This document shows positions 1 through 64,000 of a stretch of 64,000 nucleotides of DNA, piece after piece. This stretch comes from Bifidobacterium lemurum (GTDB taxonomy: Bacteria > Actinomycetota > Actinomycetes > Actinomycetales > Bifidobacteriaceae): positions 1,798,001-1,862,000 of the forward strand of contig NZ_CP062948.1 of the NCBI RefSeq assembly GCF_014898175.1, in the 5' to 3' direction. The translations under genes and the position numbers were made by a program. Within the stretch, counting starts at the first letter, position 1. The number at the start of each line of letters is the position of its first letter. Under the pieces are notes generated by a model. That model ran no database searches, was not told the DNA's origin, and saw nothing but the letters and a program-made list of their open reading frames with translations.

Positions 1-693
1 ACCGACACCGCCAACAAGCGCAAGTTCGTGGCCGTCGACCCGCACGACATCCCGATCGTCGCGTTCGTGGACCCCGACCTGACCGACTCCATGCCGCGCG
101 GCCTGAAGGTCGCCACCGGCCTGGACGCCCTGACCCACGCCATCGAGGGCTACATCACCCCGGGCGCGTGGAGCCTGTCCGACTGCCTGAGCATGCAGAC
201 CATCCGCATGATCGCCCAGAACCTCGCCAAGAGCGCGGACGGCGACGTGCCCGCCGGCGAGCAGATGGCCTACGCCAGCTACATCACCGGCATGGCCTAC
301 TCCAACGTCGGCCTGGGACTCGTGCACGGCATGGCCCACCCGCTCGGCGGCCGCCTGAACGTGGCCCACGGCGTGGCCAACGGCATCCTGCTCGCCCCGG
401 TCATGGACTACAACAAGGACCACACCGGCGAGAAGTACCGCGACATCGCCGACGCGTTCGGCGTGGCCGGCGCGTACGACATGCCGCTCGAGGACGCCCG
501 CAAGGCCGCCGTCGACGCGGTGCGCGAGCTGACCGTCAAACTCGGCAACCCGACCACCATCAGCGAGGTCGGCGCCACCGAGGACGACCTCGCCGGCCTC
601 GCCCACGACGCGTTCAACGACGTGTGCACCCCGGGCAACCCCCGCCAGGCCACCGAGGAGGACATCCTCGCCATCTACACCAGCCTCATGTAA
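1..693 (+). CDS. Iron-containing alcohol dehydrogenase, lactaldehyde reductase type (3' part)
   Basis: The reading frame is open from base 1, so the window holds only the C-terminal 230 or so residues of a protein that is usually about 380 residues. The group III Fe-ADH signature is clear: HAIEGY, then HGMAHPLGGRLNVAHGVANG followed by LLAPVMDYN, which carries the metal-ligand histidines. Such enzymes reduce aldehydes such as lactaldehyde to alcohols with NAD(P)H in the cytoplasm. The fragment resembles FucO-type lactaldehyde/1,2-propanediol oxidoreductases, but substrate cannot be settled from the C-terminal half, so no symbol is given. The gene ends just before a repeat-rich, gene-free stretch with its own terminator. 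Confidence 0.85.
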   Translation, partial: TDTANKRKFVAVDPHDIPIVAFVDPDLTDSMPRGLKVATGLDALTHAIEGYITPGAWSLSDCLSMQTIRMIAQNLAKSADGDVPAGEQMAYASYITGMAYSNVGLGLVHGMAHPLGGRLNVAHGVANGILLAPVMDYNKDHTGEKYRDIADAFGVAGAYDMPLEDARKAAVDAVRELTVKLGNPTTISEVGATEDDLAGLAHDAFNDVCTPGNPRQATEEDILAIYTSLM

Positions 694-708
694 AACCCTC
701 GCATCGCC

Positions 709-786
709 ATCCCGAGCGAAGCGAACGAAGCGAACGCAGTCGAGGGATCCCTCGGCTGCGGCCTGACGGCCTCCGCTCGGGATGAC
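709..786. repeat. Dispersed 'GTCATCCCGAGC' palindromic repeat, copy 1
   Basis: Arms ATCCCGAGC (709-717) and GCTCGGGAT (775-783) flank a purine-rich middle with GAAGCGAACGAAGCGAACG and CGAGGGATCCCTCGG. The same vocabulary recurs at 11223-11449, 24843-24920 and 30870-30908, so it belongs to a dispersed repeat family and is not a gene. Confidence 0.7.
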
Positions 787-794
787 GAAGAAGG

Positions 795-828
795 AAAGCC
801 GCGACGGACACATCCGCCGCGGCTTTTG
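795..828 (+). terminator. Rho-independent terminator after the alcohol dehydrogenase
   Basis: Stem AAAGCCGCG (795-803) pairs with CGCGGCTTT (818-826) and is followed by a short T run. It lies about 100 bases after the stop codon. Confidence 0.65.
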
Positions 829-907
829 CATAGGAGGACCGCATGAACGCCGGAAGCGCCCACCGGTCCGGCATTTCCCCGACGCGACGGCGCGCGGCAC
901 GCGCGAC

Positions 908-1039
908 GAGTTGGCACCTGACGCCTCCAGTTGGCACCCGGGCATCGCGACCCCGAACAGCAAATGGCGGAATGACGTCACGACACACACGAAGACGATG
1001 GACACGGGTGCCAACTAGAGCCATCAAGTGCCAACTCGT
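908..1039. repeat. Long inverted repeat, AGTTGGCAC family, copy 1
   Basis: Two direct copies of AGTTGGCAC (near 909 and 929) form the left arm and two inverted copies GTGCCAACT (near 1008 and 1028) form the right arm. The arms are about 34 nt with roughly four mismatches. A second member with perfect arms sits at 50424-50565, so this is a mobile or recurrent element. Confidence 0.75.
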
Positions 1040-1330
1040 TGGCAAGGGCTTCAGACGACAGGTGCCATCGTGTCGCAGTGGGGTGTGGCAAGCCATCGAT
1101 TTCCTCTCTCAGCTGTTCGGCAACATCTGCCATCGTGTCCGATTGGTCGCGTGGCGATCCATAGTTTGAAGAAAAGGGCAACATTGCGAGCCTGACGGGC
1201 GATTATCCGCACATGACGATTACGATGGTTCACGGTAAAAACGTAAAAAACGAATGACCGGTGTGGATTCGTTCGCTTGGCGGCCGTGTTCGTCGCCGGA
1301 CGAACCTGAGCGAAGGATAGGCGGGCTGAT

Positions 1331-2716
1331 ATGCCGAAGATGTTTGGAACCGATGGCGTGCGCGGACTGGCGAATCGCGATCTGACGGCGCAGTTGGCGC
1401 TGGATCTGGGCGACGCGGCGGTGCGAGTGCTGGGCGATTCGGGCACGAAGGACGACCAGCCCGAAGGCCGCCGTCGCGCGTTGGTCGGCCGCGACACCCG
1501 CGTCTCCGGCGACTTTCTGGCCGCCGCCCTGTCCGCCGGCATGAGCGCCGGCGGTTTCGACGTGATCGACGCGGGCATCATCCCCACGCCCGGCGTGGCG
1601 TATCTGACCTCCGTGCTGAACGTGGAGATGGGCGCGGTGATCTCCGCCTCCCACAACGCCATGCCGGACAACGGCATCAAGTTCTTCGCGCGCGGCGGTT
1701 TCAAACTGCCCGACAGCAAGGAGGAGCAGATCGAGGCGGTGCTCGGCCAGGATTGGGACCGTCCGACCGGCGCGGGCGTGGGCCGCGTGAGCCATGACAC
1801 CGTGACCGCCACCAACCTGTACATCGACCATCTGGTCTCCACCATCGCCCCGGTGCAGGCCGACAAAAGCCAGCCGACGCCGCTGAAGGGATTGAAGATC
1901 GTCGCCGACTGCGCGAACGGCGCCACCTCGGTGGTCGCCCCCGAAGCGCTGCGCCGCGCGGGCGCCGAAGTGGTGGTGATCAACGCCTCGCCGGACGGCT
2001 ACAACATCAACAAGAACGCCGGATCCACGCATCCCGAGCAGCTGCAGGCCATGGTCAAAGCCTCGGATGCGATGATGGGCGTGGCCTTCGACGGCGACGC
2101 CGACCGTTGCCTCGCGGTGGACGAGGACGGCAATATGGTCAACGGCGACCAGATCATGGGCATTCTCGCCCGCGCCAAGAAGAACGAGGGCACGCTCGCG
2201 CACGACACGCTGGTCATCACCGTGATGAGCAACCTCGGCCTCAAACTCGCGCTGAAGGACATGGGCATCAAGACGGTGGAGACCGGCGTGGGCGATCGTT
2301 ACGTGCTGGAGGAGATGCTGCGCGGCGGCTACACGCTCGGCGGCGAACAGTCCGGCCATGTGATCAACCGCGAGTTCGCCACCACCGGCGACGGCACGCT
2401 GACCGCGCTGATGCTGTGCAACGAGGTGATGAGGTCGGGCAAGAGCCTGAAAGCCCTCGCCGCCGACTTCCCCCAGCTGCCGCAGACGCTGGTGAATGTG
2501 CCGAATGTCGACAAGGCCGCCGCGGACACGAACGCCGCCGTGCAGGCCGCGGTCGCGCGCGAGGAGGAGCTGTTGGGCGGCACCGGACGCGTGCTGCTGC
2601 GCCCCTCCGGCACCGAGCCGTTGGTGCGCGTGATGGCCGAGGCCGCCACGCAGGAGATGGCCGACGAGGTGTGCGCCCGCCTGGCGCAGGTGGTCGCCGA
2701 CGAACTCGCGCTGTAA
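1331..2716 (+). CDS. glmM: Phosphoglucosamine mutase
   Basis: Converts glucosamine-6-phosphate to glucosamine-1-phosphate for UDP-GlcNAc and peptidoglycan synthesis. At 461 residues it has the normal length of the family. Visible landmarks are the N-terminal FGTDGVRG, the phosphoserine loop ISASHN with the catalytic serine near residue 107, the metal loop DGDADR around residue 255, the sugar-binding GGEQSGH and the C-terminal phosphate-binding RPSGTEPLVRVM. The GlmM-type SASHN loop separates it from phosphoglucomutases. An AAGGA box lies upstream of ATG 1331. glmS, which makes its substrate, is 10 kb downstream. The next gene, def, has its own leader. Confidence 0.96.
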   Translation: MPKMFGTDGVRGLANRDLTAQLALDLGDAAVRVLGDSGTKDDQPEGRRRALVGRDTRVSGDFLAAALSAGMSAGGFDVIDAGIIPTPGVAYLTSVLNVEMGAVISASHNAMPDNGIKFFARGGFKLPDSKEEQIEAVLGQDWDRPTGAGVGRVSHDTVTATNLYIDHLVSTIAPVQADKSQPTPLKGLKIVADCANGATSVVAPEALRRAGAEVVVINASPDGYNINKNAGSTHPEQLQAMVKASDAMMGVAFDGDADRCLAVDEDGNMVNGDQIMGILARAKKNEGTLAHDTLVITVMSNLGLKLALKDMGIKTVETGVGDRYVLEEMLRGGYTLGGEQSGHVINREFATTGDGTLTALMLCNEVMRSGKSLKALAADFPQLPQTLVNVPNVDKAAADTNAAVQAAVAREEELLGGTGRVLLRPSGTEPLVRVMAEAATQEMADEVCARLAQVVADELAL

Positions 2717-2822
2717 TCAGGCGAGCGGCATCCGCTTCGCAAGCCGTTTGGCGATCCGTCGCGCATATGCTGCACAATAAGTTTGTTTGTACGGATGTAG
2801 TCAAGGATATAAAGGACTCCAC

Positions 2823-3479
2823 ATGTTTGGCAGGAACAGCAAAGTCGACCTCGCGCTCAACCGCGATGTGGAGAAGCTCATCGCGACCGGCGGCAAGGAC
2901 CGGATCCTCCCCATCGTGCAGGCGGGGGAGCCGGTGCTCCGCCAAGTCACCGTGCCGTATGCGGGCCAGCTGAGCAAGCATACGCTGTCCAAACTCATCG
3001 AAACGATGCGCTCCACCATGATCGAGGCGCCGGGAGTGGGTCTGGCCGCCACGCAGATCGGTCTGGGATTGTCCATCGCCGTGCTCGAGGACCATATGCG
3101 CGAGGAGGACGAGGGCGATTCGCGCGAGATGGCGGAGCTTCCGTTCCGCGTGATCATCAACCCGAGCTACGAGCCGGTCGGAGAGCAGACCACCAGCTTC
3201 TACGAGGGGTGCCTGAGCTTCGACGGCTATCAGGCCGTGCGTAGGCGTTGGCTCGACATCATCGCGGAGTGGGATGACGAGAATGGGGAGCGCCACAAGG
3301 AGCGGATGCACGGATGGCCGGCGCGCATCTTCCAGCATGAGACCGACCATCTAAGCGGCGAGCTTTACATCGACAAGGCGGAGATCCGCTCCCTCACCAC
3401 CTACGAGAACCTCGAGGACTTCTGGTGCGACGATCCCGTCCCCACCCTGGCGGCCTCGGAACTCGGCTTCGACCTGTGA
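2823..3479 (+). CDS. def: Peptide deformylase
   Basis: Removes the formyl group from the initiator methionine of new proteins. All three metal-site motifs are present: GVGLAATQIG (about residues 71-80), EGCLSF with Cys130, and HETDH with His172, Glu173 and His176. I chose ATG 2823 (218 residues) over the upstream in-frame ATG 2787 because AAAGGA lies just before 2823 and the upstream extension resembles no deformylase. The protein has an actinobacterial N-terminal extension before the deformylase core. It is followed by a strong hairpin at 3505. Confidence 0.93.
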   Translation: MFGRNSKVDLALNRDVEKLIATGGKDRILPIVQAGEPVLRQVTVPYAGQLSKHTLSKLIETMRSTMIEAPGVGLAATQIGLGLSIAVLEDHMREEDEGDSREMAELPFRVIINPSYEPVGEQTTSFYEGCLSFDGYQAVRRRWLDIIAEWDDENGERHKERMHGWPARIFQHETDHLSGELYIDKAEIRSLTTYENLEDFWCDDPVPTLAASELGFDL

Positions 3480-3504
3480 CCGACGCCGAACCGCGGTGAA
3501 CCGC

Positions 3505-3560
3505 AACGTCGTCGATTTCGCACTTGAACGGAGGGTGTGCGAAATCGACGACGTTTTCTT
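3505..3560 (+). terminator. Long perfect hairpin after def, likely terminator
   Basis: A perfect 19-bp stem (3505-3523 with 3537-3555) closes a 13-nt loop and runs into TTCTT. It works structurally as a Rho-independent terminator but is longer than usual, and it is duplicated in inverted orientation immediately downstream. Confidence 0.6.
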
Positions 3561-3567
3561 ATCCGGA

Positions 3568-3617
3568 AACGTCGTGTTCTTCGCACACGCTCCGTTCAAG
3601 TGCGAAGGGCACGACGT
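3568..3617. repeat. Second hairpin, inverted duplicate of the 3505 hairpin
   Basis: Arms 3569-3586 and 3600-3617 pair at 16 of 18 positions. The loop contains CTCCGTTCAA, the reverse complement of TTGAACGGAG in the first loop. The unit is therefore the first hairpin flipped, with some divergence in the stem. Confidence 0.7.
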
Positions 3618-3623
3618 CTGAGC

Positions 3624-3709
3624 GATGCGCTCCTGCGTCCGGGCCTGTGGCTCGGTCGTCGACATAGACGGGGTGACGAAGAGATGCGCTTCTGCGTCCG
3701 GGCCGGTGG
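3624..3709 (+). repeat. Two direct repeats of a 25-27 nt motif before the exonuclease gene
   Basis: GATGCGCTCCTGCGTCCGGG at 3624 recurs as GATGCGCTTCTGCGTCCGGG at 3683, 59 nt later. The second copy runs almost to the start codon of the next gene. Confidence 0.5.
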
Positions 3710-3724
3710 GCTACGATGTTGCGC

Positions 3725-5410
3725 ATGACACAGACAGCGGGCGGGCGGCGGAACCAAGCGGTATCGGAATGGCTGGAGCAGGCCAAGGAGGATACCGACC
3801 AGTGGGAACTGGTCTGCCCCAAGGATGCCGACGGACAGCCGATCGACTGGCGATGGGTGCGCTCGCTTGATCTGGCCGGCGGCATCGGCGTGGGATTGGC
3901 CGCTGTGGACAACCCGCAGCAGAACGTCCATGCCCTGCTGAAGCGCGATTACGCGGTGCGCGACCGTGTGGAGGCGATTCTCGCGCAGACGAGCACCGCG
4001 TTCATGACCGACTTCGACCGGCTGGTCGCCTCCTACCGGTTGCCACGCGCGCTCGCCTACGCGAACCGCCGCCTGAACGACGAGATCAATCTGCTGCTCG
4101 ACCGCGGTGTGGCCGATGGGTTGTGGCAGGTGAGTTACGAGCGGCAGGGCCGCGTCACCGTGCCGGTGCTGACGGCGCCGGCCAAAGTCGGAGATGCGCC
4201 CGACACGACCGATGCCGGAGGAGCCGTCAATGGGGAATGTTCCGATCCTGCCGGCATGAACCTCACCCTCGATGTTGGAGAATCCGCTAATGGGGAAGGC
4301 TCCGTGGGCGACGGCATGAACTCCACCTTCGTCGACGGAGGGGCCGCCAAAGGGGAAGACTCCGTCGGTTTGGAGGAGATTCAGGACCGCACCGCGCGGA
4401 TTCTCAACGCGCGCGCCGAACGCCGCAAGGCGCAGCGGATCCAACGCGAGTCCGGCGCGGCAGGCATGGCTCGGGCCAATCTTTCCGGTGTGGCGTCGCC
4501 GGGTGGCGCGTCCACATTCTCGCCTTTGTCCGGGAACGCATCCTCGCCTTTGCCAGGGAAATCACCTTCGCTGTTGCTTGAGAATGCATCCTCGGGCACG
4601 GACGCCGCCGCGGCGTCATCGCGGTCCGCGCCGACGGGCGGTTCCTCGCCCGCCGCCAAGCAGGGCGACTGGCGCGACGTCTACCTGCCCGGCCGTGACG
4701 TGGACACGGTGATGGGCATCGACATCGAAACCACCGGCACCGATCCGGCGCGCGTGTACATCATCGACGTCGGCTTCGAATTCATGAACATGGCCTCGCC
4801 TCGGCCCGCCGACGCCCCGTCCGGGTACGTCTACGAACAGCCGTATTACGATGCCGGCGACGCCTACGGGCAGGCGCGGCTGAGTTTCGGCGTGACGCCG
4901 GCCAACGCGAGGCACGGCAACGGGCTGATCCGCGATCTGACCGGCATCGACGTGCGCGAACGCGGCTCGGGGGAGTACCGGCTGTTCGACGAATGGCCCG
5001 AAGCGCAGACCGGCCTGCTCGCCCGTCTGACCCAGCAGCCGTATGTGGCGCACAACGCCACCTTCGAGCACGGCTTCTTCATGCTCAACGTGGCCGGCTA
5101 TGCGGAGGCATACCGCGCCGGACGCGTCACCATCATCGACACGCTGCCGATGAGCCGGCAGTGGGACCCCGGTTCCGCCCCCGACGAGAATCATCCATAC
5201 GGCGACAACACGTTGGAGGCCTACGCCAAACGCCAAGGGGCGCTCGACCCCGCGCATGCAGAGCGGCATCTGGGATTGGAGGACGCGCATATTATGCTCG
5301 TGGCGATGAAACGGCACCTGACGACGCTGCGGCGCGAAGGAGCGGGGCCGTGGGGCGCTTCGGGACGTTCCGGCGTCGGCGGCAAAGCCTGCGGGCGTCG
5401 TCGCTGGTAG
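3725..5410 (+). CDS. DEDDh-type 3'-5' exonuclease domain protein
   Basis: The C-terminal third carries an exonuclease of the DnaQ/RNase T class: GIDIETTGTDP (Exo I with D and E), HNATFEHGFFMLN (Exo II) and HLGLEDAHIM (the Exo III histidine and aspartate). The N-terminal part (1-200) is a helical region of unknown role. A Gly/Ser/Ala-rich, low-complexity linker of about 120 residues joins the two. Such proteins are often labelled DNA polymerase III epsilon-like, but this one is too long and too linker-rich to be a dedicated proofreading subunit. ATG 3725 and ATG 3716 are both possible starts. A very small membrane protein gene follows 33 bases later. Confidence 0.75.
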   Translation: MTQTAGGRRNQAVSEWLEQAKEDTDQWELVCPKDADGQPIDWRWVRSLDLAGGIGVGLAAVDNPQQNVHALLKRDYAVRDRVEAILAQTSTAFMTDFDRLVASYRLPRALAYANRRLNDEINLLLDRGVADGLWQVSYERQGRVTVPVLTAPAKVGDAPDTTDAGGAVNGECSDPAGMNLTLDVGESANGEGSVGDGMNSTFVDGGAAKGEDSVGLEEIQDRTARILNARAERRKAQRIQRESGAAGMARANLSGVASPGGASTFSPLSGNASSPLPGKSPSLLLENASSGTDAAAASSRSAPTGGSSPAAKQGDWRDVYLPGRDVDTVMGIDIETTGTDPARVYIIDVGFEFMNMASPRPADAPSGYVYEQPYYDAGDAYGQARLSFGVTPANARHGNGLIRDLTGIDVRERGSGEYRLFDEWPEAQTGLLARLTQQPYVAHNATFEHGFFMLNVAGYAEAYRAGRVTIIDTLPMSRQWDPGSAPDENHPYGDNTLEAYAKRQGALDPAHAERHLGLEDAHIMLVAMKRHLTTLRREGAGPWGASGRSGVGGKACGRRRW

Positions 5411-5443
5411 CGATGGGGCGGGGGTGCGGTTACACTGGAGCCC

Positions 5444-5575
5444 GTGAGTGAATACCGGATCCAGCGAGAGCAGCGTGACAAGCGCCGCCGCGCCATCGTG
5501 CGCGCGGTGTGCATCGTCATCGCCGCGGCCATGCTGGTGTCTTTGGTGGTTCCGGCGATCTACGCGAGCCTTTGA
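5444..5575 (+). CDS. Small single-pass membrane protein, 43 residues
   Basis: A GTG-started frame encodes a very basic N-terminus (EYRIQREQRDKRRRAIVR) followed by one hydrophobic segment, VCIVIAAAMLVSLVVPAIYA, and a two-residue tail. The layout fits an inward-basic, single transmembrane protein. It sits between the exonuclease and prfB. No function is recognised. Support is the clean charge and hydrophobicity pattern and the placement; the start codon and expression are inferred. It could be a chance frame, but membrane-anchor patterns of this kind are uncommon by chance. Confidence 0.55.
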   Translation: MSEYRIQREQRDKRRRAIVRAVCIVIAAAMLVSLVVPAIYASL

Positions 5576-5751
5576 CGTCTCGCGCGCCCCTCGCGTATTC
5601 CGCGGGGCGTCTCCGCCGAAAGCCGCACTGCAGGTTCGCAGCCGTGCCGGCCAAGGAGTACGGAACGTTCCCTGAAGAGGAATATGTGTGGAATCCGAGA
5701 TGGACGACGTAATCCCAGCTTTTCATAAGTGACATAGGTAAGGTTAGAACG

Positions 5752-6870
5752 ATGGCAGAATTTGATTTTTCCCAAGCGGTCGCCGACGCGCGCGCCAAGT
5801 ACGAATCCATCGCCAAGGCGTTGGATATGGACCGGCTGATGGCCGAGATCAAGGATCTCGAGGCGCAGGCCGCCGCCCCCGGACTGTGGGACAACCCCGA
5901 AAACGCGCAGAAGGTGACCAGCAAGCTTTCCGCCGCCGAATCGCAGCTCAAGCGGCTCAATTCGGCCGTGCAGCGTATCGACGATGTGGAGACGCTGGTC
6001 GAGCTCGGCCGTGAGGAATCCGACGCCGACACGCTCGCCGAGGCGCAGGAGGAGATCGGCCGCATCCAGGCGGATCTCGACTCCATGGAGATCCAGACGC
6101 TGCTCGACGGCGAATACGACGAGCGTTCCGCGGTGGTGACCATCCGCTCCGGCGCCGGTGGCGTGGACGCCGCCGACTTCGCGCAGATGCTGCTGCGCAT
6201 GTACCTGCGCTGGTGCGAGCGCAACGGCTTCAAAGCCAAGGTGATGGACACCTCGTACGCCGAGGAGGCGGGCATCAAGTCCGCCACCTTCCAAGTGGAC
6301 GCGCCCTACGCCTACGGCCGTATGAGCGTGGAGGGCGGCACCCACCGTCTGGTGCGCATCTCGCCCTTCGACAACCAGGGCCGCCGCCAGACCAGCTTCG
6401 CCGCCGTCGAAGTGGTGCCGCTCGTCGAGGCGACCGACCATATCGAAATCCCCGACACCGAAATCCGCGTGGACACCTACTGCGCCTCCGGCCCCGGCGG
6501 CCAGGGCGTGAACACGACCTACTCGGCCGTGCGCATCACCCACCTGCCCACCGGCATCGTCGTGACCATGCAGGACGAGCGTTCGCAGATCCAGAACCGC
6601 GCCGCCGCCATGGCCGTGCTGCAGTCGCGACTGCTGGTGCTGCGCCATGAGGAGGAGGCGAAGAAGAAGAAGGAGCTCGCCGGCGACATCAAGGCCAGTT
6701 GGGGCGACCAGATGCGCTCCTACGTGCTGCACCCCTACCAGATGGTCAAGGATCTGCGCACCGGCTACGAAACCAGCCAGACCCAGGCCGTGTTCGACGG
6801 CGACATCGACGCGTTCATCGAAGCGGGCATCCGCTGGCGTCATGAACAGCGACGGGCCGCCGAGGACTAA
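5752..6870 (+). CDS. prfB: Peptide chain release factor 2
   Basis: Recognises UGA and UAA stop codons and triggers peptide release on the ribosome. The 372-residue frame shows the codon-reading motif SPF (in [14 protein letters not shown]) and the peptidyl-transferase motif GGQ at residues 249-251. SPF, as opposed to PxT, marks RF2. The frame is uninterrupted: the in-frame UGA and programmed +1 frameshift of many prfB genes are absent near codon 25. It heads a conserved block with ftsE, ftsX, a CHAP hydrolase and smpB. Confidence 0.96.
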
Positions 6871-6920
6871 ACCGGCAGACATGCGCGCGGGCTTCCGAAG
6901 AGCCCGCAGAAGGAGGCATC

Positions 6921-8222
6921 ATGGCACTCATCTCGTTGAGCCAGGTGAGCAAGATCTATCCGAGGGGCACGCGTCCAGCGCTCGATACCGTTGATTTGAA
7001 CATCGAGCGCGGGGACTTCGTGTTCCTGGTCGGTGCCTCCGGCTCCGGCAAAACCACGCTGCTGAGCCTGCTGTTGCGCGAGGAGGAGGCCACCGACGGC
7101 GAGATCCGCGTGGCGGGCAATGACCTGCGCCGCATCTCCGACCGTCAGGTGCCGCAGTACCGCCGCTCCATCGGCTTCGTGTTCCAGGACTACAAGCTGC
7201 TCAACAACAAAACCGTGTGGCAGAACGTGGCGTTCGCGCTGGAGGTGCTCGGCACCCGCCGCTCCGCCATCAAGTCGCTGGTGCCCAAGGTGCTGGCCAC
7301 GGTGGGACTGACCGGCAAGGAGAGGAACTATCCGCACGAGCTGTCCGGCGGCGAGCAGCAGCGCGTGGCGATCGCCCGCGCGTATGTGAACCATCCGCAG
7401 ATTCTGCTGGCCGACGAGCCCACCGGCAATCTCGACCCGACCACCTCGCTGGGCATCATGGAGGTGCTGGACGCGATCAACCGCACCGGAACCACCATCG
7501 TGATGGCCACGCATAACGAGGAGATCGTCAATTCGATGCGCAAACGCGTGGTGGAGCTGCACAACGGCAAAATCGTGCGCGACGAGGCCCATGGCTCGTA
7601 TGATTCCGCGCTGTACTTCCCCGATTCCCAAGTGGAGGCCAACGCCGTCAAGGTGATGGAATCCGAGCGGTCCGAGGCGATCGAGGCCGCGCCTGCGGGC
7701 GGAATCGCCGAAAACGTCGAAGGCGATGCGGCTGCGGCGGTCTCGCAGCCGGATTACGAGCGCGACGAGGGCATCGCCCGTCTGGCCAACTCCATGCATT
7801 CGGGCCGCACCGGACGTTACGGCGAGGCGTTCGCGCCGCTGGAGGACACGCTGACCTGGGGCAAGGGATTGAAACTCGACGAGTATCAGCGCGCGCAGGA
7901 GAGCGGTTCCGGATTCGCGCCGTCCGTCGAAACGACCACGACCGAGGGGACCGGTCTGTCGGTGCCTGACGTGGCCGTGCCTGAGATGACCGCCTCTGAG
8001 CCACCTGCGTTGGCTGAGCCGGTTGAATCGGTTGAATCGGCCGGGGTGTCGGACCCGGACGAGACGGATGCGTCGACCGCCCAGCAGTCGGCATCGGCCG
8101 AGCCGGTCGGTCCGGCCGCGCCGCCCGCCTCCGCCGCGGTTCCCCTTCCTCCCGCGCCGCCGGCCCCGCCGATGCCGCCGGCCGCCGCCCGTAGCGCCCA
8201 GAACGAGGAGCAGCAGTCATGA
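6921..8222 (+). CDS. ftsE: Cell division ATP-binding protein FtsE with long C-terminal tail
   Basis: ABC ATPase that works with FtsX at the division site to activate peptidoglycan hydrolases. Walker A GASGSGKTT, signature [14 protein letters not shown] and Walker B ILLADEPTGNLD are intact within the first 230 residues, the normal full length of FtsE. The remaining 200 residues are an added acidic and then Ala/Pro/Ser-rich tail ending in a proline-rich run. An AAGGAGG box precedes ATG 6921. The stop codon overlaps the ftsX start (8219-8222), indicating translational coupling. Confidence 0.94.
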   Translation: MALISLSQVSKIYPRGTRPALDTVDLNIERGDFVFLVGASGSGKTTLLSLLLREEEATDGEIRVAGNDLRRISDRQVPQYRRSIGFVFQDYKLLNNKTVWQNVAFALEVLGTRRSAIKSLVPKVLATVGLTGKERNYPHELSGGEQQRVAIARAYVNHPQILLADEPTGNLDPTTSLGIMEVLDAINRTGTTIVMATHNEEIVNSMRKRVVELHNGKIVRDEAHGSYDSALYFPDSQVEANAVKVMESERSEAIEAAPAGGIAENVEGDAAAAVSQPDYERDEGIARLANSMHSGRTGRYGEAFAPLEDTLTWGKGLKLDEYQRAQESGSGFAPSVETTTTEGTGLSVPDVAVPEMTASEPPALAEPVESVESAGVSDPDETDASTAQQSASAEPVGPAAPPASAAVPLPPAPPAPPMPPAAARSAQNEEQQS

Positions 8223-9142
8223 GAATGCGTTTTATCCTGTCGGAAACCTGGACCAGTCTGAAGCGCAATGTGCCGATGATCCTGTCGGTGATGCTGGTCA
8301 CCTTCATCTCCTTCGTGTTCATCGGCGCGGCCGTGCTCACGCAGGCGCAGATCGTCAAGGCGAAGGGCGACTGGTATGACAGGGTCGAGGTCGTGGTCTG
8401 GCTGTGCCCGGACGGCACCAGCCAGTCGGCGAACTGCGCGTCGGGAGTCTCCCCGACAGCCTCCGAGATCAACGAACTGCAGCAGACCATCCGCGACGAG
8501 CTTTCGGACGTGGTCGAGGACATCACCTATGTGAGCAAGCAGGAGTTCTACGACGACACCTTCACCCAGCAGTACCCGAACGGCGAATACCAGGGCCGCA
8601 CGCTCACCGCGGACGACATGCAGGATTCGCTGTGGCTCAAACTCAGCGACCCCGAGAAATACCAGATCGTCTCCGAGGTGCTGTCCAGCCGAGACGGCGT
8701 CGAGGAGGTGACCGACCAGCGGCAGATCTTCGAACCGGTGTTCGCCGTGCTCAACCGCGCCACCGCCGTGACCATCGGTCTGGCCGCGGTGATGGTGCTG
8801 GTCGCCATCATGCTCACTGGCACGACGATCCGCATGTCCGCGGCTTCGCGCCGGACCGAAACGGAGATCATGCGCCTGGTGGGCGCCTCGAACTGGACGA
8901 TTCGCATGCCCTTCGTGCTGGAGGGCGTGCTGGCCTCGCTGGTGGGATCCGTGCTCTCCTGCCTGATGTTGTCGGTGATCGTGCGCGTGTTCATCGAAGG
9001 ATGGCTGGCCGAGTCGATCAGCTGGATTCCCTATGTGAATCAGTGGACCGTGCTGATGATCTCGCCGTTCCTGATCCTCGGCGCGATTCTGCTGTCGATC
9101 ATCGCCTCGACCATCTCGCTGCGGCGCTACCTCAAGACCTGA
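8219..9142 (+). CDS. ftsX: Cell division permease FtsX
   Basis: A 307-residue integral membrane partner of FtsE. It has a first transmembrane segment near residues 20-45, an extracytoplasmic domain of about 130 residues, then three C-terminal transmembrane segments with the MacB/FtsX-type region TEIMRLVGASNWTIRMPF between them. The external domain is where FtsX contacts its hydrolase in studied systems. The secreted coiled-coil CHAP protein encoded next is the likely partner. It overlaps ftsE by four bases. Confidence 0.94.
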   Translation: MRMRFILSETWTSLKRNVPMILSVMLVTFISFVFIGAAVLTQAQIVKAKGDWYDRVEVVVWLCPDGTSQSANCASGVSPTASEINELQQTIRDELSDVVEDITYVSKQEFYDDTFTQQYPNGEYQGRTLTADDMQDSLWLKLSDPEKYQIVSEVLSSRDGVEEVTDQRQIFEPVFAVLNRATAVTIGLAAVMVLVAIMLTGTTIRMSAASRRTETEIMRLVGASNWTIRMPFVLEGVLASLVGSVLSCLMLSVIVRVFIEGWLAESISWIPYVNQWTVLMISPFLILGAILLSIIASTISLRRYLKT

Positions 9143-9206
9143 TTCGGACTCCCAGACAAGCATGTTATGGTATTGCCCGTTGTTACGGAAAGGACACTGT
9201 ACGGCT

Positions 9207-10586
9207 ATGAGAACCTACGCACGTGTGATTCGCCGATCCGCCGCGGCGCTGGCCGCCGCCGGCCTGTGCGCGATGGGGCTGATGGTGGTGGCCCCGGCTC
9301 CCGAAGCGCATGCCGACACCTACAGCGATCTGGTCAACGCGCAGAACCAGCATGCCTCCAGCGCCCAGCGTGAGGCCGAACTGCGCTCGCAGCTCGCCGG
9401 CGTGAACGAAGACCTCGCGGAGAAGATCATCCAACTGGACAATCTGACCAACACGCAGATCCCCGCCGCGCAGGAGAAGGTCACCCAGGCGAACGAGGAC
9501 GCCGCCTCCGCCCAATCCGAGGCCGATGCCGCCGCCGAGCGTCTCGCCGCCGCGCAGAAGGACAAGGAGGATCTCGAGGCGCAGATCGAGCAGACCGGCG
9601 AGGACTACGATGACGCGCACGCGGCCGTGGCCCAGCTGGCCCGTGAGGACATGCACGGATCCGACACCTCGGATCTGATGAGCGTGGTCACCGGTTCCAC
9701 CAGCACCGAGGAGTTCATCAACTCGATGCAGTCGCGTGACGCGCTCTCGCGCAACGAGGCGAACGCCGCCTCATCCGCCGCGGTGACATTGAACACGTCG
9801 ATGAACCGCAGCGAGCGTCTTGCCGCCATCGAAAAGCAGATCAGCGAACTGAAGACCAAGGCCGACGAGAAGGCCGCGACCGCGCAGACCGCCGCCACCA
9901 CGGCCCAGCAGGAGCGCGACGAACTGGACGCGCTGCGCCAGCAGGGCGAGGAACAGCGCGCCGAACTGGAAAGCATGCAGGACCAGCTGGACAGCGAGGC
10001 GGCCCAGCAGGCGGCGCAAACCGTGCTGCTGCAATCGCAGATCGACTCGTACAACCGTCAGTGGCAGCAGGAGCAGGCCGCGGCGTCCGGCACGGTCAAT
10101 GGCGGCAGCCAGGGCAGCACCGGCGGCAATACCGGAGGAAACACCGGCGGCAATACCGGTGGCTCGACCGGAGGCAGCACCGGTGGTTCGACCGGTGGCT
10201 CCACGAGCGGCTCCACCAGCAGCGGCCAAGGCACCAGCTACGGCGACTACGGCAACGCCTACGTGGCCGGCCAGTGCACGTATTGGGCGTACGAACGCCG
10301 CCGCCAGATGGGCATCGGCACGCCGTCCTATTTGGGTAACGGCGGAGACTGGTATAAAACCGCGCCGAGCTACGGCCTTCGCGTGGACCACAATCCCGAG
10401 GTGGGCGCCGCGCTCTCCTTCCTGCCCGGCCAGGACGGTGCCGACGGCTTCTACGGCCATGTGGCCGTGGTGGAGGCCGTGTACAGCGACGGTACTTTCC
10501 TGATCTCCGAAATGAACTGGGGTGGCCCCTGGATCATGCACTACCGCACTCTGACCAACAACGGCCAGTACTGGTTCGTGCACTGA
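9207..10586 (+). CDS. Secreted coiled-coil CHAP-domain peptidoglycan hydrolase
   Basis: Probably the cell-wall hydrolase driven by FtsEX. ATG 9207 gives a classical Sec signal peptide (RRSAAALAAAGLCAMGLM, cleavage likely after AHA) with GGAAAGGA upstream; the longer frame from 9162 lacks this logic. Residues 40-300 are Ala/Gln/Glu-rich coiled coil like PcsB and RipC. A linker of GGNTGG and GGSTGG repeats follows, then a CHAP amidase/endopeptidase domain with Cys in GQCTYWAYERR and His in GHVAVVE. Linker repeat number may vary between strains. The gene follows ftsX by 64 bases. Confidence 0.92.
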   Translation: MRTYARVIRRSAAALAAAGLCAMGLMVVAPAPEAHADTYSDLVNAQNQHASSAQREAELRSQLAGVNEDLAEKIIQLDNLTNTQIPAAQEKVTQANEDAASAQSEADAAAERLAAAQKDKEDLEAQIEQTGEDYDDAHAAVAQLAREDMHGSDTSDLMSVVTGSTSTEEFINSMQSRDALSRNEANAASSAAVTLNTSMNRSERLAAIEKQISELKTKADEKAATAQTAATTAQQERDELDALRQQGEEQRAELESMQDQLDSEAAQQAAQTVLLQSQIDSYNRQWQQEQAAASGTVNGGSQGSTGGNTGGNTGGNTGGSTGGSTGGSTGGSTSGSTSSGQGTSYGDYGNAYVAGQCTYWAYERRRQMGIGTPSYLGNGGDWYKTAPSYGLRVDHNPEVGAALSFLPGQDGADGFYGHVAVVEAVYSDGTFLISEMNWGGPWIMHYRTLTNNGQYWFVH

Positions 10587-10642
10587 CCGGGTTCTGGGCG
10601 GCGCGTTCCGACCGCCGGCCGACCATACGCATGTTCGCCCAA

Positions 10643-10673
10643 CGCGCTGCCCGATATCCGGGCGGCGCGTTTT
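10643..10673 (+). terminator. Rho-independent terminator after the CHAP hydrolase
   Basis: CGCGCTGCCCG pairs with CGGGCGGCGCG (10 of 11) and leads into TTTT. It separates the ftsEX block from smpB. Confidence 0.7.
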
Positions 10674-10726
10674 GTGATAGTGTCGTTCGTTGCTAGCGGG
10701 AGCGGTATGGACGAAAGGAGGTCCCG

Positions 10727-11206
10727 ATGGCGAAGGAACAAGGCGTGAAGCCGATCGCGCAGAACAAGAAGGCGCGGCACGACTACGCCATCGAGGACCG
10801 GTACGAGGCCGGGCTGGTGCTCACCGGCACCGAGGTCAAATCTCTGCGCGAAGGGCGCGCCTCGCTGGCCGAGGCGTTCATCACCATCGACCGCCGCGGG
10901 GAGATCTGGATGGAAGGCGCCAACATCCCCGAATACTTCAACGGCACGTGGAACAACCACGCGCCCAAGCGCAAGCGCAAGCTGTTGCTGCACGCCCAGC
11001 AGATCGCCAAACTCGCGCGCCAATCCGAGGCCAAAGGCTACACGATCGTGCCGTTGAGCCTGTACTTCAAAGACGGCCGCGCCAAGGTCGAGATCGCGCT
11101 GGCGCGGGGCAAGCGCGAATTCGACAAGCGCCAGGCCCTGCGCGAGGAGCAGGACAAGCGTGAGGCCCTGCGCGCCATGCGCTACGCCAACAAGCGCTCC
11201 CGCTGA
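10727..11206 (+). CDS. smpB: SsrA-binding protein SmpB
   Basis: Carries tmRNA to stalled ribosomes for trans-translation. The frame has the family core: [35 protein letters not shown], an OB fold, and a basic C-terminal tail ([14 protein letters not shown]) that becomes helical in the mRNA channel. At 159 residues the length is normal. A perfect AAAGGAGG box precedes ATG 10727. The ssrA gene itself is not visible in the window. Confidence 0.96.
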
Positions 11207-11517
11207 ATTTGCGAATCTCCATCGTCACCCTGAGCGGGAGCGTGGTGCCCCGCCGTCATCCTGGGCGGAGCGCAGCGAGACGCAAGGATCTCAAAACCAT
11301 GTTGCCTCATGAGATCCTTCGACTCCGGCCCAACGGTCTCCGCTCAGGATGACAGGGTGGAGGCGCTGCGCTCCGCCCAGGATGACGGGGTGGAGGCTGC
11401 TCCGCTCAGGATGACTGGTGCGGCGTTGTGTTTCGCTTGGAATGACGGCGTAAGAGATGTGCGCAGAAGCGGGTCGGTAACGAAGCGTGGCATCGCCATC
11501 GGTTAGGCTGGTGAGCT
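11207..11517. other. Gene-free gap before glmS, mostly repeats
   Basis: Nearly the whole gap is dispersed repeat sequence (11223-11449). About 65 bases remain for a glmS promoter and leader. No glmS ribozyme-like fold is apparent and no coding frame looks real. Confidence 0.55.
11223..11449. repeat. Dispersed 'GTCATCCTGAGCGGAGC' repeat, expanded copy
   Basis: GTCATCCTGGGCGGAGCGCA and CGCAAGGATCTC at 11255-11292 face GAGATCCTTCGACTCC and CCGCTCAGGATGAC at 11311-11353, forming a long imperfect hairpin. Three further partial copies ending in GGATGAC or GAATGAC follow to 11449. Confidence 0.7.
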
Positions 11518-13410
11518 ATGTGTGGAATCGTTGGATATGCAGGAAATCTGGAAACCGCGTGCGACAAGCCGCTTGAGGTATGCCTTCAGGGACTGGCCCG
11601 ACTGGAATACCGCGGATACGACTCGGCCGGCGTGGCGCTGACCGCCCCCGGCATGGACCATGTCGAAGTGCGCAAGAAAGCCGGACGGCTGGCCAACCTC
11701 ACCGAAGACATCGAACGCCGCCCGATGCCGCAGGCCACCGTGGCGATCGGACACACGCGCTGGGCCACCAACGGCGTGCCGTCCGACGTGAACGCGCATC
11801 CGCACACCAGCCGCGACGGCAAAGTCGCGATCATCCACAACGGCATCATCGAGAACGCCTCGCAACTGCGTCTCGACCTGCAATCCGAAGGCTACCGTTT
11901 CGCCTCCAAAACCGACACCGAAGTGGCCGCCAAACTGCTCGGCAAAATCGTGGACGCGATCATCGCCGAAGAAGGTGCGCCCGACCTGTTCAAAGCGATG
12001 CGCCGCATGGCCCGCATGCTGGAGGGCGCGTTCACCATTCTGGCGACCGACTGCCGCCAGCCCGGCATCGTCGTGGGCGCGCGCCACGACTCGCCGCTGG
12101 TGGTGGGCCTGGGCGAAGGCGAGAATTTCCTCGGTTCCGATGTGGCCGCGTTCGTCGCCTACACCAAACGCGCGCTCGAAGTGGGCCAGGACCAGTGCGT
12201 GTGCGTGTCCGCCGACGCCGTGGTGGTGAACGATTTCTACGGCAACGTGATCGAGGATCCCTCCACCTACACCGTGGACTGGGACGCTTCGGCCGCCGAG
12301 AAGGGCGGCTGGGACTCGTTCATGGACAAGGAGATCCATGAGGATCCGGCCGCCGTGCAGCGCACGCTGCTGGGCCGCTTCGACGAGCGCGGCGACATCA
12401 CCCTCGACGAGGTGCGCATCGACGACCACGACTTCAAATCCATCGACAAGATCATCGTCATCGCCTGCGGCACCGCCGCCTACGCCGGACAGGTGGCCAA
12501 ATACGCCATCGAGCATTGGGTGCGCGTGCCCGTGGAGGTGGAGCTCGCCCACGAATTCCGCTACCGCGATCCGATCCTGACCCCGCGCACGCTGGTGGTG
12601 GCCATCTCGCAGTCCGGTGAGACGATGGATACGCTGATGGCCCTGCGCCACGCCCGCGAACAAGGCTCCAAGGTGCTGGCCATCTGCAATACGCAGGGCG
12701 CCTCGATCCCGCGCGAATCCGACGCGGTGCTCTACACGCACGCCGGCCCCGAAGTGGCCGTCGCCTCCACGAAGGCCTTCGTCGCGCAGGTCACCGCCTC
12801 CTATCTGCTGGGACTGTATCTCGCGCAGGTCAAAGGCGCGATGTTCCGCGACGAGATCCGTCAGATCCTCGACGCGCTCAAGGACATGCCCGCCAAAATC
12901 CAGTGGATCCTCGACACGCAGATGACCGCCGTGCACGAGGCCGCCGCCGATATGGTCGACGCGCATTCCTTCCTGTTCCTCGGCCGCCATGTGGGCTATC
13001 CCGTGGCCATGGAGGGCGCGCTCAAGCTCAAGGAGATCGCCTACACCTTCACCGAAGGATTCGCCGCCGGCGAACTCAAGCACGGGCCGATCGCCCTGGT
13101 GGACGAAGGCGAGCCCGTGGTGTTCATCGTGCCGCCCTCGCACGGCCGCGACGTGCTGCACGCCAAGGTGCTGTCCGGCATCGAAGAGGTCAAGGCCCGC
13201 GGCGCCTACATCATCGCCGTGGCGGAACGCGGCGACAAGGATGTGGAGCGCTATGCGGACGTGGTGTTCTGGCGTCCCGAATGCCCGACTCTCCTGAGCC
13301 CCTTGGTGGATGTGGTGCCGTTGCAGATCTTCGCCATGGATATGGCCAAACTCAAGGGCTACGACGTGGACAAGCCGCGCAACCTCGCCAAGTCCGTCAC
13401 CGTTGAGTGA
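11518..13410 (+). CDS. glmS: Glutamine-fructose-6-phosphate aminotransferase (isomerizing)
   Basis: Makes glucosamine-6-phosphate from fructose-6-phosphate and glutamine, the first step to UDP-GlcNAc. MCGIVGYAGN places the nucleophilic cysteine at position 2, exposed after Met removal. The N-terminal glutaminase domain (HTRWATNG, HNGIIEN) is followed by two SIS sugar-isomerase domains (CGTAAYAG, SQSGETMDT) and the C-terminal DKPRNLAKSVTVE signature. At 630 residues it is full length. A fructose-6-phosphate-using enzyme competes here with the bifid shunt. It is followed by a large inverted repeat. Confidence 0.97.
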   Translation: MCGIVGYAGNLETACDKPLEVCLQGLARLEYRGYDSAGVALTAPGMDHVEVRKKAGRLANLTEDIERRPMPQATVAIGHTRWATNGVPSDVNAHPHTSRDGKVAIIHNGIIENASQLRLDLQSEGYRFASKTDTEVAAKLLGKIVDAIIAEEGAPDLFKAMRRMARMLEGAFTILATDCRQPGIVVGARHDSPLVVGLGEGENFLGSDVAAFVAYTKRALEVGQDQCVCVSADAVVVNDFYGNVIEDPSTYTVDWDASAAEKGGWDSFMDKEIHEDPAAVQRTLLGRFDERGDITLDEVRIDDHDFKSIDKIIVIACGTAAYAGQVAKYAIEHWVRVPVEVELAHEFRYRDPILTPRTLVVAISQSGETMDTLMALRHAREQGSKVLAICNTQGASIPRESDAVLYTHAGPEVAVASTKAFVAQVTASYLLGLYLAQVKGAMFRDEIRQILDALKDMPAKIQWILDTQMTAVHEAAADMVDAHSFLFLGRHVGYPVAMEGALKLKEIAYTFTEGFAAGELKHGPIALVDEGEPVVFIVPPSHGRDVLHAKVLSGIEEVKARGAYIIAVAERGDKDVERYADVVFWRPECPTLLSPLVDVVPLQIFAMDMAKLKGYDVDKPRNLAKSVTVE

Positions 13411-13469
13411 TCCGTGGATTGCCGCTGTTCGCAGCGTTCGTCCGTATAGTGTCTGACAGTGCGGTGTCC

Positions 13470-13559
13470 GCAGACGTCCGGCATATTCCGTTCACGGGAT
13501 CGCTCCAGGCCGCTTGGGCCAAGCCTTACACCCGTGAACGGAATATGCCGGACGCCTGC
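13470..13559. repeat. 29-nt inverted repeat with 31-nt spacer
   Basis: Arms 13470-13498 and 13531-13559 are complementary except at one position; the inner 24 bp are perfect. The loop holds a smaller potential hairpin (GGCCGCTT/AAGCC). There is no T run, so this is not a classic terminator although it follows glmS. Confidence 0.8.
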
Positions 13560-13630
13560 TCGTTAGGTGCAGGGTCTTACGGAGATTGGCGGCGTTGGAC
13601 GCTTGGTGTCCGCTCGTTTCGCTGAGACGA

Positions 13631-14506
13631 ATGGGTGATGTGATGGGTGGGAAACGACATCGGTATGTGGTTGAGGAGCCTCGGATTCCGTTTGAATGCG
13701 AGGTGCTGTACGAGGATGATCGGATCATCGTCGTGGACAAGCCGCATTTTCTGGCGACGACTCCGCGCGGCATGTGGTATCGCGAGACGGCGCTGATCCG
13801 GCTTCGCGAGCGGTATGGCGAGCCGGATATCGTTCCGGCGCATCGGCTGGACCGGCTCACGGCCGGCGTGGTGGTGTTCGTGCGCGATCCTGCGGCGCGC
13901 GGCGCGTATCAGATGCTGTTCCAGAACCGGCAGACGGTCAAAACCTATGAATGCCTGGCGGTATGCCGTCCGGTGGCGACGCCGCGCTTCGGCACGGTGA
14001 CGCGGCTCGAGCCGCCTCGGCCGTTTCCGCTGCTGCGCCGCTCGCATATCACCAAAGACCGCGGTGTGCTGCAGGCCTATGAGGAGCCGGGCGTCGTGAA
14101 CGCGGAGACCCTGATCGAACGCGGCGGCATAGCGTTCGTGCGTCGTTCAGACGCGTCGGGGGAGTGCGACGGAGATGGCCGTTCCGATAGGGGCGTCGGT
14201 GCCGGTGCCGCTGGTGTGGTTGGCGGCATTGGCGTAAGGCGCTGTATGTCGGCGGAAAATCGCGCACCGGTCTGCCGGTATGTGCTGCATCCGCGTACCG
14301 GCAAAACGCATCAGCTGCGCGTGCATATGAACTCGCTGGGACTGCCGATTCTCGGCGATGACTTCTACCCGCGCATCATCGAGCGCGCCTACGACGACTT
14401 CAGCCAGCCGCTGGAACTGGTGGCCCGCCGCTTGGAATTCACCGACCCCATCACCGGCGAGCCGCGTGACTTCGTTTCACGCGTCCCGCTTGGGGCTATG
14501 CGCTGA
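13631..14506 (+). CDS. RluA-family pseudouridine synthase
   Basis: Isomerises uridine to pseudouridine in rRNA or tRNA. The catalytic motif HRLDRLTAGVVVF carries the essential aspartate, and IIVVDKPHFLATTP and HPRTGKTHQLRVHMNSLGLPILGD are diagnostic for RluA/RluD enzymes. The RNA target cannot be chosen from sequence. The start is uncertain between ATG 13586, 13631 and 13643; 13631 removes an implausible leader. A Gly/Ala/Arg-rich stretch near residues 170-205 looks like a lineage-specific insertion. Its 3' end overlaps the converging LacI gene by 11 bases. Confidence 0.88.
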   Translation: MGDVMGGKRHRYVVEEPRIPFECEVLYEDDRIIVVDKPHFLATTPRGMWYRETALIRLRERYGEPDIVPAHRLDRLTAGVVVFVRDPAARGAYQMLFQNRQTVKTYECLAVCRPVATPRFGTVTRLEPPRPFPLLRRSHITKDRGVLQAYEEPGVVNAETLIERGGIAFVRRSDASGECDGDGRSDRGVGAGAAGVVGGIGVRRCMSAENRAPVCRYVLHPRTGKTHQLRVHMNSLGLPILGDDFYPRIIERAYDDFSQPLELVARRLEFTDPITGEPRDFVSRVPLGAMR

Positions 14507-15509
14507 TGTCGCGCACGGATCCGCGTTCGACGAGCTCGGGCGGAATCACCGTTTTGACGCCGACGGGGACTTTCTCGCCCTCGCATTGGCGTCGGATCAT
14601 CGCGAAGGCCTCGCTGCCGATACGGTCGAAGCGCATGCGCATGGTGGTGAGATTGAGCCGGGGCACCATACCGACCAATGAATCGTCGACGCCGATCACG
14701 CTCACATCCTCCGGCACGCGTTTGCCGGCGGCCTCCAATCCGCAGATCGCCCCGTAGGCCATCTGGTCGTTGGCGGCGTAGATCGCCGTGCATTCGGGAT
14801 CGTGCGCCAAGGCGAGGCCGGCCTGATATCCGCTGTCGGCCTCCCAATCGCCCACATATGTCGACGGCACGCGCGCTCCGACCTGTTCGAGCGCGTCGCG
14901 CCATCCCTTGAGACGGCTTTCGGCCGCGCGTGAGGATGAGGGGCCGCAGATGTGGTAGACCGTGCGGTGGCCTTTGCTCAGCAGGAAATCGACGACCGCG
15001 GTGGAGCATCCATACTGGTCGGTGTCGATGGTGGGGCAGTTGTCGGACGGCCCTTCGGTGACCAGTACGACCGGCAGTTCCTTGGGTGGGACGAAGGTGT
15101 TGAAATCGGCGATCATCTCCTCCAACACCACGATCACGCCGTCCACAGGTTGTTGCTTCATGCGTTCGATGGCGGTGTTGAGTGTGCGTTCGGGGCCGTG
15201 CTTCATGGTCTGCACGGTGATCGAATAGTCGTTGTCCGCCGCGGTGGTGGCGATGCCGTTGAGGATGCGCGCGTTGCCATAGGTGGTCATGTTGAACAGT
15301 ACGACGCCGATGTCTTTGAAACGTCCGTGTTTGAGCGCCCTGGCCGCGTAGTTGGGGCGGTATCCGAGCTTCTCCATCGCCGCTTCGACGCGCTGGCGTG
15401 TTTCGGGGCGTACCGCGTTGCTGCCGTTGGCCACGCGGGATACGGTTTGGGGCGAGACTCCGGCTTCTTTGGCGACGTCCTGCATTGACGCCTGTGGTGT
15501 GCGTTCCAT
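14496..15509 (-). CDS. LacI-family regulator of the GH42/ABC sugar locus
   Basis: The N-terminal helix-turn-helix MQDVAKEAGVSPQTVSRVANGS and hinge GYRPNYAARALKHG are textbook LacI, followed by a periplasmic-binding-type ligand domain to residue 337. I start it at ATG 15509 because the upstream frame is AT-rich, unlike protein, and spans the operator. It is divergent from the sugar permeases, with two near-identical operator-like sites in between (15538 and 15618). The most likely role is repression of galactan or arabino-galacto-oligosaccharide uptake, like GalR of bifidobacteria; the exact inducer is unknown. Confidence 0.88.
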   Translation of the reverse strand: MERTPQASMQDVAKEAGVSPQTVSRVANGSNAVRPETRQRVEAAMEKLGYRPNYAARALKHGRFKDIGVVLFNMTTYGNARILNGIATTAADNDYSITVQTMKHGPERTLNTAIERMKQQPVDGVIVVLEEMIADFNTFVPPKELPVVLVTEGPSDNCPTIDTDQYGCSTAVVDFLLSKGHRTVYHICGPSSSRAAESRLKGWRDALEQVGARVPSTYVGDWEADSGYQAGLALAHDPECTAIYAANDQMAYGAICGLEAAGKRVPEDVSVIGVDDSLVGMVPRLNLTTMRMRFDRIGSEAFAMIRRQCEGEKVPVGVKTVIPPELVERGSVRDISA

Positions 15510-15537
15510 GGTTCCTACTTTAGAAGAACAAACAACA

Positions 15538-15553
15538 ATGTTTTCGTTATCAT
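15538..15553. promoter_or_regulatory. LacI-type operator, site 1
   Basis: ATGTTTTCGTTATCAT lies 28 bases upstream of the LacI start. It differs at two positions from the reverse complement of the site at 15618, so it fits autoregulation. Confidence 0.55.
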
Positions 15554-15617
15554 TATAAACTCCTTTGAAATTGTTTCGACACGACTGTGTTGCGGATGTA
15601 GTGGCGATGGTGTTAGT

Positions 15618-15633
15618 ATGGTAACGCAAACAT
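15618..15633. promoter_or_regulatory. LacI-type operator, site 2
   Basis: ATGGTAACGCAAACAT, read on the other strand as ATGTTTGCGTTACCAT, lies about 80 bases before the first permease gene. A related 16-mer is present upstream of the binding-protein gene at 21749. Confidence 0.6.
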
Positions 15634-15710
15634 TTTAGCGATGATTGACTTCCGTGGATCGCTCCGCGCAGGCCAATCTGCGGAATACCTTCGAAGGAGA
15701 GGGGTTGAGG

Positions 15711-16637
15711 ATGGTTTCAGCTGAAGCGTCCGCGGCGGCGTCGCATTCGACGTCGGCGCGTGTGAATCGGCATAGGGCTGATTGGCGTGGTTGGAAGTTC
15801 ATGTGGCCGTTCGCGGTGGTGTTCGTGTTCGTGTTCATCGTGCCGATCGTGTACGCGGTGTACATCTCGTTCTTCCAGAAGCGCATGGTGGGCGGTACCC
15901 GGTTCGTGGGGGTCGATAATTACGTGCGTTTGTTCCAGGATCCGAATTTCTGGAGTTCGGTGGGCCGGGTGGCCCTGTTCACGGTGGTGCAGGTGCCGAT
16001 CATGCTGTTCCTGGCCGCCGCGTTGGCGTTGGCGTTGGATTCGATGAAGCTGCACGGCGCGAAGTTCTTCCGCATCTCGACCTTCCTGCCGTACGCGGTG
16101 CCGGCCGTGGTCTCGACGATGATCTGGGGGTTCATGTACGGCGCGAAGTACGGTCTGGTGGGCTCGTTGAACGATCTGCTGGGCACTGATCTGGACGTGC
16201 TGGCGCCGAGCGTGCTGTTGGCGAGCATCGGGAACATCGTGACGTGGGAGTTCACGGGCTACAACATGCTGATCTTCTACAGCTCGCTTTCCACGATCCC
16301 GCATTCCCTGTACGAGGCGGCGAGCATCGACGGCGCGTCGGAGTGGCAGATCATCCGCCGGATCAAATTGCCGGAGTTGAAGGGGTCGTTGGCGATCACG
16401 GTGATCTTCTCGATCATCGGCTCGTTCCAGCTGTTCAACGAGCCGTCGATCATGGAGAACATGGTGCCGGGCAACGCGATCACGACGTATTACACGCCGA
16501 ACATGTACGCGTACAACCTGAGCTTCAGCGGCAACCAGAGCAATTACGCGGCCGCCCTGGCGATCGTGATGGCCGTGATCACCATGGCGATCGCGTACGC
16601 GGTGCAGCTCAACAGCATGAAGGAGCAGATGAAATGA
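15711..16637 (+). CDS. Sugar ABC transporter permease, MalF-like
   Basis: Inner-membrane subunit of a carbohydrate importer. The basic N-terminus is followed by about six hydrophobic segments, and the ATPase-contacting EAA loop is visible as LYEAASIDGASEWQIIRRIKLPEL. ATG 15711 is preceded by AAGGAGAGG, which decides it over the frame opening at 15645. It pairs with the second permease at 16711. No ATPase gene is present locally, so a shared MsiK-type ATPase encoded elsewhere is probable, as is usual for this transporter class in actinobacteria. Confidence 0.93.
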   Translation: MVSAEASAAASHSTSARVNRHRADWRGWKFMWPFAVVFVFVFIVPIVYAVYISFFQKRMVGGTRFVGVDNYVRLFQDPNFWSSVGRVALFTVVQVPIMLFLAAALALALDSMKLHGAKFFRISTFLPYAVPAVVSTMIWGFMYGAKYGLVGSLNDLLGTDLDVLAPSVLLASIGNIVTWEFTGYNMLIFYSSLSTIPHSLYEAASIDGASEWQIIRRIKLPELKGSLAITVIFSIIGSFQLFNEPSIMENMVPGNAITTYYTPNMYAYNLSFSGNQSNYAAALAIVMAVITMAIAYAVQLNSMKEQMK

Positions 16638-16710
16638 GCGCGCGGGTTGAACGGGCGAGGACGATCGGGACGACGGCGCGCATGGCGCGCGGACACGAGG
16701 GAGGACTGCG

Positions 16711-17700
16711 ATGAGCACGGCGACGATGACGGCCTCGGATCTCAGGGCGCAGGAGCGGGCCGCGAAAAGGGCCGAGAGGGAGCGCCAGAGGAGGGTCGCG
16801 CGCGACGAGAAGGCCGAGCGCAAACGGGCCGCCAGGAACGGGTTCGCGAACGTGGCCAACCCCAGGAGGTCGGTGCTGCTGACGGTGGTGTGCGCGGTGT
16901 TCGCCGTGTACTGCCTGTTCCCGTTCGTGTACCTGCTGATCAACGCGACCAAGACGCAGGCGGACTTCACGTCCACGTTCGGCCTGGGCTTCGGCGACAC
17001 GTTCGCCCTGTGGGACAACATCGCCACGGTGTTCGCCTACCAGGACGGGATCTTCGCCCGCTGGCTGGTGAACACGCTCCTGTACGTGGTGGTGGGCGCG
17101 GGCGGGGCGACCCTGCTGGCGATCATGGGCGGCTACGCCCTGGCCAAGTTCCGCTTCCCGGGCCGCAGGGCCGTGTTCGCGGTCATCATCGGCTCCATCT
17201 CGGTGCCCGGCATCGCATTGGCGGTCCCGCAGTTCCTCCTGTTCGCCAAACTGGGGTTGACGAACACGCCGTGGGCGATGATCATCCCGAGCCTGATCTC
17301 GCCGTTCGGCCTGTACCTGATGTGGATCTTCTCGGAGCAGGCCGTGCCCACCGAGCTCCTGGAGGCGGCGCGCGTGGACGGGGCGGGCGAGTGGCGCACG
17401 TTCTGGCAGGTCAGCCTGCCCCTGCTCGCGCCCGGGATCGTGACGACCGCGCTGTTCACGATCGTGGCGACCTGGAACAACTACTTCCTCCCGTTGATCA
17501 TGCTCAAGGACGCCGACTGGTACCCCCTGACCATCGGCCTGAACCAATGGAAGGACCAAGCCTCGACCGCGGGCGGGCAGGCGATCCAGAACCTCGTGAT
17601 CACCGGAAGCCTGATCACCATCATCCCCCTGGTCATCGCGTTCCTCATGCTCCAGAAATACTGGCAGTCAGGACTCGCCGCAGGAGCCGTCAAAGAATAG
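16711..17700 (+). CDS. Sugar ABC transporter permease, MalG-like
   Basis: Second membrane subunit of the importer. A 45-residue, highly charged N-terminus (RAAKRAERERQRR) precedes six transmembrane segments. The EAA loop reads ELLEAARVDGAGEWRTFWQVSLP. Length and layout match MalG/AraQ-type CUT1 permeases. It lies 73 bases after the first permease and 170 bases before the GH42 gene, in one apparent operon. Confidence 0.93.
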   Translation: MSTATMTASDLRAQERAAKRAERERQRRVARDEKAERKRAARNGFANVANPRRSVLLTVVCAVFAVYCLFPFVYLLINATKTQADFTSTFGLGFGDTFALWDNIATVFAYQDGIFARWLVNTLLYVVVGAGGATLLAIMGGYALAKFRFPGRRAVFAVIIGSISVPGIALAVPQFLLFAKLGLTNTPWAMIIPSLISPFGLYLMWIFSEQAVPTELLEAARVDGAGEWRTFWQVSLPLLAPGIVTTALFTIVATWNNYFLPLIMLKDADWYPLTIGLNQWKDQASTAGGQAIQNLVITGSLITIIPLVIAFLMLQKYWQSGLAAGAVKE

Positions 17701-17755
17701 GTCCGTCCCGCGAGAGTCGCGGATGATGGGATCGAGAGAGTGGCTCACCACGTGT

Positions 17756-17844
17756 GGAGGCATCATGCAGGTATTCGCGCGGTTGCGCATCGTGCAGGTG
17801 CCTCCTTGCGTGGCCGTCTGAATCCGACGAGGCATATCAGACGG
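17756..17844 (+). promoter_or_regulatory. Structured intercistronic leader before GH42
   Basis: Two hairpins can form: GGAGGCA (17756) with TGCCTCC (17799), and CCGTCTGA (17814) with TCAGACGG (17837). They lie between the permease stop and the GH42 ribosome-binding site AAGGAGTG. Possible roles are transcript processing or 3' end protection of the permease mRNA. Confidence 0.35.
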
Positions 17845-17861
17845 AACAACCCAAGGAGTGA

Positions 17862-19946
<2,085 letters not shown>

Positions 19947-19965
19947 CGCACCGCTAACAATCACC

Positions 19966-19998
19966 AAGGGGTGATGTCCCATGCGGACATCACCCCTT
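19966..19998. terminator. Bidirectional terminator between GH42 and GH51
   Basis: AAGGGGTGATGTCC (19966-19979) pairs perfectly with GGACATCACCCCTT (19985-19998) over a 5-nt loop. It lies between two converging genes. Confidence 0.8.
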
Positions 19999-20023
19999 AT
20001 GTCATGTTCGGTGGCGGTTTCGC

Positions 20024-21610
20024 TTAGGCGGTGAATTCGATCGCGGCCCAGGAGATCGCGGGCAACGAACAGGCGATTCGGCCGTCCCCGCCGAGTGTGG
20101 CGGGCAGCGGCCGAGGCGTCACCGCGTTCGGCTCGTCCGCCGTGTTCTGGCGGTGCGGATCGTCGTCGTGCAACACGATCGCCTTCGCGATGGCGACATG
20201 CGCGTCGCTTGCGTCGGTGTCGGACGGTGCGTTCGCATTGACGCCCGGCAGCGCGGTGAGGTCGATGCGCAGGTCGTGCGCGTGTGAGACGTCGCGGTTG
20301 ACGGCCAGCAGCAGGCCGGTGCGCGACGTCTCGTCCCACGTCACCACCGCATCCACCGCGTCCACCTCGCCGTACGCCTCGGTGCGGATGACGGGCGCGT
20401 CGATCCGCGGCGCGAACACCATGCCCTTGGCGTGCCGCGCGGCCTCGGCGAAGGGGTAGAACACGGTCTGTCTCCAGGCGGGGCCGCCGTCCGGCTCGGC
20501 CATGATCGGGGCGATCACGTTGACCAGCTGCGCGCGGGAGGCGGAACGCACGCGGTCGCAATGCTTGAGCAGTGTGATCATCAGCGAGCCCTCCACCACG
20601 GCGTCGGCCGCGGAGTAGATGTCCTCCAGCAGATGCGGGGCGACGGGCCAAGGCTCGTGGTGCAGGCCCTCGCCGGCGGCGGCCTTCCATTCGTCCTCCT
20701 GCCGGTTCCACACGTCGGAATACCACACGCCCCATTCGTCGAAGCTCAACGCGATGTCGTGGTCTCCCTTGTTGGCGGCTTTGGCCTCGTCGGCGCATGC
20801 CGCCACCGTGGCGATGAATTGCTTCATATCCTCGGCCGAGGCGAGGTAGTCCTGCATGGAGCTCGCGCCGCGTTCGTAGTAGTAGGCGTGGCAGGAGACG
20901 AAATCGAGGTTGTCGTAGGCCTTGGTGAGCACGGTGCGCTCCCACTGGCCGAAGGTGGGCATATGCGCGCTCGACGAGCCGCAGGCCACCAGTTCGAGCC
21001 CGGATTCGGCGAGTTTCATCGCATGGGCCACCTTGTCGACCGCGGCGGCGTACTCGTCCGGAGTCATATGCCCGACCTGCCAGGGGCCGTCCATCTCGTT
21101 GCCGATGCACCACATCTTGACGTCCATCGGTTCGGGGATGCCGTTGGCCACACGGCGGTCGGCCAATGCGGTTCCCGGCGCTCCGTTGACGTATTCGAGT
21201 TCCTCAAGCGCCGCATGCAGGCCACGCGTGCCGAGGTTCACGGCGAGCATGATCTCGGTGCCGGCGGATTTGCTCCATTTGTGGAAGTCGTCGATGCCGA
21301 CCTGGTTGGTCTCCGTCTGGTGCCAGGCGAGGTCGCGGCGCACGGGACGCCGTTCCTTGGGGCCGGTGCCGTCCTCCCAGTTGTAGTTCGACACGAAGTT
21401 GCCGCCGGGGTAGCGCACGCAGGTGACGCCCAGCTCCCTGACCAGGTCGAGCACGTCCTGGCGGAATCCGTCGGCGTTGGCGGTGGGGTGGTCGGGCTCG
21501 TAGATGCCGCCGTACACGCAGCGGCCCACATGTTCGACGAAGGAGCCGAACATGCGTGGGGGAACGTCGGCGACCGCCGAATCGGAGCCGATGGTGATGG
21601 TGATGGTCAT
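20024..21610 (-). CDS. Alpha-L-arabinofuranosidase, GH51
   Basis: Cytoplasmic exo-enzyme that removes arabinofuranosyl units from arabino-oligosaccharides. The family pattern is complete: FGSFVEHVGRCVYGGIYEP at the start, VRYPGGNFVSNYNWEDG, acid/base Glu172 in CIGNEMDGPW and nucleophile Glu292 in LSFDEWGVWY, then a C-terminal beta-sandwich. At 528 residues it is a normal GH51. It runs against GH42 and away from the binding-protein gene. Together with GH42 it suggests that arabinogalactan fragments are the target. Confidence 0.96.
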   Translation of the reverse strand: MTITITIGSDSAVADVPPRMFGSFVEHVGRCVYGGIYEPDHPTANADGFRQDVLDLVRELGVTCVRYPGGNFVSNYNWEDGTGPKERRPVRRDLAWHQTETNQVGIDDFHKWSKSAGTEIMLAVNLGTRGLHAALEELEYVNGAPGTALADRRVANGIPEPMDVKMWCIGNEMDGPWQVGHMTPDEYAAAVDKVAHAMKLAESGLELVACGSSSAHMPTFGQWERTVLTKAYDNLDFVSCHAYYYERGASSMQDYLASAEDMKQFIATVAACADEAKAANKGDHDIALSFDEWGVWYSDVWNRQEDEWKAAAGEGLHHEPWPVAPHLLEDIYSAADAVVEGSLMITLLKHCDRVRSASRAQLVNVIAPIMAEPDGGPAWRQTVFYPFAEAARHAKGMVFAPRIDAPVIRTEAYGEVDAVDAVVTWDETSRTGLLLAVNRDVSHAHDLRIDLTALPGVNANAPSDTDASDAHVAIAKAIVLHDDDPHRQNTADEPNAVTPRPLPATLGGDGRIACSLPAISWAAIEFTA

Positions 21611-21748
21611 ATGCTTCCTTTCCGGTTGGCGCGCGTCGGTGCGTGCGGAGCCGTCTTATGCCGCGGTCGTCATTGTTATGGTTGCGTCGCCATATTAACT
21701 CATATAACTGTAGTGATGGATATGTGCATTTTTGCGCTTCCGTGTGTC

Positions 21749-21764
21749 GTGTTTGCGTAAACAT
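21749..21764. promoter_or_regulatory. LacI-type operator upstream of the binding protein
   Basis: GTGTTTGCGTAAACAT matches 13 of 16 positions of the operator at 15618 read on the other strand. It lies in the divergent region between GH51 and the binding-protein gene and could control both. Confidence 0.55.
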
Positions 21765-21860
21765 TTTTATCGTGATAGTGTCATACGCAACGAAGCAAAC
21801 TGCGAATGATCCAGATGTTGCGTCGTTGGAACCAATAATCCTGGAAGAAGGAATGGAACG

Positions 21861-23216
21861 ATGAAGTTCACTGCTCAAAAGGCGATCGCAGCCACCGGCG
21901 CAATCGCGATGATGGTTGGTATCGCGGCTTGCGGCTCGTCCAACGCCGACACCTCCGCCGACGAATCCGGTTCGGGCACGACCGAGATCACGGTGTGGGC
22001 CTGGGAGCCCACCCTGGAGCGCACCATCGAGGGCTTCGAGGCCGAGAATCCCGACATCTCGGTGACGGTGACCAACGCCGGCACCAACACGGACGAGTAC
22101 AACGCGTTGAACAACGCCATCGAAGGCGGCTCCGGCGCTCCCGACATCGCCCAGATCGAGTACTACGCGCTGCCCGAATACCAGATCCGCGGTTATGTGA
22201 TGGACCTGAGCGAATACGGCGCCGACGAGTTCTCGGACTTCTACACTCCGGGCACCTGGAGCTCCGTGAACCTCAACGGCGGCGTGTACGCCCTGCCGAT
22301 GGATTCCGGCCCGATGGCCTGGTTCTACAACAAGGACGTCTTCGACGCCGCCGGCGTCGACCCGACCCAGGTGCGCACGTGGGACGACTTCTACGAGGCC
22401 GCCAAGGCCATCCGCGCCACCGGCTCCTACATCACCTCCGACTCCGGCGACGCCGGCTTCTTCGATTCGATGTCCTGGCTCGCCGGCGCGACGCCCTTCG
22501 ACACCTCCTCCGACGGCACCGAGGTGACCATCGATCTGACGGGCGACAGCGGCGTCACGACCTTCACCGAATTCTGGCAGAAGCTCATCGATGAGGACCT
22601 CATCGACACCCAGACCGTCGGCTGGTCCGACGAATGGAACAGGGGTCTGAACGACGGCTCCATCGCCTCTCTGCTGACCGGCGCCTGGATGCCGTACAAC
22701 CTGCTCTCCGGCGCTCCCGACGGCGACGGCAAGTGGCGCATCACCCAGATGCCCACCGCCGACGGATCCGAAACCAATTCCGAGAACGGCGGCTCCTCGC
22801 TGGCTCTGATCCAGACCGACGACACCGCCAAGGCCGAGGCCGCCTACAAGTTCATGGAATACGCCTGCCACAACGCCGACGGCATCGCCACCCGCGTCGA
22901 CGGCGGCGCCTTCCCGGCCGACAACGACACCCTCGCCTCCGAGGACTTCCTCAACATGACCTCGCTGACCGACTCCGACGGCAACGCCCACGAGTACTTC
23001 GGCGGACAGAAGTTCAACGAGGAGCTCGCCAAGGCCGCGGCCAACGTGTCCACCGGCTACAAGTTCCTGCCCTTCGAGGTCTACGCCCGCGGCGTCTTCG
23101 CCGACGACGCCGGCGCCGCCTACACCGACCAGTCCATCACGCTCGCCGACGGCGTGGCGGCTTGGGAGGAGAACCTCAAGTCCTATGCCGAGCAGCAGGG
23201 CTACACCGTGAAGTAA
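21861..23216 (+). CDS. Sugar-binding lipoprotein of the ABC importer
   Basis: Captures oligosaccharide outside the cell and hands it to the permeases at 15711-17700. The first 23 residues form a lipoprotein signal with lipobox GIAAC, so the protein is anchored at Cys24. The rest is a family 1 extracellular solute-binding fold (ITVWAWEPTLERTIEGFEAENP). At 451 residues it is a standard CUT1 binding protein. An operator-like site lies 100 bases upstream. A paralogue is encoded at 25275. Confidence 0.93.
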   Translation: MKFTAQKAIAATGAIAMMVGIAACGSSNADTSADESGSGTTEITVWAWEPTLERTIEGFEAENPDISVTVTNAGTNTDEYNALNNAIEGGSGAPDIAQIEYYALPEYQIRGYVMDLSEYGADEFSDFYTPGTWSSVNLNGGVYALPMDSGPMAWFYNKDVFDAAGVDPTQVRTWDDFYEAAKAIRATGSYITSDSGDAGFFDSMSWLAGATPFDTSSDGTEVTIDLTGDSGVTTFTEFWQKLIDEDLIDTQTVGWSDEWNRGLNDGSIASLLTGAWMPYNLLSGAPDGDGKWRITQMPTADGSETNSENGGSSLALIQTDDTAKAEAAYKFMEYACHNADGIATRVDGGAFPADNDTLASEDFLNMTSLTDSDGNAHEYFGGQKFNEELAKAAANVSTGYKFLPFEVYARGVFADDAGAAYTDQSITLADGVAAWEENLKSYAEQQGYTVK

Positions 23217-23243
23217 CGGCGCTCCGCAGCTGGAACGATCGCT

Positions 23244-23283
23244 GACGCGGCCCGTCGATGGAAACCCATCGGCGGGCCGCGTC
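23244..23283 (+). terminator. Strong hairpin terminator after the binding protein
   Basis: An 18-bp stem (23244-23261 with 23266-23283, one mismatch) closes a 4-nt loop. There is no long T run. Confidence 0.65.
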
Positions 23284-23314
23284 GCTGTGCCGTCGGTCGT
23301 GGCTTGTGTGTTCC

Positions 23315-23446
23315 GAAGTCGGTGATTTCGTGTGTCGGCAGAGAGATGAAGTTCTGCATTTCGTGTGAGAAACGACTTCCGAAGTTCTGCATTTCGTGTA
23401 ACATCGGAGATGTGAAGTTCTGCATTTCGTGTTGGTGGTGAGGCTG
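23315..23446 (+). repeat. Array A: four tandem 33-bp units leading the first DUF4143 gene
   Basis: Units begin at 23315, 23348, 23381 and 23414, exactly 33 bp apart. Each has a 19-bp core, GAAGTTCTGCATTTCGTGT (perfect in units 2-4, diverged in unit 1), and a 14-bp non-conserved spacer. The last core ends 17 nt before ATG 23450, and the likely ribosome-binding site lies in the last spacer. Confidence 0.9.
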
Positions 23447-23449
23447 GAC

Positions 23450-24811
23450 ATGTTGGAACGTAAGGCGTATCAACGGTTGGTGGAGTGGAAGAACACCAGC
23501 CGCGGCAAAACCGCTCTGATGGTGGAGGGGGCACGTCGTGTGGGCAAAAGCACGTTGGTCTCCCAATTTGGCAAACAGGAATACCGTTCGTGCCTGTTCA
23601 TCGATTTTTTCCAGGCCACCGAGGAGGTGCGTCAGTATTTCCGCGACTATCGCACGGATCTGGACACGCTGTTCCTTTACCTGTCGACGTACTATGGCGT
23701 CGAATTGTATGAGCGGGACACGTTGGTGGTGTTCGACGAAGTGCAGATGTTCCCCGAAGCGCGCGGTTTGATTAAATATCTGGTTGCGGATGGCCGCTTC
23801 GACTACATCGAAACCGGTTCTCTGCTATCCATCAGGCAGAACATTCAAGATATCGTCATTCCCTCGGAAGAGGAATCCATGGACTTGAATCCGATGGATT
23901 TCGAGGAATTCCTGTGGGCGATGGGGCAACGACAGCTCGCCGACCTCATTCGTCGTCAGTTCGCGGCGTCGCGGCCACTGCCTGACGGATTGCATCGACG
24001 CGCCATGGGGCTGCTCCGAGAATACATGCTGGTCGGAGGTATGCCGGATCCGGTGAGCATCTACGTTGAACAGCGGAAATTCGCCTCTGTGGATGCCAGC
24101 AAACGGCGCATCCTCGAACTCTATCGCAATGATGTGGCAAGGTTCGCGCGTGGATACGAGTTCAAAGTCGCCTCCGTGCTTGACGGGATTCCGGGACAGC
24201 TCTCCAAGCATGAGAAACGGTTCTCGTTAAGCTCATTGGGCAAAAGCGCTCGCATGCGTGATTACGAGGAATCCTTTTTCTGGTTGGCCGATGCCCGTAT
24301 CGCCAACCTCTGTTTCGCCTGCGCTGATCCCTCCGTGGGACTGTCGCTCAGTATGGAACAGACATCGCTCAAATGCTATATGGCGGACACCGGACTGTTG
24401 GTGTCCCTGGCGTTCGCCGACAGCGCCGCAACCGACGAAAACGTGTATCGTGCCGTGCTTCGCGGTGACATCGGGCTGAATGAGGGCATGCTCACGGAGA
24501 ACATCGTGGCTCAGATGCTGCGGGCCAACGGACATAAATTGTTCTTCTATACCCAATCGGGGCAAAAGGGAAACGAGGAACGCATGGAAATCGACTTCCT
24601 AATCATCCGTCCGTATGCCGATGCCGCGATGAAGCCGCGCGTCAGTCCGGTCGAGGTCAAATCCCCGCGCCAGTATGGCACCACATCATTGGATCGGTTC
24701 GGAGCGAAATTCGGCAAACGCGTCGGTGTGCAATACGTGATTCATCCCAAACAGATGGACGTCAAAGACGGCCGCGTGTATCTGCCGCTGTACATGGCCT
24801 TCTGTTTGTGA
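23450..24811 (+). CDS. AAA+ ATPase with DUF4143 domain (first copy)
   Basis: The N-terminal half is an AAA_14-type ATPase with Walker A GARRVGKS (residues 27-34) and Walker B TLVVFDEVQM (Asp96, Glu97). The C-terminal half is the DUF4143 region and ends with MEIDFLI and PVEVKS, which resembles a PD-(D/E)XK nuclease core. Biological role of the family is not established. ATG 23450 is chosen over GTG 23429, which lies inside the repeat array. Codon use looks less GC-biased than in neighbours, suggesting transfer. A related but distinct copy is at 26962. Confidence 0.85.
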   Translation: MLERKAYQRLVEWKNTSRGKTALMVEGARRVGKSTLVSQFGKQEYRSCLFIDFFQATEEVRQYFRDYRTDLDTLFLYLSTYYGVELYERDTLVVFDEVQMFPEARGLIKYLVADGRFDYIETGSLLSIRQNIQDIVIPSEEESMDLNPMDFEEFLWAMGQRQLADLIRRQFAASRPLPDGLHRRAMGLLREYMLVGGMPDPVSIYVEQRKFASVDASKRRILELYRNDVARFARGYEFKVASVLDGIPGQLSKHEKRFSLSSLGKSARMRDYEESFFWLADARIANLCFACADPSVGLSLSMEQTSLKCYMADTGLLVSLAFADSAATDENVYRAVLRGDIGLNEGMLTENIVAQMLRANGHKLFFYTQSGQKGNEERMEIDFLIIRPYADAAMKPRVSPVEVKSPRQYGTTSLDRFGAKFGKRVGVQYVIHPKQMDVKDGRVYLPLYMAFCL

Positions 24812-24842
24812 GCTGGATTCCTTGTCATCCCGAGTGTTCTCC

Positions 24843-24920
24843 TCGTCATCCCGAGCGGAGCCGAGGGATCTCACGTGCGGTTGAGATTCCTCGACTCCGC
24901 TTTGCTCCGCTCGGAATGAC
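24843..24920. repeat. Dispersed 'GTCATCCCGAGCGGAGC' repeat, palindromic copy
   Basis: GTCATCCCGAGCGGAGC and GAGGGATCTC on the left face GAGATTCCTCGACTCC and GCTCCGCTCGGAATGAC on the right, giving a long imperfect hairpin directly after the ATPase gene. Confidence 0.7.
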
Positions 24921-25057
24921 ATGTACGGTGCTTGCTTTCGGGAATGCGTGGTTCGCGTCGTGTTGTTGTGAGAACGGCTTCGTGATGCCGGGCTGGTTGA
25001 GCGGTTCCGGGGTTCGCTATTGGAAAGCGGCCGTTATTCCCGTCGCACCTGCGCATC

Positions 25058-25189
25058 AAGGTCCGGAAAAGTGTGGAATAGGCGGTGTTCAAGGTTCATA
25101 AAAGTGTGTGATTCACCCTTATCAAGGCTCATAAAAATGTAAAAAACAGTGGTCGCAAGGCTATGAAAAGTGCGTATAAGGGTAATCGA
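25058..25189 (+). repeat. Array B: four tandem 33-bp units without an ATPase gene
   Basis: Units begin at 25058, 25091, 25124 and 25157, again exactly 33 bp apart. The 17-bp core is close to AAGGCTCATAAAAGTGT and the 16-bp spacers differ. The period matches array A, the core sequence does not. No DUF4143 gene follows; the next gene is a sugar-binding lipoprotein. Confidence 0.88.
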
Positions 25190-25274
25190 AGCTTTCGGAT
25201 GCCGCATGCGCGGATTGATGTGGAACGAATCGGAAGTCAGAGGCCGGCCCGGGCCACCGGGTAGACTCGAGGGC

Positions 25275-26699
25275 ATGCGCATTATCGGACGGAGACTCAA
25301 ACGATTGGCCACGACGCTCGCCGCCGTCACGCTCGCCGTCTGCCTTGCGGGCTGCGGGGCCGCGTCCGCGGTCGACAACCGCACCGTGATCAACGTGTGG
25401 TCATGGGAGCCGAGCATGGCGGCCGTGGTCGAACAGTTTGAGGCGGCGAATCCCGACATCCGCGTGGAGCTCACCGACATCAGCGGCTACGACAACCTCA
25501 ACACGGCCATCCAGGACGGCTACGGCACCCCCGACGTGGTGCAGCTGGAATATTTCGCCCTGCGCCAATACGCGGTGTCCGGCCAATTGCTCGACATCAC
25601 CGACCGCGTCACCTCCGGATACTCCGAATTCTTCACGCCGGGCACCTGGTCGTCCGTGCAGCTCGCCGACCGCGTGTACGGACTGCCCATGGACTCCGGC
25701 CCCATGGCGTTCTTCTACAACAAAGACGTGTTCGATCAGGCCGGCGTGGACGCCGAACAGATTAAAACCTGGGACGACTTCTACGAGGCGGCCAAAAAAC
25801 TCAAGGCGATCGGCGTGTACATCGCCGCCGACGCGGGCGACGCCAGCTTCTACGACGCGATGATCTGGCTGGCGGGCGGACAGCCCTTCCGCACCTCCAC
25901 GGACGGCAAAACCGTGACCATCGACCTGGAGAACGACCCGGGCGTGCAGGCGTTCACCGAGTTCTGGCAGAAGATGATCGACGAGGACCTGATCGACACG
26001 CGCTCGCAGATCTGGTCCGATGACTGGCAGGAAGGCATCGGCGACGGCACCATCGCCTCCGTGTTCTCCGGCGCGTGGATGCCCTCGCTGCTGCTCGCCG
26101 ACGTGCCCGGCACCGCGGGCCTATGGCGCGTGACCCAGATGCCCACGCCGGACGGCCAGCCAGCCAACGCCGAGAACGGCGGCTCCGCGCTGGCGGTGCT
26201 GCAGCTGACCCGCAAACCCGACGCGGCGTTCCGCTTCGTGGAATTCGTCACCCACAGCACCGAAGGCATCTCCACGCGCGTGGACGGCGGCGCCTTCCCC
26301 GCGGACAACGCCACCCTGAACAGCCGTGACTTTTTGAGCAGAACCACCATCCGCGACTCGCGCGGCGTCGACGTGGCCTACTTCGGCGGGCAACGGTTCA
26401 ACGAGGTGCTGGCGCAGGCGGCGGAGAACGTCTCCACCGACTACCAGTATCTGCCGTTCGAGGTGTACGCGCGCAGCGACTTCAGATCCACCGTGGGGCG
26501 GGCCTACCGCTGGTCGAGCTCCTATCACGCGTATCAGGCGCGTGAAAACGCCATCGAGCAGGGCCGGACGGACAGCCACGGCGATCCGCTGGAATCATTG
26601 GAGCACCCGGGAGAGAAGATCAGCCTCGCCGACGGCATCGCCCTCTGGCAGAAGGACCTGGAGGAATACGGATTCAACCAGGGCTTCACCATCCAATAA
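25275..26699 (+). CDS. Second sugar-binding lipoprotein, paralogue of the 21861 gene
   Basis: Family 1 solute-binding protein of 474 residues from ATG 25275. The signal ends in lipobox CLAGC. Long stretches align with the first binding protein, such as NVWSWEPSM, TPGTWSSV, YGLPMDSGPMAFFYNKDVF and STRVDGGAFPADN, so the two are duplicates. This copy has an extra segment of about 40 residues near the C-terminus (SSSYHAYQARENAIEQGRT). No permease genes accompany it; it may serve the same importer with a different ligand. The frame extends upstream to 25170, but only the 25275 start gives a lipoprotein signal. Confidence 0.9.
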   Translation: MRIIGRRLKRLATTLAAVTLAVCLAGCGAASAVDNRTVINVWSWEPSMAAVVEQFEAANPDIRVELTDISGYDNLNTAIQDGYGTPDVVQLEYFALRQYAVSGQLLDITDRVTSGYSEFFTPGTWSSVQLADRVYGLPMDSGPMAFFYNKDVFDQAGVDAEQIKTWDDFYEAAKKLKAIGVYIAADAGDASFYDAMIWLAGGQPFRTSTDGKTVTIDLENDPGVQAFTEFWQKMIDEDLIDTRSQIWSDDWQEGIGDGTIASVFSGAWMPSLLLADVPGTAGLWRVTQMPTPDGQPANAENGGSALAVLQLTRKPDAAFRFVEFVTHSTEGISTRVDGGAFPADNATLNSRDFLSRTTIRDSRGVDVAYFGGQRFNEVLAQAAENVSTDYQYLPFEVYARSDFRSTVGRAYRWSSSYHAYQARENAIEQGRTDSHGDPLESLEHPGEKISLADGIALWQKDLEEYGFNQGFTIQ

Positions 26700-26784
26700 A
26701 CGTAAGGTGATCCGTGTTGCCTGATCTGTCGATACCCACGGTACGGGCGTTCGGGAGGCGGGGCAATTCGATTGATGCGGCGAG

Positions 26785-26798
26785 CCGACTCGAGTCGG
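26785..26798. repeat. Perfect 14-bp palindrome
   Basis: CCGACTCGAGTCGG lies between the second binding-protein gene and array C. It may be a weak terminator stem or a binding site. Confidence 0.3.
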
Positions 26799-26856
26799 GG
26801 CGGTCGAACTGGCTTCACATCCCAAAAACGTTGAAATCACTAATGAATCTCAGTGC

Positions 26857-26948
26857 TATTTACAGATTATGGTGGTTTCTACTTATCAATTATGGTAATT
26901 CCTATTTATCAAATATGGTATTATCTACTTACAGATTATGGGCACAAT
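26857..26948 (+). repeat. Array C: four tandem 23-bp units leading the second DUF4143 gene
   Basis: Units begin at 26857, 26880, 26903 and 26926, exactly 23 bp apart. The 16-bp core follows TAYTTAYMRAWTATGG, with 7-bp spacers. The array is strikingly AT-rich for this genome. The last core ends 20 nt before ATG 26962, nearly the same placement as array A. Confidence 0.9.
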
Positions 26949-26961
26949 GGCTGGAGGGGCG

Positions 26962-28119
26962 ATGATACCTCGAATATTGGCAGATCGCGCGAAACAGCTT
27001 TCCGAATGGTTCCCCGTGGTTTCGGTCACAGGCCCCAGACAGAGCGGAAAAACCACGCTGGTCAGAAGCGTGTTCAAGGATTACGAATACCTCAATCTCG
27101 AGGATCCCCAGTTGCGCACCGCCGCCTTGGAAGATCCAGTGGGTTTCATCCGGAATCGTTCCGGAAAGCTCGTCCTCGATGAGGTCCAGTATGTTCCCGA
27201 TTTGTTTTCGATGATTCAAGTGGTGTCCGATGAACGTGGTGCGGTGGGGCAATATGTGCTGTCCGGCTCGCAGAATTTCCTGCTGCTCGACAGCATCACC
27301 CAATCGCTTGCCGGACGTGTGGGGCTGTTGAAGTTGCTGCCGTTGTCGTATGGGGAGACTCTGCGGGACTCGCCATCGCTTTCCTCCGACGACTTTATGC
27401 TGCGTGGCGGCTATCCGCGGTTGTACGACACGGGAATGCCATATGACGTGTTCTTCGACAATTACATCAACACCTACATCGAGCGTGATGTCGGAGAGTA
27501 TCTAGATGTGCGTAATCTTACGGCTTTTCGTCGTTTTCTTGGTTTGTGTGCGTTGAATGCCGGCAATCTTGTCAATTACTCGAAACTGGCGAATGAACTT
27601 GAGGTCGCTGCGGCGACCGTTCGTTCATGGACGTCTGTTTTGGAATCTAGCTACATCACTTTCTCTTTGATGCCGTATGCGGCCAATATCCGCAAAAGGC
27701 TGACCAAGACCCCCAAATTGTATTTCTATGACACCGGATTGCTCTGCCATCTGCTGGGATATGATGCTCTTGAGGATTTGTTGGTGTCCCCGCATCTGGG
27801 CATGGTGTTCGAGAACCTGATCATTGCCGAAACCATGAAGAGGTATCTCAACCAGGGCCGGGAACCTCGACTCATGTTCTATCGAGACGACAGCAAGGTC
27901 GAAGTGGATCTTCTCGACTATACGGATATGCGTCACCCGCGGCTGGTCGAAATCAAGTCTGGTCAGACCTATCATGACCGTTTCGCGAAAAGCGTTGGCA
28001 CTGTGGGCGCGCAACTCGGCATCCCGGAAGACGAACGGTATGTGGTGATACGTGTCGCCGACAGTTTCCAGTCGAAGGGCGTTCACGTGGTGAGCGCCGC
28101 CGATTGGCTGACAAGATAA
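26962..28119 (+). CDS. AAA+ ATPase with DUF4143 domain (second copy)
   Basis: Walker A GPRQSGKT (residues 24-31) and Walker B LVLDEVQYVPD mark the AAA_14 ATPase; the middle region YGETLRDSP, LRGGYPRLYD and YINTYIERDV is typical of DUF4143 proteins. The C-terminus carries KVEVDLL and LVEIKSG, again PD-(D/E)XK-like. It is shorter than the first copy and only distantly similar to it, so the two were probably acquired separately. ATG 26962 has GGAGG four bases upstream; the in-frame ATG 26938 lies within the last repeat. It converges on coaX. Confidence 0.87.
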   Translation: MIPRILADRAKQLSEWFPVVSVTGPRQSGKTTLVRSVFKDYEYLNLEDPQLRTAALEDPVGFIRNRSGKLVLDEVQYVPDLFSMIQVVSDERGAVGQYVLSGSQNFLLLDSITQSLAGRVGLLKLLPLSYGETLRDSPSLSSDDFMLRGGYPRLYDTGMPYDVFFDNYINTYIERDVGEYLDVRNLTAFRRFLGLCALNAGNLVNYSKLANELEVAAATVRSWTSVLESSYITFSLMPYAANIRKRLTKTPKLYFYDTGLLCHLLGYDALEDLLVSPHLGMVFENLIIAETMKRYLNQGREPRLMFYRDDSKVEVDLLDYTDMRHPRLVEIKSGQTYHDRFAKSVGTVGAQLGIPEDERYVVIRVADSFQSKGVHVVSAADWLTR

Positions 28120-28140
28120 TCGGCGGCGGTGAAGCGCAGG

Positions 28141-28905
28141 CTAGGCGTTGCGGGTGTGGATGTGCTTCATGCCTTTGAAGATCAGGTCGGGATCGTACAC
28201 GTCGATCACATCCGTATCGTCTTTGAACATGCGTCCCAAGCCGCCGGTGGCGATCACCTGGAACGGCTCGTCGATCTCCTCATGGAACTGGGCGATGATG
28301 CGTTCGATGCCGCCGAGCGTGCTGTAATACAGGCCGGCCTGCATGCAGTCGCGCGTGTTGGTGCCGAGGATGGAGGACGGGCGGGCGATCTCCACCTCGG
28401 GAAGCTGCGCGGTCTGCCCCCACAGCGCGGCGGCGGAGGACCGCACGCCTGTGGTGATGACTCCGCTGGTGATCGTGCCCTTGCCGTCCACGTAGATCAG
28501 TGTGGTCGCGGTGCCGAAATCCGCCACCAGGGCGGGGCCGCCGTAGGTGAAGTACGCGCCGGCGCATCCGGCCAGGATGTCCGCGCCCAGCGACTTGGGA
28601 TCGTCGACGCGCACGTTGATGCCGGTTTTGATGCCGGGGCCGATGATCATCGGCTCGATTTTGAGGAATTTGACGATGCTCGCGCGGAAGGAGTACATCA
28701 CCTTGGGCACCACCGAGCAGATGACCACATCGTCCACATCATTCGCGGAGTAGCCGCTCATCGCGAGGAATTCCGTAAGCATCAGGCCGTACTCGTCCGA
28801 CGTGTGGTCGGCTTTGGTGGTGATGCGGTAGGTTCCGACGATCTCATCGCCTTCCAGGAATCCGAGGACGATGTTGGTGTTGCCGATATCGACTGCGACG
28901 AGCAT
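28141..28905 (-). CDS. coaX: Type III pantothenate kinase
   Basis: Phosphorylates pantothenate in the first step of coenzyme A synthesis. The ASKHA-fold nucleotide motifs are present: AVDIGNTNIVLG at the N-terminus, GADILAG and VADFGTATTLIYVD in the middle, and VIATGGLG near the C-terminus. At 254 residues it is the normal CoaX length. The start at 28905 (MLVAVDIGNTN) begins exactly at the first beta strand. It is divergent from the peptide importer. Confidence 0.95.
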   Translation of the reverse strand: MLVAVDIGNTNIVLGFLEGDEIVGTYRITTKADHTSDEYGLMLTEFLAMSGYSANDVDDVVICSVVPKVMYSFRASIVKFLKIEPMIIGPGIKTGINVRVDDPKSLGADILAGCAGAYFTYGGPALVADFGTATTLIYVDGKGTITSGVITTGVRSSAAALWGQTAQLPEVEIARPSSILGTNTRDCMQAGLYYSTLGGIERIIAQFHEEIDEPFQVIATGGLGRMFKDDTDVIDVYDPDLIFKGMKHIHTRNA

Positions 28906-29087
28906 GATTGCCTCCCTTGCTGATGCGATTATACGGGATGGGGTCGCACGGAGCGTTGCGAGACTCGCGGTCGTGCGAACATTCCGAACATGTCGCGAAC
29001 AATCGCACATCGCCCGATTTGGCGAAATCGCAACGATTTCATCGAAAACGTGTTCGTTTGGACCCCGCGGGAGAATCGCACGAACGG

Positions 29088-29122
29088 AAACGGGAACGAC
29101 GTTCGTGCGCTGCGCTATACTC
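29088..29122 (+). promoter_or_regulatory. Inverted repeat and -10 element upstream of the peptide importer
   Basis: CGCACGAAC (29088-29096) and GTTCGTGCG (29102-29110) form a 9-bp inverted repeat with a 5-nt gap, seven bases before a TATACT hexamer at 29117. The position suits a repressor site. The -35 region is weak. The rest of the 290-bp divergent region shows several loose CGAAC/GTTCG half-sites. Confidence 0.45.
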
Positions 29123-29195
29123 ATCCTTTGGTGGACGACCCTATTCGGGCGGACAACCAATCGAAAAACCAACGATAATTGCATAAGGAAGATCC

Positions 29196-30860
29196 ATGTC
29201 TCACGATCATGGTGTGTACGGCGACGCCGACGCAACCGAAGAGCAGAAGACAAACCCCGCCACCGGCGCGAACGCCGTGGCCAGCACCGACGCGACCCTG
29301 GAGGGGCGCGCGAAATCATCGAACCAGCATCACGGGCCCAAGGCGTGGGTATGGGTGCTGATCGCCGTCGTCGCCGTCGTGGCGATCGTCATCGGCGCAA
29401 CCATATTCGGCAGGAAATCCGACGATGCCGCGTCCGGCTCCGGGCAGACCGCGAGCACCGTGACCATCGGACTGAAACTCGCCCCCACCAATCTCGACAT
29501 CCGCAACCAGTCCGGCTCCGCGCTCGACCAGCTGCTCATCGGCAATGTGTACGAGGGGCTGGTGGGACGCGACTCGGACAACCAGGTCGTGCCCGCCATC
29601 GCGAAAAGCTGGACGGTCTCCGACGACGGCCTGACCTACACCTTCGCCCTGAACGAGAACATGAGCTTCTCCAACGGCGACGCGCTCACCGCCGAGGACG
29701 TGGCCTGGTCGATCAACGAGCTCATCGACCAGCAGTACCATGACGCCGACTCGCTCGAAGGCGTGACCTCCGTGACCGACGACGGCGAGAACACCGTGGT
29801 CATCACGCTGGAGGCGCCGAATTCGAACCTGCTGTGGACCCTCACCGGGCGTCCCGGCCTTGTGTTCGACAAGGACGCCGACTACGACGCCAAAACCGAG
29901 GCCGTCGGCTCCGGCCCGTACACGGTGTCGAAATTCGTGGAGAACGATTCCGTCACGCTGACGGCCAACGAGAACTACTGGGGGGAGCACGCGGCCAAAA
30001 CCCCGACCGTGGTCGTCAAATACTTCGCCGACGACAACGCCGCGGTGAACGCGCTCAAATCCGGCGATGTGCAGGTGCTCGCGCCGATCGTCGAGAACCT
30101 GGCCGAGCCTTTCGCCTCCGATTCCGAGCACTACACCGTGCAGACGGGCGACGGCACCGACAAATACGTGCTCGCCTTCAACTCGAAAGGCGAGAAGACC
30201 TCCGACCTGCGCGTGCGCCAGGCCATCCGCTACGCCATCGACCATGACGAGCTGATCGCCTCGCGCGGCGGGGCCGACAAGGCGCTCGGCGGGCCGATCC
30301 CCTCCCTCGACCCCGGCTACGAGGACTTGACCGACCTATATCCGCACGATGTGGACAAAGCCAAGGAACTGCTCGCCGAGGCCGGATACTCCACCGAGCA
30401 TCCGCTGGAGCTCACCCTCACCTATGACGCGAGCACCTACGGCACCGAACTGGGCGACCAGCTGCGCTCGCAGCTCAAGCAGGTCGGCATCGAACTGACG
30501 GTGAACGTGGTGGAGTTCTCCACCTGGCTGCAGGATGTGTACACCAACCACGACTACGACCTGTCCCTGGTGAACCACAACGACAGCCACGACCTCTACC
30601 AGTGGGCCGACCCGGACTACTACTACGGCTACGACAACGCCGAAGTGCAGCGGCTGTACGCCGAAGGCGTGGCCGCCACCTCCGACGAGGAGAGCGACGC
30701 CAAATTCGCCGAGGCCGCTCGCATCGTCTCCGAGGACGCGCCCGCCGACTGGCTGTTCAACTTCCGCGTCACCACCGCCATGGCCAACGGCGTGGAGGGA
30801 TTCCCGTTCAACATGAACCAGACCCTGCTGCCCCTGTACGACGTGACCTACACCGCGTGA
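29196..30860 (+). CDS. Peptide ABC transporter substrate-binding protein, membrane-anchored
   Basis: Family 5 solute-binding protein (DppA/OppA type) that feeds the permeases encoded downstream. The fold is recognisable from TNLDIRNQSGSALDQLLIGNVYEGL, SFSNGDALTAEDVAWSI and VRQAIRYAIDHDEL. It lacks a lipobox. A hydrophilic 48-residue N-terminus precedes one transmembrane helix (WVWVLIAVVAVVAIVIGATIF), so it looks anchored by an uncleaved helix. At 554 residues it is otherwise normal. AAGGA precedes ATG 29196. Peptide is the family's usual ligand, but other substrates such as oligosaccharides are possible. Confidence 0.9.
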   Translation: MSHDHGVYGDADATEEQKTNPATGANAVASTDATLEGRAKSSNQHHGPKAWVWVLIAVVAVVAIVIGATIFGRKSDDAASGSGQTASTVTIGLKLAPTNLDIRNQSGSALDQLLIGNVYEGLVGRDSDNQVVPAIAKSWTVSDDGLTYTFALNENMSFSNGDALTAEDVAWSINELIDQQYHDADSLEGVTSVTDDGENTVVITLEAPNSNLLWTLTGRPGLVFDKDADYDAKTEAVGSGPYTVSKFVENDSVTLTANENYWGEHAAKTPTVVVKYFADDNAAVNALKSGDVQVLAPIVENLAEPFASDSEHYTVQTGDGTDKYVLAFNSKGEKTSDLRVRQAIRYAIDHDELIASRGGADKALGGPIPSLDPGYEDLTDLYPHDVDKAKELLAEAGYSTEHPLELTLTYDASTYGTELGDQLRSQLKQVGIELTVNVVEFSTWLQDVYTNHDYDLSLVNHNDSHDLYQWADPDYYYGYDNAEVQRLYAEGVAATSDEESDAKFAEAARIVSEDAPADWLFNFRVTTAMANGVEGFPFNMNQTLLPLYDVTYTA

Positions 30861-30869
30861 CCAGTGGCA

Positions 30870-30908
30870 GGGGATGCTTCGACTGCGCTACGCTCCGCTC
30901 AGCATGAC
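30870..30908. repeat. Partial copy of the dispersed GAGCGGAGC repeat
   Basis: GGATGCTTCGACTGCGC followed by CTCCGCTCAGCATGAC corresponds to half of the element at 24843. It lies between the binding-protein and permease genes. Confidence 0.5.
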
Positions 30909-30999
30909 GGAGTGGGGACGGTCCGTCCAACGGACGAGGGCGGGGCGATGGGTCCGCCCGATAGACAAGAGAGTGGCAATCACGTAAGGAGATGCCGAT

Positions 31000-31974
31000 A
31001 TGAGGTTCGTTCTTCGCCGTCTGCTGCTGTTCGCGGCGGCGTTGTTCGGCATCTCCGTGCTGGTGTTCGCCGCGCTGCGCGTCCTGCCGGGCGACGTCGC
31101 CTCCGTTATGGCGGGGGTCAACTCCTCTCCCGAACGGGTGGAGGCGCTGCGTGAACAGCTCGGTCTGAACAAACCGTTGGCCGTCCAGTACGTCGACTGG
31201 GCGGGTGCGCTGCTGCACGGCGACTTCGGCACGTCGATCCTGACCGGCCGCTCGATCACCACGCTGGTCGGCACGCGCGCCTCGATCACCTTTCCGCTGA
31301 TCATCCTCGGACTGCTGGTGGCGTTGGCCATCGGACTGCCGCTCGGATGCGCGGCCGTGCTGGCGCGCTCGCCCCGCACACGCTCTGCGTTGCGCGTCGT
31401 GGCCGTCATCGGCGGTGCGATTCCGGCCCTGTGGGGCGGACTCCTGCTCATCCTGCTGTTCTCGCGCGGCTCCGGACTGTTGGGGATCTTCCCCTCGCAA
31501 GGCTTCCCCCAGGAGGGGTGGGGCTCCCCCGGAGAGGCGATCTGGTCGCTGATCCTGCCGGCCCTGTCGGTGGGCGTCATCGTGGGGGCGAGCATCATGC
31601 GCTACACGCGTTCCACATTGGAATCGTTGGCCTCGTCCGGCTACGTCGATATGGCCCGCGCCTGCGGCATGACCCGCACCCAGGCGGTGCTGCGCGTCGG
31701 GCTGCGGCTCGCGACCCCGCAGCTCGTGTCGGTGGTCGGACTGACGTTCGCCTCCATGGTCACCGGCGTGATGGTGATCGAAAACCTGTTCGCGCTGCCC
31801 GGCATCGGCAGCGGACTGGTCACCGACGTGGGCAACCGCGACCTCATCGCCGTGCAAAGCGAGCTGTTCCTGCTCGCCGCGTTCTTCCTGGGGGTCGGCC
31901 TGATCGTTGACCTGCTGCACCGTCTGCTCGACCCCCGTCTCAAATCCGCCGACGCCTCGGAGGTGAACCGATGA
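31000..31974 (+). CDS. Peptide ABC transporter permease, DppB-like
   Basis: First membrane subunit of the importer, 324 residues. The N-terminus MRFVLRRLLLFAAALFGISVLVFAALRVLPGD is typical of DppB/OppB, and the EAA-like loop reads YVDMARACGMTRTQAVLRVGLR, followed by VENLFALPGIGSGLV-type sequence. AAGGAG lies before ATG 31000. Its stop overlaps the next start (ATGA at 31971). Confidence 0.93.
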   Translation: MRFVLRRLLLFAAALFGISVLVFAALRVLPGDVASVMAGVNSSPERVEALREQLGLNKPLAVQYVDWAGALLHGDFGTSILTGRSITTLVGTRASITFPLIILGLLVALAIGLPLGCAAVLARSPRTRSALRVVAVIGGAIPALWGGLLLILLFSRGSGLLGIFPSQGFPQEGWGSPGEAIWSLILPALSVGVIVGASIMRYTRSTLESLASSGYVDMARACGMTRTQAVLRVGLRLATPQLVSVVGLTFASMVTGVMVIENLFALPGIGSGLVTDVGNRDLIAVQSELFLLAAFFLGVGLIVDLLHRLLDPRLKSADASEVNR

Positions 31975-32966
31975 GCCGCAGCCCCCTATCATCCTCGAGA
32001 CGGCATCCGTCGCCCTCGTCGCCCCGAACGGAGCGTTCGTCCCCGTCGTCCCCAAAGGGGAGCCCCGCCCTGACGTCCCAGACGCGGGACGGAATCGGGA
32101 GGATGATCGTCTCCCTTCTGCGTGCCGTCTGGCGCAAACCCGAAGGCCGGTTCTCGCTGGTCGTCCTCGCGCTGTGGATTCTCATCGCCCTCATCTCCCT
32201 GTTCTGGACCCCGCGATCCCTATGGGCGACCGACGGCTACAACGTGTGGGACAAACCCTCCGCCTCGCACTGGCTCGGCACCGACGGCACCGGCGCGGAC
32301 GTGTTCAGCTGGCTGATGGCGGGCTCACGCACGAATCTGCTCATCGTCATCCTCACCGTCGCTTTCTCGGGCGCGTTCGGTCTGCTGTTGGTCACGCTGA
32401 TGGTGTCGCGCAATTCCGCGCTCGCCAACACCTCCGTGGTGGTGGTCGACGCGCTCATCTCCATTCCCACCGTGCTGATCGCGTTGATTCTGGCCGTGCC
32501 GCTGGGCGCGTCCATTATGGTGATCGTGGTGGCCTGCGGATTCGGATATGGCTTGAACCTCGCGCGCGTGGCGCGGCCCGCGGCGCTGCTGGCCGCGCGG
32601 TCGAGCTATGTGGAGTCCGCGATGGCCAACGGCGCCTGCGGCATACGCGTGCTCGCGACCCATATCGTTCCCAATATCCTCCCCGTGCTGCTGGTGCAGT
32701 TGTCGCTGTCCGCGGGCACGGCGGTGCTGGCCGAAAGCGGACTGACCTACCTCGGCATAGGCGTGCCCTCGGGCGTGCCGAGCTGGGGTCATTCGCTGGC
32801 CACGTCGGTCAAATTCATCAATGTGTATCCGCTGACCGTATTGTGGCCGGGCCTGATCGTCACGGTGGTGGTCATCGCCCTGAACGTGTTCGGCGACGCG
32901 CTGCGCGACGCGTTGGAGGAGCGGTATGTCACGGCCGCGCAGGAGGAGGCGGAATATGGGCGTTGA
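31971..32966 (+). CDS. Peptide ABC transporter permease, DppC-like
   Basis: Second membrane subunit. The core begins near residue 50 (WRKPEGRFSLVVLALWILIALISLF) and shows the DppC pattern HWLGTDGTGADVFSWLMAGSRTNL, and the EAA loop SYVESAMANGACGIRVLATHIVPN. The first 44 residues are Ser/Pro/Arg-rich and unlike other DppC proteins. An internal ATG at 32103 could be the true start, but its purine box has no spacing, so the coupled ATG 31971 is kept. It overlaps the next gene by 11 bases. Confidence 0.9.
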   Translation: MSRSPLSSSRRHPSPSSPRTERSSPSSPKGSPALTSQTRDGIGRMIVSLLRAVWRKPEGRFSLVVLALWILIALISLFWTPRSLWATDGYNVWDKPSASHWLGTDGTGADVFSWLMAGSRTNLLIVILTVAFSGAFGLLLVTLMVSRNSALANTSVVVVDALISIPTVLIALILAVPLGASIMVIVVACGFGYGLNLARVARPAALLAARSSYVESAMANGACGIRVLATHIVPNILPVLLVQLSLSAGTAVLAESGLTYLGIGVPSGVPSWGHSLATSVKFINVYPLTVLWPGLIVTVVVIALNVFGDALRDALEERYVTAAQEEAEYGR

Positions 32967-33780
32967 GATTCGCGGTTTGAACATCGCCATCCAGGGCGCG
33001 CCGATCGTGCGCGACGTGGATCTGCGTGTCGGCGACGGCGAACGGGTCGGCCTGGTCGGCTCGTCGGGGTCGGGCAAATCGATGATCTCCAAGGCGATGC
33101 TGGGTCTGCTGCCGCCGCGCGCGCAGGTGTCCGGCCTGATTCGGATGGGGGACGCGGTCGTATGCGAGGGGGAGCGGTTCGCCGACGAGCGCGCGCTCGC
33201 GGACCTGCGTGGACGTTATGTGGGCACGGTGTTCCAGAATCCGGCCGCCTCCCTTAATCCGGTGATGACCGTCGCGCAGCAGGTGGAGCTGCCGCTCGCG
33301 TTGCATTACGATCTGAACCGCGCCGAACGTCGGGACCGTGCGATGGCGATGCTCGCCAAAGTCGGGCTTGACGCCGATTTGGCGCGCAAATTCCCCCACG
33401 AGCTCTCCGGCGGCCAGCAGCAGCGCGTGGGGCTTGCCACCGCGTTGGTCACCTCGCCGCGTCTGATCATCGCCGACGAGCCGACCACCGCGCTGGACTC
33501 CATCACCCAGCGTCAGATCGTCGATCTGCTGGTGTCGCTGGTCGACGACGCGGGCGCGTCCATGCTGTTCATCACCCATGATTTCTCGGTGTTGGCGCGC
33601 GCCACCACACGCTGCTATGTGCTCGACGAGGGGCGCGTCGCGGAATCCGGCGCGACCTCCGACCTGTTGGCCTCGCCGCGCACCGATGCGACGCGGCGGC
33701 TGGTCACTGCGGCGAGACGGCTCACATTATCCGGGAATCCGCTGCCGGGCCGATCCGCGGCGGCGAGTGGGGAGATCTGA
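32956..33780 (+). CDS. Peptide ABC transporter ATP-binding protein, DppD-like
   Basis: ATPase subunit with Walker [10 protein letters not shown], signature [16 protein letters not shown], Walker [13 protein letters not shown] and H-loop [13 protein letters not shown] 32956 is chosen because AGGAGG stands just before it; the frame opening at 32926 would translate that site. At 274 residues it lacks the C-terminal oligopeptide extension with Fe-S cysteines found in many DppD proteins. It is coupled to the next ATPase through TGATG at 33778-33782. Confidence 0.93.
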
Positions 33781-34652
33781 TGGACGGGACCAAGGCGATA
33801 CTGCAAGGGCGGGGATTGAGTAAATCCTTCGGCCGCGGCGCCGCGCGCGAACAGGTGCTGTTCGACGTGGATATCGACGTGCGCGAGGGGGAGTGCCTCG
33901 CCGTCATCGGGGGTTCGGGATCCGGCAAATCCACGTTGACGCGTATTCTGCTCGGTCTGGAGACCGCGGACGCGGGTGTGGTGTGCTATGACGGGCTCGC
34001 GGTCAACTCCTCCCAATCGGTGGCCGATGCCGCGGTCGTGGATACGAATGTGGATTCCGGTGCAGCACGCGTCAAGCCGTCGTCATTGTCGGCCATGCGC
34101 AAATTGCCTGGATTCCAAGCGTTGCGGCGGGAGTCCGGACTGGTGTTCCAGGATCCGTTCGGATCGCTCGACCCGCATTGGAGCGTATGGCGTTCGGTGG
34201 CCGAACCGGTGATGCTGCGGCATAAGGATATGCCCCGCGAGGCGGTGTTGGAACGGGTGGATCAGGCGTTGCGCACCGTGGGGCTTGATCCGGCGGTGTT
34301 CGCCCGGCGGCATCCGGCGAATCTCTCCGGCGGACAGGCGCAACGCGTCGCCATCGCCCGCGCCATCGTCAACGAGCCCCGTGTGATTCTCGCGGACGAG
34401 CCGATGAGCGCCATCGATGTGGCGGCCCGTGTCCAGATTCTCGAGGCCTTCCGTGCGATCCGTCAGGCCAGGCCCGGTACCGCGCTGATTGTGGTGTCTC
34501 ATGATCTGGGTGTAGTACAGCATCTGGCCGACCGCATCGTCGTGCTGCATGACGGTCGTGTCGAAGAGGTCGGCGAAACCGACGCCATGCTTGCCGATTC
34601 GCGGAACGCATACACGCGTCAGCTGATTGACGCGGCCTCGATGCGTTGGTGA
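33780..34652 (+). CDS. Peptide ABC transporter ATP-binding protein, DppF-like
   Basis: Second ATPase of the importer: Walker [10 protein letters not shown], signature [16 protein letters not shown], Walker [13 protein letters not shown] and [13 protein letters not shown]. An extra segment of about 30 residues ([20 protein letters not shown]) sits between Walker A and the Q-loop. It is the last gene of a five-gene operon. A long nested inverted repeat follows directly. Confidence 0.93.
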
Positions 34653-34658
34653 TAAGGG

Positions 34659-34852
34659 TATCTGCGTTACCGGTAGTGTTTTTGCGGCATTGCAAACATC
34701 GATCTGCGTTACCGGTAGTGCCAGTTTGCCGTTATCTCGCCTATGGGCCTTGATATTACGCCAAACATAGTGAGGTTCGCCGCGTTTGCACACTACCGGT
34801 AACGCAGATCGATGTTTGCAACACCGATTATCCACTACCGGTAGCGCAGATA
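34659..34852. repeat. Nested inverted repeat with four TGCGTTACCGGTAGTG motifs
   Basis: The motif TATCTGCGTTACCGGTAGTG occurs at 34659 and, extended to a 30-mer, at 34691-34720. Inverted copies are at 34791-34820 (a perfect 30-bp match to the second) and 34833-34852 (one mismatch to the first). The order is +,+,-,-, around a 70-nt core. Confidence 0.9.
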
Positions 34853-34940
34853 CGATGTGAGCCGTCCGTTGCGTATGCGCGTTGTCCCTTGATTCGGTTG
34901 ATGTTCCCAAGTCTTTTGCGCTTGTGCGCGTATTGATATG

Positions 34941-34990
34941 TTGACAGCCCCTCATTTGAGTTATATGGTTAGTTACATAAGTAACTAACC
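34941..34990 (+). promoter_or_regulatory. Promoter with perfect palindromic operator before the GntR gene
   Basis: TTGACA (34941-34946) and TATGGT (34964-34969) are 17 bases apart. Perfect 10-bp arms GGTTAGTTAC (34967-34976) and GTAACTAACC (34981-34990) overlap the -10 region and the start of transcription. This is typical of an autoregulated YtrA-type GntR operator. Confidence 0.75.
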
Positions 34991-35014
34991 AAAGAACTTG
35001 CCGGGGAGGTGGTC

Positions 35015-35386
35015 GTGCGATTCGACGACACCAGCGGCGAACCGCTGTTCAAACAGGTGGCGACCCAGCTCAACGAGGCCATCGTCGCCGGAACCTACCG
35101 GGAAGGCGAGCAGGTGCCCAGCACCACCGAGATCTCCTCCGCATATCGCATCAACCCGGCCACCGTGCTCAAAGGCATGAACCTGTTGGTCGACCAAGGA
35201 TTGTTGGAGAAGCGACGGGGGCTGGGTATGTTCGTCGCCACAGGAGCCAGGGAAAAAGCCCGGGCGGCCATGCGCGAGGAATTCCTCACGAAACGCGTCG
35301 CCCAACTGGTGGCCGAGGCCAAACGGCTCGGCATCGGACCGGACGAGCTGTCCGAGCTGATCGAGAAGGGGTACCGTCAATCATGA
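35015..35386 (+). CDS. GntR-family regulator, YtrA type
   Basis: A 123-residue protein with the GntR winged helix (PLFKQVATQLNEAIVAGTYREGEQVPSTTEISSAYRINPATVLKGMNLL) and only a short helical tail, as in YtrA regulators of ABC operons. GTG 35015 has GGGGAGG five bases upstream; GTG 35009 is the alternative. It is the first gene of an operon with an ABC ATPase and a membrane protein. The palindrome overlapping the promoter is the expected target. Confidence 0.9.
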   Translation: MRFDDTSGEPLFKQVATQLNEAIVAGTYREGEQVPSTTEISSAYRINPATVLKGMNLLVDQGLLEKRRGLGMFVATGAREKARAAMREEFLTKRVAQLVAEAKRLGIGPDELSELIEKGYRQS

Positions 35387-35399
35387 AAGAGGGCGCAGC

Positions 35400-36302
35400 A
35401 TGAGCCTCGTCATCACCAATCTGAGCAAAACATTCGACGGCGTGCCGGCGCTCGACCGCGTGAGCCTGGTGCTCAACGACGGCGTGATCTACGGGCTGTT
35501 CGGCCGCAACGGCGCGGGCAAATCCACGCTGATGGCCACCATCGCCAACCGGATCGTGCCCAGCGGCGGCGGCATCACCCTGGACGGCGCCAACGCGCTG
35601 GACAACGAGCGTGCGCAGGGGCGCGTCTATCTGGTCAATGAGACGCTGCCGTTCCTCATGGCCCATTCGCTCAAGTCGTTCTTCCGCAATGAAGAGCGGT
35701 TCTACGGTGGCTTCGACTGGACACTGGCCACACGCATGCTGGTCGCGTTCGACATCGACCCCGCCTCGAAATACGGTGGCCTCTCGCTCGGCTCGCGCAT
35801 GATCGTGCGTTTGGTCGCCGCGTTATGCGTGCCCGTCGACGTGCTGCTGCTCGACGAGCCGGTGCTCGGCCTCGACGCGGTCAACCGCGAGCTGTTCTAC
35901 CGGTTCCTGCTGGAGGCATACGCCGAACGTCCGCGCACCATCGTCATCTCCACGCATATCATCGACGAGATCGCGCATGTCATCGAACATGCGATCATCC
36001 TTGAAGAAGGTCAGGTGTTCGACGATTTCGCAATGGACCGCGTGGCGAGGCGCGCCGCCGAGCTCACCGGGCCCGCCGATGTGGTGGAGGCGTACGCGGC
36101 CGGCAACTGGCTGCTGGTGATGCGGCGGCAGTCGCTGGGAGCGATGGTCGCGCTGACGGTCAAAGGCGAGGTGGACGCCGCCGACCTGCCGGAGGGAGTC
36201 ACGGCGCGTCCGCTCGGATTGCAGGAGTATTGCGTCCATCTCACCTCCTCCTATGCCCAGGCGGCCGCCGAACGGAACCGTCGTGATGGAATCGAGGTCT
36301 GA
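35400..36302 (+). CDS. ABC transporter ATP-binding protein
   Basis: A 300-residue ATPase with Walker A GRNGAGKST and Walker B VDVLLLDEPVLGLD followed by STHIIDEIAHV. The signature motif is atypical: GGLSLGSRMIV stands where LSGGQ is expected, as in some YtrB/EcsA-like proteins. A C-terminal extension of about 80 residues follows. It forms a unit with the membrane protein at 36304. The context resembles bacitracin- or envelope-stress-linked ABC units; substrate is unknown. Confidence 0.85.
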   Translation: MSLVITNLSKTFDGVPALDRVSLVLNDGVIYGLFGRNGAGKSTLMATIANRIVPSGGGITLDGANALDNERAQGRVYLVNETLPFLMAHSLKSFFRNEERFYGGFDWTLATRMLVAFDIDPASKYGGLSLGSRMIVRLVAALCVPVDVLLLDEPVLGLDAVNRELFYRFLLEAYAERPRTIVISTHIIDEIAHVIEHAIILEEGQVFDDFAMDRVARRAAELTGPADVVEAYAAGNWLLVMRRQSLGAMVALTVKGEVDAADLPEGVTARPLGLQEYCVHLTSSYAQAAAERNRRDGIEV

Positions 36303-36303
36303 T

Positions 36304-37215
36304 ATGGTGCGTAAAACTTGGATGTTCAGTCGTCAATGGCGCGCGTCCCTGCACAAACACGGCTTGTTCGCGCTGGTGTTCGCCGCGGGCCTGCTGGCGG
36401 TGATCGCCTTCGACGCGATCGCATGGTGGCAGCGTTTGTCTTGGGACGAATCCTGGAGTACCGACGTGTTGGAGACGCAAGTCTTGGTCTGCCTGTTTCT
36501 GGCGGCCGCGGCATGGGCGGTGCTGGGCGTCGACCCGCTGCTCTGCCATGGCGTGTCCCGACGGACGATCGTTTGGGAGCAAAGCGTTGCGAACGCCGCA
36601 TTGGCGTTGTGCGCCACGGTTATGGTCTATGTGCCATGGGCGATTACGCGCGCGTTGCAGACCCCGTTGCAGTTGACGTTGGGTTCCGAGCGGTTCCTCT
36701 ACACGTATTCGCTGGCCATCGTGGAATCCCCGACTTCGGATGGTGGATTTCAAGGCGTCTCCGGTGAGGAGATGGTCGCGGGCGCGATTCCGCCGACCGG
36801 TCTGCCTGACGAATATGTGCCTCGTGTGCTGCCGCTCGGCATGCTGTTCGTGTTCCTCGCGGTGTTCGTTCTGATGCTGGGCGTCGCGATGGCGGGACAG
36901 CTGGCCGGTGCCGTATTGGCGAAGGCCAGATCCCACGGCGTCGTGTGGTTCGCGGTGGTCGTGTCCGCGATCGTCGCGGTCGCAGGGGGATTCCGGGAAT
37001 CCCTCATTCCGGGTCGGCCGCAGTGGCTGTGGGACGCTCTCAAAGGCGGCGTCGGACTGTCGCCGGACGACGACGCCTCGGTGTATGTGGACAAGCCGGT
37101 CGTATGGATTCCGTTGGCCTTGGTCGTGGTATTCGCGGCGCTGGTCGTATGGGTCACGTGGATGCTCACCAAGCGGCGCGAGGTCATGCCGGTTCCGAAA
37201 GGCGCGGTCGTCTGA
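36304..37215 (+). CDS. Membrane protein of the GntR-controlled ABC unit
   Basis: A 303-residue protein with about six hydrophobic segments, including LFALVFAAGLLAVIAFDAIA, VLVCLFLAAAAWAVLG and VLPLGMLFVFLAVFVLML. An external loop lies in the middle. It is not similar to classic ABC permeases by motif and is identified mainly by position, two bases after the ATPase gene. ATG 36304 is preferred over 36253, which lies inside the ATPase gene. Probably the transmembrane partner of the ATPase. Confidence 0.75.
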   Translation: MVRKTWMFSRQWRASLHKHGLFALVFAAGLLAVIAFDAIAWWQRLSWDESWSTDVLETQVLVCLFLAAAAWAVLGVDPLLCHGVSRRTIVWEQSVANAALALCATVMVYVPWAITRALQTPLQLTLGSERFLYTYSLAIVESPTSDGGFQGVSGEEMVAGAIPPTGLPDEYVPRVLPLGMLFVFLAVFVLMLGVAMAGQLAGAVLAKARSHGVVWFAVVVSAIVAVAGGFRESLIPGRPQWLWDALKGGVGLSPDDDASVYVDKPVVWIPLALVVVFAALVVWVTWMLTKRREVMPVPKGAVV

Positions 37216-37242
37216 GACGTCCCGGCATGTCCATTATGCGGA

Positions 37243-37270
37243 AAGGGGCGGCGCGCCGACGCCGCCCCTT
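37243..37270 (+). terminator. Terminator after the ABC unit
   Basis: AAGGGGCGGCG (37243-37253) pairs perfectly with CGCCGCCCCTT (37260-37270) across a 6-nt loop. T run is short. Confidence 0.7.
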
Positions 37271-37327
37271 ATGCTATGGTCATGAACCATGCAGTTCATC
37301 TCATGTTGTTGTCGCTGACCGACGCCC

Positions 37328-37447
37328 CTAGGCGAGCGGTTGACGACGCATAACTTGAGATAGAACCTTCTTCGCGGCGATCAGGCCGCGGTCCTCGTTT
37401 TCCTTCTCTTCCCGGAAAAATTCGACGCATAGCTTCGCGAGGAACAT
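37328..37447 (-). pseudogene. Short reverse-strand frame, possible gene remnant
   Basis: The frame reads MFLAKLCVEFFREEKENEDR and continues GLIAAKKVLSQVMRRQPLA to a stop, 39 residues, and stays open about 30 codons further upstream without a good start. The helix-like composition looks protein-like, but there is no ribosome-binding site or recognised family. It may be the tail of a decayed gene. Confidence 0.25.
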
Positions 37448-37618
37448 CACAACGAATACGCGTGGGTTCGTGGCATACGCCCGAACGCGAACGCAGATAC
37501 CGCAACGGTTCTTCTCAACGGTTCAACTGCCGAGCACTGTTCACCTGGAGACGTCGGTCATACACCAGAACACCAGTCACCATCCCGAACAGTCAGCCCA
37601 GCAGAAGGAACCCCAGCC

Positions 37619-38641
37619 ATGACCATCGCCGACTCCACCGCCGACCTGATCGGCAACACCCCACTCGTCAAGCTTCGCCACCTGCCCCAAGCGGCCGGCG
37701 TCAAGGCCACCATCGTCGTCAAAATCGAATACATGAATCCGGGCGGCTCCTCGAAGGACCGCATCGCCGAACGCATCATCGACGCGGCCGAACGCTCCGG
37801 ACAACTCAAGCCCGGCGGCGTGATCGTCGAACCCACCTCGGGCAACACCGGCGTGGGGCTGGCCATGGTGGCCCAGCAGCGCGGCTACCGCGCGATCTTC
37901 GTCGTGCAAGACAAAGTCAGCGAATCGAAGCGCGCGGTGCTGCGCGCCTATGGAGCCGAGGTCGTCGTGGCCCCCACCGATGTGGAGCCGGATGATCCGC
38001 GCTCCTACTACCGCGTCTCCGACCGTCTCGCCGCCGCCATCCCCGGCGCGTTCAAACCCAACCAGTACGACAATCCCAACGGTCCGGCCAGCCACTACGC
38101 CACCACCGGTCCGGAGATCTGGCGGGCCAGCGAAGGCAAGGTCACACATTTCGTGGCCGGCATCGGCACCGGCGGCACCATCTCCGGCACCGGCCGCTAC
38201 CTCAAGGAGGCGTCGAACGGCGCGGTGAAGGTGATCGGCGCCGATCCGGAAGGCTCCATCTACTCCAATCCCGACGATGTGCACCAGTACAAAATCGAAG
38301 GCGTGGGCGAGGATTTCTACCCCAAGGCCTTCGACCGAAACATCACCGACAGCATCGTGCAGATCGGCGACGCCGAGGCCTTCGAGACGACCCGGCGTCT
38401 CGCCGCCGAGGAGGGACTGCTGGTCGGCGGATCGTCCGGCATGGCCGTGGCCGCCGCCATCAAGTACGCGCGAGACAACGACCTCGACGAGAGCCAGACC
38501 GTCGTGGTGCTCGCGCCCGACTCCGGCCGCAGCTACCTCGACAAGATCTTCAACGACGAATGGATGCGCGCCAACGGCTTCGCCGACGTGGTGGAACGCA
38601 CCACCCGCCCCTCGATCGCCGAGCGGTATCTGGCGAATTAA
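37619..38641 (+). CDS. cysK: Cysteine synthase / cystathionine beta-synthase type PLP enzyme
   Basis: PLP enzyme of fold type II. The Schiff-base lysine is Lys47 in NPGGSSKDRI, the substrate loop is EPTSGNTGVGLA and the phosphate cradle GIGTGGTISGTGRYL. At 340 residues it has the catalytic core without the CBS-domain pair of longer cystathionine beta-synthases. The SSKDR context and the LDESQ-VVVLAPDSGRSYLDKIFND tail are closer to cystathionine beta-synthase than to enteric CysK. With metB next door, either cysteine synthesis or homocysteine-to-cystathionine conversion is plausible; the symbol is the conventional one. Confidence 0.85.
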   Translation: MTIADSTADLIGNTPLVKLRHLPQAAGVKATIVVKIEYMNPGGSSKDRIAERIIDAAERSGQLKPGGVIVEPTSGNTGVGLAMVAQQRGYRAIFVVQDKVSESKRAVLRAYGAEVVVAPTDVEPDDPRSYYRVSDRLAAAIPGAFKPNQYDNPNGPASHYATTGPEIWRASEGKVTHFVAGIGTGGTISGTGRYLKEASNGAVKVIGADPEGSIYSNPDDVHQYKIEGVGEDFYPKAFDRNITDSIVQIGDAEAFETTRRLAAEEGLLVGGSSGMAVAAAIKYARDNDLDESQTVVVLAPDSGRSYLDKIFNDEWMRANGFADVVERTTRPSIAERYLAN

Positions 38642-38682
38642 GGGAATGCCAACGATGTTCGTATCGTCACAACACGCGTTTT

Positions 38683-38810
38683 CGAGTTTGGTGTGGCCGT
38701 GTACGGGCGGTCGGTATGAGCGGAGAAACGGAACCGCGGAATTCCGCCGGTCTCTCGTTTGAGAAAACGTCGGCAACGCTCAGGATCGCGATTTGCGCAC
38801 ACCAAACTCG
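38683..38810. repeat. Inverted repeat with AACGCGTTT flanks between cysK and metB
   Basis: CGAGTTTGGTGTG (38683-38695) and CACACCAAACTCG (38798-38810) are perfect 13-bp arms around 102 nt. AACGCGTTT lies just outside each arm (about 38674 and 38825). The core contains GGAACCGCGGAATTCCGC. Confidence 0.75.
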
Positions 38811-38920
38811 ATTGACGCCCCAAACGCGTTTCGTCGACAAGCCAAGACCGTTCAAAAACAACACATAGCCAGCGAAAACACGCACAATAGAGAACATTTC
38901 AGCGTAAAGGAACCAAGCAT

Positions 38921-40105
38921 ATGACCACCGCAACCTTCGACTTCGCCGATTCCGCCGCCTTCGCCACCGCCACGCGCGCCATCCACGCCGGTCAGGAGCC
39001 TGATCCGGCCACCGGTGCCGTGGTGACGCCGATCTATATGACCTCCACCTATAAGCAGGATGCCGTCGGCGCGCCGCGCAACGGCTACGATTACAGCCGT
39101 TCCGTGAATCCGACCCGCGACTCCTTCGACGCGCAGCTCGCCGCCGTGGAGGGCGCGCGCTACGCATTGAGCTTCTCGTCCGGCCTGGCCGCCATCGACG
39201 TGTTGCTGCGCTCCACATTGCGCCCCGGCGACAACATCCTGCTCGGCAACGACGTGTACGGCGGCACCTACCGTCTGCTTGCCAAAGTGTTCGTGCCGTG
39301 GGGGATCGGCCTCGACGTGGTGGACGTGACCGACACGGCCGCGGTGGCCGCCGCGATGGAGGCCAAGGAGTACCGCTACCTGTGGGTGGAGACGCCGAGC
39401 AATCCGCTGCTCAACATCACCGACATCGCCGCGGTCTCCGCCGTCGCGCACGAGCATGGCGTCAAGGTCGCGGTCGACAACACCTTCGCCTCGCCCGCCC
39501 TGCAACATCCGCTTGAGGACGGCGCCGACGTGGTGGTGTATTCGACCACCAAATACATCGGCGGCCACTCCGACGTGGTCGGCGGCGCGGTGGCGCTCAA
39601 CGACGAGGAGACGCGCGAAAAGATCGCCTTCCTGCAGAACGCCGCCGGTGCGGTGCCCTCGCCTTTCGACTCCTGGCTCGACATCCGCGGGCTCAAAACC
39701 CTCGACCTGCGCGTGCGGCGGCATAGCGAGAACGCGTTGGCGATCGCGCGCTGGCTGGAGGGGCGGCCCGAGATCGAACGCGTCTGGTATCCGGGCTTGG
39801 AATCGCATCCGGGGCATGAGGTCGCCGCGCGCCAGATGCACGGCGGATTCGGCGGCATGATCTCCGTGCAGGTCAAGGGCGGGCTTGAGGCGGCGAAACG
39901 CTTCGCCGAAGCTACAAGGATCTTTACGCTGGCCGAATCGCTGGGAGGTGTGGAAAGCCTGATCGAGCATCCGGGCGCCATGACCCACGCCTCGGTGTCC
40001 GGCACCACGCTTGAAGTGCCGGAGAATCTGGTGCGTCTGTCCGTCGGCATCGAAGGCGTCGATGATCTCATCGCCGATCTGGAGCAGGCATTGCGCGTGC
40101 TGTGA
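38921..40105 (+). CDS. metB: Cystathionine gamma-synthase
   Basis: PLP enzyme of the Cys/Met metabolism family. It joins cysteine and an acylated homoserine into cystathionine. The PLP lysine is Lys211 in STTKYIGGHSDVVGG, the phosphate-binding stretch is SFSSGLAAID, and ETPSNPLLNITDI and the C-terminal LSVGIEGVDDLIADLEQAL are family marks. A cystathionine gamma-lyase function cannot be ruled out from sequence. It lies 279 bases after cysK, separated by an inverted repeat, so it may be separately transcribed. Confidence 0.88.
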   Translation: MTTATFDFADSAAFATATRAIHAGQEPDPATGAVVTPIYMTSTYKQDAVGAPRNGYDYSRSVNPTRDSFDAQLAAVEGARYALSFSSGLAAIDVLLRSTLRPGDNILLGNDVYGGTYRLLAKVFVPWGIGLDVVDVTDTAAVAAAMEAKEYRYLWVETPSNPLLNITDIAAVSAVAHEHGVKVAVDNTFASPALQHPLEDGADVVVYSTTKYIGGHSDVVGGAVALNDEETREKIAFLQNAAGAVPSPFDSWLDIRGLKTLDLRVRRHSENALAIARWLEGRPEIERVWYPGLESHPGHEVAARQMHGGFGGMISVQVKGGLEAAKRFAEATRIFTLAESLGGVESLIEHPGAMTHASVSGTTLEVPENLVRLSVGIEGVDDLIADLEQALRVL

Positions 40106-40117
40106 GGCGCATGCAAG

Positions 40118-40153
40118 ATGCCGCCCGCCGATAGGGGAGTCGGCGGGCGGCAT
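40118..40153. terminator. Hairpin terminator between metB and the exporter
   Basis: ATGCCGCCCGCCGA (40118-40131) pairs perfectly with TCGGCGGGCGGCAT (40140-40153) over an 8-nt loop. It lies between converging genes. Confidence 0.65.
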
Positions 40154-40218
40154 ATGCGGTTGTGGAGGGCGGCCGCGCGGTCGCCGGTCGGGGCGGCGCG
40201 GCCGTGGCCTCATGAGGT

Positions 40219-40316
40219 TGTGATTCCGCTGTGCGTGGGGAGTGCGGTGGAATCACAGTGAGGGTCAGTGGAATCACAGCGGTATCACTGTGACATCACT
40301 GTGGCATCACAGCGGC
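40219..40316. repeat. Cluster of GGAATCACAG / ATCACTGTG motifs
   Basis: TGTGATTCCGCTGTG, GGAATCACAGTG, GGAATCACAGCGG, TATCACTGTG, CATCACTGTGG and CATCACAGCGG follow each other within 100 bases. The last copy contains the exporter permease stop codon (40307-40309). Confidence 0.7.
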
Positions 40317-41866
40317 AGGTCCTTCTTGCAGAAGATCGCGCAGCCGGCGGCGTAGAGCGTCACGGCGATGCCCGCCAGCGCGCACAATCCCGGCGCGAAG
40401 TTGTCCATCGCCACGATCTTCTCCGTGTCGAACAGGGTGTTGATCGTGAAGTACTTGAGGTTCTCCAGCGACTCACCCATCTGCGTGATCACCTCGATCA
40501 GGAAGAAGGCGAACGGCAGGCCGCCGCCCAACGCCATCGCCGTCTTCGAACGGTTGAACACGCAGCTGGCGAAGAAGCCGATGGCGGAGATCGCCAGCAA
40601 CAGCAGGAAGCAGCCGAAGTTCAGCCAAGCGTAGGCCTCGTTGTCGAAGCTGATGCCGTTATCCTCGGACAAGGCGGCGCTGGCCATCGACTGGTTGATG
40701 AGTGTGGTGAGCTGCTCGGCGGGCACGCCGGTCGCGGCGCTGGCCGCGTCCAGGGCCTTCTGGTCCTTCATCAGGATCAGATTGTCGCTTAAGGTGGCGG
40801 TGTTGGTGTCGAGCGCCTCGGCGGAGGCCATCAACGCAACCTGCATGATGTCGGACGGTTCGGTCAGGGTGAGCGTCGTCGCGTCGGTGAGGGCCGCGGC
40901 TTCGGCGCCGGTCGCGGCGATTGCGTCATCTGAGGACGAGGAGGAATCGGCGTTGGCGGTGCTGTCGGCCGCGGCTTCGGCATCGGCCGCCTCATCCGCG
41001 GACGCGTCCTGCTCGTCGACGATCTGCTGGATGTAGTCGCGGTATTCGATCAGCGTCATGCCCTTTGGCTCCGCACCCGCCTTCAGCGCGTCGTCGTCAT
41101 CGAGCATCAGCGAAGGATCGGCCTCCAGCTCCTCCTTGGTGATCTCGATCTCGTCGTTGTCCGGGCGGTCGTCGCCGGTCACGTCCTTGTACTGGTCGAA
41201 GCGGTTCTTGGTGAGCTCCTTGGCGGCGGCCTTATAGGCGTTGTCGTCCATCTTCATATCGAGGTACGCCAGATAGGAGTCCTCGTCCAGATCGCGCGCG
41301 TCGGCGCCCACCGACAGCGCCTCGGCGTCGTCCTTGATGACGTACAGATGCGTGCGCACGTAATCCTCGTCCTTGTTCATGGATTTGGCCGCCACGGACA
41401 CGTCGTCGGTGATCGCGGTATCGGACACGGCGCCCCAGCGCAGCTCCGTGATGGCGTAGCCCGAACCGGCGATCACGCCCATCATCAGCGCGAGCGAGAC
41501 GATGAGATACGTCATTTTGGTGATGACCACGCTGCTGCGGCGGATCGGCGTGGACAGCGTGTAGGCCATCGAGCCGGAGTCCACCTCCTCCACGACCAGG
41601 CTGTTAGAGGTGAGGTACACGAACACGAGCCCGAGCAGCACGGCGATCATCGAATAGTACGTCTCCAGCGTGCCGAGCAGCGATCCGAGATTCTCGGTCA
41701 CGCCGGACAGCGCGGTGCCCTCGGCGGCGCTGGCGATGGCCGAGAACGCGGTCGGGTCGAAGGTGCAGATGATCAGCGCCAGGAACGCCACGGCCGCGGC
41801 GGTGAACACCGCCCACATCTTGCCGTTGCTTTTCAGGCATTGTTTGAGGATCGACTTGTTGATCAT
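40307..41866 (-). CDS. ABC exporter permease with a large inserted domain
   Basis: A 519-residue ABC-2-type membrane protein. N-terminal segments (MWAVFTAAAVAFLALIICTF and the pair around YSMIAVLLGLVFVYLTSNSL) and C-terminal segments (LNFGCFLLLLAISAIGFFAS onward) bracket an insertion of about 270 residues, roughly 150-415. The insertion is acidic and Ala/Asp/Ser-rich (DADAEAAADS-type runs) and should face outside. It is transcribed after two ATPase genes. A drug, lipid or peptide exporter is the general expectation; the inserted domain is not recognised. Confidence 0.82.
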   Translation of the reverse strand: MINKSILKQCLKSNGKMWAVFTAAAVAFLALIICTFDPTAFSAIASAAEGTALSGVTENLGSLLGTLETYYSMIAVLLGLVFVYLTSNSLVVEEVDSGSMAYTLSTPIRRSSVVITKMTYLIVSLALMMGVIAGSGYAITELRWGAVSDTAITDDVSVAAKSMNKDEDYVRTHLYVIKDDAEALSVGADARDLDEDSYLAYLDMKMDDNAYKAAAKELTKNRFDQYKDVTGDDRPDNDEIEITKEELEADPSLMLDDDDALKAGAEPKGMTLIEYRDYIQQIVDEQDASADEAADAEAAADSTANADSSSSSDDAIAATGAEAAALTDATTLTLTEPSDIMQVALMASAEALDTNTATLSDNLILMKDQKALDAASAATGVPAEQLTTLINQSMASAALSEDNGISFDNEAYAWLNFGCFLLLLAISAIGFFASCVFNRSKTAMALGGGLPFAFFLIEVITQMGESLENLKYFTINTLFDTEKIVAMDNFAPGLCALAGIAVTLYAAGCAIFCKKDLPL

Positions 41867-41906
41867 GATGGGATTGGTCTCCTTGAAACTATGGGTGGAA
41901 GGTGGG

Positions 41907-42854
41907 TTACCGGAGTGCGTCGGTCGTGTCGGTGCCGTCGGCGTCGTCGGCCTTGCCGGCCTCCTCGGCCTCGAACACGGTGAGGACGTATTCCTCCAGC
42001 GAATGCTTGATCTCCTTGAACCAGAGCACGTCGAACTCCATCAGCGCGTTCAGCAGCAGGGCGATGTCGCCGTCGTCGACGCCGAAGGTGATCTGCAGCC
42101 GTTCGGGGCGCTCCTCGGCCAGTTCGAATCCAAGGGCGCGGGCCCTCTCGTATTCCTCGCGCGTGGCGAATTCGACGCGGAACTCCTTGTGATGGTTGTG
42201 GCGGATCTCGTTGACGTCCTTCACGTCGGCGATATGGCCGTCCTTGATCAGCGCCACGCGGTCGCAGCTGCGTTCCATCTCGCCGAAGATATGGCTGGAC
42301 ATGAACACCGTGCAACCCGCCTTGAGCCGCTCGTCGAGCAGTTCGAGGAAGCGGTCGCGCATCAGCGGGTCGAGTCCGGTGGTGGGCTCGTCCATGATGA
42401 GGATGTCCGGCTTGGCCATGAACGCGGCGGCCAGCGCGGTCTTCTGCTTCATGCCCTTGCTCATCGCCTTGAGCCCGGCCGTGGGGTCGAGCTGCAGGGC
42501 GTCGCACACATAGTCGCGGTAGGCCCGGTCGTGCGTGCGGGCGCGCTCCATCTGCAGGTCGAGGAAGTCGTTGCCGGTTCCCACGGCGGGGAAGGCGATC
42601 TCGCCGGGAACGTAGCCGACCGACCGTTTGATCTCGCAGGCGTCACGCCAGCAGTCGCGTCCGCGGATGGCCGCCGTGCCGGAGTCGGGTTTCAAAAAGC
42701 CCATGAGATGGCGGATGGTGGTGGTTTTGCCCGCGCCGTTGATGCCGGCGAATCCGAAGCATTCGCCGTCTTGCACGTCCAGCGACACGTCGAAGACGCC
42801 GCGGCCCGCGCCGTAGTCGTGGGTGAGGTTTCGGATCTCAATGCACGAGGCCAT
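41907..42854 (-). CDS. ABC exporter ATP-binding protein (second ATPase)
   Basis: A 315-residue ATPase: Walker A GINGAGKTT, Walker B ILIMDEPTTGLDPL, with SSHIFGEMERSCDR after the H-loop. The signature region reads MSKGMKQKTALAAAF, the LSxGxxQ variant of drug-export ATPases. The start at 42854 overlaps the preceding ATPase by 17 bases, so the two are co-translated. The C-terminal 80 residues form the small domain typical of exporter ATPases. Confidence 0.9.
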   Translation of the reverse strand: MASCIEIRNLTHDYGAGRGVFDVSLDVQDGECFGFAGINGAGKTTTIRHLMGFLKPDSGTAAIRGRDCWRDACEIKRSVGYVPGEIAFPAVGTGNDFLDLQMERARTHDRAYRDYVCDALQLDPTAGLKAMSKGMKQKTALAAAFMAKPDILIMDEPTTGLDPLMRDRFLELLDERLKAGCTVFMSSHIFGEMERSCDRVALIKDGHIADVKDVNEIRHNHHKEFRVEFATREEYERARALGFELAEERPERLQITFGVDDGDIALLLNALMEFDVLWFKEIKHSLEEYVLTVFEAEEAGKADDADGTDTTDALR

Positions 42855-43779
42855 GAGCCATGCCCTCCTTTCCTTCCTCGACGGATTTCTTGCGGTCGTA
42901 GAACGCCATGAAATAGTCCTCCAATGTGAATTTGACCTCGGTGAGGAACACGAGTTGGCGGCGGCCCATCTGGGCGAAGAACTCGCGGTCGCGGTCATCG
43001 GTGAAGCGCACGCGCACCTGCCGGCGTTCGGGGCGCGCGGAATCGACGGTGAGGGTCGTCTCGGCGAGGAAGCGCTCGTATTCCTCGTCGGTGGTGAACT
43101 CCGCCTCGAACACCTTCTCGTCGTTGTGCCGCAGCTCGTCGGCCACCACGGTGGAGACCAGATGGCCGTCCTTGATGATGGCGATGCGGTCGCAGGTGGC
43201 GTCGACCTCGGAGAAGATGTGGCTGGAGAGCAGGATGGTTTTGCCCCGGCGTTTCTCGTCGGCCACGAATTCGATGAACCGCTCCTGCATGATCGGGTCG
43301 AGTCCGCTGGTGGGCTCGTCGAGCACCAGCACGTCCGGGTCGTGCATGAAGGCCGCGACGATGGCGAGTTTGCGCTTCTGGCCCAGGCTCATGCGTGCGA
43401 TCTCGCCGTTTGGGTTCACCCGGAAGCGTTCGATGAGCTCGTCGGTGCGCGCGCGGTCGGGCACATGGCGCAGCTCGGCCATATAGTCGATGAACTGCGT
43501 GCCGGTCATGCCCGAGGGGAACTCCAATTCGCCCGGCAGATAGCCGAGCGAGCGTTTGATGGTCGCCGCCTCGCGCCAACTGTCCCGTCCCTGCACCCGG
43601 ATGGTGCCCTCCTGCGGTTTCGAGAAGCCCATGATATGCCGGATGGTGGTGGTTTTGCCCGCGCCGTTGGGGCCGAGGAATCCGAACACCTCGCCCTGTT
43701 CGACGGCGAACGAGACGTCGAACACGCCACGGTTGAACCCGTAGTCCTTGGTGAGATGACTCACTTCGATGATGTCCAC
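42838..43779 (-). CDS. ABC exporter ATP-binding protein (first ATPase)
   Basis: A 313-residue ATPase closely similar to its neighbour, with Walker A GPNGAGKTT, signature MSLGQKRKLAIVAAF and Walker B VLVLDEPTSGLDPI. Two ATPase genes for one permease suggests a heterodimeric nucleotide-binding pair. It is the first gene of the exporter operon, divergent from the TetR gene, with a repeat pair in the shared promoter region. Confidence 0.92.
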   Translation of the reverse strand: MDIIEVSHLTKDYGFNRGVFDVSFAVEQGEVFGFLGPNGAGKTTTIRHIMGFSKPQEGTIRVQGRDSWREAATIKRSLGYLPGELEFPSGMTGTQFIDYMAELRHVPDRARTDELIERFRVNPNGEIARMSLGQKRKLAIVAAFMHDPDVLVLDEPTSGLDPIMQERFIEFVADEKRRGKTILLSSHIFSEVDATCDRIAIIKDGHLVSTVVADELRHNDEKVFEAEFTTDEEYERFLAETTLTVDSARPERRQVRVRFTDDRDREFFAQMGRRQLVFLTEVKFTLEDYFMAFYDRKKSVEEGKEGMAHGLVH

Positions 43780-43816
43780 GAAACGCTTGCCTCCTTTTGT
43801 CTAGTTGACGACGATT

Positions 43817-43848
43817 GATTGATAATCGACGTAAGATTGATAATCAAC
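43817..43848. promoter_or_regulatory. Direct-repeat operator between exporter and TetR gene
   Basis: GATTGATAATCGAC (43817) and GATTGATAATCAAC (43835) are 18 bases apart in the divergent promoter region, 38 bases upstream of the exporter start. They are candidate TetR sites. Confidence 0.55.
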
Positions 43849-43966
43849 ACTTGTCGATGAACGAGAGTACAAATGAAGGCATGAGGACTGCAATACGCAA
43901 CATGCGTCAGTTGTGGACTAAACGACATAGCAAGAAAACTGTCGAGTAACCGTCGAAGGAGCGAGT

Positions 43967-44602
43967 ATGACCGTGGCGAAAAGCGAAACCCGCGACCGCA
44001 GGGCGCGGCGCACGCGCAAGGCGATCGACGAGGCGTTCCTCTCGTTGATGCGGCAGAAGGGATTCGAACGCATCACGGTGGGCGAGGTGGCCGAACGCGC
44101 GGATATCAACCGAGCCACCTTCTACCTGCATTACGTGGACAAATACGATTGGATGAACGCCTACGTGGACGGGCTGTTCGAGGAGCTGGCCGAGGAGATG
44201 GGCCGGCCCGACGTGCCGATCGACGAACTGCAGCAGTCGCAGACGCTGGAGCGGCTGTTCGCCCATCTGGACCGGCATTTCGACACCTACGCGTTGCTGC
44301 TGTCGAACGGCGGCGGCGATCTGCTGCAAAGGCGGCTCAAGCCGATGATCCTGACGCTGATGCGCGAGATGCCGGCCACCGACCAATTGCAGGCCTCCCC
44401 ATTGGAGACGGAGTTCATGGCGCAGCTCATCGCGTCCTCGGCGGCGGGGCTGATCGTGTGGTGGGTGCAGAACAACCGGCCCATCTCCGCCCATCAGGTG
44501 GCCGGCGCGCTGATGAAGGTGCATCGCTTCGTCACCACGATGAAACCGGATGGCGACGGCGACGCGTCTATCATGGAAGACGAACACGTGATAAACCGAT
44601 AA
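43967..44602 (+). CDS. TetR-family regulator of the exporter
   Basis: A 211-residue protein with the TetR helix-turn-helix ITVGEVAERADINRATFYLHYVDKYDWM after a basic arm (RRARRTRKAIDEAFLSLM). The C-terminal ligand domain is of the TetR_C_7/AcrR sort. It is divergent from the ABC exporter, the usual arrangement for a drug-sensing repressor. AAGGAG precedes ATG 43967. Its 3' end carries GATAAACCGATAAACC, related to the operator of the next LacI-controlled operon. Confidence 0.88.
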   Translation: MTVAKSETRDRRARRTRKAIDEAFLSLMRQKGFERITVGEVAERADINRATFYLHYVDKYDWMNAYVDGLFEELAEEMGRPDVPIDELQQSQTLERLFAHLDRHFDTYALLLSNGGGDLLQRRLKPMILTLMREMPATDQLQASPLETEFMAQLIASSAAGLIVWWVQNNRPISAHQVAGALMKVHRFVTTMKPDGDGDASIMEDEHVINR

Positions 44603-44627
44603 ACCGACATCGCACGCAGGGGGCGCA

Positions 44628-45746
44628 ATGAAACGAGACTCCGGACGCAAACAGCCGAGCATGGGGGATGTGGCGGCCGCGGTCGGAGTGTCGAAAACCA
44701 CGATCTCGCGCTACCTGCACGGCGAGTACGGGTATATGTCCGACGAGACGAAAGCCAGGATCGAGACGGCCATCAAGGAGCTCGGCTATCGGCCGAACCG
44801 GATGGCGCAGGGGCTGAAATCCACCGTGAGCAACATGGTGGGCGTGACGATCGCCGACATCGGCAATCCGTTCAGCTCGCAGATGCTCAAGGGCATCCAG
44901 CAGGAGCTGCGCGCGCGCGACATCCAGCTGCTGGTCAGCGACTCGAACAACGATCCGGCGATCGAACGCGCGAACATCGAGGCGCTGCTCGACGCGCAGG
45001 TGGACGGGCTGATCGTGAACACGGTGGGGGGCAACGACGCGTACCTCACGGCCTACTGCACCGGCGGCGAGCCCAAGCCGATGGTGATGCTCGACCGTTT
45101 CGTGCGGCCGATGGTATGCGATTGCGTGGCGACCAACAACCATGAGGCCACGGTCGAGATGCTCGACCACGTGGCCGCGCGGGGCTTCTCCCACGTGGTG
45201 TTCGTGACCCGTTCCGACCGGGGCGTCAGCACCCGTTCCATCCGTCGCGAGGCGGTGGAGCGCTATCTGGCCGGGCATGGCGCGTCGGTGAATGGCGCGT
45301 CGGACGATGGCGGGCTAAGCGGCGAGGTGCTGGTGTACGACGGTGGAATCGACGACCTGCGCGCGCGTCTGGCCGCCGTGGTGGGGGAGCGCGGGGCCGG
45401 GCGCGTCTGCCTGTTCGCCAACAACGAGGAGAGCATGCGCGATGTGATGGAGGCGATGCCTGAGCTCGATGGCGAGCGTGGGCGGATCGGCGTGTGCGCC
45501 TTCGCCGACGAGCGATGGGCCCGTTACAGCGGCGAGGGCATCACCTGTCTCGACCAGCAGCCGGTGCTGATGGGGCGGACCGTGGCCAAGGCGTTGCTGG
45601 CGCGAACCTGTGGCGGCGGCGATGCCGAGGACGCCATCCTCGAAGAGGGCGCCGCGGATGGCATCGTCGTGGCCGCACGGAACGACGGCCACCTCCTGTT
45701 TGAAGTGCCCGCGCAACTTCATATCCACGCCTCCACTATGAGATAG
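44628..45746 (+). CDS. LacI-family regulator of the hexulose-phosphate operon
   Basis: Helix-turn-helix MGDVAAAVGVSKTTISRYLHG and hinge GYRPNRMAQGLKS lead into a sugar-binding-type effector domain (VGVTIADIGNPFSSQMLKGIQ); 372 residues. It precedes the permease operon at 45961. A perfect palindrome with TTTATCGG arms lies before that operon, and GATAAACC half-sites lie before this gene, which fits repression plus autoregulation. The ligand is unknown but should be the operon's substrate or an intermediate. Confidence 0.9.
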   Translation: MKRDSGRKQPSMGDVAAAVGVSKTTISRYLHGEYGYMSDETKARIETAIKELGYRPNRMAQGLKSTVSNMVGVTIADIGNPFSSQMLKGIQQELRARDIQLLVSDSNNDPAIERANIEALLDAQVDGLIVNTVGGNDAYLTAYCTGGEPKPMVMLDRFVRPMVCDCVATNNHEATVEMLDHVAARGFSHVVFVTRSDRGVSTRSIRREAVERYLAGHGASVNGASDDGGLSGEVLVYDGGIDDLRARLAAVVGERGAGRVCLFANNEESMRDVMEAMPELDGERGRIGVCAFADERWARYSGEGITCLDQQPVLMGRTVAKALLARTCGGGDAEDAILEEGAADGIVVAARNDGHLLFEVPAQLHIHASTMR

Positions 45747-45764
45747 TGGTTCCGGTTGATAACC

Positions 45765-45788
45765 AACGCGCCTTCGGGCGCGTTTTTT
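45765..45788 (+). terminator. Rho-independent terminator after the LacI gene
   Basis: AACGCGCC pairs with GGCGCGTT around a TTCG loop and is followed by six T residues. It separates the regulator from the operon. Confidence 0.88.
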
Positions 45789-45847
45789 GTTGCCGTTGTT
45801 GGCGACACGCCGTGAATTCCATATTTTCAGCTTCGATGTATCCTATG

Positions 45848-45872
45848 TTTATCGGTTTACGAAACCGATAAA
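45848..45872. promoter_or_regulatory. Perfect palindromic LacI operator
   Basis: TTTATCGGTTT (45848-45858) and AAACCGATAAA (45862-45872) are perfect 11-bp arms with a 3-nt gap, 90 bases before the permease start. Matching half-sites (GATAAACCGATAAACC) are found near 44589, before the LacI gene. Confidence 0.75.
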
Positions 45873-45960
45873 CTAAATCGGTCAACACGAACGGTCAACG
45901 TAATCCGACCGATCGGCACTGGAAAATAGAGTCACCACCTGCTCAAGGAGGAGCGAGAAC

Positions 45961-47286
45961 ATGATTATGTGGATCATGGGCATCCTGCTCATTGCTTCCT
46001 TCGCCTGCTTCGTGATCTACGCGATGCGCGGCGGCAACCTCACCGTCGGGTTCTTCATCCTGACCATCGTTTGGACGCTGATCTACTTCATGGGCGTGCC
46101 GTTCGGCGTCGGCGAATCCTTCGACGTGATCGAGGAGACCTTCGCCCAACCGGCCCTGACCTACGGCCCGACCATCATCCAGATCATCTGCGGCGCATGG
46201 TTCGGCCGCGTGCTCGTGGACACCGGCATCGCCGCCTCCATCTCGTACCGCACCGCCAAGGTCGGCGAGAAAAGCCCGATACTGGCCACCATCGCCGTGG
46301 CCCTCGTCACCTGCCTGATTTTCACCAGCGCCTACGGCGTCGGTTCCGCCATCGCCATCGGCGTGATCCTCTTCCCGATCCTCGGCCGTCTCGGCGTGCC
46401 CAAGCGCGTCTCCGTGCCCGTGTTCACCCTCTCCATCGGCGCGGCCATGTGGATCAACAACGTGATGTTCGTGCAGTTCGCCGCCTTCTACCAGGGATAC
46501 GAATCCCCGGACGGACAGGTGATCGAATGGGGCAACCACTATCTGAGCTTCGGCATCCCCGCCATGATCGTGCAGATGACCGGCGTCATCATCTTCATCC
46601 TCATCAACTCCAAAGCCATCAAGAACGGCACCCCGTACGAGGTGGGCGATCCCGCCGACCGCCCGACCGACATCCCCGACGTGCCGGTGTGGACCTACGT
46701 GCTGCCGGTCGTGCCCGTGGCCCTGAGCATCCTCTTCCAGTGGGATTCCGTGCCCGCGCTGTTCCTCGCCTCCATCATCGCCTTCCTCGGCACCGGCTAC
46801 ATGAAGACCTACAAGGGCTTCGTCGAGATCCTCAACTCCACCGCCAAAACCGCCATCGGCGACATCGGCAGCCTGATCATCATGCTGCTCGTGCTGCGCT
46901 TCTTCCAGCAGACCGCCGTCACCGTCATGGCCGATTTCGGCCCGGCCCTCACCTCCATCGTGCCCAACAACGAGTTCATTCTCGCGCTCGCCGTGTGCAT
47001 CCTCGCCCCGCTGGCGCTGTTCCGCGGGCCCCTGGAGCTCTACGGCGCGGGCTCCGCGGTGATCGGCATCCTCATGGGCATGGGCGTCTTCAACGCCTGG
47101 TTCCTCTTCGCGATGCTCGTGGTGCCCTCGATGACCTGCATCTCCGCCTGCGTCACCCAGTCGTGGAATATGTGGGCCGTCAACTACAACGAACTCGAGC
47201 CGAAGACCTTCCTCAAGAACGGCGTGCCGGTCTACTGGCTGTGCAGCTTCCCGATCATGGGACTCGCCTCCCTGCTGCTGTTCTAA
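45961..47286 (+). CDS. Ion-transporter-superfamily permease, probable sugar-acid or organic-acid uptake
   Basis: A 441-residue protein with about 12 hydrophobic segments arranged as two halves, resembling GntP/CitMHS/DcuC-type carriers of the ion transporter superfamily. It differs clearly from the two GntP proteins of the gluconate cluster. AAGGAGG precedes ATG 45961. It leads an operon with an epimerase, a kinase and the HPS/PHI pair, so it should import their substrate. Carriers of this superfamily usually take acidic compounds, which is the main clue to substrate chemistry. Confidence 0.8.
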   Translation: MIMWIMGILLIASFACFVIYAMRGGNLTVGFFILTIVWTLIYFMGVPFGVGESFDVIEETFAQPALTYGPTIIQIICGAWFGRVLVDTGIAASISYRTAKVGEKSPILATIAVALVTCLIFTSAYGVGSAIAIGVILFPILGRLGVPKRVSVPVFTLSIGAAMWINNVMFVQFAAFYQGYESPDGQVIEWGNHYLSFGIPAMIVQMTGVIIFILINSKAIKNGTPYEVGDPADRPTDIPDVPVWTYVLPVVPVALSILFQWDSVPALFLASIIAFLGTGYMKTYKGFVEILNSTAKTAIGDIGSLIIMLLVLRFFQQTAVTVMADFGPALTSIVPNNEFILALAVCILAPLALFRGPLELYGAGSAVIGILMGMGVFNAWFLFAMLVVPSMTCISACVTQSWNMWAVNYNELEPKTFLKNGVPVYWLCSFPIMGLASLLLF

Positions 47287-47439
47287 ACCATCCCCCTCGG
47301 ACGGGCGGCCGACATACGGTCCGCCGCCCGCCACCCGGCCCCGTCATCCGGTCCAACCATCGACCCACCTGAGCGGTCCCCGAACGCGCGCGGACCGCCG
47401 CCTCCACCAAGCAAACCCTCAGTCCATAAGGAGCCCGCC

Positions 47440-48189
47440 ATGACCACCATCGGCATCAACACCCTTGTTTATATGAACGAACTGCAGTCCGGCACCCCGC
47501 AGTCCGCCATTCTCCCCACCATCGCCGGCCACGGCGTCACGCTCGCCGAAGTGCGCCGCGAATACATCGCCGACGACGCCGAATTCGACGCCATCGCCGC
47601 GGCGGCCCGCGAACATGGCCTCGAGCTGTTCTACTCCGTGCCCGAATCCATCACCATCGACGGCGCGGCGCACCCCGGCTTCGCGGGATTCCTCGACGAA
47701 GCGAGGCGCATGGGCGTCAGGAACGTGAAGTTCAACCAAGGCGACGTCAAAGACGTGGACGCCTCCGTGATCGCCGGACTCGACGCCGAAGCCGCCGCAC
47801 GCGGCGTGAGCCTGACCATCGAGAACGACCAGACCCCCGAGAACGGCACCCTCGCCTGCACCACCGCCTCGCTCGCGCATATCGAACAGGTCGGCGGCAA
47901 AATCGGCTACACCTTCGATCTGGGCAACTGGTTCTGGCGCGGCGAGGATCCGGACGAGGCGTTCGGCCGGCTGCGAGAGCGGATCACCGTGTTCCATCTG
48001 AAGAACGTGAACGGCGCCGCGAACCGCGAGGAGCTGAGCACCACCATGCTTCAGGACGGCGTCATCGACTGGCGGGCGATGCTCCCGCAGTTGGGGCCCG
48101 ACGTGCCGGTGTTCCTCGAATTCCCCATCGAGGCCGACCGTGTGGCCGAGCAGGTGGCCGAGCTGCGCGCGGTCGTCGACGCGCGGTGA
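47440..48189 (+). CDS. TIM-barrel sugar (phosphate) isomerase/epimerase
   Basis: A 249-residue xylose-isomerase-like (AP endonuclease 2) barrel. Likely metal ligands are Glu in LTIENDQT, Asp in YTFDLGNWF, His in VFHLKN and Glu in FLEFPIE. The family includes L-xylulose-5-phosphate 3-epimerase, hydroxypyruvate isomerase and ketose 3-epimerases. The reaction here is unknown. AAGGAG precedes ATG 47440. It is the second gene of the operon and probably acts before the kinase. Confidence 0.82.
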   Translation: MTTIGINTLVYMNELQSGTPQSAILPTIAGHGVTLAEVRREYIADDAEFDAIAAAAREHGLELFYSVPESITIDGAAHPGFAGFLDEARRMGVRNVKFNQGDVKDVDASVIAGLDAEAAARGVSLTIENDQTPENGTLACTTASLAHIEQVGGKIGYTFDLGNWFWRGEDPDEAFGRLRERITVFHLKNVNGAANREELSTTMLQDGVIDWRAMLPQLGPDVPVFLEFPIEADRVAEQVAELRAVVDAR

Positions 48190-48262
48190 CGCCTCTCCGA
48201 CTCATCCGGTAATTCATCCCAGTAATCGCACACACCAGAACATTCAAGAAGGAAGCAGCATC

Positions 48263-49231
48263 ATGAGCGAAGTGATGACGATCGGCGAGCCGATGGTGAA
48301 CCTCATCGCCGACTCCGACGAAACCTATATGGAAGCCCGCACCCTGCCCCGCCAGATGGCCGGCGCCGAATTCAACGTGGCCATCGGCGTGAACCGCCAG
48401 GGCCACTCCATCAGCTACGTCACCCAACTGGGCGATGACTGGCAGGGCGACCTGATCATCGACTATATGAACGACTCCGGCATCGACACGGCGAACATCC
48501 GCCGCGTCTCCGGCGCCGCCACCGGATTCCAGCTCAAACTGCCCTCGGAGACCGATTCCAAGGTGATCTACTTCCGCGCCGGTTCCGCCGCCTCGCAGAC
48601 CACCCCCGACATCGTGGACGGCATCGACTTCGCGGGACTGAAGATCCTGCACGTCACCGGCATCTTCTCCGCCCTGACCCCCCGAACCTACGACACGGTG
48701 AGCGCTCTTGTGGACGCGGCCCGCGCGCATGGCGTGACCGTCACCTTCGACCCGAACCCCCGCCCCACCCTGTGGCCGAGCCAGGAGGCCATGATCGAGG
48801 CGACCAACCGTCTCGCCGCCAAATGCGACGTGTTCATGCCGGGCCTGTCCGAGGGGCAGCTGTTCGCCGGTCTCGACGATCCGCGCGCCATTGCCGACTT
48901 CTACCTCGACATGGGTGTCAAGAAGGTTATCATCAAACTGGGCGACAGCGGCTCCGCCTCCTTCGAGCGCGACGCGAACGGCGAGCGCGTAGAAACCGTG
49001 GTGCCGAGCTTCGAGGTCGAGGTGGTCGACACGGTGGGCGCCGGTGACGGCTTCGCCTCCGGCGTGATCACCGCGCTGCTCGAAGGCCTGGACGACGAGC
49101 GTCTGCTGGAGCGCGCCAACGCCGTGGGCGCCATTCAGGTCACGAGCGTCTCTGACTCCGAAGGCCTGCCCACGGCCGAAGAGCTGGAACGGTTCATCGC
49201 CACCACCGACCGCAAGGAGGTCACGCTGTGA
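48263..49231 (+). CDS. PfkB-family sugar kinase, KdgK-like
   Basis: Ribokinase-type kinase of 322 residues. GGxG-like GAEFNVAIGVNRQGH near the start and the catalytic, anion-hole motif DTVGAGDGFASGVI near the end identify PfkB. Its closest look is to 2-keto-3-deoxygluconate kinases (VTQLGDDWQGDLIIDYMNDSGID). ATG 48263 follows AAGGAAG; longer frames run into the upstream gene. Its last four bases overlap the next gene (GTGA). It most likely phosphorylates the operon's ketose or keto-acid at C6. Confidence 0.9.
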   Translation: MSEVMTIGEPMVNLIADSDETYMEARTLPRQMAGAEFNVAIGVNRQGHSISYVTQLGDDWQGDLIIDYMNDSGIDTANIRRVSGAATGFQLKLPSETDSKVIYFRAGSAASQTTPDIVDGIDFAGLKILHVTGIFSALTPRTYDTVSALVDAARAHGVTVTFDPNPRPTLWPSQEAMIEATNRLAAKCDVFMPGLSEGQLFAGLDDPRAIADFYLDMGVKKVIIKLGDSGSASFERDANGERVETVVPSFEVEVVDTVGAGDGFASGVITALLEGLDDERLLERANAVGAIQVTSVSDSEGLPTAEELERFIATTDRKEVTL

Positions 49232-49839
49232 AACTGCAAGTCGCCATCGACCGTGTGGATATGGAACGCGCGCGGGAACTCGTCGAGCGGATCGCCGGCG
49301 AGGCCGATATCATCGAGATCGGCACCTCGCTCACCAAGGAGTTCGGCGTGCGCGCCCTCGAGCCGCTCACCCGCAAGGCCACATTGCTGGGCGACATCAA
49401 AACCTGCGACGAGGGCAAATACGAATTCGACCTTGGATTCGCATGCGGTTTCAAGTATCTGACCGTCATGGGCTCGTCATCGATGGGCACGCTCGAGGCG
49501 TGCGCCGCCTCCGCCGCCGAGCATGACGGCGTGATGATGGTCGACCTGCTCGAATGCGACGAGGCGCGCATCGAGAAGATCGCCGTGTTCCCCGACGCCG
49601 TCTACTGCCTGCACACTTCGGTCGACTCCGGCGCCACCAAGGATCCCGTCGCCCAGGTGCGGGCGTTCAAACGGCGCTTCCCGCAGATCGCGCGCATCGC
49701 CATCGCCGGAGGCATCAAACAGAACCAACTTTCCGCGCTCGCCGCGGAAGGCCTCGACATCGTCATCATGGGGTCGGCCATCACCAAAGCCGACGACATT
49801 CAAGCAGCATGCCGCGCATGCAAGGAGGAAATGCAATGA
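49228..49839 (+). CDS. hxlA: 3-hexulose-6-phosphate synthase-like (OMPDC superfamily)
   Basis: Interconverts D-arabino-3-hexulose-6-phosphate with ribulose-5-phosphate and formaldehyde. The OMPDC motif DxKxxD is present as GDIKTCD. In the related 3-keto-L-gulonate-6-phosphate decarboxylase, Glu112, Arg139 and Thr169 set specificity; here the matching places read Asp (MMVDLL), Val (LHTSVD) and Ala (IAIAGGI), as in HPS. At 203 residues it is normal. It starts with GTG 49228 inside the kinase stop. The PHI gene follows with an ATGA overlap, the usual hxlAB pairing. A keto-gulonate-type decarboxylase remains possible. Confidence 0.82.
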   Translation: MKLQVAIDRVDMERARELVERIAGEADIIEIGTSLTKEFGVRALEPLTRKATLLGDIKTCDEGKYEFDLGFACGFKYLTVMGSSSMGTLEACAASAAEHDGVMMVDLLECDEARIEKIAVFPDAVYCLHTSVDSGATKDPVAQVRAFKRRFPQIARIAIAGGIKQNQLSALAAEGLDIVIMGSAITKADDIQAACRACKEEMQ

Positions 49840-50414
49840 CCAACACCGACAACACCGCAGCCAACGCCAACGAGCCGCGCATCCTCGACCAGATCGTCGA
49901 GGAGATCCAGGGCGTCGTCGCCAAAATGGACGAGGGCGACCTCAAAGCCGCGACCGACGTCATCACCAGGAACAGCCGCGTCTACGCCGCCGGCGAGGGC
50001 CGCTCCGGCTTCCAGGCGCGCAGCTTCGCCATGCGCCTGATGCATATCGGCTACACCAGCTACATGATGGGCGAAACCATCTGTCCCTCCATGCATGAGG
50101 GCGACGTGTTGCTGGCCATCTCCGGCTCCGGCACCACCCGCCGCACGGTCGAGGACGCCGAAGCCGCGAAGAAGCTGGGCGTGAAGGTCATCGCGGTCAC
50201 CTCCAAGCCCGCCTCGCCGCTGGGCGAGGCCGCCGACGCGGTCATCGTGGTGCCCGGCCGCGTCAAGGGCGAGGCCGGCGGCTCCATCCAGCTGCTGAGC
50301 TCCCTGTTCGACCAGAGCGTTCATATCGCGCTCGACGCGCTATGCCTGATGCTGTCGCGTCGCGACAACGTCTCCGACGCCGACGCCGAAGCCCAGCACG
50401 CCAACGTGGAGTGA
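49836..50414 (+). CDS. hxlB: 6-phospho-3-hexuloisomerase
   Basis: Converts 3-hexulose-6-phosphate to fructose-6-phosphate. The SIS fold of PHI is distinctive: AGEGRSGFQARSFAMRLMHI, then MGETICPSMHEGD, LLAISGSGTTRRT and VVPGRVKGEAGGS with SLFDQSVHIALDAL. ATG 49836 has AGGAGG upstream and overlaps the HPS stop. The 192 residues match PHI plus a short N-terminal extension. Fructose-6-phosphate enters the bifid shunt directly, so the operon would deliver to central metabolism. An AGTTGGCAC-family inverted repeat follows ten bases later. Confidence 0.88.
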   Translation: MTNTDNTAANANEPRILDQIVEEIQGVVAKMDEGDLKAATDVITRNSRVYAAGEGRSGFQARSFAMRLMHIGYTSYMMGETICPSMHEGDVLLAISGSGTTRRTVEDAEAAKKLGVKVIAVTSKPASPLGEAADAVIVVPGRVKGEAGGSIQLLSSLFDQSVHIALDALCLMLSRRDNVSDADAEAQHANVE

Positions 50415-50423
50415 GGCAAATAA

Positions 50424-50565
50424 CCAGTTGGCACTTGAGGCCTCCAGTTGGCACCCGATTATTGGGATCGAAGTCGACGATAGAGAAGGATCGGCGGAAT
50501 AACGCCAACGATATATCGTCGGCTCGAAAGTCGGGTGCCAACTGGAGGCCTCAAGTGCCAACTGG
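50424..50565. repeat. Long inverted repeat, AGTTGGCAC family, perfect copy
   Basis: Arms 50424-50458 and 50531-50565 are perfectly complementary over 35 bp. Each arm contains two copies of CCAGTTGGCAC or its relative, in the order +,+,-,-. The sequence is shared with 908-1039. The 72-nt core differs between the two except for a short GGCGGAAT segment. Confidence 0.92.
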
Positions 50566-50699
50566 CTGACAGGCGTATATTGGCGAGGTGCGATTCATCG
50601 CCGCATGCGGCCGAATCGCGCGCCATGAACGTGGACGATCCGGCGTCAGAGGCGGACCGGCCGTGTGGCCGGCCCGTCGGCGCATTAGACTTGTCGGGT

Positions 50700-52682
50700 A
50701 TGACTGACAACACGGCGGCGCTTGGCGCGCTGAAACGCTATTTCGGATACGATTCGTTCCGCCCGGGACAGGCGGGCATCGTGGACACGCTGCTCGCCGG
50801 CCGGGACGTGTTGGGCGTGATGCCCACCGGTGCGGGCAAATCCGTGTGCTATCAGATTCCCGCCGTGCTGATGCCTGGCATCACCGTCGTGATCTCGCCG
50901 TTGATTTCGCTGATGCGCGACCAAGTCGACGGTCTGAACGACGCCGGCGTTCCCGCGGCCTTCGTCAATGGCACGCAGGCTCCCGACGAGCAGGGCATGG
51001 TGCTCGCGCAGGCCGCCGCCGGCCAGATCAAACTGCTGTATGTCGCGCCGGAACGTTTGGAGACCACGCGGTTCCGCGACTTCGCCGCGCGCGTGCCCAT
51101 CTCTCTGGTCGCCGTCGACGAGGCTCATTGCGTTTCGCAATGGGGCCAGGATTTCCGCTCATCCTATCTGGGTATCGGTGAATTCATCGCGGGTCTGCCC
51201 GCGCGTCCGGTCGTCGGCGCGTTCACCGCCACCGCCACCGAACGCGTGCGCCGCGACGTCGTGGGCCTGCTGGGATTGAGGAATCCGGCGGTGACCGTGA
51301 CCGGCTTCGACCGGCCGAATCTGTATTTCGACGTGCTCAACATGGAGTCCAAACACAAGGCCGCATGGGTGGCGAGCTATGTGGCCGAGCATGCGGAGGA
51401 ATCCGGCATCATCTACTGCGCCACCCGCAAGGACACCGAGGCGCTCGCCGCCACGCTCAACCAAAGCGTGCCGCAGCTGCGGGAGGCCAAAGGCGCGCAC
51501 ACGGCCGCGGGCCCTATCGCCGTGGCCTACCACGGCGGCATGTTGGCCGACGAGCGCAATCGGGCGCAGGCCGACTTCGTCGCCGATCGTGTGCCCGTGG
51601 TCGTGGCCACCAACGCCTTCGGCATGGGCATCGACAAATCGAACGTGCGCTACGTGATCCACCACAATATGCCCGAAAGCATCGAGGCCTATTATCAGGA
51701 GGCCGGCCGTGCGGGGCGGGACGGCGAACCCAGCCGATGCACGCTGCTGTGGAACGAATCAGACATCGTCACAAGACGGCGGTTGCTTGACGGCGACTAT
51801 GAGAACGAGCGGCTCAGCCCTGAAGAGCAGGAGATCGTGCGTATGGCCAAACGCCGTCTGCTCGACGGCATGGTCGGATACTGCCGCACCACCGACTGCC
51901 TGCATCGGTATATGACGCGGTATTTCGGACAAGAGGGGGATGATGGCTCGCCTTGCACCGCCTGCTCGAATTGCGGGCAGACCTTCGAGACCATCGATGT
52001 GACGAACATCGCGCGGGCGATCAGCCAATGCGTGCACGACGTGGACCAACGGGTCGGCTCCGGTAAGATCGTCAAAATCCTGCGCGGTTCCAAAGCGCAG
52101 GATCTCGCCTGGCTCAATCCCGAGGCCATGCCCACTTTCGGCATGCTTAGGGATGTGAACGAGGCGCGCGTGCGTGATGTGCTCAGCCAGATGGCCACCG
52201 ACGGCTTCCTGTTCATCGCGGAAGGCCGCATGCCGATCGTGCGGTTCGGCGTTCGGGCCGGCGAGACCATCGCTGCGGATTTCCACTACGAGATCAAGAG
52301 GGTGCGGCGTTCGTCCGCCGCCACCGGTGGAACGGCCTTCGGCGGGGGTGTCGGGTCCAAGGGCGGCGCGAGCCGTGGTTCGATGGTCGCGTCCGTCGCT
52401 TCGACGGGTGTCGCCGCGCCCAGCGACGAGGATGAGGCGCTGTTCGAACGATTGCGCGCGCTGCGCCGCGAGATCGCGCAGGAGATCGGCAAGCCGCCCT
52501 ACATCGTGTTCTCCGACAAGACATTGCGCGATATGGCCGCCATCCGTCCTCTCACCAACGCGCAGTTCCTTGCGGTGAACGGCGTGGGCGAGAACAAGCT
52601 CAACCAGTACGGCAAGCGTTTCATGGAGGCCGTGGCCGCGTTTCAAGCCGAGGTCGCCGCGCCTCAGGCAGGTCGGGATTAG
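50700..52682 (+). CDS. recQ: ATP-dependent DNA helicase RecQ
   Basis: 3'-5' helicase for recombination and replication-fork repair. Helicase motifs: FRPGQ (motif 0), PTGAGKSVCYQIP (I), ISPLISLMRDQV (Ia), VDEAHCVSQWGQDFR (II), TATATERVRRDV (III) and the helicase C domain with QEAGRAGRDG (VI). A zinc-binding subdomain (CRTTDC and CTACSNC) follows, then the RQC winged helix and a C-terminal HRDC domain. A Gly/Ser/Ala-rich linker of about 50 residues precedes HRDC. ATG 50700 gives 660 residues; the frame opens earlier inside the inverted repeat, which is not coding. Confidence 0.95.
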   Translation: MTDNTAALGALKRYFGYDSFRPGQAGIVDTLLAGRDVLGVMPTGAGKSVCYQIPAVLMPGITVVISPLISLMRDQVDGLNDAGVPAAFVNGTQAPDEQGMVLAQAAAGQIKLLYVAPERLETTRFRDFAARVPISLVAVDEAHCVSQWGQDFRSSYLGIGEFIAGLPARPVVGAFTATATERVRRDVVGLLGLRNPAVTVTGFDRPNLYFDVLNMESKHKAAWVASYVAEHAEESGIIYCATRKDTEALAATLNQSVPQLREAKGAHTAAGPIAVAYHGGMLADERNRAQADFVADRVPVVVATNAFGMGIDKSNVRYVIHHNMPESIEAYYQEAGRAGRDGEPSRCTLLWNESDIVTRRRLLDGDYENERLSPEEQEIVRMAKRRLLDGMVGYCRTTDCLHRYMTRYFGQEGDDGSPCTACSNCGQTFETIDVTNIARAISQCVHDVDQRVGSGKIVKILRGSKAQDLAWLNPEAMPTFGMLRDVNEARVRDVLSQMATDGFLFIAEGRMPIVRFGVRAGETIAADFHYEIKRVRRSSAATGGTAFGGGVGSKGGASRGSMVASVASTGVAAPSDEDEALFERLRALRREIAQEIGKPPYIVFSDKTLRDMAAIRPLTNAQFLAVNGVGENKLNQYGKRFMEAVAAFQAEVAAPQAGRD

Positions 52683-52697
52683 ATCGGATCACCTGTT

Positions 52698-52729
52698 GTC
52701 CGCGCGTGGCGGCGTGGTGGCGCCACGCG
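52698..52729 (+). terminator. GC-rich hairpin after recQ, possible terminator
   Basis: CCGCGCGTGGCG can pair imperfectly with CGCCACGCGG around GCGTGGT. No T run follows. The rest of the 239-bp recQ-luxS gap shows no clear feature. Confidence 0.35.
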
Positions 52730-52921
52730 GCGTCGGATAGGTTTCCGTCGTCGGATGTTGGGGTTCGGGCATGCGCCTTGGATGGTCCGCAAAGCGCGAC
52801 GTGCGGCCTGTAGCGGCGCATCGGGAACGTGCCGTTGGAAACACGCGCGGTCATGGGGTTGACGAGGGGGCGCGTATCGGCGACAGTGGTATGCGGATGT
52901 TTTTCGTTGAAAGGATGAGAT

Positions 52922-53413
52922 ATGACGCAGCAGCAGGATAAGCCGGTCGTGGAGAGCTTCCAGCTGGACCACACCAAGGTCAAGGCGCCCTATGTGCGCT
53001 ACATCGACACCGAAACCGGACCCAACGGCGATGTGATCTCGAATTACGACGTGCGTCTGACACAGCCGAACGAAACCGCGATACCCACCGGTGGTCTGCA
53101 CACCATCGAACACACCATCGCCGTGCTGCTGCGCGAGCGTATCCCCGGCTATATCGACTGCTCGCCGTTCGGTTGCCGCACGGGATTCCATCTGCTCACT
53201 TGGGGCGAGCACAGCACCGAGGATGTGGCGCGGGCGGTGAAGGAGTCGCTGGAATTCATCGCCAATGAGGCCACATGGGAGGACGTGCCCGCCACCACCG
53301 AGGAAAGCTGCGGCAACTACCGCGACCACAGTCTGTTCACCGCCAAGGAGTGGTGCAAGGACATCCTCGCCAAGGGCATCAGTTCCGACCCCTTCGAGCG
53401 CAAGGTCGTCTGA
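52922..53413 (+). CDS. luxS: S-ribosylhomocysteine lyase
   Basis: Cleaves S-ribosylhomocysteine to homocysteine and the AI-2 precursor DPD in the activated methyl cycle. The metal site is complete: HTIEH (His60, Glu63, His64) and Cys130 in [10 protein letters not shown]; the catalytic Cys85 lies in SPFGCRTGF. At 163 residues it is a standard LuxS. AAAGGA precedes ATG 52922. Homocysteine made here can go to the cysK-metB products elsewhere in the window. Confidence 0.97.
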
Positions 53414-53476
53414 GGCTGGTTTGTGCGGAGCGCATGGTAGTTTTGCCGTCAGTTGATTGAGAGAGGACGGGTGACC

Positions 53477-54052
53477 ATGTCGGATGAGGTGAATGCCAAC
53501 GTGACGGCCGGTGCCGGCGTCAACGCCAATGCCGCCGCCGACGCGCGGATGTTCCGCCATGCCACGCCGCAGGATCTGCCTCGGATGTTGGAGATCTACG
53601 CGCATGCGCGCGAGCTGATGGCCGCCGGCGGCAACCCCACGCAATGGGGCACCGAGTTTCCCCGTGAGGCGGTGGTGCGCGAGGATATCGCCTCCCAACG
53701 CACCATGCTGTTGGTCGATCATCTGGATGGAGAGGAACGCATCCTCGCGCAGTTCGCCCTTTGCCCGGGTGAGGATCCGACCTATCGGACCATCGAGGGC
53801 GCGTGGCTGGATGACGATCCGTATGTGACGATCCACCGCATCGCCGCGTCCGGATTGGCGAAGCATGCGGCGCGCGACTGCATCAACTGGACGTTGCAGC
53901 ATTACGGCAACGTGCGCGCGGACACCCATCCGAACAACAAAGCCATGCAACATGTGCTGGAGACCTCCGGCTTCGCCCGCTGCGGTCTGATTCAGCTCAT
54001 CGACCGTCCGACCGACACCACCCGCATCGCATATCAACGCCATGAATGGTGA
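53477..54052 (+). CDS. GNAT-family N-acetyltransferase
   Basis: A 191-residue acetyltransferase. After about 25 low-complexity residues, FRHATPQDLPRMLEIYAHAR opens the fold, VTIHRIAASGLAKHAARDCINW holds the acetyl-CoA region, and RADTHPNNKAMQHVLETSGFARCG the classic GNAT C-terminal signature. ATG 53477 is chosen with GAGAGGA nine bases upstream; GTG 53471 is less well spaced. The substrate is unknown. Its stop codon lies within a hairpin that probably ends transcription. Confidence 0.88.
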   Translation: MSDEVNANVTAGAGVNANAAADARMFRHATPQDLPRMLEIYAHARELMAAGGNPTQWGTEFPREAVVREDIASQRTMLLVDHLDGEERILAQFALCPGEDPTYRTIEGAWLDDDPYVTIHRIAASGLAKHAARDCINWTLQHYGNVRADTHPNNKAMQHVLETSGFARCGLIQLIDRPTDTTRIAYQRHEW

Positions 54053-54091
54053 CTTGCCTGCAATTCTGAAAGAATTGCATATGCAAGTCAC
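54049..54091. terminator. Two-step hairpin over the GNAT stop codon
   Basis: Outer arms GTGACTTGC and GCAAGTCAC and inner arms GCAATTCT and AGAATTGC close on a GAA loop. It includes the TGA stop codon at 54050-54052. Confidence 0.65.
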
Positions 54092-54107
54092 GCGAGCCGG
54101 CCGTAGA

Positions 54108-54126
54108 GGAAGCCCAGTGGGCTTCC
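54108..54126. repeat. Perfect short hairpin before the 72-bp repeats
   Basis: GGAAGCCCA and TGGGCTTCC are perfect 9-bp arms around one base. GCTTCC recurs within the tandem repeat that follows. Confidence 0.45.
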
Positions 54127-54135
54127 GTGCCGGCG

Positions 54136-54320
54136 GAGCCATCCATATAACCCAACTGTTATATGGCACCAACCGTACGTCTGCCGACGTAGGGCTTCCC
54201 CGCCGCCCGAGCCGTCCATATATCCCAACTGTCACACATCGCAACCGTACGTCTGCCGACGTAAGGCTTCCCCGCCGCCCGAGCCATCCATATAACCCAA
54301 CCGCGACACGCGCCAACCGC
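54136..54320 (-). repeat. 72-bp tandem repeat, two and a half copies
   Basis: Copies begin at 54136, 54209 and 54281 (third partial). Each starts GAGCCATCCATATAACCCAA or close and contains AACCGTACGTCTGCCGACGT (54171 and 54243) followed by GGCTTCCCCGCCGCCC. The reverse strand stays open through the copies, which is an effect of the 24-codon period and not evidence for a gene. Confidence 0.8.
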
Positions 54321-54333
54321 GTATCCAGACCGC

Positions 54334-55041
54334 CTACTGCGTCCCTCCGGTAATCGCCGTCTCCACTTCGTCGACGATGTCGTGCATCGCCTGCCGGGCC
54401 GCCTGCCCGTCTCCTTTCCATATCGCTTCGGCCACGGCCTCATGCGCGTCGAGCGCCGAGGCTTCCGGGCGTCGCGGATACATGTCGATCTCCACGCGGC
54501 CGCGCAGGATCACGGCGACGATGTCGGCCAGGGCGGCGAATATCTCATTGCCGCTGTTGCGCAGAAGCAGACTGTGGAATTGGATGTCCAGTTTGTGGAA
54601 GGTTTCGAGGTCGCCGCTTTCGCCGTGTTTGCGCAGTTCCATCGCAAGCACGGGGAATTTGGCCTTCACGTCGATTGAGGCATGTCGCGCGGCGCCGTCG
54701 GCGGCGGCCGGTTCGATGGCCAGACGAAGTTCGGTCAGGGAGAGCAGTTCCTGCGCGCGATGGTCGGAGCGCAGCTTCCATTGGATGACCTGCGGGCTGA
54801 GGGCCGACCATTGGTCGGGGGATTGGGCGATCAGTCCGACTCTGCGCCGGATGGCGACCGCGTTCACCGCTTCGAGGCTGCGGGCGGCCTCGCGGGCCAC
54901 GGTGCGGGAGATGCCGAATTCCTCTTGGATGGCTTCGAGGGTTTTGCTGCTGCCGGGCGTCCAATCGCCGTTGAGAATCGCGATGGCCAGGCTGTCGGTG
55001 ACCGGCAGGTGCATGAGTGAGGATTCGGTGCTGTTATTCAT
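54334..55041 (-). CDS. GntR-family (FadR/FCD) regulator of gluconate genes
   Basis: A 235-residue regulator. The winged helix reads LEAIQEEFGISRTVAREAARSLEAVNAV; the FCD ligand domain shows the metal-ligand pattern ELRLAIEPAAA, HKLDIQFHSLLLRNSGNEIF and DAHEAVAEAI. FCD regulators commonly sense sugar acids, and gluconokinase is divergent from it. ATG 55041 starts the protein-like part; the frame extends to 55098. A palindrome in the gntK promoter (55127-55141) is the likely target. Confidence 0.9.
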   Translation of the reverse strand: MNNSTESSLMHLPVTDSLAIAILNGDWTPGSSKTLEAIQEEFGISRTVAREAARSLEAVNAVAIRRRVGLIAQSPDQWSALSPQVIQWKLRSDHRAQELLSLTELRLAIEPAAADGAARHASIDVKAKFPVLAMELRKHGESGDLETFHKLDIQFHSLLLRNSGNEIFAALADIVAVILRGRVEIDMYPRRPEASALDAHEAVAEAIWKGDGQAARQAMHDIVDEVETAITGGTQ

Positions 55042-55097
55042 ATGCCGATTATCACTGTTGGAGATGACGAAAGAAACATAAGCGCGACACGCCATCA

Positions 55098-55117
55098 ATA
55101 AAAGTACTCTTTTTAAT
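55098..55117. promoter_or_regulatory. AAAAGTACTCTTTTTAAT motif, gntK side
   Basis: The 18-mer AAAAGTACTCTTTTTAAT upstream of gntK is identical to the reverse complement of the sequence at the SDR promoter (59360-59381). It lies immediately before the -35 hexamer. Confidence 0.6.
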
Positions 55118-55146
55118 TTGACAAAGAATCAGATTCTGATTTATCG
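55118..55146 (+). promoter_or_regulatory. gntK promoter with palindrome between -35 and -10
   Basis: TTGACA (55118-55123) and TTATCG (55141-55146) are 17 bases apart. The spacer is filled by the palindrome AATCAGATTCTGATT (55127-55141), arms of 7 with one central base. Binding there would block RNA polymerase. Confidence 0.65.
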
Positions 55147-55209
55147 TATTCTTCAACAGGAGACGTTGAGGTCTTGTCATCCTGGCAACGAAGCAACAAG
55201 GAGCGTGTT

Positions 55210-55749
55210 ATGAACATTCATGTGGTGGTTATGGGTGTCGCGGGATGCGGCAAATCCACCGTGGCCGAGGCAATCCGCGACCGTCTGGGATTCGAGCTCG
55301 CCGAAGGCGACGACTTCCATCCGCAGGCCAATATCGACAAGATGTCCGCCGGCATTCCGCTCACCGATGAGGACCGCTGGCCGTGGCTGCGCGTCATCAA
55401 CACATGGATGATCGCCCGCGACTCGCTCGACCAGTCCACCGTGGTCTCCAGCTCCGCGCTCAAGCGCGCCTACCGCGACGTGCTGCGCGAGAACGTGCCG
55501 GTGTTTTTCGTGCATCTCGTCGGCACGCAGGAGATGATCTCCGAGCGCCTCGCCGCCCGCAAGGGCCACTTCATGCCCCCGGCCCTGCTGCCCAGCCAGT
55601 TCGCCATCCTCGAACCCCTCCAGGAGGACGAGCCCGGCATCGAAATCTCCATCGAAGGTTCGGTCGACGATATGGTCGAACGCGCCCTTGAGGCGGTCAA
55701 GGAACACGCCGCCAAAGAAGAGGCCGCTCTGACGGCCGCCGTCGCCTAG
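55210..55749 (+). CDS. gntK: Gluconokinase
   Basis: Phosphorylates gluconate to 6-phosphogluconate. P-loop GVAGCGKST at the N-terminus, EGDDFHPQANIDKMSAGIPLTDEDRWPWL as the substrate region, and VFFVHLVGTQEMISERLAARKGHFMPPALLPSQFAILEPL as the gluconokinase signature. At 179 residues it is the normal GntK length. AAGGAG precedes ATG 55210. It leads the order kinase, permease, dehydrogenase, a complete route from external gluconate to ribulose-5-phosphate. Confidence 0.96.
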   Translation: MNIHVVVMGVAGCGKSTVAEAIRDRLGFELAEGDDFHPQANIDKMSAGIPLTDEDRWPWLRVINTWMIARDSLDQSTVVSSSALKRAYRDVLRENVPVFFVHLVGTQEMISERLAARKGHFMPPALLPSQFAILEPLQEDEPGIEISIEGSVDDMVERALEAVKEHAAKEEAALTAAVA

Positions 55750-55860
55750 GCGGACCCCTTTCACGATATTCACGTCGAAGGCTTCCGGGCGGGATGTTCC
55801 CGCAGCAAGGAAGTCCGGCATCACCGCCACACGAGATCATCCAGAATCGAGGAGGATTCC

Positions 55861-57192
55861 ATGAATCTCATCATCGCCGCCATCGTCGGCATTCTGGCGA
55901 TCGTCATCCTGATCGCCGTCGTCAAACTGCATCCCTTCCTATCCCTGTTGCTCGGCTCGTTCGTCATGGCCGTATGCGCGGGCGTGCCTTACGACGAAGC
56001 CATCGACAGCTTCACCTCGGGCGCCGGCTCCACATTCTCCGGCGTCGGCCTGCTCATCGCGTTCGGCGCGATCATCGGCACCATCCTGTTCTCTTCAGGC
56101 GGCGCCGACGTGATCGTCGACACCATCATGGACAAAACCCCGCTGCAACGCCTGCCGTGGGCGATGGCGCTGATCGCCTTCATCGTCGGCATCCCCATGT
56201 TCTTCGAAGTCGGCGTCGTGATCCTCATCCCGGTCGTGCTGTTCGCCGCCCGCCGCGCCAAAGCGCCGGTTATGCTCATCGCCATCCCCGCGCTCGCCGG
56301 CCTGTCCACGCTGCACGCCTTCGTGCCGCCGCATCCCGGCCCCCTCGCCGCCATCGACGCGATCGGCGCGAACCTCGGCGTCACATTGGCGCTCGGCCTG
56401 CTCGTCGCCATCCCCACCGTCATCATCTCCGGCCCGCTGCTCGGCAGGCTGATGGCCCGTTGGGTGCCGATCATGGCACCGGAGAACCAGGGCGAACAGG
56501 ACGCGCCGCAATCCAAAGAGAACCGTCCCAGCTTCGCCCAGGCCATCTGCGTGATCCTCTTCCCCGTGGTGCTGATGCTCGCCGCCTCCATAGTGGACCT
56601 GACCGGCCTGAACGCCACCACCCAGTGGGGACGCGCGCTCGCGTTCATCGGCGAGCCGCTGACCGCGCTGTTCCTCACCGCCGTGCTCGCGATGATCGTG
56701 CTTGGCTTCATGCAGCACGCCACCCGCGACGCCGTCAACGGCATGGTGGGCAAGTCCTTCGGCACGGTCGCCGGCATCATCCTCATCGTCGCGGCCGGCG
56801 GCGGCTTCAAGCAGACGCTGGTCGACTCCGGCATCAGCGACGTGATCGCCCAGTCGATCACCGAATCCGCGCTCAACCCGCTGTTCGCCGGCTGGCTGGT
56901 GGCCGTGCTCATCCGTCTGGCCACCGGCTCCGCCACCGTTGCCACCGTCACCGCGGCCGGCATCATGACGCCGCTGACCGCCGGCATGGATCCCGCGCAC
57001 CTGTCGCTGCTCGTGCTCGCCATCGGCGCCGGCTCCGTGTTCTTCTCGCATCTCAACGACGCCGGCTTCTGGCTGGTCAAGGAGTACTTCGGCATGACGG
57101 TGGGGCAGACGATCAAAACCTGGTCGGTGATGGAGACCGTGCTCTCCGTGGTGGGCCTCGGTTTCACGATGCTGCTTTCGCTGATCGTCTAA
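55861..57192 (+). CDS. gntP: Gluconate permease, GntP family
   Basis: A 443-residue carrier with 12-14 hydrophobic segments. GntP landmarks include IPMFFEVGVVILIPVV, HAFVPPHPGPLAAIDAIGANLG and AGGGFKQTLVDSGISDVIAQ, and SATVATVTAAGIMTPL followed by FFSHLNDAGFWLVKEYFGM. Imports gluconate with protons. GAGGAGG precedes ATG 55861. It lies between gntK and the 6-phosphogluconate dehydrogenase gene in one operon. Confidence 0.94.
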   Translation: MNLIIAAIVGILAIVILIAVVKLHPFLSLLLGSFVMAVCAGVPYDEAIDSFTSGAGSTFSGVGLLIAFGAIIGTILFSSGGADVIVDTIMDKTPLQRLPWAMALIAFIVGIPMFFEVGVVILIPVVLFAARRAKAPVMLIAIPALAGLSTLHAFVPPHPGPLAAIDAIGANLGVTLALGLLVAIPTVIISGPLLGRLMARWVPIMAPENQGEQDAPQSKENRPSFAQAICVILFPVVLMLAASIVDLTGLNATTQWGRALAFIGEPLTALFLTAVLAMIVLGFMQHATRDAVNGMVGKSFGTVAGIILIVAAGGGFKQTLVDSGISDVIAQSITESALNPLFAGWLVAVLIRLATGSATVATVTAAGIMTPLTAGMDPAHLSLLVLAIGAGSVFFSHLNDAGFWLVKEYFGMTVGQTIKTWSVMETVLSVVGLGFTMLLSLIV

Positions 57193-57285
57193 CGCCGGCG
57201 GCCATCGGCCATCAACAATCCACAGCCAACAATCGACAATCCAACCAACATATACCGCAAAACCCTCAAGAGAAAGAAGCACATC

Positions 57286-58179
57286 ATGCAAATGGGAATG
57301 ATCGGACTGGGCCGCATGGGCGGCAACATGGTCAAGCGCCTGCGCGACGGCGGCCACACCGTGGTCGGATTCGACATGAATCCCGATTCGGCCCGCGACG
57401 TGGACAGCCTCGAGGCTCTGGTCGCCGCGTTGGACGCGCCGCGCGTCGTGTGGGTGATGGTGCCGGCCGGCGCCGCCACCGACTCCACCGTCGAGACGTT
57501 GGCCGGCCTGCTCGACGCCGGCGACATCGTGATCGACGGCGGTAATTCCCGCTACACCGACGACGAACGCCATGCCGAACTGCTCGCCGCCAAGGGCGTG
57601 AAGTTCCTTGATTGCGGCGTCTCCGGCGGCGTGTGGGGCGCGGAACGTGGCTACGCGCTGATGGTCGGCGGCGAGAAGGAGACCTTCGAGGCGGTGCGTC
57701 CGCTGTTGGAGACGCTCAAACCCGAAGGCGAGTATGGTCTGGTGCTCGCCGGACCGGTCGGCGGCGGACACTTCGCCAAAATGGTGCACAACGGCATCGA
57801 ATACGGTATGATGCAGGCCTTCGGTGAAGGCTTCGCCACGATGATGCGCAGCGAGTATGTGGATGATCCGGCCGCGACGATGGTCTCGTGGAGGTCCGGC
57901 TCGGTGGTGGCCTCCTGGCTGCTCGACCTGTTCGAGAACGCCACCAAGGACGATCCGGAACTGAAGAACATGCCGCCGGTGGCCAACGAGTCCGGCGAGG
58001 CCAAGTGGATGGTGGAGGCGGCGCTCGGCCTGGGCGTGCCGACCCCCGCCACCGCGGCCGCCCTGTACGCCCGCCAGACCTCGCGAGGCGGCGCCGACGA
58101 CATCCTGCGCGTGGTGACCGCGATGCGCGCCCAGTTCGGCGGCCACATCACCAAGATCGACGAAATCGCCACCCACTGA
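57286..58179 (+). CDS. gnd: 6-phosphogluconate dehydrogenase, decarboxylating (short form)
   Basis: Oxidises 6-phosphogluconate to ribulose-5-phosphate, CO2 and reduced cofactor. The Rossmann start MGMIGLGRMGGNMVKRL, DGGNSRYTDD, DCGVSGGVWGAERGYALMVGG and the catalytic GGGHFAKMVHNGIEYGMMQ are diagnostic. At 297 residues it is the short GndA-like form that typically prefers NAD+, lacking the long C-terminal domain of the 470-residue enzyme. It is the last gene of the gntK operon. Confidence 0.94.
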   Translation: MQMGMIGLGRMGGNMVKRLRDGGHTVVGFDMNPDSARDVDSLEALVAALDAPRVVWVMVPAGAATDSTVETLAGLLDAGDIVIDGGNSRYTDDERHAELLAAKGVKFLDCGVSGGVWGAERGYALMVGGEKETFEAVRPLLETLKPEGEYGLVLAGPVGGGHFAKMVHNGIEYGMMQAFGEGFATMMRSEYVDDPAATMVSWRSGSVVASWLLDLFENATKDDPELKNMPPVANESGEAKWMVEAALGLGVPTPATAAALYARQTSRGGADDILRVVTAMRAQFGGHITKIDEIATH

Positions 58180-58226
58180 TTCCGCCGTATGCTCGGCCGT
58201 CAGGGCCGATGCATGGGGAAGGCTCC

Positions 58227-58263
58227 CGCCCGTCGTCTTGCGCATTGTGTAAGGCGACGGGCG
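58227..58263. terminator. Terminator between gnd and the LacI gene
   Basis: A 13-bp stem with one mismatch, CGCCCGTCGTCTT with AAGGCGACGGGCG, followed by TTT. It lies between converging genes. Confidence 0.7.
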
Positions 58264-58287
58264 TTTGCGTATGTCTGCCCGGCCGCG

Positions 58288-59298
58288 TCAGATCGATGGG
58301 GCGGGGATTTCGGCGACGGACAGGGTGGTCTGCTTGGCCAAGGCGTAGGGATCTGCGTCGGCGTTCATCTGTTCGAGCAGATTGGCCGCGGCCTCCTGCC
58401 CCATGCGTTGCGGATCCTGTTCCAGCAGATGGATGCCTTGCCTTACGTACTGCGACCATCGCCAATCGTCGAAACTCACCACGCCCACGTCCTCGGGGAA
58501 GCGCAACCCCAGCTCGCGCAATGCCGCCAGCGTGTCGAACAGCATGGGGCCCATCAGCGAGACCAGCGCGGTCCGGCCGGCCAGCCGCCCGGTGAGCGCG
58601 CGCAGCTCCTGGGTGAGCCAAGCCACGTCGTGGCCGTTGGCCTCAATAGGGATCATCAGCATGCCGTGCTCGTCGCATCCCCGCCTGAGCCCTTCGAGAC
58701 GCGGCATCTGCGCGGAGATCTCGCTGCGGATGTTGCTCAGAGCCACCACGTTCTCGTAGCCGCGTTCGGCCAGCAGCCCGGCCAGCGTGCGGCAGGATCC
58801 GTGGTTGTCGACGGTCACTTTGGCGATGTCGCCGGGCTGGTCGTCGGGTTCGCGGTCCACCATCACCAGCGGGATCGAGGCCGAAACGATGGGGGAATAT
58901 GCGGAGAACCGCTTGCAGTTCGGCTGGATGATAAGGCCGTCGACCTCCTGCGAGAGCAGTCGGCTGATCTCGTCGCGCTCCTCGTCGACGGAATTGTTGG
59001 AGTTCATCAGCATCACGTCGTAGCCGGCCGGCTGCAGCTGTGTGTAGATGCCTTTGAACAGCAGCGAGGAGAACACGTTGGAGATGTCGCCGACGATGAC
59101 GCCCACCACATGGGTGCGCTGTTGGCGCATGCGTCTCGCGGACGCGCTGGGGCGATAGTCGAGGCGGGCCACCGTCTGTTCGATGCGCTGGCGCGTTTCG
59201 GGACGCATTTTGCTGAAGTTGCCGTTGATGAAACGCGACACCGTGGTGACCGAGACTCCCGCCTCGCGTGCGATGTCGGCGATCGTCGCTTTGGCCAT
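58288..59298 (-). CDS. LacI-family regulator of the ketogluconate/gluconate genes
   Basis: Helix-turn-helix IADIAREAGVSVTTVSRFINGN and hinge YRPSASARRMRQQ, then a LacI effector domain (GVIVGDISNVFSSLLFKGIY); 336 residues. The SDR-GntP pair is divergent from it. Two copies of ATCGATACACCAA (59385 and 59441) in the shared upstream region suit a GntR/IdnR-like LacI regulator. The inducer is probably gluconate, a ketogluconate or a phosphate of these. Confidence 0.9.
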   Translation of the reverse strand: MAKATIADIAREAGVSVTTVSRFINGNFSKMRPETRQRIEQTVARLDYRPSASARRMRQQRTHVVGVIVGDISNVFSSLLFKGIYTQLQPAGYDVMLMNSNNSVDEERDEISRLLSQEVDGLIIQPNCKRFSAYSPIVSASIPLVMVDREPDDQPGDIAKVTVDNHGSCRTLAGLLAERGYENVVALSNIRSEISAQMPRLEGLRRGCDEHGMLMIPIEANGHDVAWLTQELRALTGRLAGRTALVSLMGPMLFDTLAALRELGLRFPEDVGVVSFDDWRWSQYVRQGIHLLEQDPQRMGQEAAANLLEQMNADADPYALAKQTTLSVAEIPAPSI

Positions 59299-59347
59299 GC
59301 GCCACCTCCGGGAAAAATCGTTCGCGACACCATCTTCGCGACACGCG

Positions 59348-59381
59348 TTGACAACCCCGATTAAAAAGAGTACTTTTTAAT
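59348..59381 (+). promoter_or_regulatory. SDR operon promoter with shared palindrome
   Basis: TTGACA (59348-59353) and TACTTT (59371-59376) are 17 bases apart. ATTAAAAAG and CTTTTTAAT (59360-59381) form a palindrome with a 4-nt gap that covers the -10. The same sequence, inverted, precedes gntK. Confidence 0.65.
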
Positions 59382-59384
59382 GGT

Positions 59385-59453
59385 ATCGATACACCAACCT
59401 TGAATATAATTCAGTAAACAAAGTTGTGTCAGATTGGGAAATCGATACACCAA
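59385..59453. promoter_or_regulatory. Paired ATCGATACACCAA operators
   Basis: The 13-mer ATCGATACACCAA occurs at 59385-59397 and 59441-59453, 56 bases apart. The first is preceded by GGT, giving GGTATCGATACACC, a LacI-like near-palindrome. Two sites could support looping by a tetrameric LacI protein. Confidence 0.6.
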
Positions 59454-59555
59454 TAAAACAGACTGAGACCAACGGACGCCAACGAAGTGCGTCCATATCC
59501 GGCGCGACGCCACCCACCGTCGGGGCGCACCCGGCAGACACCCAAAGGAGAGATT

Positions 59556-60329
59556 ATGGAACAGTTCTCGATCGCCAGCTTCGACCTGACCGACAAAGTG
59601 GTGCTGATCACCGGCGGCGCCAGCGGACTGGGGCAGTACTACACGCAGGCGGTGAGCAAGGTCGGCGCCGACGTGTTCATCGTCTCCTACGACCAGCAGG
59701 GCTGGGACGAGACCCGCGCCGCGGTCGAGGCCAACGGACGCAAAGCCGTGTTCATGCTGCAGGACATCACCGAGCCCGGTGCCGCCAAGAAGATCACGGA
59801 ACGGGCGATGGCGGAATTCGGCCGCATCGACGTGCTCATCAACAACGCCGGCATGCAGCGCCGTCACGAGCTGGTGGACTTCCCCGACTCCGACTGGCAG
59901 GCCGTCATCGAACTGAACCTCAACGCGCTGTACTACCTCTCTCATGAGGTGGCCAAGGTCATGATCGGGCAGGGCAGCGGCAAAATCGTCAATATCGGCT
60001 CCATGCAGTCCTACCGCGCTGGCAAGTTCATCTTCCCGTACGCGGCGAGCAAGCATGCGGTGATGGGCCTGACCCGCGCCTACGCCGACGCGCTGGCGCC
60101 CCACAACATCCAGGTCAACGCGCTGGCCCCCGGCTATATCAACACGCCCATGACCAAGGCATTGCAGGAGGATCCGGTGCGCAGCGTGGAGATCCGCGAG
60201 CACATCCCCGCCGGACATTGGGGCGAGCCCCACGAGCTGATGGGCGCGATGGTGTTCCTGTGCTCGTCGGCCTCCGACTACATCAACGGCGTGATGCTGC
60301 CGGTCGACGGCGGCTATCTGCTGCGCTAG
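59556..60329 (+). CDS. Short-chain dehydrogenase, gluconate 5-dehydrogenase type
   Basis: A 257-residue SDR with cofactor motif TGGASGLGQYY, NNAG in LINNAGMQRRH, catalytic Ser in IGSMQSYRAG and YxxxK as YAASK. It resembles IdnO/KduD-like reductases that interconvert 5-ketogluconate and gluconate or related keto-acids. It sits before a GntP permease and diverges from LacI, so a keto-gluconate feeding into the gntK route is the simplest reading. AAGGAGAG precedes ATG 59556. Confidence 0.87.
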   Translation: MEQFSIASFDLTDKVVLITGGASGLGQYYTQAVSKVGADVFIVSYDQQGWDETRAAVEANGRKAVFMLQDITEPGAAKKITERAMAEFGRIDVLINNAGMQRRHELVDFPDSDWQAVIELNLNALYYLSHEVAKVMIGQGSGKIVNIGSMQSYRAGKFIFPYAASKHAVMGLTRAYADALAPHNIQVNALAPGYINTPMTKALQEDPVRSVEIREHIPAGHWGEPHELMGAMVFLCSSASDYINGVMLPVDGGYLLR

Positions 60330-60373
60330 GCCATCGTTCGGATCGAATCGTTCGGATCGAAAGAGGTCACATC

Positions 60374-61708
60374 ATGCCATTGGTTATCGTCGCCTGCGCC
60401 GTCGCGGTGCTGATCTTCCTCATCGTCAAGCTCAAGCTCAACACCTTCGTCGCGCTGATCATCACGTCGATTCTGGCCGCGTTGGCGCTGGGCATCCCCA
60501 CCGCCGACATCCCCACCGTCATCGAGACGGGCATCGGCGGCCAGCTGGGCCATCTCGCCGTGATCTTCGGTTTCGGCTCCATGCTCGGCAAACTCGTCGC
60601 CGACTGCGGCGGCGGCCACCGCATCGCCACCACGCTGATCCGCAGATTCGGCCGCACCCGCATCCAGATCGCCGTGGTGCTCGCCTCGTTCATCGTCGGA
60701 CTGGCGTTGTTCTTCGAAGTCGGTCTGGTCGTGCTGCTGCCGATCATCTTCGTCATCGCCCGCGAGCTGGATATGCCGCTGATGTATCTGGGCATTCCGA
60801 TGGCCGCCACGCTCAACGTCACCCACGCGTTCCTGCCGCCGCATCCCGCGCCCACCGCCATCACCGAAACGCTGGGCGCAAGCATGGGACAGGTGCTGAT
60901 CTACGGCGTCATCGTATCCATTCCGACGGTGATCGTGTGCGGTCCGCTGTTCAACATGGTGCTGCACCGCATCAGGCCGAGCCTGTACCGCAAGGACATC
61001 GATGTGGCCGTGCTCGGCGACGTCAAGGAATTCAACGACGACGAGACGCCGGGCTTCGGCATCAGCGTGCTGACCTCGATGATGCCGGTCATCCTCATCG
61101 CTCTCGCCACGGTGTTTTCGTTCGTGCTGCCCGAGGGGAGCCTGGTCAACGAGGCCATCCAATTCGTCGGCGCGCCGGACATCGCCATGCTGATCTCGCT
61201 GATCGTGGCCGTGTTCACCATGGGCGTGTGCCGCAAGCTGAGCATGGCGCAGATCGGCGACTCCATGGTCGAGTCGGTCAAACAGGTGGCCATGATGCTG
61301 CTGATCATCGGCGGTGGCGGCGCCTTCAAGCAGGTGCTCACCGAAGGCGGCATCGCCGACTTCATCTCCACACTGTTCACCAATATCAACATGCCTCCGC
61401 TGTTGGCCGCCTGGCTGGTCGCCGCCGTGCTGCGCGTGTGCCTCGGCTCGGCCACGGTCTCCGCGCTCACCGCGGCCGGACTGGTCGCCCCGCTGGTCGC
61501 CGCCACCGGCGTCAACCCGGCGCTGATGGTGCTTGCCGTGGGCGCGGGCTCCGTGTTCGCCGACCATGTGAACGACGCCGGATTCTGGATGATCAAGGAG
61601 TATTTCGGCCTGTCTCTTAAGGAGACGCTGATGTCGTGGACCACGCTCACCTCGGTGCTCTCGTTGACCGGCCTGGCCTCCGTGCTCGCCCTGTCGATGG
61701 TGGTGTGA
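60374..61708 (+). CDS. GntP-family permease, second copy
   Basis: A 444-residue GntP protein with FFEVGLVVLLPIIFVIA, HAFLPPHPAPTAITETLGASMG, GGGGAFKQVLTEGGIADFIS and VFADHVNDAGFWMIKEYFGLS. It is more like the gluconate/idonate subgroup than the neighbour at 55861. The ORF can be read further upstream, but ATG 60374, with AAAGAGG upstream, is the sensible start. It probably imports the keto-acid reduced by the SDR. TTCGGATCGA is repeated twice in the 44 bases before it. Confidence 0.93.
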   Translation: MPLVIVACAVAVLIFLIVKLKLNTFVALIITSILAALALGIPTADIPTVIETGIGGQLGHLAVIFGFGSMLGKLVADCGGGHRIATTLIRRFGRTRIQIAVVLASFIVGLALFFEVGLVVLLPIIFVIARELDMPLMYLGIPMAATLNVTHAFLPPHPAPTAITETLGASMGQVLIYGVIVSIPTVIVCGPLFNMVLHRIRPSLYRKDIDVAVLGDVKEFNDDETPGFGISVLTSMMPVILIALATVFSFVLPEGSLVNEAIQFVGAPDIAMLISLIVAVFTMGVCRKLSMAQIGDSMVESVKQVAMMLLIIGGGGAFKQVLTEGGIADFISTLFTNINMPPLLAAWLVAAVLRVCLGSATVSALTAAGLVAPLVAATGVNPALMVLAVGAGSVFADHVNDAGFWMIKEYFGLSLKETLMSWTTLTSVLSLTGLASVLALSMVV

Positions 61709-61724
61709 CCGTCCGCCGACATGC

Positions 61725-61762
61725 GAAAGCCGCCCGTCTCCTGAAGAAGCGGGCGGCTTTTC
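61725..61762. terminator. Bidirectional terminator before the amino-acid permease
   Basis: AAAGCCGCCCG pairs with CGGGCGGCTTT around a 13-nt loop, followed by T residues. It lies between converging genes. Confidence 0.85.
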
Positions 61763-61777
61763 GTGGAATGGGTCGGG

Positions 61778-63196
61778 CTATTGCTTGTTGAGCTTGGAGC
61801 GCTTGCGGCTGTAGGCGAAGTACACCACCAGGCCCAGCGCGAACCATACGGCGAAACGCACCCAGGTCTCCCAATTGAGTCCGGCGATCAGAATGAGGCA
61901 GAACACGATCGAGACGATCGGCGTGAACGGCACGCCCGGCGCTCTGAAGCCGCGGTGAGCGTCAGGCTGGGTGCGGCGCATCCACAGAACGCCCGCCGAG
62001 ACGATGATGAACGCGCTCAGCGTGCCGATGTTCACCAGCTCGAACAGGATGTTGATGTTGATGAAGCCGCCCGCGAACGCGGTGAGCAGCCCGAAGAACC
62101 ATGTGCCCTTGAACGGCGTGCGGTGCTTGGGATGCACCTCGCCGAAAAGCTTGGGGAACAGGCCGTCGCGGCTCATCGCATAGCAGATGCGGCTCTGGCC
62201 GTACAGCTGCACGAGCATCACCGTGGTCATGCCCACCAGCGCGCCGAGGTTCACGATGAACGCCAGCCAGTTGAGGCCGGTGGCGAGGATCACGCCGGCG
62301 ACCGGCGCGTCGATGAAGTTCGCGAACTCCTGATAGGGAACGATGCCGGTCATGATCAGCGTCATGATCACATACAGCACGGTGGACACGGCCAGCGAGA
62401 GCAGGATGCCGCGCGGCAGCGTCTTGTTCGGATTGACGGTCTCCTCGGCGGAGGAGCTGACCGCGTCGAAGCCGATGAAGCTGAAGAACACTATCGAGGC
62501 GGCCGGCACGATGCCCATCGGCTGGGTGGAGCCGGGCTGGAAGGTGTAGATGCCGTAGGGGGAGAAGGGCTTCCAATTGTCGGGATTCACATACCAGACG
62601 GTGCACACGATGAACAGCACGATGATCGCGAGCTTGATCAGCACCATAACGTCGTTGGTGCGTTTCGTCTGGTTGATGCCGATGGACAGCACCCAGGTGA
62701 TGACCAGCACGATCACGAAGCCCGGCAGGTTGAAGTAGGTGGTCACGCCCTCCGTGGTGCCGTACGCGGCGGTCAGTTCGACCGGCAGATGCAGGCCGAA
62801 TCCCTCCAACAGCTTGTTGAAGTACCCGGACCAGCCGGCGGAGACGGTGGCCGCCTGCAGCGCGTATTCCAGGATCAGGTCCCAGCCGATCATAAAGGCG
62901 ATGAGTTCGCCGAACGCCAGATAGGCGTAGGAGTAGGCCGAGCCGGAGACGGGTGCCATCGAGGCGAACTCGGCGTAGCACAGGCCGGCGAAGCCGCAGC
63001 AGACGGCCGCCAGCAGGAACGACACCGACAGCGCCGGGCCCGCGGTGAGCGCGCCCTTGCCGGTGAGCACGAAGATGCCGGTGCCGATGATCGCGCCGAT
63101 GCCCAGCATCGTCAGGTCGAAGGTGCGCATGGTGCGCTTGAGCGGCGTGGATTCCGCCGTCAGTTGGTCCACGGTTTTCTTACGAAACAGGTCCAT
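61778..63196 (-). CDS. APC-family amino-acid permease
   Basis: A 472-residue carrier with 12 hydrophobic segments, resembling the cationic amino-acid transporter group (YfnA-like). The APC consensus is visible at the start (LTMLGIGAIIGTGIFVLTG) and in FSFIGFDAVSSSAEETVNP. Substrate unknown; basic or branched amino acids are typical. It is a single-gene unit, divergent from alr and ended by a terminator. Confidence 0.9.
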   Translation of the reverse strand: MDLFRKKTVDQLTAESTPLKRTMRTFDLTMLGIGAIIGTGIFVLTGKGALTAGPALSVSFLLAAVCCGFAGLCYAEFASMAPVSGSAYSYAYLAFGELIAFMIGWDLILEYALQAATVSAGWSGYFNKLLEGFGLHLPVELTAAYGTTEGVTTYFNLPGFVIVLVITWVLSIGINQTKRTNDVMVLIKLAIIVLFIVCTVWYVNPDNWKPFSPYGIYTFQPGSTQPMGIVPAASIVFFSFIGFDAVSSSAEETVNPNKTLPRGILLSLAVSTVLYVIMTLIMTGIVPYQEFANFIDAPVAGVILATGLNWLAFIVNLGALVGMTTVMLVQLYGQSRICYAMSRDGLFPKLFGEVHPKHRTPFKGTWFFGLLTAFAGGFININILFELVNIGTLSAFIIVSAGVLWMRRTQPDAHRGFRAPGVPFTPIVSIVFCLILIAGLNWETWVRFAVWFALGLVVYFAYSRKRSKLNKQ

Positions 63197-63424
63197 GATC
63201 TTCTCTCATTTGGATTCGTGTGGATTCGGATGCGAACTGCGTGAAGCAGCGACCGAGGCACCATGATAAAAGGTGGGGTGACATGGCCGTGTTTTTGCCC
63301 ACGACATGATACGGTGCCCTATCCGCGCTCCGTTCGGTCTGACGGCGTGGGGAATGTGCCCCGTTGGGGAAACGCCGGTGGGTTCTCCGACGATTCGTCA
63401 CATGCGCGAGACACAATGGCGGGT

Positions 63425-64000
63425 ATGAGTTTGAACGCGGCACCCGAAATCTCGTTCTCGTCCGAGCAGGGCAAGGCCAATTACGAGGCGGCCAAACGTC
63501 GGTATCCGGCGCAGGCCATCGTCGATCTGGCCGCCCTGCGCGACAATATGCGCCATCTGGTGGATGTCGTCGGCGGGGCGCATTCGGGCACCGCGGTGAT
63601 GGGTGTGGTGAAAGCCGACGCCTACGGGCATGGCCTGCTGCCCGCCGCGCTGGCCGCCTTGGCCGGCGGCGCCACCTGGTTGGGCACCGCGCAGGCGCAT
63701 GAGGCGCTGACGCTGCGCAAACTGGGCATCGGCCCCGACCGCTGCCGCATGCTCACCTGGATGTACAACGGCGCGCAGGTGCCCTTCGACGAGCTCATCG
63801 CCAACGACATCGACGTGTCGGTCGGCTCCCTGGCCGGTCTCGACCGGCTGTCCTGCGCCGCTCGCCAAGTCGGCAAACCGGCCCGCGTGCATGTGAAGGT
63901 CGACTCCGGGTTCGGACGCAACGGCTTCACCGAGGAGAATTTCGACGAAGCGCTCGCCCGGCTGGCGCTGCTCGCGCGTGAAGGCGCGCTCGATATCGTG
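63425..64000 (+). CDS. alr: Alanine racemase (5' part)
   Basis: Supplies D-alanine for peptidoglycan. The frame runs open to the window edge, 192 codons. PLP lysine Lys63 lies in VVKADAYGHG, the family signature, and VHVKVDSGFGRNGF is the conserved barrel stretch. ATG 63425 has only a weak purine box (GGCGGG); the 228 bases to the divergent amino-acid permease must hold both promoters. About half of the gene lies outside the window. Confidence 0.93.
   Translation, partial: MSLNAAPEISFSSEQGKANYEAAKRRYPAQAIVDLAALRDNMRHLVDVVGGAHSGTAVMGVVKADAYGHGLLPAALAALAGGATWLGTAQAHEALTLRKLGIGPDRCRMLTWMYNGAQVPFDELIANDIDVSVGSLAGLDRLSCAARQVGKPARVHVKVDSGFGRNGFTEENFDEALARLALLAREGALDIV

Follow-up and report, generated by a model that had tools for sequence, protein, structure and literature searches.

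DNA repeats that are bound by a protein at regular spacing are known from several systems. MalT-type STAND activators act on repeated boxes: MalT, a STAND ATPase, forms oligomers on spaced repeats in promoter DNA, binds via a C-terminal LuxR-type domain and activates a regulon. DUF4143 proteins resemble it as STAND-type ATPases associated with spaced repeats but, unlike MalT, have their own array before their own gene and a nuclease-like C-terminus. Plasmid iterons are direct repeats of about two helical turns, and autoregulation through Rep and iterons is known. The likeness to Orc1/Cdc6 lies in the winged-helix AAA+ fold; in contrast to iteron and origin systems, the window protein has no Rep domain, and the DUF4143 genes number up to 19 per genome and carry private cores at their start codons. 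Two archaeal ATPases, SSO1545 (2fna) and PABY2304 (2qen), are also close known systems, although the window proteins have no PDB relative by sequence; the entries listed state no function for either.

In the defence literature, DUF4143 genes of this type appear as the single-gene system PDC-S01, an ATPase fused to a PD-(D/E)XK member that ranks as the fourth most common defence across prokaryotes, with 29,494 bacterial and 9,986 archaeal counts; validation is pending for most such candidates (PMC12988326). PDC-S01 is also the most frequent individual locus in rumen genomes (PMC13356809). The accessible portions of these two accounts make no mention of repeats or regulation. RptR is comparable in that it exerts transcriptional control of defence genes; however, in the accessible part of its description, it is a separate repressor of a phage-defence island and not the effector itself (PMC12255303). 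The Thermus DUF4143 gene TT_P0211 is reported, in the part of the study at hand, to be up 6.6-fold with plasmid in an Argonaute-bearing strain, an induction that cannot be tied to an array (PMC4406477). Judged by titles and the beginnings of abstracts, the open-licence papers listed for this family contain no description of repeats upstream of DUF4143, COG1373, AAA_14 or PDC-S01 genes and no report of what PDC-S01 proteins bind. Phased operators are already known; as far as this literature search goes, family-wide, private, self-matched arrays with a spacing set by the subfamily are undescribed. The repeats of Bifidobacterium lemurum considered here, found in a stretch of 64,000 nucleotides (the window, to which all coordinates refer), are one case of a wider rule across DUF4143 genes.

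The window array and the two DUF4143 genes

The array of the window consists of four 19-bp cores on the forward strand. Read directly, copies 2, 3 and 4 (23348..23366, 23381..23399 and 23414..23432) have the identical sequence GAAGTTCTGCATTTCGTGT; copy 1 (23315..23333) is degenerate, GAAGTCGGTGATTTCGTGT, with 15/19 matches. The start-to-start steps are 33, 33 and 33 bp, and the three 14-bp spacers are mutually unrelated by eye. The first-pass annotation described four perfectly phased 33-bp repeats; the exact phasing stands, but the set turned out to be three identical copies and one with 4 mismatches. It rightly put the last core 17 nt before the start codon of a DUF4143 ATPase gene: the core ends at 23432, the ATG lies at 23450, and the 453-aa product of this gene (gene 1; 23450..24811, forward strand) has Pfam matches to AAA_14 and DUF4143. 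Gene 1 is a PADLOC PDC-S01 candidate of the three-turn subfamily, with a spacing of 32–34 bp. The array exceeds what chance would give: its tandem score is 29.5, and of 274 other genes in this genome only 4 score at least 25. When up to 3 mismatches are allowed, the 19-mer has three sites in the 2.97-Mb genome, all at the window array, against 0 for the backward control.

Two earlier proposals about the array need correction. Binding of all copies on one DNA face was suggested; with 10.5 bp to a turn, 33 bp makes 3.14 turns, and each copy is rotated by about 50 degrees against the one before, so that the copies are not strictly on one face. Overlap of the array with the promoter is inferred from position, as the promoter scan around the array gave no sigma-70-like promoter in 23200–23520; nor did it give a promoter-like site before the second DUF4143 gene of the window. 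Promoter scans proved uninformative both here and over the wider set of arrays.

That second AAA_14/DUF4143 gene (gene 2; 26938..28119, forward strand) sits 2.1 kb past gene 1 and belongs to the two-turn (22–23 bp) PDC-S01 subfamily. Its own operator-like array (26866..26941, forward strand) has a different core and a period of 23 bp, with about 3.3 copies of ATTATGGTAATTTCTACTTATCA. The likely start of gene 2, judged from an alignment, is the ATG at 26962 (MIPR, as in several relatives), which would place the array end 20 nt upstream.

Both proteins are above the curated Pfam cut-offs. Gene 1 matches AAA_14 (PF13173; E 9e-21, 74.6 bits) and DUF4143 (PF13635; E 3e-19, 70 bits), and gene 2 matches the same models with 93.7 and 147.9 bits. 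The PADLOC models of PDC-S01 are matched by gene 1 with E 5e-103 and by gene 2 with E 8e-94, the antiphage role having candidate status only. None of the Pfam, PADLOC and NCBIfam entries matched by the window proteins states a function, and the proteins have no PDB relative by sequence. Structure models reach a pLDDT of 88.7 (gene 1) and 93.3 (gene 2). The P-loop, Walker B and STAND-like fold that characterise STAND/AAA+ NTPases with a winged helix are all present, and the models indicate that the window proteins are STAND-type ATPases with a winged helix and a STAND/Orc-like fold. Among their fold matches are the oligomer-forming CED-4, NLR resistosomes and Avs5, as well as Orc1/Cdc6 and the maltose-system chain 8bob.

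The PD-(D/E)XK motif runs E ... (E)xD ... ExK. A C-terminal motif of this kind is conserved in the DUF4143 proteins: E350 and E402 are invariant, and E380, D382 and K404 present in at least 90%, in one alignment of 49 sequences; E322, D324, E338 and K340 are invariant in another of 42. These residues suggest a putative nuclease activity. VIA fold matches barely extend beyond residue 347 in one search and 289 in another, and no PDB fold for the C-terminal domain, which was queried within the whole protein, occurs among the matches listed.

The genome itself, a single contig, has 19 DUF4143 matches, including one truncated gene (L017), which is an extreme paralogue expansion; copy numbers among 26 genomes of the genus range from 0 to 19. 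A tandem score of at least 15 is reached by 13 of the remaining 18 genes, and the core is different in each. Weaker arrays precede L013 (score 10.5) and L015 (13.5), L003 has an inverted repeat, and nothing clear was seen upstream of L011 and L016.

Some other repeats were noted. Intergenic repeats of the CATCCCGAGC and GCTCGGAATGACA types lie at 24822–24961 and 11338–11415; for the repeat beside gene 1 (24830–24961), the counterpart in another genome (G049) lies across the DUF4143 gene, on its opposite side. A 72-bp tandem repeat with 2.8 copies and 82% matches occupies 54120–54319. Elsewhere in the genome, at about 16705 of locus L094 (minus strand), GTGTACACG-type units recur every 33 bp upstream of what is, by eye, a DnaK-like frame. 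As to known repeat classes, a CRISPR array would show long repeats and spacers of at least about 30 bp, which the 19-bp core with 14-bp spacers does not match; a plasmid iteron system does not fit the window protein, in which only AAA_14 and DUF4143 were found and no Rep initiator.

Prevalence and spacing of the arrays

Tandem repeats were scored at periods of 18–45 in the 330 nt before the P-loop codon in five sets of loci, A–E. The initial 254 loci were reduced to 231 by removing 6 without a P-loop frame (L017, L031, L238, L239, L242 and L275) and 17 duplicates (1 in set B, 3 in set C and 13 in set E). The sample covers bacterial members with one genome per species, and gene starts are predicted by rule. 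Bifidobacterium sets contribute 114 of the 231 genes and other taxa most of the rest, about half of the sample thus being one genus; 40 extra Bifidobacterium genes were taken down a score-ordered match table, with short open frames left out.

A score of at least 12 was found for 78/85 Bifidobacterium family members (set A), 27/29 orthologues of the window protein (set B), 8/24 genes in a sample of the window's phylum (set D) and 7/16 further members from 13 genomes (set E). Set C gave 50/77 after deduplication, a prevalence that is not that of a random sample because the set comprises the best 80 relatives of gene 2 across phyla by similarity. The search for tandem repeats upstream of bifidobacterial DUF4143 genes, proposed with the first description of the locus, therefore found them in most cases. 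Absence of repeats from orthologues had been named as one outcome that would speak against it; 26 of the 29 have a period of 33 or 34 bp, and the 27th array (L129) was scored on a different repeat with period 20. At a score of at least 15, arrays precede 145/231 DUF4143 genes vs. 9/205 neighbouring genes in set C loci (Fisher p 4e-42), and a second control, 20 stretches of the B. lemurum genome, gave 17/266 genes.

The periods are quantised. Among arrays with a score of at least 12, 161/170 have a period of 22, 23, 32, 33 or 34 bp vs. 11/46 control arrays, and the same five periods are still enriched below the threshold (21/61 vs. 72/425). Bifidobacterium has 78 arrays with a score of at least 12, and in 57 of them no more than 60 nt separate the array end from the predicted start. 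Arrays were found in Bifidobacteria, Coriobacteriia, Corynebacterium, Actinotignum, Trueperella, Bacteroidota, Patescibacteria and a spirochaete, joined on plasmids by Bacillota, Chlamydiota and Rhizobiales; the longest arrays have up to 6.8 copies (L073). The array rule crosses phyla, yet direct arrays are far from universal and are rarer outside Bifidobacterium.

The spacing follows the protein. For this comparison, a FastTree phylogeny of 228 proteins (3/231, under 250 aa, were left out) was labelled as two-turn (22–24 and 44 bp; 92 proteins) or three-turn (32–34 bp; 70 proteins). The spacing class changes only twice among the 162 labelled proteins vs. 45–59 times in 200 label shuffles, so the spacing is tied to the downstream protein. 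All 92 two-turn proteins fall into one clade of 138, together with a single three-turn exception (L240), and the remaining 69 three-turn proteins are all outside it. Even weak arrays peak at 23 inside this clade (7/41) and at 33 outside it (5/19). A fresh test used 9 of 59 plasmid records with three-turn relatives, hand-picked for spread over phyla: 6/9 have a 32/33-bp array at a score of at least 12 (Segatella copri, S. hominis, Agathobacter, Collinsella, Prevotella and Criblamydia) and 0/9 have a 22/23-bp array, the other three being one 42-bp repeat and two without an array at that score. Relatives of gene 2 occur on 391 plasmid records; among 12 loci hand-picked for taxon spread and read, 3 have direct 22/23-bp arrays and several others inverted repeats. 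As 22, 23 and 33 bp correspond to 2.10, 2.19 and 3.14 turns, protomers bound to such arrays would follow a shallow helical path around the DNA, unless the DNA were underwound.

Genes without a direct array often have an inverted repeat. In the same place, an inverted repeat exceeds all 20 shuffles in 30/60 array-less genes (for example L208 and L217) vs. 28/209 neighbouring genes. Some of these repeats use, by eye, the half-site of Bacteroidota direct arrays, of the TTTTATGCAAAT type, and some run into the start codon. In the sister family DUF234 (PF03008), only 2/20 loci have a tandem score of at least 12, and the rule thus looks specific to DUF4143; PF09820 is absent from the 16 genomes tested. 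No array (0/4) was found at virus-borne DUF4143 relatives, viral contigs gave no match to patterns from the window protein, and they contain one occurrence of the 18-mer core and none of the CCAAATGAGGAA core pair described below. Separately, four viral contigs (L322–L325) carry a perfect 23-bp duplication, ATTATCATGTAATTTCAAAGTAA, that resembles Bacteroidota DUF4143 arrays; no DUF4143-like frame was seen just downstream of it.

A candidate self-recognised operator and its alternatives

These data suggest that each DUF4143 protein reads, and probably controls, its own gene. In the reading that we consider probable from the sequences, an array-bearing DUF4143 (PDC-S01) gene carries its own self-recognised, autoregulatory operator. 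The operator would comprise several copies of a private core of about 12–19 bp, about two (22–23 bp) or three (32–34 bp) turns apart, a short way before the start codon. Through its winged helix, the STAND-type ATPase encoded by the gene would read the core, neighbouring protomers would assemble along the array with a geometry fixed by the subfamily, and the assembled protomers may silence their own promoter and leader. Such self-silencing would keep the amount of a potentially harmful ATPase-nuclease low, until the oligomer is changed by a trigger, perhaps nucleotide exchange or an invader. The protein is a probable repressor because most Bifidobacterium arrays end close to the start, in the region expected to contain the promoter and leader. 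By eye, the array copies of Ruminococcus albus are interleaved with a promoter-like TTGACT-N17-TATACT sequence, and promoter-like sites overlap arrays in 36/45 cases (from 63 arrays), a figure with no shuffled control behind it. Of the three options first raised for the window array, autoregulation by the encoded AAA+ protein is the best supported: the arrays are private, their spacing tracks the subfamily and they stay with orthologues.

That the cores are private is seen within the genome and beyond it. The 13 co-resident cores are barely more alike than shuffled ones, with a mean best 11-nt match of about 6.6 vs. 6.4 over 78 pairs. Phased pairs of two different cores were then sought at the DNA level alone in 112 genomes of the genus, and 13 of the 15 places found are at a DUF4143 gene or remnant, contrary to the possibility, raised earlier, of a core common elsewhere. 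The window core pair has 5 sites, in front of 3 intact DUF4143 genes and 2 broken remnants; of these remnants one keeps the C-terminal tail only (L355, genome G073) and the other the N-terminal piece only (L356, G074). Of the 10 sites of the CCAAATGAGGAA core pair, 8 precede intact DUF4143 genes, whereas 2 are orphans (L332 in G023 and L337 in G067) with no DUF4143 gene detected downstream. Seven of the 15 places were already in the sample; the 8 new ones are 4 intact genes, 2 remnants and 2 orphans. The orphan array L337 precedes another frame, which has a P-loop-like stretch.

Orthologues at 54–98% identity have mostly kept 2–4 copies, with the core drifting largely in step to forms such as AAGTTCTGCATTTCGTGT, TACTCTTGATTTCGTGTAT, TACCCTTGATTTGGTGTAT and AAACCTTAGAAACGTGCAAT; TTTGGTG replaces TTTCGTG in 3/3 copies of L115 and 3/4 of L117, for example. 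Such drift in step across copies argues for a shared reader. In both subfamilies, an HTH window ranks in the top two for predicting core similarity, although weakly (partial r 0.17 and 0.19), and in the three-turn set a window in the C-terminal nuclease region is as good a predictor of the core as the winged helix.

The alternative that survives best keeps the encoded protein as the reader and makes the array an assembly platform, a sensor, a self-target or an activator site, with repression not its main role. The fold matches to the oligomer-forming CED-4, NLR resistosomes and Avs5 and to Orc1/Cdc6, the arrays of up to 6.8 copies and the conserved nuclease-like motif are in its favour. We nevertheless regard it as unlikely, as the arrays lie where operators typically do, directly in front of the start codon, and an inverted pair replaces the array in many relatives.

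Binding of the array by a separate dedicated or global regulator, another of the options first raised, appears very improbable. Many regulators do commonly have phased direct repeats upstream of their target genes, and a 33-bp repeat also precedes the DnaK-like gene mentioned above, but about 13 regulators would be required to serve the 13 differing cores of this one genome. Moreover, the spacing follows the subfamily of the downstream protein itself, and the rule crosses phyla and is missing from the DUF234 sister family.

The array had also been taken as a possible recognition site for mobility, and part of that idea holds, since gene and array travel together. The distribution is patchy, relatives of gene 2 are on 391 plasmid records, and an 80% identical orthologue (L220, 18 kb around) has only the gene and array region in common with window positions 15001–33000; a 98% orthologue (L218) is syntenic with the window region. 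That the array itself serves as a site for recombination or mobility of a gene cassette is, however, extremely unlikely: it bears no mark of a recombination site, lies on one side of the gene, close to the start codon and not at the edge of a cassette, and can, in its inverted-repeat versions, run into that codon, and an unsystematic look noticed no recombinase partner in the window.

Cores and spacers were compared in 141 arrays. The best 12 positions match between copies at 0.79–1.0, a figure inflated by picking them, and the others mostly less, the weakest at 0.06–0.41; the spacers are less alike than the cores but on average still more alike than by chance, which leaves room for a contribution from duplication. 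Slippage, in the sense of neutral tandem duplication, or an RNA leader as the whole explanation is scarcely credible, for although some arrays are nearly perfect (L157 of Actinotignum) and spacer similarity exceeds chance on average, the cores match better than the spacers (the three of the window being unrelated by eye), the periods are quantised and 23100–27100 has no Rfam match. Arrays have no coding role either, since 22, 23, 32 and 34 are not multiples of 3.

Significance for the DUF4143 family

A wider model may be put forward tentatively, at lower confidence than the self-recognised operator itself. PDC-S01 proteins could be self-programmed, sequence-specific STAND nucleases, each with a DNA word of its own that the array in front of its gene would spell out; the array would be both operator and assembly platform. 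A phased, parked oligomer might then be released or activated by an invader or by a second copy of the word, and the spacing would reflect the protomer geometry of the two subfamilies.

DUF4143 is a very common bacterial family of unknown function that is listed as a candidate antiphage defence. The arrays give a predicted DNA ligand and a predicted protomer spacing for each array-bearing gene, so that DNA binding, autoregulation and induction can all be tested straight away. The difference of one DNA turn between two large subfamilies poses a ready structural question, and the many private protein–motif pairs per genome offer a natural set for learning winged-helix specificity.
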